Shown here: in pieces, positions 1 to 35,306 of the stretch
Layout of the letters: each line of letters opens with the position of its first letter
Position numbering within the stretch: the stretch's first letter is position 1
Source of the DNA: Gemmatimonadales bacterium
GTDB lineage: Bacteria > Gemmatimonadota > Gemmatimonadetes > Gemmatimonadales > GWC2-71-9
NCBI GenBank assembly: GCA_025937755.1
Contig: JAICQR010000010.1
Location: forward strand, 1-35,306
Direction: 5' to 3'
Length of the DNA stretch: 35,306 nucleotides
Position numbers and translations under genes: made by a program
The notes under the pieces: model-generated
What the model saw: only the letters and a program-made list of their open reading frames with translations
Told to the model about the DNA's origin: nothing
The model's database searches: none

Positions 1-77
1 CTGCTATCCTAACCACTTACGTGTCGGCAGCAGGCTTGACCCTCGCTAGGGTTCGTGGCTATCTTGCTCCGCCGCAC

Positions 78-159
78 GCCCTGGTGGTGAAACTGGTAGA
101 CACGCTATCTTGAGGGGGTAGTGCCGAAAGGCGTCGCGGTTCGAATCCGCGCCAGGGCA
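78..159 (+). tRNA. tRNA-Leu (anticodon GAG)
   Basis: Acceptor GCCCTGG/CCAGGGC + A; anticodon arm CTATC-TTGAGGG-GGTAG gives GAG; long variable arm (TGCCGAAAGGCG); T-arm GCGGTTCGAATCCGC. Confidence 0.96.
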
Positions 160-164
160 TGTTC

Positions 165-236
165 GCCACTGTAGCTCAGGGGTAGAGCTCTCGATTCGTA
201 ATCGAGCGGTCGTCGGTTCAAATCCGACCAGTGGCT
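165..236 (+). tRNA. tRNA-Thr (anticodon CGT)
   Basis: Acceptor GCCACTG/CAGTGGC + T; D-arm TAGCTCAGGGGTAGAGC; anticodon arm CTCGA-TTCGTAA-TCGAG gives CGT; T-arm GTCGGTTCAAATCCGAC. Confidence 0.96.
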
Positions 237-237
237 C

Positions 238-2169
238 TCAGGTGCCCCGCAGATATCCCGCCGGAATCGTCCCCTGCCGCATCAGCCGTTCGTGAAACGC
301 CCGCGCGTCAAAGCCGGCGCCGGCTTTCTTGCGCTCGGCTTCGCGTAGCTCCACGATCTCGTTCTTTCCCAGGTTGTACGTAATCGCCTGCGTCGGCCAC
401 TTGGAGTAACGATAGATCGCGCGGTCCGCGGTCTCGTACGCGGCATTCGCGGCCGGATCCGACCCGCGTCGCGCCGAGGCATCCGGCACGAACTCCACAT
501 GGGAAGCGAAGTAGTCCACCGCTTCCTCGAACGTCATCCGGCCCGTATGGATTCCCACGTCCACTCGCACCCGCACCGCCCGCATCAGCTGGGCCTGGAG
601 CATGTACAGGTACTCTGCCGGCGCATAGAATCCGAACGGCTCGCCATGGTTCTCGGCCATCAGTTCCTCTGCATACAGACCCCACCCCTCCGCCGCCATC
701 GAGTCCTGCCACATCGATGAGGAGTCCTCCACGGCACCCGGCGTGAGCCAGCGGATATTGGCGATATCGTCCGCATGCTGGGTCATGTACTTGTAATGCC
801 AGTCATGTCCCGGAAAGCCCTCGTGCACGGCGGTGGTCGCGACAGAGGCGCGGTTGTTCTGCGCCAGTGCCGCCGGATCGTTGCCGGTGGGCGAGAGGTA
901 GAAGCGCCCTACGCCTGTCTTCTTGAAGGGTGGAGCAGGATAGTATGCGGCCTCGATCGCGCTGCGCAGCACCGGCGGCGTCGCCACTACATCCAGCTGG
1001 TAGTCGGCCGGTACGTCGAACAGCGCCTTTTCCCGGCCGTATTCCACCGCGCGCTTGCCGGTGTCTACATACCACTGAAGCAGTTCATCGTCGTTGCGCG
1101 GCGAATCCTGGCCCAGGTGCGACAGCACCTGGCGCATGCTGGCCCTCTTCTCGGCGTCGGTATCGAATGCCAGCGTCAAACCCGCTGCGTCGGCCACCTG
1201 GGCCGCTACCGCGAAGATCTTGTCTTCGTACAGTGCCACCTGTTGCGCGCCGTAGTCCCACAACTCCGCCGGCGTGCGTTCCACCGCCAGGCAGTTGCGC
1301 ACCCGCCAGCCGTACTCGTCCTCTCCTGCAGCGTAGTGGTCTGCCGCGTCCGCGCCATAGGCGCCCGAGAGGAACTCGGCGAACGACTCGAATGCCGCCG
1401 CCGCCGCGGCCCCGGCTTCCCGGATACTGGTCAGCCCGGCTTCGGCAAACGCCCGCTGGCCGAGGTGTTGCTCCGCCTCTCCCGCCAGGGTCTCGCGGAA
1501 GTAGCTGGCGTTGGCTCGGCTGCCGCCGATGCCGTCCCGCTCGACCATCCTCCGGTCGGGCACGTTGCCGGCCGCGATACCCGCCTCGAGATTGACGCGT
1601 GCCGTCGCCAGGTATGCCGGTACCGCGTTGACTCGCCGCGCCACCAGCCGCCATTCCGCTTCGGTTCCGAGACCGGCCCCATCCGGCGTCATCTGCTGGA
1701 TTTGCCAGTCCACGCCGCGAAACGGTTCGGACACGTAGGTGTCTACCGCCCGTTCGTGGTAACGGCGATCGCCGTAGAGGCGGATCAGGAAGCCGAGCTG
1801 GGCCGACATTACCGAGCGATCCACCCACTCGGGACTGGCTTCCGTCGTCGGTGAAAGCCCGGCCATCGCCTGCTCGATTTCCCGGAAGAACTCCAGCTCG
1901 GCCGCGATCGCGGCTGGAGAGAAGTCGCGCAGCTTGCCGTTGATCTCTGCAAGGGAAGGGTCGTACCCGTCACCGCCGAGGTACGTGGCGGTCACCGGGT
2001 TCAGTTCCAGCACCCGCAGGAAGTAGCGGTCGCGCACCTGCGCGAAGTCATCGCTGTAACTGGCCGGCTCTGCATCCGGCGTCCGGCAAGCCGACACGTA
2101 ACGCAGGATGCCCAGCATTGCGGCAGAACGGACGCCCAGCGACAGCAGTTCTCGGCGGGGCAACAGCAT
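238..2169 (-). CDS. DUF885 family protein (putative metallopeptidase-like secreted lipoprotein)
   Basis: 643-aa ORF; HEGFPGHDWHYKYM motif matches the DUF885 HExxPGH region; N-terminus with RR and a Cys-containing export-like region (RRELLSLGVRSAAMLGILRYVSAC). Confidence 0.85.
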   Translation of the reverse strand: MLLPRRELLSLGVRSAAMLGILRYVSACRTPDAEPASYSDDFAQVRDRYFLRVLELNPVTATYLGGDGYDPSLAEINGKLRDFSPAAIAAELEFFREIEQAMAGLSPTTEASPEWVDRSVMSAQLGFLIRLYGDRRYHERAVDTYVSEPFRGVDWQIQQMTPDGAGLGTEAEWRLVARRVNAVPAYLATARVNLEAGIAAGNVPDRRMVERDGIGGSRANASYFRETLAGEAEQHLGQRAFAEAGLTSIREAGAAAAAAFESFAEFLSGAYGADAADHYAAGEDEYGWRVRNCLAVERTPAELWDYGAQQVALYEDKIFAVAAQVADAAGLTLAFDTDAEKRASMRQVLSHLGQDSPRNDDELLQWYVDTGKRAVEYGREKALFDVPADYQLDVVATPPVLRSAIEAAYYPAPPFKKTGVGRFYLSPTGNDPAALAQNNRASVATTAVHEGFPGHDWHYKYMTQHADDIANIRWLTPGAVEDSSSMWQDSMAAEGWGLYAEELMAENHGEPFGFYAPAEYLYMLQAQLMRAVRVRVDVGIHTGRMTFEEAVDYFASHVEFVPDASARRGSDPAANAAYETADRAIYRYSKWPTQAITYNLGKNEIVELREAERKKAGAGFDARAFHERLMRQGTIPAGYLRGT

Positions 2170-2223
2170 GGCAGGCTCACGGATGTTGACACCTCAATAT
2201 GACCCGTTGCCGGCCACCAGTCA

Positions 2224-2286
2224 CCCACTCCCCACTTCCCACTCCCCACTTCCCACTTCCCACTTCCCACTTCCCACTTCCCACTT
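2224..2286 (+). repeat. Heptanucleotide tandem repeat (CCCACTT/C)x9
   Basis: Nine contiguous 7-bp units CCCACTC/CCCACTT read directly from the sequence. Confidence 0.95.
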
Positions 2287-2306
2287 TAACTTGCCCCCGC
2301 TCCACC

Positions 2307-2380
2307 CGGGACGTAGCGCAGTCCGGTAGCGCACTGCAATGGGGTTGCAGGGGTCGCGGGTTCAAATCCCGCCGTCCCGA
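2307..2380 (+). tRNA. tRNA-Pro (anticodon GGG)
   Basis: Acceptor CGGGACG/CGTCCCG + A; anticodon arm CTGCA-ATGGGGT-TGCAG gives GGG; T-arm GCGGGTTCAAATCCCGC. Confidence 0.96.
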
Positions 2381-2416
2381 TCGATCGAGGAGCCGGCCGG
2401 CGTGCCGGCTCTTCGC

Positions 2417-2902
2417 ATGTCTGACTTGTACGCGGAGACACCCGTGCGCGTCGCCTTGCTTCTCGCTGTCACTCTCCTGCTGGCCGCCTGCTCGCTCGAT
2501 GACCTGCGCAGTCGCCCCCTCAATCCGCCAATCGCCAGGGAACTCGCCGTGAACGACGACGATCTGAACACCACCCCGTCGGGGCTTCGCTATCAGGACG
2601 TGACCGAGGGTGACGGAGCCGAGGCACGCGCCGGCGACTCCGTGTCGGTGCACTACACCGGCTGGCTCACCGATGGTTCCAAGTTCGACAGCAGCCGCGA
2701 TCGCGGGACGCCATACACGTTCCAGCTTGGAGCAGGACGGGTCATCGCGGGCTGGGAGGAGGGTGTGGCCGGCATGAAGGTGGGCGGCCGTCGCAAGCTC
2801 GTCATCCCCGCGAATCTGGGCTACGGCGCCCGCGGAGCGCCGCCGGTCATCCCGCCAGGTGCCACTCTGGTGTTCGACGTGGAACTGCTGGCCATCAAAT
2901 AG
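2417..2902 (+). CDS. FKBP-type peptidyl-prolyl cis-trans isomerase, lipoprotein
   Basis: Lipobox LLLAAC near the N-terminus; FKBP core [61 protein letters not shown]. The start at 2417 is preferred because the ORF-track start at 2339 lies inside tRNA-Pro. Confidence 0.93.
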
Positions 2903-2907
2903 CCCTC

Positions 2908-2941
2908 CCCACTTCCCACTTCCCACTTCCCACTTCCCACT
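2908..2941 (+). repeat. Heptanucleotide tandem repeat (CCCACTT)~5
   Basis: Four full CCCACTT units plus CCCACT, immediately after the FKBP stop codon. Confidence 0.95.
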
Positions 2942-2967
2942 GGGGTGGGGAGGCCGGGGGGGTGGGG
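2942..2967 (+). other. G-run cluster, candidate G-quadruplex motif
   Basis: GGGG-T-GGGG-AGGCC-GGGGGGG-T-GGGG: four G-runs of at least 4 with short loops. Confidence 0.6.
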
Positions 2968-3079
2968 TGACGCCCCTCACAGCACCCACCCCCTCCATTC
3001 GGCATGTTCGGGCACGTGCGTGACGCCATCCGTCCAAGTCGGATGGGCGCCTGACTTCCGATGGTACCGAGGAGGATGT

Positions 3080-3736
3080 ATGCGGACGATGCCGCGTGGT
3101 GCGATGCTGGGAGCACTGACGCTTGTGATCGGGCTGGGTGCGTGTGCACCCAAGGTGACTCGTGAGGAGTTCCAGAGCGAGGTCACGAAGATCCGCGACG
3201 AGATGACAACGGGTGATCGCCAGCTGGCCACTCGCATCGACTCGCTCAACACTCGCATGTCCACGCTCGAGAGCGATCTCGCGGCGTTCCGGAGCGAGTA
3301 CAACGTAAGCCTGGAAGAGATGCAGGGCGCGCTGAAATTCAACGTTCCGGTGCATTTTGAGTTTGCCAGCGCAGAGCTGCGCGAGGCCGACCGCCCGGTG
3401 CTTGACCGGTTCGCGGGTGTGGTGCGGGAGCACTACCCCAACGCCGTGATTACGATCGAGGGTTTCGCGGATCCGGCAGGTTCGCGCGCTTTCAACAAGC
3501 GGCTGGGTATGGATCGCGCCGAAAGCGTGGTGAGCTATCTCAGTTCCAATGGCGCGCTGACCGGCGCCAGCCTCAAGGCCGTGAGCTACGGCGAGTCCAA
3601 CGACCGCCAGGTAGTGCCTGGTGCTCAGGGCCCTGGCCCGGAGGGCATGGAGAATCGGCGGGTTGCGCTGGTGATTGATTATGCCTCGCCCGACGCCGCG
3701 CCCATGACCGAGACCGAAGGCGTTTCGCTGCGCTAG
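3080..3736 (+). CDS. OmpA-family (peptidoglycan-associated) lipoprotein with coiled-coil linker
   Basis: Signal/lipobox VIGLGAC; heptad-like region; OmpA C-terminal domain (VHFEFASAELREADRPVLDRFAGVV...ITIEGFADPAGSRAFNKRLGMDRAESVVSYL). Start at 3080 follows AGGAGG. Confidence 0.9.
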   Translation: MRTMPRGAMLGALTLVIGLGACAPKVTREEFQSEVTKIRDEMTTGDRQLATRIDSLNTRMSTLESDLAAFRSEYNVSLEEMQGALKFNVPVHFEFASAELREADRPVLDRFAGVVREHYPNAVITIEGFADPAGSRAFNKRLGMDRAESVVSYLSSNGALTGASLKAVSYGESNDRQVVPGAQGPGPEGMENRRVALVIDYASPDAAPMTETEGVSLR

Positions 3737-3752
3737 ACGCTTGCTCCAGCAT

Positions 3753-3789
3753 AAACACAACGCCCCGCGATTCGCGGGGCGTTGTGTTT
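3753..3789. terminator. Bidirectional intrinsic terminator (17-bp perfect stem)
   Basis: AAACACAACGCCCCGCG-ATT-CGCGGGGCGTTGTGTTT; A-run on the left and T-run on the right, between convergent ORFs. Confidence 0.93.
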
Positions 3790-4106
3790 TACGGCACCAC
3801 TACGGTCACTCTCCCAGGCCGCGCCTCCCTCGGCACCTCCACTTCGACCAGAACAGGGCGGTCGGCTGTCGGCTGCGAGGACCGGATCGCCATCACTCCT
3901 TGACCGCGTTGACCGCCGTGACCGTCCTGACCCCCTTGACCGACCACCGCCTCGACCGGATCCCAAGCCTTCACCACCTGCACCCGAACGCCAATCGAAC
4001 CCGCGGATTGCGAGTGCCCTGGGGCCGTAATGCCGACCAGGGCGAGCATGGCGCCCGCCACCACCACACCTGTCCGACTCCAGTCTTGACCAGTCACGGT
4101 GCACAT
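3789..4106 (-). CDS. Hypothetical secreted protein with Gly/Gln-rich repeat
   Basis: 105-aa ORF with signal-peptide-like N-terminus (GVVVAGAMLALVGITAPGHSQS) and internal GQGGQDGHGGQRGQG; stop codon abuts the shared terminator. Confidence 0.5.
   Translation of the reverse strand: MCTVTGQDWSRTGVVVAGAMLALVGITAPGHSQSAGSIGVRVQVVKAWDPVEAVVGQGGQDGHGGQRGQGVMAIRSSQPTADRPVLVEVEVPREARPGRVTVVVP
3900..3944. repeat. 9-bp imperfect tandem repeat (TTGACCGCN-like) x5
   Basis: TTGACCGCG TTGACCGCC GTGACCGTC CTGACCCCC TTGACCGAC. Confidence 0.75.
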
Positions 4107-4428
4107 CCTGTCATTGTATGCCCATGCACCTCTATAGCAAGGATCGTGAACAAAGGTGCAATCGGTAACCGGCGCTGTAAGCCGTTGATATCACGTCAGT
4201 TGTCACAATTCCTGAAACAGCGGTCGGATTTTCAGAAAATGTCTGGAAACTTTACACCAGATGTCCAAATCTGAGACATTGCCGCATAACCACTTGGGCG
4301 GCATGCGGGTTGACGAAAGGCGTCAGTATCTTGACGGTTGACGAAAACGTTACAGAGTTGGCACTCCGGTTGCCCTGCTGCTGCCCGATCCGCGCAGTCA
4401 TCCTTTACTCTCGCACAGGACCGGGCAC

Positions 4429-4929
4429 ATGCGCACCACCCTTTCGATCGCGCTGGCACTCGTGGTAGCCGGCTCGCTGGCCTCGCCGGCTCAGGCGCAG
4501 AACAGCGGTAACATCTTCGCCACCGCCACCGTGCTGAGCTCGATCTCGGTGACCGGCAACAACCTCGACTTCGGCAACGTCGCCCAGGGTCAGATCAAGA
4601 CTGTGGCGCCGGACGCCGCGGGCGCCGGCAACTTCACGGTGCTCGGCCAGTCGGCCACCCCGGTGGTGCTGTCGGTCACCTCGCTGCCGGCCGACGTCAA
4701 TCATGCGGGCCTGCCGCTCTCGGCCTGGCAGTACATGCATGCCGACGTCAATTCGACCGGTGGCCTGAGCGCCGCGGCCGTCGCCGTCGGCAGCACCTTC
4801 ACCGGCACCCTCGACGCCAGCGGCAACTACTACGTCTGGGTAGGCGCGACGCTGTCCGCCGGCGCCGCAGTGCCGGCCGGTTCGTACACCAGCACCACGC
4901 CGATCACCCTCCAGGTGGTCTACCAGTAA
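4429..4929 (+). CDS. DUF4402 / spore-coat-U-like secreted pilus-type subunit (paralog 1)
   Basis: Signal peptide ending SPAQAQ; ISVTGNNLDFGNVAQG, GNFTVLGQSATPVVLSVTSLP, YYVWVGATLSAGAAVPAGSYTSTTPITLQVVYQ; same layout as the next two genes. Confidence 0.78.
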   Translation: MRTTLSIALALVVAGSLASPAQAQNSGNIFATATVLSSISVTGNNLDFGNVAQGQIKTVAPDAAGAGNFTVLGQSATPVVLSVTSLPADVNHAGLPLSAWQYMHADVNSTGGLSAAAVAVGSTFTGTLDASGNYYVWVGATLSAGAAVPAGSYTSTTPITLQVVYQ

Positions 4930-4994
4930 GCCTCGACGATCGGGTAGCCGGAGGAGACGGCGAAAGCTGTCCCTCCGGCGCCAGTCCCCCTGAC

Positions 4995-5480
4995 ATGCTG
5001 CTTCGATCGCTCGCCGCGCTGACTATGCTCACTGCTGCTTCAGCCGGCAGCGCCGCCCACGCGCAGAGTTCCGGATCTGCTGTCGTCCAGCTGACCTTGC
5101 TCCCTTCGCTCACCGTCACCGGCACCCAGGATCTCGAGTTCGGCACGGTCGCCGGGTTCAGCTCGACCACGGTCCTCGCTCGCGATGGCGGCAGGTTCAC
5201 CATTCAGGGGCAGTCCAACGCCCCGGTGGTGATCGAGATGACCCAGTTGCCATCCAGCCTGGCGCCCAACCTCGCATTGGGCGCGTGGACCGGCCTCCAC
5301 AACCGTTCTCCCGGCCCTGGCAGCGCGACCGCCTTCGCGCCAGCTCCTGGCGCAGCGCTCTCCGCCGTGCTGCACAACAACGGGCGCTATTTCATCTGGC
5401 TGGGCGCCACCCTCACGGCCACCGGTGCGCCCCTGGGACCCCACAGCGCTCCCATCGTGATCACCGTCGGGTACAACTGA
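4995..5480 (+). CDS. DUF4402 / spore-coat-U-like secreted pilus-type subunit (paralog 2)
   Basis: Signal peptide; LTVTGTQDLEFGTVAGF, GRFTIQGQSNAPVVIEMTQLP, YFIWLGATLTATGAPLGPHSAPIVITVGYN; aligns by eye with 4429..4929. Confidence 0.78.
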   Translation: MLLRSLAALTMLTAASAGSAAHAQSSGSAVVQLTLLPSLTVTGTQDLEFGTVAGFSSTTVLARDGGRFTIQGQSNAPVVIEMTQLPSSLAPNLALGAWTGLHNRSPGPGSATAFAPAPGAALSAVLHNNGRYFIWLGATLTATGAPLGPHSAPIVITVGYN

Positions 5481-5536
5481 CGTGCGTCGTCACGTACATT
5501 GCTGGCGTTCCCAGTCCATTGTTGATCCGGAGCTTC

Positions 5537-6016
5537 ATGCGAACCGCACCACCGCTGCTCGCGTTGGGTTGCCTGTGCCTGCTGGCGAGCCCCGCTTCTG
5601 CCCAGGGCCATGGCGGTCGGCCGATCCGGGTGCTTGGCGTCCGGGCACTCACGTTCGGGAGTCTCATCGCGGGCGCGCCGTCGTCCGTGCTGCGCACCGA
5701 TCCTGCCCGCGCGGGCCAGTTCGATCTGATGGCCCAGAACCGTGAGGTGGTGCTGGTGAGCTTCTCACTGCCGTCGGCCATGTCCGGCCCGGCTGGCGCA
5801 TCGCTGCCCGTGATGTTCTCCGGCACCGACGCCGGATTCTCACAGGAGCAGACCATCGGCGACCAGGTGGCATTCGACCCCCGCACTACCTACACCGGCA
5901 CCATGTCGAGGCAGGGCAGGGCGTCGATTTTCCTGGGCGGCACCGCGATGCCGGCCTTCAATCAGCCGCCGGGTAACTACTCCGGCACGGTCACCCTGAC
6001 GATTGCCTACCCGTGA
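5537..6016 (+). CDS. DUF4402-like secreted subunit (paralog 3, divergent)
   Basis: MRTAPPLLALGCLCLLASPASAQ signal peptide; VRALTFGSLIAG, GQFDLMAQNREVVLVSFSLP, ASIFLGGTAMPAFNQPPGNYSGTVTLTIAYP; stop overlaps the GTG start of the next gene. Confidence 0.7.
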   Translation: MRTAPPLLALGCLCLLASPASAQGHGGRPIRVLGVRALTFGSLIAGAPSSVLRTDPARAGQFDLMAQNREVVLVSFSLPSAMSGPAGASLPVMFSGTDAGFSQEQTIGDQVAFDPRTTYTGTMSRQGRASIFLGGTAMPAFNQPPGNYSGTVTLTIAYP

Positions 6017-6843
6017 AGAGCCTCTCCATCGCGCTGCCGCTCATCCTGGCTGGCATCTCCGCGCTTCAGGCACAGGGAGTCCTGGTCGCGCCTACCTCGA
6101 TCTTCATCGATGGGCGCGCTCGCTCCGCCACTGTCCTGCTGGTCAATCCCAACGACGATCCTGCCGAGGTCGAACTCTCGGTTACCTACGGCTACACCGT
6201 CACGGACAGCGCCGGCAGCTTCTCACTCTGGACAACCGATGCGCCAGACTCCACGGCGCCGTCGGCAGCGGCGTGGATCCGCGTCTTTCCTCGTCGGGTC
6301 GCCATCGAGCCGAGGGCGCAGCAACTGGTGCGATTACTGGTCTCGCCGCCCGCCGGCCTCGCCGACGGTGAATACTGGGCCCGGCTGGTGGTGCTCGCAC
6401 GCGGCGGGAAGCTCGCCGTCGAAGCCACGACCGACTCCGGCAGCGTGAACGTCGGGCTGGCGGTGGAGGTGCGCACCATACTTCCTGTGTTGTATCGCTC
6501 TGGCACCGTCCACCCTGGTGCAGCGCTCGAAGCTCTGGCCGCCGGCACCGTTGGCGACTCGCTCGCGATCCGCGCCCGCCTCAGCCGCACCGGCGATGCG
6601 GCTGCGCTCGGCACCGTCAAGGCAATGCTCCTGGATTCCACTGGCACCGTACTCCGCCGCTCCGAACTTCCGGTGTCGGTCTACGCTCCAATCGCCCCGC
6701 GTCTCGTGCTGCCAGTCGATTCGCTCCCGCCCGGCCGCTACTCCGTGCAAATGGAATTCGTGGCGGAGCGCCCTGATCTTCCGCCTGAGGCCCTGTTGCG
6801 GTTCACTGCTGTGCGCGATTCGCTCGCCGTTACGCTGCCCTGA
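6013..6843 (+). CDS. Divergent periplasmic pilus-assembly chaperone-like protein (PapD-like fold predicted)
   Basis: Signal peptide; SIFIDGRARSATVLLVNPNDDPAEVELSV; IRVFPRRVAIEPRAQQLVRLLVSPPAGLADGEYWARLVV; VEVRTILPVLYRSG. Located between subunits and usher; GTGA overlap with the upstream gene. Confidence 0.68.
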   Translation: MKSLSIALPLILAGISALQAQGVLVAPTSIFIDGRARSATVLLVNPNDDPAEVELSVTYGYTVTDSAGSFSLWTTDAPDSTAPSAAAWIRVFPRRVAIEPRAQQLVRLLVSPPAGLADGEYWARLVVLARGGKLAVEATTDSGSVNVGLAVEVRTILPVLYRSGTVHPGAALEALAAGTVGDSLAIRARLSRTGDAAALGTVKAMLLDSTGTVLRRSELPVSVYAPIAPRLVLPVDSLPPGRYSVQMEFVAERPDLPPEALLRFTAVRDSLAVTLP

Positions 6844-6845
6844 CC

Positions 6846-9404
6846 ATGCACTGGCCGGCGGCGCGGGCGCACGTCGCACGCTTGGCCGTCGTACTGGCCG
6901 CCGCAGGCAGTTCGGCGGCGGTGCCGCTCCACGCACAACAGTTGCCCGAGCCCGCCATTGTCCAGCTCCAGATCGGGCGCCTCGCCGCCCGTACGGTGCC
7001 GGCGTATCGGATCGGCAGCGAAGCGCTCGTTCCTCTCGGGCAGTTCTTCGACCTCGCCGAGGTGAGGATCGTACGGTCGGCCGCTGGGTTTCTCGCCGCC
7101 CAGCTGCCTCAGGGCACCGGGATCGAGGTCGATGCGCACGCACGCCAGGCCAGGGCCGGCAACCGCACGGTTGCGCTCGACAGCGCCACGCTGGTTGTGG
7201 AGGGTGCCGAGCTGTACCTCGCCACTGCTGTGCTGGGCCGGCTGCTGGATGTCGAGTTCAAGGCCGACTGGGGCAACCTCGAGGTGCTGGTGCGCAACCC
7301 GGATCGGCTGCCCGTGGCAGACCGGCTCCGGCGTGAAGCGGCCCACACAGCCCTGTTACGGGGTGGTGCGGCCATCGCACCCGATGTCTTCATTCCGCCG
7401 GACCGTTCTCGCCTGGGCGGCTTCGTGCTGGACTACAGCTTCTTCTCGCCCAGTACCGATCCGATCGAAGGAAGTTCCTATACCCTGAACGCCGGTTTCG
7501 ATCTGCTTGGTGGATCACTCGAGCTGGGCGCGCGGAGCGACGACCCCGCCTCAACTGGTGATGTGAGGCTGGACGCCTCCTGGCTCGGCGTCTGGCGCCG
7601 CAATGCGTACCTGCGGCAGCTCCGGCTGGGCGACGGGCTGGGCACCGGTCCCCGTGCCCGCACCATCCGCGGCGGCAGTGTCACCAACGCCCCCTACGTG
7701 CGGCCATCGCTCCAGGCCGACGTGGTGTATGCCGGACGGTTACCTGAAGGCTGGGAAGTCGAAGCCTGGCGCAACGGCATGCTGCTCGGCATCGACTCCA
7801 CCGGCATCGATGGTGGGTTCGGGATCTCACTCCCGGTGGTGTATGGCGAGAATCCGGTGGATTTCATCGCCTACGGCCCCTTCGGCGAACGGCGCGAGTT
7901 CAGCCGGAAGTATCTGGTGCCGCTCGCGCTTCTGCCTGCGCGCCAGGTGGAGTACGCCGTGGCAGCGGGCGAGTGTCGGCTCGATCCCTGTGAGTCGACC
8001 CTCAATGCCGATCTTCGCTATGGCATCTCGGAGCGCTGGACCTTGGCTGCCGGTGTCGATCGGTTCTGGCGTGACTCCCTGTCCGACCGGACCCATCCCT
8101 ACCTCGACGCCGTCGGCATTCTCGGAAATGCCTGGACCGCCGAGGCGGGCGCCGTCGCCAGCGGATTTGTGCGCGGCCGGCTTGGGTATGAGCCAACGCT
8201 CGACCTGAGACTGAGCGCGGAGGTGGTCCGCTTCGCCCGTACACCCGACAACCAGTTGCTCAATCCGCTCGCGCGCCAGGAGCAGGTGCAGCTGGGCGCG
8301 TTCTGGCGGCCCGACCGGAGGCGGGGGTTTCTCTTTGTGGAAGGCAGGCTGGAGCATGCAACCACCGCAGCGGGCTCGAGCTGGCGCGGCCGGGCGGGGC
8401 TCTCCGCCCAGTTGGGACGGGTGCGTGCCGCCCCCTATGCCCGCTTCGAGCGTCAGCAGGAAGCGGGAGGAAGCGTCACCCGGGGCTTCGGCGGAATCGA
8501 ACTCTTCGCCACCCCGGGTTCCGGGCTCGGCGGCGTACTACGCCATTTGTGGCTCCGCGGCGCCTATGAGGGCCGCAATCTCGTCACGCCCGAGTTCGCG
8601 TCACTCACCGTTGCGCGGCCGCTGGGCGCCGGTATCCGGGCCGAAGCCGGAGCGCTCTGGCTCAAGGGCAGTAGCCGGCCCACGTGGACCTTCTCTCTCG
8701 CCACCTCGCTCTCTACCCTGCGCGCATTGACCCTCGTGACGGCGCCGGCGGCCGGTCCCGCCGCAGCGACCCATTACCTGCAGGGCTCGGTGCTCTACGA
8801 TCGCGCCCGCGGTGGCCTGGCCTTCACCGCGGGGCCGTCGTTGCAGCGCGGCGGCATTGCCGGGCGGGTCTTCCTGGACGAGAACGGCAATGGTGTGCGC
8901 GATGACACCGAGCCCGGGCTCCCCAATGTGCGGGTCCAGGTCGGCGTTGCCGCGGCCTACTCTGATTCGCTCGGCTGGTATCGGGTGCTGGATGTGGTGC
9001 CATTCGAGAGCGTGCTCGTGCGGGCGGACTCGCTCAGTTTTGACTCACCGCTGTGGGTGGCGGAGTTCGGACTGGCGGCCGCGGTGCCGGCGCCCAACAG
9101 GCTCACCGTGGTGGACGTCCCGTTGCTCATGGGTGCGGTGCTGGAAGGCTCGGTGAGGTTCGCGGATGGTTCGCCCGCCGCCGGCGTGTCACTGGAACTC
9201 ACCAATGGTGAAAGGCGCCTCACCAGCTCCACCTTCACCGATGGCACCTTCTACCTGATGGGGGTGACCGAGGGCCGCTGGAGGGTCAGCGTCGCCCCCC
9301 GCAGCGCCGACGCCCTCAGCGCCGACGCCGTGCCCGTCATCATCGCTGTGCCCCCCGGCGGTGGCGCGCTGCCGATGGTGCAGCTCAACCTGGTCCCGCG
9401 CTAG
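6846..9404 (+). CDS. Usher-like outer-membrane beta-barrel protein with C-terminal SdrD_B / carboxypeptidase-regulatory-like domains
   Basis: LRLGDGLGTGPRARTIRGGSVTNAPYVRPSLQADVVYAGRLPEGWEVEAWRNGMLLGI...FGISLPVVYGENPVDFIAYGPFGE...LVPLALLPARQVEYAVAAGECR resembles the usher plug/barrel region; GIAGRVFLDENGNGVRDDTEPGLPNVRVQV at the C-terminus. Confidence 0.72.
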   Translation: MHWPAARAHVARLAVVLAAAGSSAAVPLHAQQLPEPAIVQLQIGRLAARTVPAYRIGSEALVPLGQFFDLAEVRIVRSAAGFLAAQLPQGTGIEVDAHARQARAGNRTVALDSATLVVEGAELYLATAVLGRLLDVEFKADWGNLEVLVRNPDRLPVADRLRREAAHTALLRGGAAIAPDVFIPPDRSRLGGFVLDYSFFSPSTDPIEGSSYTLNAGFDLLGGSLELGARSDDPASTGDVRLDASWLGVWRRNAYLRQLRLGDGLGTGPRARTIRGGSVTNAPYVRPSLQADVVYAGRLPEGWEVEAWRNGMLLGIDSTGIDGGFGISLPVVYGENPVDFIAYGPFGERREFSRKYLVPLALLPARQVEYAVAAGECRLDPCESTLNADLRYGISERWTLAAGVDRFWRDSLSDRTHPYLDAVGILGNAWTAEAGAVASGFVRGRLGYEPTLDLRLSAEVVRFARTPDNQLLNPLARQEQVQLGAFWRPDRRRGFLFVEGRLEHATTAAGSSWRGRAGLSAQLGRVRAAPYARFERQQEAGGSVTRGFGGIELFATPGSGLGGVLRHLWLRGAYEGRNLVTPEFASLTVARPLGAGIRAEAGALWLKGSSRPTWTFSLATSLSTLRALTLVTAPAAGPAAATHYLQGSVLYDRARGGLAFTAGPSLQRGGIAGRVFLDENGNGVRDDTEPGLPNVRVQVGVAAAYSDSLGWYRVLDVVPFESVLVRADSLSFDSPLWVAEFGLAAAVPAPNRLTVVDVPLLMGAVLEGSVRFADGSPAAGVSLELTNGERRLTSSTFTDGTFYLMGVTEGRWRVSVAPRSADALSADAVPVIIAVPPGGGALPMVQLNLVPR

Positions 9405-9469
9405 CCTTGGCTGATAGTTGAGTTAACCACGTAAACCCCTGACGAAGCCGGCCGATTCGACGACGCCAG

Positions 9470-12067
9470 CTACGGCGCCAGCCAGTACGTCGCCTTCACT
9501 GCAAGAAAATTGCTCCCCGGTGCGCTGAAGCTGTCGAACAGCGCCCCGACGCTCGCCTTGCCCAGCGTTGGCACGCTCCCGCTCCGGTCCTGCTGCCACA
9601 CCAGGAACAAGGTGCTGCCCGGCAGCCACTCCCACCGCATCACCAGGTTGCTCCGGAACGACAGCACGTTGAAGTCCGGATTCGGCAGGTTGAACGTCTG
9701 CCCATCGGCAGTTACTTCGTAACCGTCATCCACCGGCACGATCGTGGTGCCGTCCTCGCCGTACTCCCGCAACTCGCGGCTCCGGGCCGCTTCCAGCTCG
9801 CCGAAGCGATGGAACTCACCGCTCGCGGTGAACGGTTCGGCATACAGCTCGAGCGTCAGGTCCGGCGTGAAGGCGTACTCCAGCCGCATCTGCGCCGAGA
9901 GCGTCGTGCGGTCCGCGAACGCGAAGACGTAGCGGGTGCCGAACGTCGCTGCCCGTCCGTCGGGCCGGGTGGTGAGGAACTGGCGCGATACCCGTTCGCG
10001 CTGGAACGTCGGGGTCACGCTCACCCGCCAGCGGGGTGCCGGACGGGCCGCCACGTTGCCCCGGAGCGAGACCCGCCGTCCGCCCGCCTCATCCACCTGG
10101 ACATTGACCGACCCGGACCAGTTGACGGTGTTGCCCTCGTTGCCTGACAACTCGACATCGAAGCCCTGGAGGTAGCTGGTACCCATCAGGGGACCGCCCC
10201 GCGTCAGGTCGTCGCTGGTAGCGCGGGGCTCGAGGTAGGTCCCGAGGAACAACCGCATGAAGTTGTGGAACGTGAAGTTGTTGGCCAGGGATGCGTACTG
10301 GTTGGTCATCACGCCGCCGAAGTTCCAGCCTCGCGTGTAATAGAGCGTGTGCGAGCGGCGCCGGAACGGCCCGCGCGGCTGGGTTTCCCGCCAGGTGAGG
10401 TCGCCATAGGAACTGACGTCGTTGGCGCTGCCCAGTCGGCCCGCGTCGTTGATGTCAAACAGGGGCGACTCCGCATTGGCGCCCGCCTCCCAGACCCAGT
10501 GTCGGCCCGAGTTCTTCTCGGCGCTGACTCCGGCCGCCCAGCCGGCCATCGACGTTCGGGTGGGGTCGTAGGTGAACTCGGTCGCGTCTGGCCGTTGCAG
10601 GAAATGCGCAGGATGACGCTGCAGCAGCGCCATCGCCTCCGGCTCACCGGATACATGGCTGAAGCCCGCAAAGGCATCGAACTCGTACGTGTTCTGCGCC
10701 GTCCGCAGATTGAGGTCGGCGCCGCCCGCGATGGCGGTGCGGGGGAGCAGCGCCGCCAGCGGGCTACCCACCCCGATGTCCCGGCGCACCGCGGTGAAGG
10801 ATGCTCCCACCGTGGACGCATTGGCCCCGAATTCCTGCTGCAGCCGGCCCACGCCATAGCCGGTGAGCGGTTCCACCTCCACCGACGTGCGCTCGCCCGA
10901 CGCCACATCAAACGCGGTGGCGTGCTCCCGTCCCGTCACTGCGGTCAGGGCGCCGACACTCAACCCATGGCTGAGCCGGCCGGTGACCTTGGCGGCGCCC
11001 AGGATGGTCGTGTTCAGCGGCTGGTCGACGAAGTCGCCCTCGGCGCCGCCCCTCGGCGCCCGGCCGATCCGGCGGGAGTAGAAGAAGTTCTGGCCCCCGC
11101 CGCGCAGCAGGTCGCTGCCTTCGGTGAAGAATGGCCGACGCTCGTCGAAGAAGGTCTCGAACCCGCTGAGATTCACCTCGGCCGGGTCCGCTTCCACCTG
11201 CCCGAAGTCGGGGTTCACGGTCGCATCCAGGGTCAGGTTGGTGCCCAGCCCCAGCTTGAAGTCGGCGCCGGCCCGCACGCCATACCGGCTGCCGTCGTCG
11301 AAAGGATTCCCGGCAGCTGCGTCGGCATAGGTGGCGTTGGCAGCGACGTACGGCATGACCTCCAGCCGGCTCGACGGCCGGATGCCCTGGATACCCTGCA
11401 ACAGCCCGAACCGCGACGACCACCCCGATTCGCGCGCCGGGATCACCACCCAGTACACGTCCTCGTCTGCCGCCGGCATCCACCGGTTGATCTGCACGCC
11501 CCATTCCTGCACCGGGCGGTCAGTGAAGCGAAGCTGCGAAAAGGGAATCCTCATCTCGGCGTACCAGCCGGTGGAGTCATGCGATACCCGGCCTTCCCAG
11601 ACCGGATTCCAGGCCAGCTCGCGGGAGCCTTCGGCGTCATTGGGGTGAAAGAAGTCGCCCCGCACTCCGCCGCTCGAGAGCGAGAAGGTGTAGGCGGTCC
11701 GCCGGTCGTGATAGGTATCGAGCGCGACCAGGATGTGCTCGGCATTGCTGAACTGGTCCCGGCGGGTCACGATCGTCGGGATCTCGTGCGGATTGGCGCT
11801 GGACAGCCGGGCCCCTACATACAGCGCCTCGGTGTCGTACAGGAACGCCACCTGAGTTGGCGCCGATGGGGCGCCGCCCTCGGTTGGCACCTTCTGGAGG
11901 AAATCGGTGCGCCACTCCGCGTCCTGCCAGGCGGCATCAGTAAGGATGCCGTCGATGCTGGGCTGGCCACCCGCAGCAACCGGCGTCGCCTGGAATACCT
12001 TGGCGCCGGCCTCATCGCCCGCCTGCGCCATCAGGTTCGGAGCCACTGCCACAAGGAGCGCTGCCAT
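9470..12067 (-). CDS. DUF5916 outer-membrane barrel protein with N-terminal CBM9-like domain
   Basis: QPSIDGILTDAAWQDAEWRTDFLQKVPTEGGAPSAPTQVAFLYDTEALYVGARLSS plus VNPDFGQVEADPAEVNLSGFETFFDERRPFFTEGSDLL are hallmark DUF5916 motifs. The ORF-track start at 12157 is a TTG; ATG 12067 or GTG 12088 fits the signal peptide better. Confidence 0.88.
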   Translation of the reverse strand: MAALLVAVAPNLMAQAGDEAGAKVFQATPVAAGGQPSIDGILTDAAWQDAEWRTDFLQKVPTEGGAPSAPTQVAFLYDTEALYVGARLSSANPHEIPTIVTRRDQFSNAEHILVALDTYHDRRTAYTFSLSSGGVRGDFFHPNDAEGSRELAWNPVWEGRVSHDSTGWYAEMRIPFSQLRFTDRPVQEWGVQINRWMPAADEDVYWVVIPARESGWSSRFGLLQGIQGIRPSSRLEVMPYVAANATYADAAAGNPFDDGSRYGVRAGADFKLGLGTNLTLDATVNPDFGQVEADPAEVNLSGFETFFDERRPFFTEGSDLLRGGGQNFFYSRRIGRAPRGGAEGDFVDQPLNTTILGAAKVTGRLSHGLSVGALTAVTGREHATAFDVASGERTSVEVEPLTGYGVGRLQQEFGANASTVGASFTAVRRDIGVGSPLAALLPRTAIAGGADLNLRTAQNTYEFDAFAGFSHVSGEPEAMALLQRHPAHFLQRPDATEFTYDPTRTSMAGWAAGVSAEKNSGRHWVWEAGANAESPLFDINDAGRLGSANDVSSYGDLTWRETQPRGPFRRRSHTLYYTRGWNFGGVMTNQYASLANNFTFHNFMRLFLGTYLEPRATSDDLTRGGPLMGTSYLQGFDVELSGNEGNTVNWSGSVNVQVDEAGGRRVSLRGNVAARPAPRWRVSVTPTFQRERVSRQFLTTRPDGRAATFGTRYVFAFADRTTLSAQMRLEYAFTPDLTLELYAEPFTASGEFHRFGELEAARSRELREYGEDGTTIVPVDDGYEVTADGQTFNLPNPDFNVLSFRSNLVMRWEWLPGSTLFLVWQQDRSGSVPTLGKASVGALFDSFSAPGSNFLAVKATYWLAP

Positions 12068-12131
12068 CGTCAGGCAGAAGCGGAACACGCGGGGCCTCCG
12101 GCGCCGGGCGCCGTGGTCAAGTGAAACAGGA

Positions 12132-12162
12132 AGGGCTTGCAGAGTTTGACACCGCAAGCCCT
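12132..12162 (-). terminator. Stem-loop between DUF4097 gene and DUF5916 gene (possible terminator)
   Basis: 9-bp perfect inverted repeat AGGGCTTGC-13 nt-GCAAGCCCT; weak T-tract on the minus strand. Confidence 0.4.
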
Positions 12163-12196
12163 CCCGACGTTGCTACGCGATACGGGGTTTCACCTT

Positions 12197-12224
12197 CCCA
12201 CTTCCCACTTCTCACTTCTCACTT
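12197..12224 (+). repeat. Heptanucleotide tandem repeat (CCCACTT)2(CTCACTT)2
   Basis: Read directly; overlaps the stop codon of the minus-strand DUF4097 ORF. Confidence 0.9.
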
Positions 12225-12986
12225 CTTCCTGAGACTCACAGTCCCATTCACACTCGACATCTCGATCACCGGGCCGCCGGAACCGATGGTGCCGCGCATG
12301 TTGCGGGGACCAAATCGCCCCGTCACCGTCAGCGGAAAGTCGGTCTCGATCCCCCCATTCACGGTGGACGCGCGTACGTCGGCGCTGGCGTCGGCCGGCA
12401 GGGTAACCGTCACTCCACCATTTACCGAACTGAACTCCAGCGGGCCGGTCCAGTCGGAGCGCCCCAGCGTGGCCTCCACGTTCCCGTTGACGGACGACGC
12501 CTCGGCGACTCCGCGAGTCGAGACTTCCACATCGCCGTTGACCGTGGACACTTCGGCATCCGCCACCAGCCCGGTCGCGCTGACGTCGCCGTTCACCATC
12601 TGCGCCTCGAACTCGATGTTCGCCGGCACCCGCACCTGGAAGTGCACCGAGACATCATCCACATCGTCGTTGTCGCGGTTGCGGCGGCTGCTCCCGCCTC
12701 GGCAGCCCTCGCTGTCACGCTGGTTGGGATACACCGTGCAGATGACAACACCGTCGCCGCTCTCGTCCACCCGGATCTCGACCAGCTCCGGCCGCCCGCC
12801 GCGGCGCGCAACCTTCCGGGCGGTGACTTCGATGGTATTGCCGGAGGCGGGCGTGGCCGAGATCGAGCCGTTGATGCCCCGCACCTCGATGGTGCGCCCA
12901 GCTGGCAGCGATCCTGACCAGCGGAAGTCCTGCCCTTGCGGGGCTCCCTGGGCCGCGGCCAGCAGGGCAAGCGTTACGACGATCAT
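12219..12986 (-). CDS. DUF4097 family beta-helix-like protein
   Basis: Signal peptide; repeated short beta units (VNGDVSATGLVADAEVSTVNGDVEVSTRGVAEASSVNGNVEATL...) typical of DUF4097. Confidence 0.82.
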   Translation of the reverse strand: MIVVTLALLAAAQGAPQGQDFRWSGSLPAGRTIEVRGINGSISATPASGNTIEVTARKVARRGGRPELVEIRVDESGDGVVICTVYPNQRDSEGCRGGSSRRNRDNDDVDDVSVHFQVRVPANIEFEAQMVNGDVSATGLVADAEVSTVNGDVEVSTRGVAEASSVNGNVEATLGRSDWTGPLEFSSVNGGVTVTLPADASADVRASTVNGGIETDFPLTVTGRFGPRNMRGTIGSGGPVIEMSSVNGTVSLRKK

Positions 12987-13005
12987 GGGATGTTCTCCTT
13001 GAGAG

Positions 13006-13875
13006 TTAGTCGTCCTGCATGAGGCGGCCCACCGCCTCCGGCGTTGTCACATGGATCCTGCCCTGGAACGAGTCGAGCTTGACCGACGCGCTGCCGCCGC
13101 CAAGGACGAAACTGAATCTCCGGTCGTCGCGGCTCCTGACCTGGAGCGACAGGTCCGACTCGAATTCGCCCTGGAAGGTGGAAACGGTGACCGACGCGCT
13201 GGCGCCCGGCTGAACCCCCAGCACAATGTCGCCGTTGTGGGTGCTCATCTCGTACTGCCCCCTCGCGCTCAGCGGGCCGCTGAAGCTGAGGTCCCCGTTC
13301 ACGCTGCTCAGTGCCACCGCATCCGATCGGGTCTCGAGCACCATTACGTCACCATTCACCGCCTCGGCCGAGACGCGGCCCCGTGCCGACGTGATGAGCA
13401 CGTCGCCGTTCACCGATGTGGCCGTGATGTTGCCTTCGGTGTCCCGCAGGATCACGGTCCCATCCACCGCGCTCGCCGAGATGTTGCCTCGCGCGCCGCG
13501 CACCGTGACATCGCCCTCCACCGTTTCCACCGAAACGGGGGCGGCGATTCCGTCCACCATGACGTCGCCTTCGACCGAGCTGGCCGAGAGCGCCACCGTG
13601 GCGGGCATGCGAATCACCACATCGGTGCTTTCACTTCCCATCCAGCCGCTCGACGCGTCCACCGTGATCACGCTCCCCGAACGCGACACCTTCACATCGC
13701 GCGACCGGCGATCGTCCGTGTCGCCCGAGCGGATCTCCACCTCGTTGCGATTCCAGCTCCGCACCGTGATATCGCCCTCGTGGGTGCTCACCCGCAGCCG
13801 GTCACCGGCGCGGATCGCAAAGGTGGTGTCCTGGGCGGAAAGCGCCGCCGCAACCAGCAACAGTGAGGCGAACAC
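13006..13875 (-). CDS. DUF4097 family beta-helix-like protein (second paralog)
   Basis: Signal peptide MFASLLLVAAALSAQ; repeats VEGDVMVDGIAAPVSVETVEGDVTVRGARGNISASAVDGTVILRDTEGNITATSVNGDVLITSARG. Confidence 0.85.
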   Translation of the reverse strand: MFASLLLVAAALSAQDTTFAIRAGDRLRVSTHEGDITVRSWNRNEVEIRSGDTDDRRSRDVKVSRSGSVITVDASSGWMGSESTDVVIRMPATVALSASSVEGDVMVDGIAAPVSVETVEGDVTVRGARGNISASAVDGTVILRDTEGNITATSVNGDVLITSARGRVSAEAVNGDVMVLETRSDAVALSSVNGDLSFSGPLSARGQYEMSTHNGDIVLGVQPGASASVTVSTFQGEFESDLSLQVRSRDDRRFSFVLGGGSASVKLDSFQGRIHVTTPEAVGRLMQDD

Positions 13876-13889
13876 AAGGTGTCCTTTCG

Positions 13890-14597
13890 TCAGCTGCGCG
13901 CTTGCACCAGGGTAGCTGCCTGCCGGAGCAGGGCCAGCTTCCGCTGCATGGTGCGCGCGAGATACGAGTTGAGATACGCGCTGGCCGGATCGTTCCGGAG
14001 CGCAGTTTCAGTTTCTGCGATCGCCGTGTCGATCAGCGCCAGATTGCGCTCCAGCACCGCCACGGTCTTCGGGTCCAGCTGGTCGCGCCCCTCGTCCAGG
14101 ATCGCCCGCAGATCAGCGGCGGCCTGGTTGTACGTCGCTTCCGCGCGGGCCATCGCCGGAAGCACCGTCATCCCGTCCGCCGGCGGAACCGCGGTTGTGA
14201 CCGCCGGCGCAGGACCAGCGTCAGGAGCGGTCTGCTGCAGTACACCCCACACCACCGCGCCACCCGCGAGGAACACCGCCACCGCCGCCGCCAGCAGTGG
14301 GCGCCATGGCGTGCGCCGGCCCGCCGGAAGTCGCCTCGCCGCCACCGGCCATGGGCGCACGTGCGTGGGCTCGCCGGAATCGGCAATCCGCGCGGCGATG
14401 CCCGCCCAGAGATCGGGAACCGGCGCAGGGGCATCCAGTCGCGCCGCCCGTCGCGCCACGGCCCGCAGTTCCAGCACCAGCGCGGTGCACTCGGCGCACT
14501 GCGCCACGTGGGCCTCGCAATCGGCGCGCTCGCCAGCGCTGAGCGTGCCGTCCGCATACTCCGAGAGCCGGTCCTGCCATGTGTGTTCCATCATCAT
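13890..14597 (-). CDS. Anti-sigma factor with zf-HC2 domain, single TM
   Basis: HTWQDRLSEYADGTLSAGERADCEAHVAQCAECTALV (HxxxCxxC zinc motif); TM segment LLAAAVAVFLAGGAVVWGVL; directly downstream of the ECF sigma gene. Confidence 0.88.
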   Translation of the reverse strand: MMMEHTWQDRLSEYADGTLSAGERADCEAHVAQCAECTALVLELRAVARRAARLDAPAPVPDLWAGIAARIADSGEPTHVRPWPVAARRLPAGRRTPWRPLLAAAVAVFLAGGAVVWGVLQQTAPDAGPAPAVTTAVPPADGMTVLPAMARAEATYNQAAADLRAILDEGRDQLDPKTVAVLERNLALIDTAIAETETALRNDPASAYLNSYLARTMQRKLALLRQAATLVQARS

Positions 14598-14598
14598 C

Positions 14599-15180
14599 CT
14601 ACCGGTCGAGGTGCTGCCGCAGCGCCATGCGCGCGCGGTGCAACTGTGACTTCGATGTCCCGGCCACCGTTCCCATCATCTCCGCGATCTCCTCGTGCCG
14701 GTAGCCTTCCACGTCATGCAGCACGAAGACCTGTCGGGCCCCGTCGGGCAGCCGCTCGATTGCCGCCTCGAAGTCCAGCGTGTGCTCCACCGACACGTGC
14801 CGCTTCGCCGGCATCAACTCGAGCGGCCTGTCATCCGCGGTGTACCGCTCCCGCTGGATCCCCAGGGCTTTCCGCCGGCCCAGCAGCTCGTTGACGGCCA
14901 GCCGGTGGAGCCAGGTGCCGAACGCCGCCTCGCCCCGAAAGCTCCCCAGCTTCCGCCAGGCCCGGACAAACACATCCTGGGTGGCCTCGTCCGCTTCATC
15001 CCGCGAGAGCATCCGGCAGGCGAGCGCATGAATCCGGTTGACGTGCTTCCGGTACAGCCGCTCGAACGCGCTCTCGTCCCCGGCTACCGCCAGGGCAGCC
15101 TCCGTGATGTCGGAATCGGGGCGGGCCGGCCCGGCCGTGCTACTCACGGCGCGAACCCCGCGAATCGGGGTCGTTTGCAT
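14599..15180 (-). CDS. ECF RNA polymerase sigma factor
   Basis: Region 2 ([59 protein letters not shown]) and region 4 ([49 protein letters not shown]). ATG at 15180 preferred over the ORF-track start at 15201. Confidence 0.93.
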
Positions 15181-15191
15181 GCATGGGATTG

Positions 15192-15218
15192 GATACGACA
15201 AGCCTGCTCAAAGGTTGC
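15192..15218 (-). promoter_or_regulatory. Candidate ECF-type autoregulatory promoter
   Basis: Minus strand GCAACCTTT and CGTATC, 15 nt between GCAACC and CGTATC, ending about 11 nt before the sigma gene ATG. Confidence 0.4.
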
Positions 15219-15256
15219 AAGGCTTCCAGCCGTGCCGCCGAGCCGCCGAGACGACT

Positions 15257-15280
15257 AGCCGTCCAGCCGTCCAGCCGTCT
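15257..15280 (+). repeat. 8-bp tandem repeat (AGCCGTCC)x3
   Basis: AGCCGTCC AGCCGTCC AGCCGTCT just upstream of hutU. Confidence 0.85.
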
Positions 15281-15292
15281 AACTTGGCCTGC

Positions 15293-16944
<1,652 letters not shown>

Positions 16945-16948
<4 letters not shown>

Positions 16949-18171
16949 TTCTCCTCCGCAACATCGGCTTGCTCGTTACTTGCCGTCCCGATAGCGGCCA
17001 GAACAATCTGCATGCTATTCCGCACGCGTCCCTGGTATGGAGCGCGGGCAGGATCGTCTGGGCTGGTCCGGACGACCAGGTACCGGCCACGCTCGGCACA
17101 CTGGTCATGGAAGACGCCGGCGGGCGGATGGTCGTGCCCGGGCTGGTGGACTGCCATACTCATCTCGCCTTTGGTGGATGGCGGGCCGATGAGTTTGCCC
17201 GCCGGGTGCGGGGCGAGAGTTACGCCGAGATCGCCAGGAGCGGCGGGGGCATTCTCTCCACCGTGCGCGCCACCCGCGCGGCCGGCGAGGCGGTGCTGGC
17301 AGCCAGGGCGGACGAAATGCTGACCCGGATGATGGCCCTGGGCGTAACCACTGTCGAGGCGAAGAGTGGCTACGGCCTTACGGTGGCAGACGAGCTCATG
17401 CTGCTACGGGTGTACCAGCAACTCGCCGCGCGCGGGCCGGTCCGCGTGGTGCCGACCGTGCTGGGGGCCCACACTGTGCCGCCCGAGTTCGCCAGCGACA
17501 GGGCAGGGTACCTGCGCCTGCTCACCGAGGAGCTGCTGCCTCGGGTGGCGGCGATGGAATTGGCGCGCTATTGCGACGCCTTTGTGGAGCAGGGAGCGTT
17601 TACGGTGGAGGAGGCCCGCCAGGTGTTCCGGGCCGCGAGCAGCCTGGGCATGCGGGCCAAGCTGCACGCCGACCAGCTGACCTCATCGGGTGGCGCCGAG
17701 CTCGCCGCCGACGTGGGGGCCGTATCGGCCGATCATCTCGAGCATGTCTCCGATGCCGGCATTGCGGCCATGGCCGCCGCGGGTGTGGTCGCCGTCAGCC
17801 TGCCCATCGCGTCGCTCTATCTCCGCCAGCCGCCGCTGCCGGCCCGCAAGCTGCTCGACGCCGGCGTGCCCGTCGCCGTGGCCACCGACTTCAACCCCGG
17901 TTCCGCGCCAAGCTACCACCTGCCACTCGCCATGACCTTGGCTTGCACCACGCAGGGCATGACGCCCGCCGAGGCGCTCAAGGGTGCCACCATCGTCGCG
18001 GCCCGCGCCATTGGCGAGGAGGCAAACATCGGATCGCTTGAGGAAGGAAAGGCTGCGGACTTCGCCGTCATCGACGCGCCCGATGTTGATCACTGGCTGT
18101 ATCACTTCCGGCCCAATGCCTGCGTGCGCACCGTCATCGGCGGCCGCACCGTCTGGCGCGGCTCGGAGTGA
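16945..18171 (+). CDS. hutI: Imidazolonepropionase
   Basis: [104 protein letters not shown] overlap with hutU. Confidence 0.96.
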
Positions 18172-18228
18172 ACTGGGAGTCTCGAGTGTTCGTGCCCTTC
18201 GTCTCTTCGTGGTAAAATACCCTCCGGA

Positions 18229-19914
18229 CTACAGTTTGCCGTCGACCGCTGCGAGAAGCTCCGATTCCCGCAGGTCTGCCTCGGCCGCGAGCTTCGCGCC
18301 GTCGGCCAGCACCTGACTGACCAGCGACTTGTCCTTGAGCGTCGCCGCGTTGATCCGCACGTTGAGCCACGCTCCCCGCACCGCCGTCCGTGCACAGCAC
18401 GCCGCCACACCCGCATCCGACACCGAAGCCTGCAACCCTGACTCGGCCAACGCCTCAGCGATATCGAAGATTTCCATCGCCCGCTGCATCACCGCCCATG
18501 GGACGTTGATCGCCTCGACCGTGGCCGCGTCGATGGCGGCTCGCCGCGATACCTTCTGCTCGTCACTGTCCTTCGGCAGCTGCATTGCCGCCAGCACCTT
18601 GTCAAACGCGCGCGTATCGGCATCCACCAGCCGCAGCAGCTCGGCCTGAATGGCCTGGCCCCGTTCAGCCCACACCGAGAACTCCTCCCACCGCTCGTCC
18701 CAGCCGCGCTTGTGCGAGGAAAGATTGGCCACCATCGCCGCCAGGGCCGCGCCCATGGCGCCTACCGCCGCTGATACAGATCCGCCGCCGGGAGCGGGCG
18801 ACTCCGACGCCGTCTCCTCCACGAACCCTTCCAGCGTCATCTGCACCAGCCGCCGAGTGGCGGGATCGCGCAGCCGGTACTCGATGATTCTCTCCTCCGG
18901 CACAAATGGCCCGAGTTCTCCCAGCCCCAGGGTCCGCACCGCGATGTGAATCAGTTCGCGCTCGGCCACGCCGAGCGACCGGTGCTGCTTGCGCAGGTAG
19001 TGCCGCCCTGCGTCGAGCAGCGCCTTGAGCGGCACCAGGCCCACCAGTTCCGAACCGGTGACCCGCATGCCGCGCTCCCGCGCGGCGCGTTCCACTTCAT
19101 CGAACGCCACATGGACCGGCGTGACTCCCAGGTCGGTCAGGTTCATCGATACCTGGGCCACGCCGTACTCGTCGATGAACCAGCCGATCGCCTTGACCGC
19201 CTTGAGCGTGCCCGGCAGCGCCAGTGGCGCGCCGGTGTCATCGGTCAGCACCTTGCCGGTGAGGGCGTGCCCCTCCCGCCGGGGCCGGCCTGCCTCGCGC
19301 ACGTCAAATGCCACCGCATTGGCTCGGCGGGTAGACGTGGTGTTCAGGTTCACGTTGTAGGCCACCAGGAAGTCACGCGCACCGATGACCGTGGCGCCGC
19401 TCTTCGGATTGAACGTGGCCGGCCCGTAGTCGGGCTTCCACCTGGGCAGGCGAAGCTTCTGCTCCAGCGCTTCGTACTCGCCTTCGCGAATCACCGAGAG
19501 CGAGCGACGCGCGGCATCCGGCTGCGCGGCCTCGTAGAGATACGCGGCAATTCCCAGTTCGCGGCCTACTCGTTCGGCCAGGCCCCGCGCCAGCTCCGCC
19601 GCCTCTTCCATGGTGATGCCCGCAATCGGCACCAGCGGGCACACGTCGGTGGCCCCCATGCGTGGGTGCTCGCCCGAATGCTTGCGCATGTCGATCAGCG
19701 CCGCCGCCTCGGCAATGCCCCGGAAGGCGGACTCCACCACCGCCTCCGGCGCGCCTGCGACAGTGACCACCGTGCGGTTGGTGGCCTTGCCCGGGTCCAC
19801 ATGCAGCACCACCGCGCCGTCCACCGCGCCCATGGCATCGGCAATCCGGCGGATGATCTCCGGATCCCGCCCTTCGCTGAAATTCGGCACGCACTCGAGG
19901 ATACGCTCGGTCAT
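18229..19914 (-). CDS. ftcD: Fused glutamate formimidoyltransferase / formimidoyltetrahydrofolate cyclodeaminase
   Basis: N-terminal ILECVPNFSEGRDPEIIRRIADAM...HSGEHPRMGATDVCPLVPI (formiminotransferase); C-terminal SPAPGGGSVSAAVGAMGAALAAMVANLS (cyclodeaminase) in one 561-aa ORF. Confidence 0.94.
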   Translation of the reverse strand: MTERILECVPNFSEGRDPEIIRRIADAMGAVDGAVVLHVDPGKATNRTVVTVAGAPEAVVESAFRGIAEAAALIDMRKHSGEHPRMGATDVCPLVPIAGITMEEAAELARGLAERVGRELGIAAYLYEAAQPDAARRSLSVIREGEYEALEQKLRLPRWKPDYGPATFNPKSGATVIGARDFLVAYNVNLNTTSTRRANAVAFDVREAGRPRREGHALTGKVLTDDTGAPLALPGTLKAVKAIGWFIDEYGVAQVSMNLTDLGVTPVHVAFDEVERAARERGMRVTGSELVGLVPLKALLDAGRHYLRKQHRSLGVAERELIHIAVRTLGLGELGPFVPEERIIEYRLRDPATRRLVQMTLEGFVEETASESPAPGGGSVSAAVGAMGAALAAMVANLSSHKRGWDERWEEFSVWAERGQAIQAELLRLVDADTRAFDKVLAAMQLPKDSDEQKVSRRAAIDAATVEAINVPWAVMQRAMEIFDIAEALAESGLQASVSDAGVAACCARTAVRGAWLNVRINAATLKDKSLVSQVLADGAKLAAEADLRESELLAAVDGKL

Positions 19915-19962
19915 CAGGTCTCCGTTGAGTCACCGGGCGGCCGGCAGGCCGCCCCTGATCTT

Positions 19963-19990
19963 TCCACTTCCCACTTCCCACTTCCCACTA
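19963..19990 (+). repeat. Heptanucleotide tandem repeat (CCCACTT)~4
   Basis: TTCCACTT CCCACTT CCCACTT CCCACTA; final unit contains the aguA stop codon. Confidence 0.9.
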
Positions 19991-20998
19991 GGCCGGCCAC
20001 TGCTGCGTCACACAGTGAAAGGCACCCAGACCCCAGACCAGGTCGGTGCAGTCGATCCCGATGACTTCACGGTCGGGAAACACGTGCTGCAGCGTCGCCA
20101 GCGCCTGCGGGTCGCGCTCGGGATCATAGGTTGGCACCAGCACGATGCCATTGGCGATGTAGAAGTTGGCGTAACTGGCAGGCAGCCGCTGGCCATCATG
20201 CTCCAGCCGGCGGGGCATCGGTATCGTCACCACGTGGAAGGGCTGGCCGTCCTGGTCTCGCATCTCGCGCAGCCGGGAAAGATTGGCCTTGAGCGGCTCG
20301 TGATTGACGTCGGCTGGATCGTCCTCGACCACCGTCACGATGGTGCGTTCGTTCACGAACCGGGTGATGTCGTCGATGTGCCCATCAGTGTCATCTCCCT
20401 CGATGCCGTCTCCCAACCACAAAATGTTGCTGACGCCCAGATAGTCGCGCAGATACTCCTCAATCTGTGTCTGCGTCAGCTGTGGATTGCGGTTGGGGTT
20501 GAGCAGGCAGGAGGTGGTGGTGAGCAGGCTGCCGAGACCGTTGACGTCGAGCGAGCCGCCTTCCATCACGATGCCGGGATGAAACACCGGGATGTCGAAC
20601 GCCGCACCCACGAGCGTGGGGATCACGTCGTCGAGGTCATAGGGCGGATACTTGTCGCCCCAGGCATTGAAGCCCCAGTCGATGATGGCCTGCTCGGTCT
20701 GTCCGTTGGCCCGTCGCTGCACGAAGATGGGGCCGTGGTCCCGGCACCACGCGTCGTTGGTGGGATGGTGGTGGAAATGCACTCCGCGGAGCGCCACCCT
20801 TTCCGACGCCAGGAAGCTGCGGACCGACGCCTCCATCTCGGTGTCGGTCACGTTGATGTGGACCTCCTCGCGGGGTGCGAGGTGCCGCACCATCGCGGCA
20901 AAGATGAACGGCACCGGCTCGAACTTGCCGGGCCACGACTCGAGCTTGTGGGGCCAGCTGAGCCAGGTGCCGCGGTGCGGCGCCCACTCGGCGGGCAT
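19988..20998 (-). CDS. aguA: Agmatine deiminase
   Basis: MPAEWAPHRGTWLSWPHKLESWPGKFEPVP; DAWCRDHGPIFV; MEGGSLDVNGLGSLLTTTSCLLNPNRNP; GHIDDITRFV; C-terminal FGLGAFHC-like VWGLGAFHCVTQQ. Start placed at 20998, not 21127, because the upstream stretch is repeat sequence. Confidence 0.95.
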   Translation of the reverse strand: MPAEWAPHRGTWLSWPHKLESWPGKFEPVPFIFAAMVRHLAPREEVHINVTDTEMEASVRSFLASERVALRGVHFHHHPTNDAWCRDHGPIFVQRRANGQTEQAIIDWGFNAWGDKYPPYDLDDVIPTLVGAAFDIPVFHPGIVMEGGSLDVNGLGSLLTTTSCLLNPNRNPQLTQTQIEEYLRDYLGVSNILWLGDGIEGDDTDGHIDDITRFVNERTIVTVVEDDPADVNHEPLKANLSRLREMRDQDGQPFHVVTIPMPRRLEHDGQRLPASYANFYIANGIVLVPTYDPERDPQALATLQHVFPDREVIGIDCTDLVWGLGAFHCVTQQWPA

Positions 20999-21029
20999 CG
21001 CATATCCCAGGGACGCAGGAGTGGTCGGC

Positions 21030-21064
21030 AAGTGGGAAGTGGGAAGTGAGAAGTGAGAAGTGAG
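21030..21064 (-). repeat. Heptanucleotide repeat in opposite orientation (AAGTGGG)2(AAGTGAG)3
   Basis: Read directly; reverse complement of the CCCACTT family; left arm of an inverted pair with 21111..21128. Confidence 0.92.
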
Positions 21065-21110
21065 AAGAGAACGAGAGTCGGGAAGTGCGAAGGGAGAGCT
21101 GGAACGGCAC

Positions 21111-21142
21111 CACTTCTCACTTCTCACTCGTCACTTGTCACT
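21111..21142 (+). repeat. Heptanucleotide repeat (CTCACTT-like), right arm of inverted pair
   Basis: CACTTCTCACTTCTCACT (21111..21128) is a perfect 18-bp reverse complement of 21045..21062; degenerate units continue (CGTCACTTGTCACTT). Confidence 0.88.
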
Positions 21143-22035
21143 TATTGATCCAGGTACCGCTTGGTCATGTCTCCATAGGCATCGATACGCCGGTCCCTGA
21201 GGAAGGGCCAATGCGTGCGGCTCACGTCCACCTTGCCCAGGTCCACCTCTGCCGTGAGCACCTCTTCGCCTCGGCCACCCTTCACCAGGATCCGGCCACC
21301 CGGATCGGCCACGAAGCTGCCGCCCCAGAACTCGATGCCGCCTGGCGCTGCTGCGCCCTCGTGGCCCACCCGGTTGACCGCGCACACGTACACGCCGTTG
21401 GCGATGGCATGGCTCCGCTGGATTGTTTCCCACGCCGACTGCTGCTGCTCCCCGTGCTCGTCCTTCTCGGGAGGAAGCCAGCCAATGGCGGTGGGATAGA
21501 ACAGGATGTGCGCCCCGGCCATCGCGGTGAGCCTGGCGGCCTCGGGATACCACTGGTCCCAGCACACCAGGACGCCGATGCGGCCGTACTTCGTGTCCCA
21601 CGCCCGGAAGCCCAGGTCGCCCGGGGTGAAATAGAACTTCTCGTAGTACTGGGGATCGTCCGGAATGTGCATCTTCCGGTACTTGCCGAGGTACTCGCCG
21701 CCGGCATCGATGACGGCCGCGGTGTTGTGATAGAGACCCTCGGCCCGCTTCTCGAACAGCGACGCGACGATCACCACGTCCAGTTCCTTCGCCAGCGCAC
21801 TCAGTCGCTCGGTGCTGGGCCCCGGAATCGGCTCCGCCAGCGCGAAGTTGTCGTGATCCTCGACCTGGCAGAAGTACTGACTGCGAAACAGCTCCTGCAG
21901 GCAGACAATCTGCGCGCCCTTCGCCGCTGCGTCGCGTATCCCGCGCTCGGCCTTGGCCAGGTTCTCGGCCGGATCGGTGGTGCAGGCCATCTGCACCAGC
22001 CCAAGCCGGACGGTGGTGGGATCGTTCGTGGACAT
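21142..22035 (-). CDS. aguB: N-carbamoylputrescine amidase
   Basis: Nitrilase superfamily: VRLGLVQMACTTDPAENLAKAERGIRDAAAKGAQIVCLQELFRSQYFCQ; KYRKMHIPDDPQYYEKFYFTPGD; GVLVCWDQWYPEAARL. Start 22035 gives the canonical N-terminus. Confidence 0.95.
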   Translation of the reverse strand: MSTNDPTTVRLGLVQMACTTDPAENLAKAERGIRDAAAKGAQIVCLQELFRSQYFCQVEDHDNFALAEPIPGPSTERLSALAKELDVVIVASLFEKRAEGLYHNTAAVIDAGGEYLGKYRKMHIPDDPQYYEKFYFTPGDLGFRAWDTKYGRIGVLVCWDQWYPEAARLTAMAGAHILFYPTAIGWLPPEKDEHGEQQQSAWETIQRSHAIANGVYVCAVNRVGHEGAAAPGGIEFWGGSFVADPGGRILVKGGRGEEVLTAEVDLGKVDVSRTHWPFLRDRRIDAYGDMTKRYLDQ

Positions 22036-22244
22036 GCGGTGGAAGATAAGGCCGTATGACGGCAAGGCGGTAGGAACAGCAGCGGAACTGCAACGGCGTG
22101 AACGGAACCGCAACTGCGTGAAAGGTGAGCGCCGATGTCTCCTGGAGGCGGCGTGCCGGCCTATCGCCCAGGGGCGGACGAAGTCCGCCCGCCGGCCGAG
22201 CCGCCGAAAGGAGACTCGGCGCGAGGCAGAAAAGCGATCGCGCC

Positions 22245-24167
22245 TTATCCCAGTCTGATGCTGCCGGTACCCCGAGCGAGCGGCCACCTGAGCAGCACAG
22301 CGTCGCCCTGGCGGGTGCGCTCCATCCCGCGCTCGCTCTTCGACACCGTCTCCACCGCCGCGTTCCACACCTCCTCAGCGTCGTGCACCAGCGCGACCTC
22401 TCCGCTCAACGTCAACTCCACCGTGAACCACCCATCGCCCGAGGCGTCCCAACGATAACTCGCGCCGACGGCGCCTGCGGCCGACACCTGAATCTCCTTG
22501 GCGAGCGACGGCGTCCCCTCGGGTGACGTGAGCATCACGCTGACCTGCTCGCCGGTCTGTTTCACGTCGGCCGAGAATGCCACCGACGCCCAGCTGAACA
22601 CCGGCTGGTAGCTGGCCGCAGCCCACGCCTCGCGCGAGACATCATGGCTGAGAATGCGGTCCTGGAAGAGCGCCCGGTCGTTCAGGTCCACTGGCGGACG
22701 CTGCTCCAGCCGCAGCGCGTGCTCCAGCTCGTGAATGCTGGGCGCACCGCCATCCGCCGCGGAGTGCGCCGGCTCACTGTGCAGCGCCTCCTCGTGGTAC
22801 GCCTCCCAGCGGCGTGTCAGCACATCGAGCAGGTTCCGGCCCTCACTGAAGCGGGTCCACTCTTCCACCGCGCCGCCCCGGCTGGGCCCGATAATCACCG
22901 AGGCCTCCTCCGAGTGGATCCACAGTTCTTCGCGCCCGTCAAAATCGAAGTCCAGCTGCTCGATCTTCAGTGTTTCGCCGGCCCGCAGCAATCCCTCTGC
23001 AATTGCCAGCTCGCGCCAGAGCGCCGCCCGGAGGTGCGGCAGGTACAGCCCGCCGAACACCCCGTGCCAGTAGGCGTCATTGCACTGGGCCCGCGCGATG
23101 GCCTCGCGCACTGGCGCAGGGTTGCCGTGCCCGCGGCAGAGCAGGGAAAGCCATTGCGCCTTCTTGTGCAGCCGATTCGACTCCGAATATTTCGACAGGA
23201 AATTGCGCCAGTGCGACCCGCGAACCAGCACGCCGGCCTCGGATGCCATGCGGCCTTCGCCCAGTTCCTTCTCGATCGCTTGCAGCCGAAGCGCCGCCGC
23301 CGGCGGCGACGCCCAGCTTTCCATCTCGCGGTACGACGCCACCGGCAGGTAAGCCAGCCCCGCCGTCGGCACCGCATCCTTCGCTTCGCTGAACGTCGAG
23401 AGCGTGAGAATCCCATCCGACCGGAGCCGGTCGAGCTCGTCGGCGAATCGGTCCAGCCAGCCCCGGGTGTAGACCCAGTCGTAGGTGCCGGGCCACCCGC
23501 CGAACTTTTCACCGTCGTCCGCCAGCACGGCCAGCGGCGCTCCGCGGGCATGCAGTGACCGCACGTAGGCCCCGAATTCCTCGGTCGGGCGGAATGGTAC
23601 CAGGTAGCGCAGCCGCTCATCGATCGCGAACAGCGACAGCCGCCGGTGCCCGGACTCGGTTTCGTAGGGCGCGTGCAGCTGCTCGCGCTCGAACCCCGTG
23701 ATGAGGAAGTGCCGGTCGTCGAGGATCGCAAACTCCATCCCGGCATCCGCGATGTCGGCAGCCACGTCGGGCACCCAGACCCGCTCGGTGAGCCAGACCC
23801 CGCGCGGCTGTACCCCGAAGCGCCGCGCGATTTCCTCCCGCATGCGCACCACCTGCTCCACCCGGTCCTCGCGCAGCAGTGATGCGAGGATCGGTTCAGT
23901 CCAGCCTGCGCCCAGCAGCTCCATACGGCCGTCGGCCACAAGCCGCCCCAGCCGGTCGAGGTACTGCGGACAGTGGTGCTCCAGCCACTCGATCAGCGGT
24001 CCCGACACATGGAAGGTCACGGGAAAGAGCTCGCGCCGTTCCAGCAGGTCCAGCAGGGGGGCATACACCTGTTCCACATGCTGCTGCAGCACGTGGTCGA
24101 AGTTGCCCACCGGCTGGTGCAGGTGAAAACCGAAGAGAAATCGCGTGGGCGGCAGCGGCGCTGTCAC
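22245..24167 (-). CDS. GH57 4-alpha-glucanotransferase / alpha-amylase-type glycoside hydrolase (DUF1925/DUF1926-like C-terminus)
   Basis: FLFGFHLHQPVGNFDHVLQQHVEQVYAPLLDLLE; MELLGAGWTEPILASL; LADDGEKFGGWPGTYDWVYTRGWLDRF. Confidence 0.9.
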   Translation of the reverse strand: MTAPLPPTRFLFGFHLHQPVGNFDHVLQQHVEQVYAPLLDLLERRELFPVTFHVSGPLIEWLEHHCPQYLDRLGRLVADGRMELLGAGWTEPILASLLREDRVEQVVRMREEIARRFGVQPRGVWLTERVWVPDVAADIADAGMEFAILDDRHFLITGFEREQLHAPYETESGHRRLSLFAIDERLRYLVPFRPTEEFGAYVRSLHARGAPLAVLADDGEKFGGWPGTYDWVYTRGWLDRFADELDRLRSDGILTLSTFSEAKDAVPTAGLAYLPVASYREMESWASPPAAALRLQAIEKELGEGRMASEAGVLVRGSHWRNFLSKYSESNRLHKKAQWLSLLCRGHGNPAPVREAIARAQCNDAYWHGVFGGLYLPHLRAALWRELAIAEGLLRAGETLKIEQLDFDFDGREELWIHSEEASVIIGPSRGGAVEEWTRFSEGRNLLDVLTRRWEAYHEEALHSEPAHSAADGGAPSIHELEHALRLEQRPPVDLNDRALFQDRILSHDVSREAWAAASYQPVFSWASVAFSADVKQTGEQVSVMLTSPEGTPSLAKEIQVSAAGAVGASYRWDASGDGWFTVELTLSGEVALVHDAEEVWNAAVETVSKSERGMERTRQGDAVLLRWPLARGTGSIRLG

Positions 24168-25846
24168 GCTCGGGCCGGCGTTCTGCTGCTTCCACCAAGC
24201 GCCCGGCGCACACCCGCGAGCACGTCGGGAAAGAGATCGTCACGATGCCGCAGGCGTTCTGCCAGCGCGGCCGACTCGCCGAACTCCTCGGTCGAGTCGC
24301 TGCCCAGCCCCTTGAGCAGACGCTCGAGGTCGCTGCAGTGTTCCTTGAAGCGGCGCTCTCCGTAGTCCGCCACCACCCCGGTGGACATGATGAATTGCCA
24401 GTCGGACGACTGCGCCAGCAGCAGCGCACGCGCGGCCTGCGCCAGCACTGCATGGCGGGCAGGCATGTCGATCGTCCGTGCCGCAATGGACCAGAAAGTC
24501 TCTTCCAGCGGCCACAGCCGCTGCCAGGTCCACGCCGTACGGGGGCCGATCCACATGCTGTAGTCGCCATTGGCGCCCCACGTTCCCTCGGGCAGCCGGA
24601 CCGCCGTGCGCGGCGGATGGCGATCGAGGTGCGCCGACGCCGTGGTCGCGCGGATGGCGTCGGCGCCCGCCAGCGAGCGGAACATCGCGGACAGGAAATC
24701 AGGGCCCTCGAACCACCAATGACCAAACAACTCGGTGTCAAAGGGCGCGGCGAGCACCGGGTGCTCCTTGGCGGGCAGCTCCGCGGCAACCTCACCCAGC
24801 AATCCGGCAAAGTGGCGTGCGTGGATCGCCGCCTGGGCCGCTGCGCGCGACGGATCGTATGGTTGCTTCGCGCCGAGGTCGATGCCGGAGCCGGTCACCC
24901 GCCAGAGACGCAGCCCGCCGGGCCAGCGCAACTTGTGGAACTCGAGGTAGTCACCGTCGCCGGGATAGCCTTCCTGGCGGCTCCATACCTGGCGCGCCAC
25001 CCGCGGGTCGCGCACCAGGGCATTGATCCGGGCGGCCCCGCCCGACAGCACGCCGTAACCGCGATACGGCGACCGTCCATGCGCTGTCTCCGGCCGCGCG
25101 GTGGTGTGGATCTCGCCACCGGTGGAAATCCCGACCGGTGTCCCACCCATCACCAGATGCGCATCCACGAAGACCCAGCCGAATCCTGCGTCGGCCACGA
25201 ATTCGTCGGTGCCGCGCCGCACCGCGGCCCGGGGTGACCCCGGCCATGGGTCCCACGGCCCTCGCGGCCGGTAGGCGCACTCGGGCAGCCAGCAGCCCCG
25301 CGGGGCCCGGCCGAACAACCGTTCGTGTTCCCGGAACCCGACCGCCAGCTGCAGCTGGATGCTTTCATCCCGCCCCAGCAACGGGAGAAACCCATGCGTC
25401 GCAGCCGAACCCATGATCTCGATCCGGCCCGCGTCTTCCAGTTCGCGCAGCGCTCCGATCACGTCGCCATCAATCGTGCGCCACAAGGTGCGCAGCCGGG
25501 TGATCCGCTCCTTCCAGAACTCGGCCACCGGCCTGAGGTGACCATCACCGGTCGACTCGAGCGACGCCGGCGCCTCGGCGCACGCCGCCAGCCGCTGGTC
25601 GAAGTAGTCTTCCATCTCGGCTTGAAAGACTGGCGACGCCAGCTGATTGGCCAGCACCGGCGTCACGCCGATGGTGACCGGAGCCGCGATGCCATCGGCT
25701 CCCAGCGCGCGGAAGACTTCCAGCAGCGGCAGGTAGGTATCGAGTGCGCCCTCGGCGATCCAGTCGCTGCCATGGGGCCAGCGACCGTGGTTCAGCACGT
25801 AAGGCAGGTGGCTGTGCAACGCCAGGACGAAGTCCATGAGGATCAA
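24164..25846 (-). CDS. GH57 (DUF1957) 1,4-alpha-glucan branching enzyme
   Basis: LALHSHLPYVLNHGRWPHGSDWIAEGALDTYLPLL; GCWLPECAYRPRG; PFDTELFGHWWFEGPDFL; ATGA overlaps at both ends of the gene. Confidence 0.92.
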   Translation of the reverse strand: MILMDFVLALHSHLPYVLNHGRWPHGSDWIAEGALDTYLPLLEVFRALGADGIAAPVTIGVTPVLANQLASPVFQAEMEDYFDQRLAACAEAPASLESTGDGHLRPVAEFWKERITRLRTLWRTIDGDVIGALRELEDAGRIEIMGSAATHGFLPLLGRDESIQLQLAVGFREHERLFGRAPRGCWLPECAYRPRGPWDPWPGSPRAAVRRGTDEFVADAGFGWVFVDAHLVMGGTPVGISTGGEIHTTARPETAHGRSPYRGYGVLSGGAARINALVRDPRVARQVWSRQEGYPGDGDYLEFHKLRWPGGLRLWRVTGSGIDLGAKQPYDPSRAAAQAAIHARHFAGLLGEVAAELPAKEHPVLAAPFDTELFGHWWFEGPDFLSAMFRSLAGADAIRATTASAHLDRHPPRTAVRLPEGTWGANGDYSMWIGPRTAWTWQRLWPLEETFWSIAARTIDMPARHAVLAQAARALLLAQSSDWQFIMSTGVVADYGERRFKEHCSDLERLLKGLGSDSTEEFGESAALAERLRHRDDLFPDVLAGVRRALGGSSRTPARA

Positions 25847-27348
25847 GCTCCTGCATGGCGCGCAAGCGCGCGCCGATAGATCGCGAGATAGCCGGTGGCG
25901 GACCGTTCCCAGGAGAAGTCACTGGCCATGGCGCGTCGCTGCATGGCGGTCCATCGGCGGGAGTCGGCGAAGCGCGCCAGCGCGCGAAAGGCCGCGGCCT
26001 CGAACGCTTCGGTGGTGTAGGGATCAAACAGGAAGCCGGTCTTCTCGTCGGTGATGGTGTCGGCGAGGCCGCCCACCCGTCGCGCGATCGGCAGCGCACC
26101 ATAGCGTTGCGACCGCATCTGGGTCAGGCCGCAGGGCTCGTACAGCGACGGCATCAGGAACATGTCGGCGCCCGCCATCAGGCGGTGCTCCAGCCGGTCG
26201 GTAAAATCGAGCTGCACCCCCACCCGGTCGGGATGGGCCGACGCCAGGGCCACCAGCCGGTCCTCGTAGTGCGGCTCGCCACTGCCGAGAAAGACGAACT
26301 GGGCGTCGGTGTCGAGCAGGTTCACCGCGTCGAGGATGAGGTCGAGCCCCTTCTGGGTGACCATGCGCCCGGTCATGCCGAACAGCGGCACCCGTCGCCG
26401 GAGCGGCAGCCCGAACGAGCGCTGCAGCGCCGCCTTGCAGCGCACCTTCCCGGCCAGGTTGCGTGCGTCGTACTGCGCCGTGATCTGGTCGTCGAGATCG
26501 GGACTCCAGACCGACTGGTCGATGCCGTTCAGCACTCCCGACAGCCGGTTGCCCAGCGCCGTGAAGGCGTGGTGCAGGCCAAAGCCGCCGCCGGGTGTGC
26601 GAAGCTCCACCGCCTGGGTCGGACTCACCGTCACGACTTCGTCGGCAAACGACATCCCGCCCTTGAGGAAATTGAGCTGGCCGTACCACTCCAGGCGGGT
26701 GAAGTCGTACAGCGACCACGGCAGACCCAGGTCGGGCAGCACCGCGGGATCGAAGTGGCCCTGGTATCCCGGATTGTGCACCGAGAGCACCACCGCTGGA
26801 GGTTCCGCCGGCGTCTCGACGTCGGGGACGCCCCGGAGATACACCGGCGCGAGTGCGGTGTGCCAGTCATGAGCGTGCAGCAGCGCCGGAGCCCGCGCCA
26901 CCTTCGGCAGCGCAGCCACCGCCGCGCGGGCCAGCAGCGCGAACCGCCTGGCGTTGTCGGGATAGTCGGTGCCCATCTCGCCGTACAGGCCGGGACGGTT
27001 GAAGTAGGCGCGATGCTCGATGAAGAAGACCCGTGGCCCCGCTTCCCGCTCGGCCGGCCGGAACAGCCGCATTTCCTCGGCCTTGTCGCCCAGCTGGACC
27101 ACGAATGGCTGGCCGATCGGGTGCAGGTCGGGCGCGGCGTCGCGCACCGTCCGGTACAGCGGCATGATGACCGAAACGTCCACTCCGGCGGCATCCTGGA
27201 ACTCCGCCAGCCCGCGCACTGCCTCGCCCAGCCCGCCGGTGCGGGCATATGGGTGGTACTCGGCCGTCAGGTGCACCACCGACACCGGCCGGCCGCTCGG
27301 GGATACGAGCGGCGAGTCGGACGGGCGGCGGAGCACGAGCTCGGACAT
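25843..27348 (-). CDS. glgA: Glycogen synthase (GT5)
   Basis: VVHLTAEYHPYARTGGLGEAVRGL; LLHAHDWHTALAP; VLNGIDQSVWSPDLD; FLMPSLYEPCGLTQMRSQRYGALPIARRVGGLADTI. Confidence 0.94.
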   Translation of the reverse strand: MSELVLRRPSDSPLVSPSGRPVSVVHLTAEYHPYARTGGLGEAVRGLAEFQDAAGVDVSVIMPLYRTVRDAAPDLHPIGQPFVVQLGDKAEEMRLFRPAEREAGPRVFFIEHRAYFNRPGLYGEMGTDYPDNARRFALLARAAVAALPKVARAPALLHAHDWHTALAPVYLRGVPDVETPAEPPAVVLSVHNPGYQGHFDPAVLPDLGLPWSLYDFTRLEWYGQLNFLKGGMSFADEVVTVSPTQAVELRTPGGGFGLHHAFTALGNRLSGVLNGIDQSVWSPDLDDQITAQYDARNLAGKVRCKAALQRSFGLPLRRRVPLFGMTGRMVTQKGLDLILDAVNLLDTDAQFVFLGSGEPHYEDRLVALASAHPDRVGVQLDFTDRLEHRLMAGADMFLMPSLYEPCGLTQMRSQRYGALPIARRVGGLADTITDEKTGFLFDPYTTEAFEAAAFRALARFADSRRWTAMQRRAMASDFSWERSATGYLAIYRRALARHAGA

Positions 27349-27354
27349 CAGTCC

Positions 27355-29502
27355 TCAGGCACCAGGGGGATCATCGCCGGCGGAGTCGCTTTCCATGCTG
27401 GGAACGTAGTAGGCGCGCACGTAGTCCTGCACCATGCGGCGCGCGGTGAACCGGCTGGCGGAGAGCCGGATGGCGTGGCGCATGCGCTCGACCCAGCCGC
27501 TGGGAATGCCGCCGCTGCTGCGGGCATAGTACAGCGGCACGATCTGGTCGTGCAGCAGTTCATACAGCCGCGCGGCATCCTGGGCATCGACGGTGGCAAT
27601 GTCGGTGGACGGCTCCGCCGTCGGGATGGCCCAGCCGGCGAGGCCGTCGAATCCCTCGTGCCACCACCCGTCAAGGGTCGCCAGTTGGGGCACGCCATTG
27701 AGCCCCGCCTTCATGCCCGACGTACCGGACGCTTCCAGCGGAACCCGGGGCAGGTTGAGCCACAGATCCACCCCCTGCACCAGCAGGTGGGCCAGGTGCA
27801 TGTCGTAATCTTCGAGGAACGCCACTCGCCCGGCGAACGCCGGGTCCCGGCTGAACTCGTAGACCTTCTGCAGCACCTGCTTGCCCGGGTCGTCTGCCGG
27901 GTGTGCCTTGCCGGCAAAGATGATTTGCACCGGCCGGTGGCTGTCCGACACCAGTTTCTTCAGCCGCTCGACGTCATGGAACAGCAGATCGGCGCGCTTG
28001 TAGGTCGCGAACCGCCGCGCGAACCCGATGGTGAATGCCGACGGATCGAGCAGCACACCCGCGCCAACCACGTGCGACGCCTCCTGCCACAGCGCCTTGA
28101 AGCGCCAGCGGGCGTCCTCCCGGATCAGCTTGAACAGCACTTCCTTGAGGTGGAGATGCGCGCCCCAGATGCGCTCCGGCTCCAGCGCAAGGACCCTGTC
28201 CCACTCGGCCACGTTCTCCACCGCGGGCCAGGCGCCATTGTACAACTCGTCCATCATGTCCATGAACGGTGCGGCCATCCACGTCTGCAGGTGGACGCCG
28301 TTGGTGATATGGCCGATCGGCACGCTCTCGACCGGCCGCTCGGGCCACAGTCCGCGCCAGATCTCGCGCGACACCTGGCCGTGCTTGCGTGACACGCCGT
28401 TGATGTGGCTCGAGAGCCGGATCGCCAGCACCGTCATGTGGAACTGGTCCGGCTTGTCGGCCGGCGATCCCAGCCCCAGAATCTCCTCCCGCGTGGGAGG
28501 CACTTCATCCCAGAGCGGACCGGCGCACTCCGCCACGTCCTCGAACGAGAAGTAGTCGTGGCCCGCCGCCACCGGCGTGTGGGTGGTGAAGATGCTCGAG
28601 CGCCGCACGTGGTCCACGGCTTGGTCCAGCGGGGTTCCTGCCGTCAGTTCCTCGCGCAGGCGTTCCAGCAGCATGAACGCGGCATGGCCTTCGTTGGCGT
28701 GCCATGCCGCCGGCTTCACGCCCATGGCGCGAAGCACCCGCACACCGCCCACGCCCAGGATCCACTCCTGCCGCAGCCGGTGGGTAGGCCCGCCGTCATA
28801 CAGCTTGCTCACCAGGCCGCGGTCGTCCGGATGGTTCTCCTCGAAGTCGGTGTCGAGCAGGTAGATCGGCACCCGGCCCACCATCAGCCGCCACGCACCC
28901 ACCTTCACGTCCCGGCCCGACGTGCGCACTTCGGTCAGCCAGGGCGTGCCGTCAGCCGCGTTCATCCGCTGGAGTGGCGTCCCTTCCACGTCGAACTGCA
29001 CATCGGCGCTCTCCTGCCAGCCGTCCAGCCGCAGCTGCTGGTCGAAGTAGCCCTTCCGGTACAGCAAGCCGATACCCACCAGCGGCACATGCAGGTCCGC
29101 CGCCGATTTGCAGTGGTCTCCCGCCAGCACACCCAGGCCGCCGGAGTAGATCGGCACCGAGTTATGCACCCCGAATTCGGCGCAGAAGTAGGCGATCGGT
29201 CCGGTGTTGTGGTCGGGATACTGCTCGTCGAACCACCCTGGGGCATCTCCCATTTCGGCGTGGAACCGCGCCATGACCTTGTCATACCGGGCCAGGTAGT
29301 CCGGATCGCTGGCGCAGGCGGCGACGCGCGAGGGTTCCACCTGGCGCAGCAGTTCCAGCGGGCTGTGGCGTGTCTGATGCCAGAGCACGTCGTCCAGGTC
29401 ATGGAACAACGCCCGAACGTCGCGGTGCCAGCTCCAGGCGAGGTTGGTGGCGAGTTCGGCGAGGCCTTCGATACGGGCGGGGAGGTAGGGAATTGTCGGC
29501 AT
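27355..29502 (-). CDS. glgP: Alpha-glucan phosphorylase (GT35, with DUF3417-type N-terminus)
   Basis: NLAWSWHRDVRALFHDLD; GPIAYFCAEFGVHNSVPIYSGGLGVLAGDHCKSAADL; HANEGHAAFMLLERLRE; HITNGVHLQTW; PLEASGTSGMKAGLNGVPQLATLDGWW. Confidence 0.95.
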   Translation of the reverse strand: MPTIPYLPARIEGLAELATNLAWSWHRDVRALFHDLDDVLWHQTRHSPLELLRQVEPSRVAACASDPDYLARYDKVMARFHAEMGDAPGWFDEQYPDHNTGPIAYFCAEFGVHNSVPIYSGGLGVLAGDHCKSAADLHVPLVGIGLLYRKGYFDQQLRLDGWQESADVQFDVEGTPLQRMNAADGTPWLTEVRTSGRDVKVGAWRLMVGRVPIYLLDTDFEENHPDDRGLVSKLYDGGPTHRLRQEWILGVGGVRVLRAMGVKPAAWHANEGHAAFMLLERLREELTAGTPLDQAVDHVRRSSIFTTHTPVAAGHDYFSFEDVAECAGPLWDEVPPTREEILGLGSPADKPDQFHMTVLAIRLSSHINGVSRKHGQVSREIWRGLWPERPVESVPIGHITNGVHLQTWMAAPFMDMMDELYNGAWPAVENVAEWDRVLALEPERIWGAHLHLKEVLFKLIREDARWRFKALWQEASHVVGAGVLLDPSAFTIGFARRFATYKRADLLFHDVERLKKLVSDSHRPVQIIFAGKAHPADDPGKQVLQKVYEFSRDPAFAGRVAFLEDYDMHLAHLLVQGVDLWLNLPRVPLEASGTSGMKAGLNGVPQLATLDGWWHEGFDGLAGWAIPTAEPSTDIATVDAQDAARLYELLHDQIVPLYYARSSGGIPSGWVERMRHAIRLSASRFTARRMVQDYVRAYYVPSMESDSAGDDPPGA

Positions 29503-29560
29503 TCTATGCTGTTGAGGTTGGACCGATGCTGCGGCTCGTGCGACTCTCGACTATCGACGC

Positions 29561-31243
29561 TCAGGCTCTCTGCCCTATCGGTTTGTATCGCACCCGGTGC
29601 GGCTGGTCGATACTGCTTCCCTTTCGGCGCTTGAAGTCGGCGGCGTACTCCTGGAAGTTGCCCTCGAACCAGACCACTTCCGAGTCGCCCTCGAAGGCGA
29701 GCATGTGGGTCGCGATGCGGTCGAGGAACCATCGGTCGTGGCTGATCACCACCGCGCATCCGGCGAAGCTCACCAGCGCATCCTCCAGCGCCCGCAAGGT
29801 GTCCACGTCGAGGTCGTTGGTGGGCTCGTCCAGCAGCAGCACATTGCCGCCGGTCTTCAGCAGCTTGGCCAGGTGGACCCGGTTGCGCTCGCCCCCGGAC
29901 AGGTCCTTCACCCGCTTCTGCTGGTCGGGGCCACGGAAGTTGAAGCCGGCACAGTAGGCCCGCGCATTGACCCGGCGGCTGCCGAAATCGAGCTCGTCCT
30001 GGCCGCCGGAAATTTCCTCGTACACCGTCTTGTCGCCGTCCAGCGCGTCGCGGTTCTGGTCCACCCAGGCCAGCTGTACCGTCTTGCCGATGGTGAGTTC
30101 ACCTGCGTCCGGAGTCTCCTGACCCATGATCATGCGGAACAGCGTCGTCTTGCCGGCGCCGTTGGGCCCGATGATGCCGACGATGCCGCCGCGGGGCAGC
30201 GCGAACTCGACGTTCTCGAACAGCAGCCGGTCGCCGTAGCCTTTCGACAACCCCCTGGCGATCACCACATCGTCGCCCAGACGCTCCGGGACCGGAATCA
30301 GGATCTCGGCACTGCCCTCCGCCTGCCGCGTGGCCGCCTCGCGCAACTCCTCGAACCGGGTGATGCGGGCCTTGCTCTTGGCGTGCCGCGCGCGGGGCGC
30401 CATCCGCACCCACTCGAGCTCGCGCTCCAGCGTCTTCTGCCGGGCCGACGCCTGCTTCTCCTCATTGGCAAGCCGGCGCTGTTTCTGCTCCAGCCAGCTG
30501 GAGTAATTGCCCTCCCAGGGGATGCCTTCGCCCCGGTGCAGCTCGAGGATCCACTTCGCCACGTTGTCGAGGACGTACCGGGCGTGGGTGATGGCCACCA
30601 CCGTCCCGGGAAACTCCTCGAGGTGGCGTTCCAGCCAGGCCACGCTCTCGGCGTCGAGGTGGTTGGTGGGCTCGTCCAGCAGCAGCAGGTCGGGTTGCTC
30701 CAGCAGCACCCGGCAGAGCGCCACCCGCCGGCGCTCGCCGCCCGAAAGGGTGGAAACGTCGGCGTCGCCCGGCGGAAGCCGGAGCGCATCCATCGCCATG
30801 TCCACCTTGTGGTCGATCTCCCACGCACCGGCCGCGTCGATCCTGTCCTGCACCCGGGCCTGACGGTCGAGCAGTTTCTGCATCGCGTCGTCGTCCATGG
30901 GTTCCATGAACTTCTGGGCGATGGCATTGAACTCGTCGAGGAGACCACGTACCGCGGCGAGCCCTTCCTCCACGTTGCCCCGCACGTCGCGCTCGGGATC
31001 CAGCACGGGTTCCTGCGGCAGATAGCCGATGCGGGTTCCCGCCAGCGGCCGCGCATCGCCCAGGAAGTCGTGGTCCACCCCGGCCATGATCCGGAGCAGC
31101 GTGGACTTGCCCGAGCCGTTCGACCCGATGACGCCGATCTTGGCGCCGGGGTAGAACGCCAGATGGATGCCCTTGAGAATTTCCCGAGAGGGGGGCACGA
31201 CCTTCCGCAGGTCGCGCAGCGTGTAAATGTATTCGCCGGCCAT
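29561..31243 (-). CDS. ettA: ABC-F protein, energy-dependent translational throttle EttA-like
   Basis: Two NBDs ([93 protein letters not shown]) with EttA-type linker and arm. MAGEYIYT start at 31243. Confidence 0.93.
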
Positions 31244-31273
31244 GTCGGAGGGGAAGATAAACGGGACACGCAA

Positions 31274-31297
31274 AGGGCGCCCCAGCGGGGGCGCCCT
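31274..31297 (-). terminator. Rho-independent terminator-like hairpin downstream of the SWIB gene
   Basis: AGGGCGCCCC-AGCG-GGGGCGCCCT, 10-bp perfect GC-rich stem followed on the minus strand by TTTG. Confidence 0.7.
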
Positions 31298-31321
31298 CGG
31301 ACCGGCGTGAGCCGAGAAATT

Positions 31322-31660
31322 TCAGCTCAGGTGACGGCTCACCAGTTTGGTCATCTCGAACATGGTGACCTGGTCCTTGCGGAAGATCGGCCGCAGCTTC
31401 GCGTCCGCGTTCACATTCCGGCGGTTCTTCTTGTCCTGCAGGCCATTCTTCTTGATGTACTGCCACAGCTTCTTGGTCACTTCGGTGCGCGGCAGCGGCT
31501 TGCTGCCCACCACTTCGGCGAGCGCCGCACTCGGCTTCATCGCCTTCATGAACGCCGCGCTGGGCTTCCGCTTCGTGGCCTTCTTCGCCGCCTTCCTGCG
31601 GGCGGGCTTCTTCGCCGACTTCTTCGCGGACTTCTTCGCGGCCTTCTTCTTCGCTGCCAT
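31322..31660 (-). CDS. SWIB/MDM2-domain protein with histone-H1-like Lys/Ala-rich N-terminal tail
   Basis: MAAKKKAAKKSAKKSAKKPARRKAAKKATKRKPSAAF followed by LAEVVGSKPLPRTEVTKKLWQYIKKNGLQDKKNRRNVNADAKLRPIFRKDQVTMFEMTKLVSRHL. Confidence 0.93.
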   Translation of the reverse strand: MAAKKKAAKKSAKKSAKKPARRKAAKKATKRKPSAAFMKAMKPSAALAEVVGSKPLPRTEVTKKLWQYIKKNGLQDKKNRRNVNADAKLRPIFRKDQVTMFEMTKLVSRHLS

Positions 31661-31933
31661 CAGGGCTCTCCGGTGATAGGGTGTACGTGAAAAGCACCGC
31701 TGCACCAGCACCAACCGCACCCAAGGTAAGAAGTGTGCCCCTCTTGCTGCAATAGGGAAATCGGTATTTCCCCTCGGGAACTTCCCGGACCGCCCGGCGC
31801 GCGGCACCGCCGATACCCTCGAAAATCACGGATTTCCCCATGACGCCGCTGCGATCCGTGCTGGCGCCGGGCCGGCCAGCGCGCTATCCCTCCATGGCAT
31901 ACATACGCCTGTACCCAGCTATCGGAGTCCGCT

Positions 31934-33211
31934 ATGCGCCTTACATACAGCCTTCCCGCACTGGCGTTGGCCGCCTGCATGTCGCGCCCGCCCGAGACAA
32001 CTGACCCCGCCGCCACCGCGGCAACGACATCCGCCACGATCCCCTGCGACGTCGACAACGGCGGCCTGGTGCTGCCCGATTCCTTCTGCGCCACGCTGGT
32101 GGGCGACAGCCTGGGCGAGGTGCGCCAGTTGCTCGTTGCTCCCTCGGGCGTGGTGTACGCCGCGCTCCAGCACGACGTCGGCGAGGGTGTCATCGCCGTG
32201 GCTGACCGCGACGGTGACGGCAGCTATGAGACTCGCGAACAGTTCGGCCCCTTTGGCGGCAACGACGTGGAGATCCACGACAATCACCTGTACTACGCCT
32301 TGCCCGATCGCATCGTACGCTGGCCGCTTCCGCCGGGCGCCACCAGCGCAACCGGCGCCATTGTCCCGGACGGACCGCCCGAGGTGATCGTGGCCGGGCT
32401 TCCCGCCGAGGATGGTCACGTAGCCAAGAGCATCGCCTTCCTCGGCGATACCATGATTGTCAACGTCGGGTCCGAAACCAACAGCTGCCAGGTGGACGAC
32501 AGGAAGAACCGGTCGCCTGGTCACGATCCCTGCCGTGAACTCCTTCGCCGCGCCGGGCTCTGGGCCTTTGCTGCTTCCACGGTCGGGCAGCAGTATCGCC
32601 CCGAATTCCGCTGGGCCACCGGACTCCGCAACACCATGGCGCTTGCGGTGCATCCCGCCACGGGCGATCTCCTGTTCGCCGTGCATGGTCGCGACCAGCT
32701 GCACCAGAACTGGGGCTTCAGTGAAGTGGTCAGCGCCGAGAATCCGGCAGAGGAATTCGGCGTGGTGAAGCAGGACGACGACTTTGGCTGGCCCTACTGC
32801 TACTACAGCCATCGCCGCGGCCAGAGAGTCACCGCCCCGGAATACGGCGGCGACGGCGAGAAGGCGGATCGGTGCGGAGGTTTCTCGCGGCCGCTCGTCA
32901 TGTTCCCGGGGCACTGGGCGCCGATGGCGCTCCTGGTGCACTCGGGCGCCATGTTCGGTGCGGACTACCGAGGCGGGGTTTTCCTTGCCTTCCACGGCTC
33001 GTGGAACCGCGCACCGCTCCCGCAGGCCGGCTTCCGGGTGGTGTTCATCCCCTTCGCCAACGGCCGACCCTCGGGCGAGTACAAGACCTTCGCCACGGCG
33101 GCTTCAGGCCCCACCGGACTGCGCGCCGCTGGTGTCGCCGAAGGACCTGACGGTTCGCTCTACATCTCGGATGATCGCCGCGGCGCCATCTGGAGGGTGA
33201 TGCGCCGCTAG
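31934..33211 (+). CDS. PQQ-type sorbosone/glucose dehydrogenase-like beta-propeller lipoprotein
   Basis: Lipobox-like LALAAC; FCATLVGDSLGEVRQLLVAPSGVVYAAL; ATGLRNTMALAVHPATGDLLFAVHGRDQL; FGWPYCYYSH; GVFLAFHGSWNR. Confidence 0.86.
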   Translation: MRLTYSLPALALAACMSRPPETTDPAATAATTSATIPCDVDNGGLVLPDSFCATLVGDSLGEVRQLLVAPSGVVYAALQHDVGEGVIAVADRDGDGSYETREQFGPFGGNDVEIHDNHLYYALPDRIVRWPLPPGATSATGAIVPDGPPEVIVAGLPAEDGHVAKSIAFLGDTMIVNVGSETNSCQVDDRKNRSPGHDPCRELLRRAGLWAFAASTVGQQYRPEFRWATGLRNTMALAVHPATGDLLFAVHGRDQLHQNWGFSEVVSAENPAEEFGVVKQDDDFGWPYCYYSHRRGQRVTAPEYGGDGEKADRCGGFSRPLVMFPGHWAPMALLVHSGAMFGADYRGGVFLAFHGSWNRAPLPQAGFRVVFIPFANGRPSGEYKTFATAASGPTGLRAAGVAEGPDGSLYISDDRRGAIWRVMRR

Positions 33212-33256
33212 CGGAAGCCCCATAGATTCCGGGCTCCACCTGTGGAGGAGCCCCGG

Positions 33257-34351
33257 ATGCGTATTGCCGTGCCGCGCGAGGCCGACGACGAGCAGCGAGT
33301 AGCGCTGATCCCCGACAGCGTCGCCCGGCTGGTCCGGGGCGGCCACGCCGTCACCGTCGAATCCGGCGCGGGAAGCCGCGCCGGGTTCAGCGACGAGGCA
33401 TACACCACGGCCGGCGCCACCATCGCCGGCCGCGCTGCGCTGGCCTCCGCTGCCGAGGCACTGGTATCGGTCGGCGTCCCGCCGGATGATCTCCTCTCAA
33501 CGCTTGCCCGTGGCGCCATCGTGGCGGGCCTGCTCGACCCCGCCCCCGATGCACCCCATCTGGCCAGGTTGGCCCAGCGCGGATTGACGGCGTACGCCAT
33601 GGAGCTGGTGCCGCGCACCACCAAGGCCCAGAGCATGGACGTGCTCTCGTCCCAGGCCACTGTGGCCGGCTACAAGGCCGTGCTGATCGGGGCCAACGCC
33701 TTGCCTCGCCTCCTGCCGATGCTCACCACCGCCGCCGGGACTCTCACTCCCGCGCGCTGCTTCGTGGTCGGGGCCGGCGTGGCCGGCCTCCAGGCCATCG
33801 CCACCGCGCGCCGCCTCGGCGCCGTGGTGTCGGCCTTCGATGTGCGGCCGGTGGTCAAGGAGCAGGTCCAGAGCCTGGGCGCCTCATTTCTGGATGTCGA
33901 ACAGGTGGCCGCCGAAGGCGAAGGCGGTTACGCCCGCGAACTCGCCGCCGACCAGCAGCAGCGCGTTGCGGACGCCATCGGCGAGCACCTCGTCACCCAG
34001 GACCTCGTCATCACCACAGCCCAGATTCCCGGCCGCCCCGCGCCCCGCATCATCACGACCGCCATGGTGGAGCGGATGCGCCCGGGCAGCGTGATCGTCG
34101 ATCTCGCCGCCGAGAGCGGGGGCAACTGCGAGGTCACCCGCGCAGGTGAAGTGGTGCAGCACCACGGTGTCGCGGTGCACGGCCCCGCCGGCATTGCCTC
34201 CTCGGTGCCAACCCACGCCAGCCAGATGTACAGCCGCAACATCCAGACGTTCCTGGAGCACATCGCCGGTGTCGACGGCGATCCCCTGGCCGATCCGATT
34301 CTCGGGCCGATGTGCGTGGTCCACGACGGCGCCGTGCGCGCCGGGAGGTAG
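33257..34351 (+). CDS. pntAa: Re/Si-specific NAD(P)(+) transhydrogenase subunit alpha, soluble part
   Basis: MRIAVPREADDEQRVALIPDSVARLVRGGHAVTVESGAG; SSQATVAGYKAVL; VVGAGVAGLQAIATARRLGAVVSAFDVRPVVKEQVQSLGA; PGSVIVDLAAESGGNCE. Confidence 0.95.
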   Translation: MRIAVPREADDEQRVALIPDSVARLVRGGHAVTVESGAGSRAGFSDEAYTTAGATIAGRAALASAAEALVSVGVPPDDLLSTLARGAIVAGLLDPAPDAPHLARLAQRGLTAYAMELVPRTTKAQSMDVLSSQATVAGYKAVLIGANALPRLLPMLTTAAGTLTPARCFVVGAGVAGLQAIATARRLGAVVSAFDVRPVVKEQVQSLGASFLDVEQVAAEGEGGYARELAADQQQRVADAIGEHLVTQDLVITTAQIPGRPAPRIITTAMVERMRPGSVIVDLAAESGGNCEVTRAGEVVQHHGVAVHGPAGIASSVPTHASQMYSRNIQTFLEHIAGVDGDPLADPILGPMCVVHDGAVRAGR

Positions 34352-34354
34352 CCC

Positions 34355-34648
34355 ATGCTCGACGCGCTGGTCACCAGCATCGTCATCTTCACCCTTGCCA
34401 CCTGGCTCGGGGTCGCGCTCATCAATCGGGTGCCCCCCACGCTGCATACCCCGCTCATGTCCGGCGCCAACGCCATCAGCGGCATCACCGTGGTGGGCGC
34501 GCTCATCCTCGCGGGCGGCGGCCACGGCTGGATCTCCTCGGTGCTCGGCCTCCTGGCGGTCATCGCGGCCATGATCAACGTGGTGGGCGGGTATGCCGTC
34601 ACCGACCGGATGCTGCAGATGTTCAAGCGCCGGCCGGGAGGGTCGTGA
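34355..34648 (+). CDS. pntAb: NAD(P) transhydrogenase subunit alpha, transmembrane part 2
   Basis: 97 aa: VPPTLHTPLMSGANAISGITVVGALILAGG...VIAAMINVVGGYAVTDRMLQMFKRR. Confidence 0.94.
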   Translation: MLDALVTSIVIFTLATWLGVALINRVPPTLHTPLMSGANAISGITVVGALILAGGGHGWISSVLGLLAVIAAMINVVGGYAVTDRMLQMFKRRPGGS

Positions 34649-35306
34649 TGCCGCACGCCATCGCCAGCCTGCTGTACCTGCTCGCGTCGGTCCTCTTCAT
34701 CATCGGACTGCGGCGCCTCTCCAATCCCGCCACCGCGGTCGCCGGCAACCGGCTCTCGTCGGTGGGCATGCTCATCGCCATCGTCGTCACCTTGCTCGAC
34801 CAGGGCATTCTGTCCTATGGCGTAATTGCCGCGGGGCTGCTCATCGGCAGCGCGCTGGGACTCTGGATGGCGCGCTCGGTCAAGATGACTGCGATGCCCC
34901 AGATGGTGGCACTGCTCAATGGGCTTGGCGGCGGCGCTTCGCTCCTCGTGGGCATGGGCGAGTTTCTCATTTCCGAGCTGCAGGGACGCCAGCTGGCCAT
35001 CGACACTTCGGTCACCATCCAGCTCAGCATCCTGATCGGCGCCGTGACGCTCTCCGGCAGCCTCATCGCCTTCGGCAAGCTGCAGGAACTGCTCTCCGGG
35101 CGTCCCATCGTCTTTCCCGGGATCAAGGTGGTCAACGCGCTGCTGCTGCTCGCCATCGTCGGTCTCAGCATCTACCAGGTCTCCACCGCCGACTCGCTGC
35201 TCTGGCCCTTCTACCTGGTGTGCGCCCTGTCGCTGCTGCTGGGCGTGCTGGTGGTCCTGCCCATCGGCGGCGCCGACATGCCGGTCGTCATCTCGCTGCT
35301 CAACTC
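34648..35306 (+). CDS. pntB: NAD(P) transhydrogenase subunit beta (truncated by window edge)
   Basis: TGATG overlap with pntAb; MPHAIASLLYLLASVLFIIGLRRLSNPATAVAGNRLSSVGMLIAIVVTLLDQGIL...; frame open to the window end. Confidence 0.93.
   Translation, partial: MPHAIASLLYLLASVLFIIGLRRLSNPATAVAGNRLSSVGMLIAIVVTLLDQGILSYGVIAAGLLIGSALGLWMARSVKMTAMPQMVALLNGLGGGASLLVGMGEFLISELQGRQLAIDTSVTIQLSILIGAVTLSGSLIAFGKLQELLSGRPIVFPGIKVVNALLLLAIVGLSIYQVSTADSLLWPFYLVCALSLLLGVLVVLPIGGADMPVVISLLN

Follow-up and report, generated by a model that had tools for sequence, protein, structure and literature searches.

A DUF4402-type chaperone-usher operon from a Gemmatimonadota bacterium: gene content, predicted structures and probable class

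The locus and its five genes

The window, that is, the whole stretch of DNA analysed (35,306 nucleotides), comes from a Gemmatimonadota bacterium. Five adjacent open reading frames were located on the + strand at 4429-9404, in the order s1, s2, s3, chaperone, usher, each where the initial annotation had placed it. Intergenic gaps from s1 to the usher are 65, 56, -4 and 2 bases; the start of s3 was taken as ATG 5537, and the GTG start of the chaperone gene overlaps the s3 stop as GTGA. The features, with the evidence for each in brackets, are as follows.

4429..4929, +, s1, DUF4402 pilin-like subunit, 166 aa (PF14352 E 6.7e-6, above cut-off; family alignment)
4498..4536, +, s1 N-terminal extension, predicted donor strand (I-x-A-x-A-x-V pattern)
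4995..5480, +, s2, DUF4402-like subunit, 161 aa (PF14352 E 0.15 alone; phmmer to relatives, down to 1.9e-34)
5064..5102, +, s2 N-terminal extension, predicted donor strand (mature N-terminus comparison, alternating pattern)
5537..6016, +, s3, DUF4402 subunit without N-terminal extension, 159 aa (PF14352 E 2.9e-6)
6013..6843, +, PapD-like periplasmic chaperone, two Ig-like domains, 276 aa (AF2, Foldseek, PapD_N in relatives)
6289..6291, +, chaperone Pro93, column of the chaperone-usher superfamily-invariant proline, CsuC Pro59 (alignment; conserved in 40/40)
6382..6384, +, chaperone Arg124, column of the carboxylate-anchoring arginine of non-classical chaperones, CsuC/EcpB Arg89 (alignment; 40/40)
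6682..6684, +, chaperone Tyr224, column of CsuC Tyr196 / EcpB Tyr169 (alignment; 38/40)
6846..9404, +, usher-like outer-membrane protein, 852 aa (AF2, Foldseek, profile-profile)
6948..7292, +, usher N-terminal periplasmic domain, residues 35-149 (AF2 secondary structure)
7413..7685, +, usher barrel strands 1-6, residues 190-280 (AF2 secondary structure)
7710..7919, +, usher plug between barrel strands 6 and 7, residues 289-358 (AF2; hhalign to archaic and classical usher plugs)
7947..8801, +, usher barrel strands 7-24, residues 368-652 (AF2 secondary structure)
8850..9110, +, usher C-terminal domain 1, SdrD_B-like, residues 669-755 (Pfam, AF2, hhalign)
9117..9398, +, usher C-terminal domain 2, CarboxypepD_reg-like, residues 758-851 (Pfam, AF2)

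All five products carry a signal-peptide-like N-terminus ending A|Q; in s1 the cleavage site was called by eye and script rather than by SignalP. Both s1 and s3 exceeded the Pfam cut-off for DUF4402 (PF14352), which s2 matched weakly; PapD_N fell below cut-off on the window chaperone, and the usher returned CarboxypepD_reg and SdrD_B only. Standard annotation therefore misses the usher, in line with the earlier suspicion that the locus might be too divergent for it. The motifs quoted at that stage were found in the window proteins and are also conserved among relatives. Identical gene order was seen in dozens of genomes, so the layout is not chance, and the five genes are a conserved operon of DUF4402 subunits, PapD-like chaperone and usher. 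Scans for promoters and terminators yielded no signal that clearly exceeded chance.

Subunits, chaperone and usher

The signal peptide of s1 (residues 1-23) precedes a donor-strand-like N-terminal extension (NSGNIFATATVL), and the protein ends in ...ITLQVVYQ. In s2 the extension is SGSAVVQLTLL and the C-terminus ...IVITVGYN; s3 ends in ...VTLTIAYP and has a shorter mature N-terminus than the other subunits. Tyrosine is penultimate in all three window subunits (Tyr-x C-terminus). Family comparison gave the alternating hydrophobic I-x-A-x-A-x-V extension in 37 long subunits; in 22 of 23 operons one subunit, and no more than one, lacked an extension, including an operon with altered gene order (L082). 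The s3 protein is the predicted tip, or first-assembled, subunit, and the corresponding sequence-level prediction for each operon is that its one extension-less subunit would form the tip. Pfam gives DUF4402 for these proteins and not the spore-coat-U-like label initially attached to them; a control SCPU subunit scored 2.5e-35 with PF05229. By profile comparison the DUF4402 subunit and spore-coat-U pilin profiles are related (E 2.5e-8). The sole operon parsed with two short subunits (L071) looks like a parsing error, because an earlier A|Q site yields a long subunit.

The chaperone was modelled by AF2 with two Ig-like domains (pLDDT 90.2), and Foldseek matched the model to the fimbrial chaperones CupB2, EcpB, CsuC and FimC at E 1e-9 to 1e-8, which agrees with the original proposal of a PapD-like, two-Ig-domain protein. 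PapD_N was matched in 6/21 members of the chaperone family (best 1.5e-6); a PDB search with the window chaperone sequence alone yielded no useful match. The top Foldseek matches (E 4e-10) were WxL-interacting proteins (WxLIP) of Gram-positive bacteria, which come from a different envelope type, lack an usher and resemble the window chaperone in fold only.

A superfamily-invariant D1 proline and the carboxylate-anchor residues of non-classical chaperones have been described for CsuC and EcpB (PMC4654587). By alignment, Arg124 and Tyr224 appear to match the conserved carboxylate anchor of these archaic and alternative chaperones, which consists of Arg89 in D1 strand F and Tyr196 in D2. Replacement of Arg89 by Trp122 was considered and rejected, as the joint alignment puts Arg124 in the archaic/EcpB arginine column. 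In the same alignment the positions of the classical Arg/Lys carboxylate anchor in chaperone D1 were not conserved, and at the secondary anchor (Arg174 in CsuC, Arg148 in EcpB) Ala (residues 196-197) occurs in the window protein and in most of the 40 chaperones. Chaperones of the proteobacterial branch have the anchor arginine two residues earlier (EYRSH).

The AF2 model of the usher (pLDDT 88.6) has 6 + 18 = 24 strands, with barrel closure judged from strand counts, and a short helix (467-470) between strands 13 and 14. Ushers are five-domain proteins (PMC8410936), and PapC has 24 strands, a plug in the strand 6-7 loop and a helix between strands 13 and 14 (PMC4356140); the modelled layout of the window usher is consistent with this architecture. 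A PapC-type strand 5-6 hairpin seems absent, because only five residues separate those strands in the model. Foldseek against the PDB returned FimD or PapC at all of ranks 1-17 (E 6.5e-30 to 1.2e-11) and the first non-usher at 4e-8; TM-scores for the best usher matches were moderate (0.47 on the query, 0.50-0.59 on the ushers) and rmsd high. The plugged barrel of about 24 strands that had been proposed from the motifs was thus recovered in the prediction.

Profile-profile comparison (hhalign) linked DUF4402-type ushers to archaic (E 3.6e-17), classical (5.5e-9) and alternative (7e-7) ushers, the alignment covering plug and C-domains. PF00577 had no match in the window usher and matched 1/23 family members (E 0.0019); since the fold and profile tests were positive, this miss is a limit of the model and not of the protein. 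A single-sequence search of the window usher against the PDB gave nothing useful, and weak abrin matches in the usher and chaperone searches (E 0.09-0.2) were attributed to chance. The A2 profile gave matches to the SdrD/NOMO-like C-domains and no others, so the usher would have gone unnoticed in sequence searches alone.

Usher tree, class assignment and rival explanations

DUF4402-type ushers formed their own clade in the usher tree with 100% support, separate from the classical, alternative and archaic ones. The alpha ushers of the final tree (EcpC and four plasmid relatives) also formed their own clade; window-type ushers fell in neither the classical nor the alpha clade. With midpoint rooting, archaic and classical ushers join before DUF4402. 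An early tree had EcpC, with a very long branch, next to the DUF4402 ushers, a placement regarded as an artefact because hhalign gave no specific link and EcpC joined the alpha clade after four alpha ushers were added. The system lies outside the archaic clade, and the archaic (Csu-type) class was rejected for it on the basis of the tree. The initial suggestion of a non-canonical system outside well-studied lineages is supported; the family also extends to Bacteroidota, other FCB phyla and Proteobacteria.

The preferred reading, with a probability of roughly 0.87, is that the DUF4402 type is a distinct, unannotated class of the known chaperone-usher pathway and that the locus is a complete pilus operon. 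Favoured with less assurance is a stronger form: a fourth major chaperone-usher class that branches deeply, is common in Gemmatimonadota and Bacteroidota and was overlooked because its usher scores below curated models; in this class DUF4402 proteins would be the pilins, and an extension-less single-domain subunit would start each pilus.

It is improbable that the locus is instead a divergent archaic (sigma, Csu-like) member. Archaic ushers do give the best profile match among known classes (E 3.6e-17) and are linked to the window usher at profile-profile level, the chaperone has the non-classical Arg and Tyr, the DUF4402 and SCPU pilin profiles are related as noted, and in both types the subunits lie 5' of chaperone and usher, as in Csu (CsuA/B, CsuC, CsuD, CsuE) and the SCPU plasmid operons (L114-L120). 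However, archaic and DUF4402 ushers occupy separate clades, each with 100% support, and archaic joins classical first under the midpoint root. A larger SCPU gene follows the usher in 6/7 archaic operons fetched (L119 has a short one) and is absent from DUF4402 operons, and the window chaperone is longer, with 276 aa where the archaic chaperones compared have about 240 aa. The window system differs further in having DUF4402 in place of SCPU, a predicted tip that is a single-domain subunit without extension, Ala for CsuC Arg174, and usher C-domains that score as SdrD_B/CarboxypepD_reg. The classical systems (FimC-FimD, PapD-PapC) share usher layout and fold, a two-Ig chaperone and penultimate-Tyr subunits with N-terminal extension; unlike them, the window system is without the conserved Arg/Lys pair, shows no PapC-type strand 5-6 hairpin in the model, lies beyond the reach of PF00577 and belongs to a different phylum. 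Alternative (alpha) systems (Ecp/CFA-I, EcpB-EcpC) are alike in the chaperone Arg89 and Tyr169 positions and have a weakly related usher (E 7e-7), whereas the window usher is in a separate clade with no CooC_C/TcfC-type domain match, and no large tip adhesin gene follows it.

Export of DUF4402 proteins through the barrel as monomers or matrix proteins, without a donor-strand fibre, is less probable still. No mention of DUF4402 was found in the literature searched, and hence no documented fibre of a DUF4402 system there; yet a dedicated PapD-like chaperone, donor-strand-like extensions on every subunit of an operon except one, and a five-domain usher are parts for fibre assembly. Carboxypeptidase-regulatory domains are known from TonB-dependent receptors too, and with only CarboxypepD_reg and SdrD_B found by Pfam the large gene could be read as an unrelated barrel of the outer membrane, such as a TonB-type receptor, in a coincidental layout. 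That is very improbable in view of the Foldseek values for ushers (E 6.5e-30 to 1.2e-11) against those for TonB-type and LptD barrels (about 1e-4), the span of the hhalign alignment over plug and C-domains, and the constant linkage of the usher gene to the chaperone.

Proposed assembly, significance and distribution

In the distinct-class reading, all five products would use the Sec route to enter the periplasm. There, the two-domain chaperone would bind the C-terminal strand (Tyr-x end) of each DUF4402 subunit and donate a strand to its incomplete Ig fold, with Arg124 and Tyr224 anchoring the subunit carboxylate in the inter-domain cleft. Chaperone-subunit complexes would be gathered by the usher N-terminal domain, the plugged 24-strand barrel would open, and the usher C-terminal domains would hold the growing base. 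The extension-less s3 would enter first, as tip; s1 and s2 would be added behind it by donor-strand exchange, the I-x-A-x-A-x-V extension entering the groove of the preceding subunit. The product would be a thin fibre on the surface, with attachment or biofilm as its most likely role.

This would give DUF4402, a domain of unknown function, a likely role as a pilin family, account for a group of barrel proteins labelled 'carboxypeptidase regulatory-like', and provide a possible outgroup with which to root the chaperone-usher pathway. The published usher range comprises Proteobacteria, Spirochaetes, Cyanobacteria and Deinococcus-Thermus (PMC4827864; PMC4654587). DUF4402-type ushers add Gemmatimonadota, Bacteroidota, Ignavibacteriota, Balneolota and Neomarinimicrobiota, and in each of the first two about one in five of the genomes sampled has them; a fourth class, if true, would be common in these two phyla, for which those surveys give no ushers.

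Related operons were found by genome search in 60/295 Gemmatimonadota and 41/198 Bacteroidota genomes, in Ignavibacteriota, Balneolota and Neomarinimicrobiota, and on proteobacterial plasmids, where the ushers are annotated only as 'carboxypeptidase regulatory-like' or hypothetical. One plasmid example is an operon of Polaromonas (L103:3164-8505). Occurrence of the small proteins apart from the chaperone-usher pair had been named as a check on the initial annotation; of the 61 related genomes covered, 21 had a DUF4402 match, and each of these had chaperone and usher matches as well. One orphan DUF4402 gene (G024:C102) was set aside as probably a split operon, because it lies at a contig end and the chaperone of that genome starts at the edge of another contig. 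Two genomes that share a genus, G045 and G047, have the usher on a different contig from the subunit-chaperone pair.

The five-gene locus

The window spans its contig from end to end, and the contig belongs to a genome of 2.3 Mb (80% complete) whose relatives are Gemmatimonadota MAGs. Open reading frames, gaps (65, 56, -4 and 2 bases) and Pfam matches agree with the five tightly spaced + strand genes of the initial annotation (4429-9404). The NCBIfam search of the locus gave no informative match.

Genes of the locus, with Pfam matches
4429-4929, +, subunit s1, 166 aa; DUF4402 over cut-off
4995-5480, +, subunit s2, 161 aa; DUF4402 weak
5537-6016, +, subunit s3, 159 aa; DUF4402 over cut-off
6013-6843, +, chaperone, 276 aa, GTG start overlapping the s3 stop; PapD_N under cut-off
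6846-9404, +, usher (large protein), 852 aa; CarboxypepD_reg and SdrD_B only

Predicted structures of usher and chaperone, and sequence features of the subunits

The usher was modelled with AlphaFold2 on a 42-sequence alignment (pLDDT 88.6, pTM 0.71).

Usher regions by model strands (residues)
35-149, N-domain
190-202, 211-220, 223-231, 240-249, 258-266 and 272-280, barrel strands 1-6
289-358, plug
368 to 652, strands 7-24 (eighteen)
669-755 and 758-851, C-domains

In published ushers the barrel has 24 strands, the loop joining strands 6 and 7 holds the plug, and a helix separates strand 13 from strand 14 (PMC4356140). The model matches this plan, with 6 + 18 predicted strands, the plug after strand 6 and a short helix (467-470) between strands 13 and 14, and so contains the barrel and plug proposed initially; PapC has a hairpin between strands 5 and 6, whereas none was seen here. 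In Foldseek searches of the PDB, ranks 1 to 17 were FimD/PapC (E 6.5e-30 to 1.2e-11) and the first other protein followed at 4e-8. TM-scores were moderate and rmsd high, so the case for an usher is carried by the E-values and the strand order. Profile-profile comparison gave E-values of 3.6e-17, 5.5e-9 and 7e-7 with archaic, classical and alternative ushers, respectively, and 1.3e-76 between window-type and proteobacterial DUF4402-type ushers.

The chaperone model (pLDDT 90.2) has the two Ig-like domains expected from the initial annotation. It matched WxLIP, CupB2, EcpB, FimC, CfaA, Caf1M and CsuC in Foldseek (E 4e-10 to 1e-7). The best PDB matches, Enterococcus WxL-interacting proteins (E 4e-10), outranked the fimbrial chaperones, hinting that surface systems of Gram-positive and Gram-negative bacteria have a fold in common.

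In non-classical chaperones the carboxylate of the subunit is anchored by Arg89 of D1 strand F and by Tyr196 of D2, aided by Arg174, and a single proline is invariant across the superfamily (PMC4654587). DUF4402-type chaperones were aligned jointly with archaic, alternative and classical ones, the archaic anchor columns being taken from six plasmid-borne chaperones of SCPU (spore-coat-U pilin) operons and EcpB rather than from the CsuC sequence itself. Pro93 (40/40), Arg124 (40/40) and Tyr224 (38/40) align to the invariant-Pro, Arg89 and Tyr196 columns, and the Arg174 column holds Ala. The Arg/Lys pair that serves classical chaperones as anchor is not conserved in this alignment; the chaperone therefore looks non-classical by sequence. 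Proteobacterial members (loci L103-L109) mostly carry EYRSH-like motifs in place of EYWxR, and the anchoring arginine appears shifted two residues along strand F between that branch and the other.

About 12 residues precede the core in mature s1 and s2; s3 has none such. From predicted cleavage site to LxFG motif, most Gemmatimonadota subunits have 22-25 residues and one per operon has 7-15, with exactly one short subunit in 22/23 fully parsed operons (3' rather than 5' of the chaperone in locus L082). The extension of 37 long subunits reads I-x-A-x-A-x-V, its four alternating positions 89-100% hydrophobic and the residues between mostly polar, a pattern that a donor strand requires (PMC12122975). 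A subunit with no extension could not supply a strand to a neighbour, and only the tip position would be open to it; in the window this subunit is s3. The window subunits end in Tyr-x (VVYQ in s1, VGYN in s2, IAYP in s3); an aromatic residue lies within the last three positions of 32/37 long and 16/32 short subunits. Profile comparison links the DUF4402 subunits to spore-coat-U pilins (E 2.5e-8). We infer a fibre, its assembly order and its biological role for this system.

Class placement

Known chaperone-usher systems form three groups (PMC9452303), with ushers reported in Proteobacteria, Spirochaetes, Cyanobacteria and Deinococcus-Thermus (PMC4827864; PMC4654587). A maximum-likelihood tree (n=35), midpoint-rooted and thus not proving branching depth, gave four clades with 100% bootstrap each.

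Usher clades
Classical: K-12 FimD, HtrE, YehB
Archaic: seven SCPU operons
Alternative: EcpC and four relatives
DUF4402-type: 20 ushers, six phyla

Fold, layout and motifs support a place within the chaperone-usher pathway, upholding the initial reading of a non-canonical system outside well-studied lineages. Archaic, alternative and classical assignments were each tested and rejected; the machinery is known, and the system is best described as a new class of it with a wide distribution. DUF4402 was unmentioned in the literature searched, and the family was absent from titles and abstracts on chaperone-usher with Gemmatimonadetes, Sphingomonads or Bacteroidota/Bacteroidetes; subscription papers and preprints fell outside both searches, so priority is uncertain.

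Distribution and genomic context

Usher relatives occur in about 25/61 related genomes (beyond these, a few matches cover only short C-domain stretches, E about 1e-4), in 60/295 Gemmatimonadota genomes and in 41/198 from the phylum of a Bacteroidales relative. A genome scan added Melioribacter, Balneolaceae and Neomarinimicrobiota, and a plasmid search Polaromonas, Pseudoalteromonas, Sphingopyxis and Novosphingobium. On contigs of sufficient length the order is subunit(s)-chaperone-usher, the usher's neighbours nearly always being DUF4402-like subunits and a chaperone. All 21 related genomes with DUF4402 matches also had chaperone and usher matches; the subunits were not found there without the pair. 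Many Gemmatimonadota have a further subunit gene between chaperone and usher (L032, L033, L036, L037, L046, L052, L056), usually with an N-terminal extension and absent from the window. In one genus (L050/L121 in genome G045, L051/L122 in G047), usher and DUF4402-chaperone pair lie on different contigs, either because the operon is split or because the usher is a second one not linked to the pair.

The suspicion that the locus was too divergent for standard annotation was borne out: PF00577, the Pfam usher family, was over cut-off in 0/61 related and 0/6 FCB genomes. Annotated plasmids name the subunits 'DUF4402 domain-containing protein', the chaperone 'molecular chaperone' or 'fimbria/pilus periplasmic chaperone' (hypothetical in Pseudoalteromonas), and the usher 'carboxypeptidase regulatory-like', 'SdrD B-like' or hypothetical protein, never 'usher'. 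Conjugative plasmids of Polaromonas, Sphingopyxis and Novosphingobium carry such operons (L103, L105, L107, L109), and in L103 the operon is flanked by two IS6 transposases, so pili of this class may spread by horizontal transfer.

Other genes of the window
2307-2380, tRNA-Pro
2339-3736, +, FKBP-type prolyl isomerase (lipoprotein-like start) and OmpA-family protein, upstream of the operon
9470-12157, -, convergent neighbour, 895 aa, DUF5916 (E 1.4e-70)
15038-19914, histidine degradation: urocanase and amidohydrolase (imidazolonepropionase-like), with formiminotransferase-cyclodeaminase on the opposite strand
19988-21127, -, peptidyl-arginine deiminase family, after the histidine degradation genes
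22245-29502, -, glycogen cluster: two GH57 enzymes (one branching-enzyme-like), starch synthase-like transferase, glycogen phosphorylase with DUF3417
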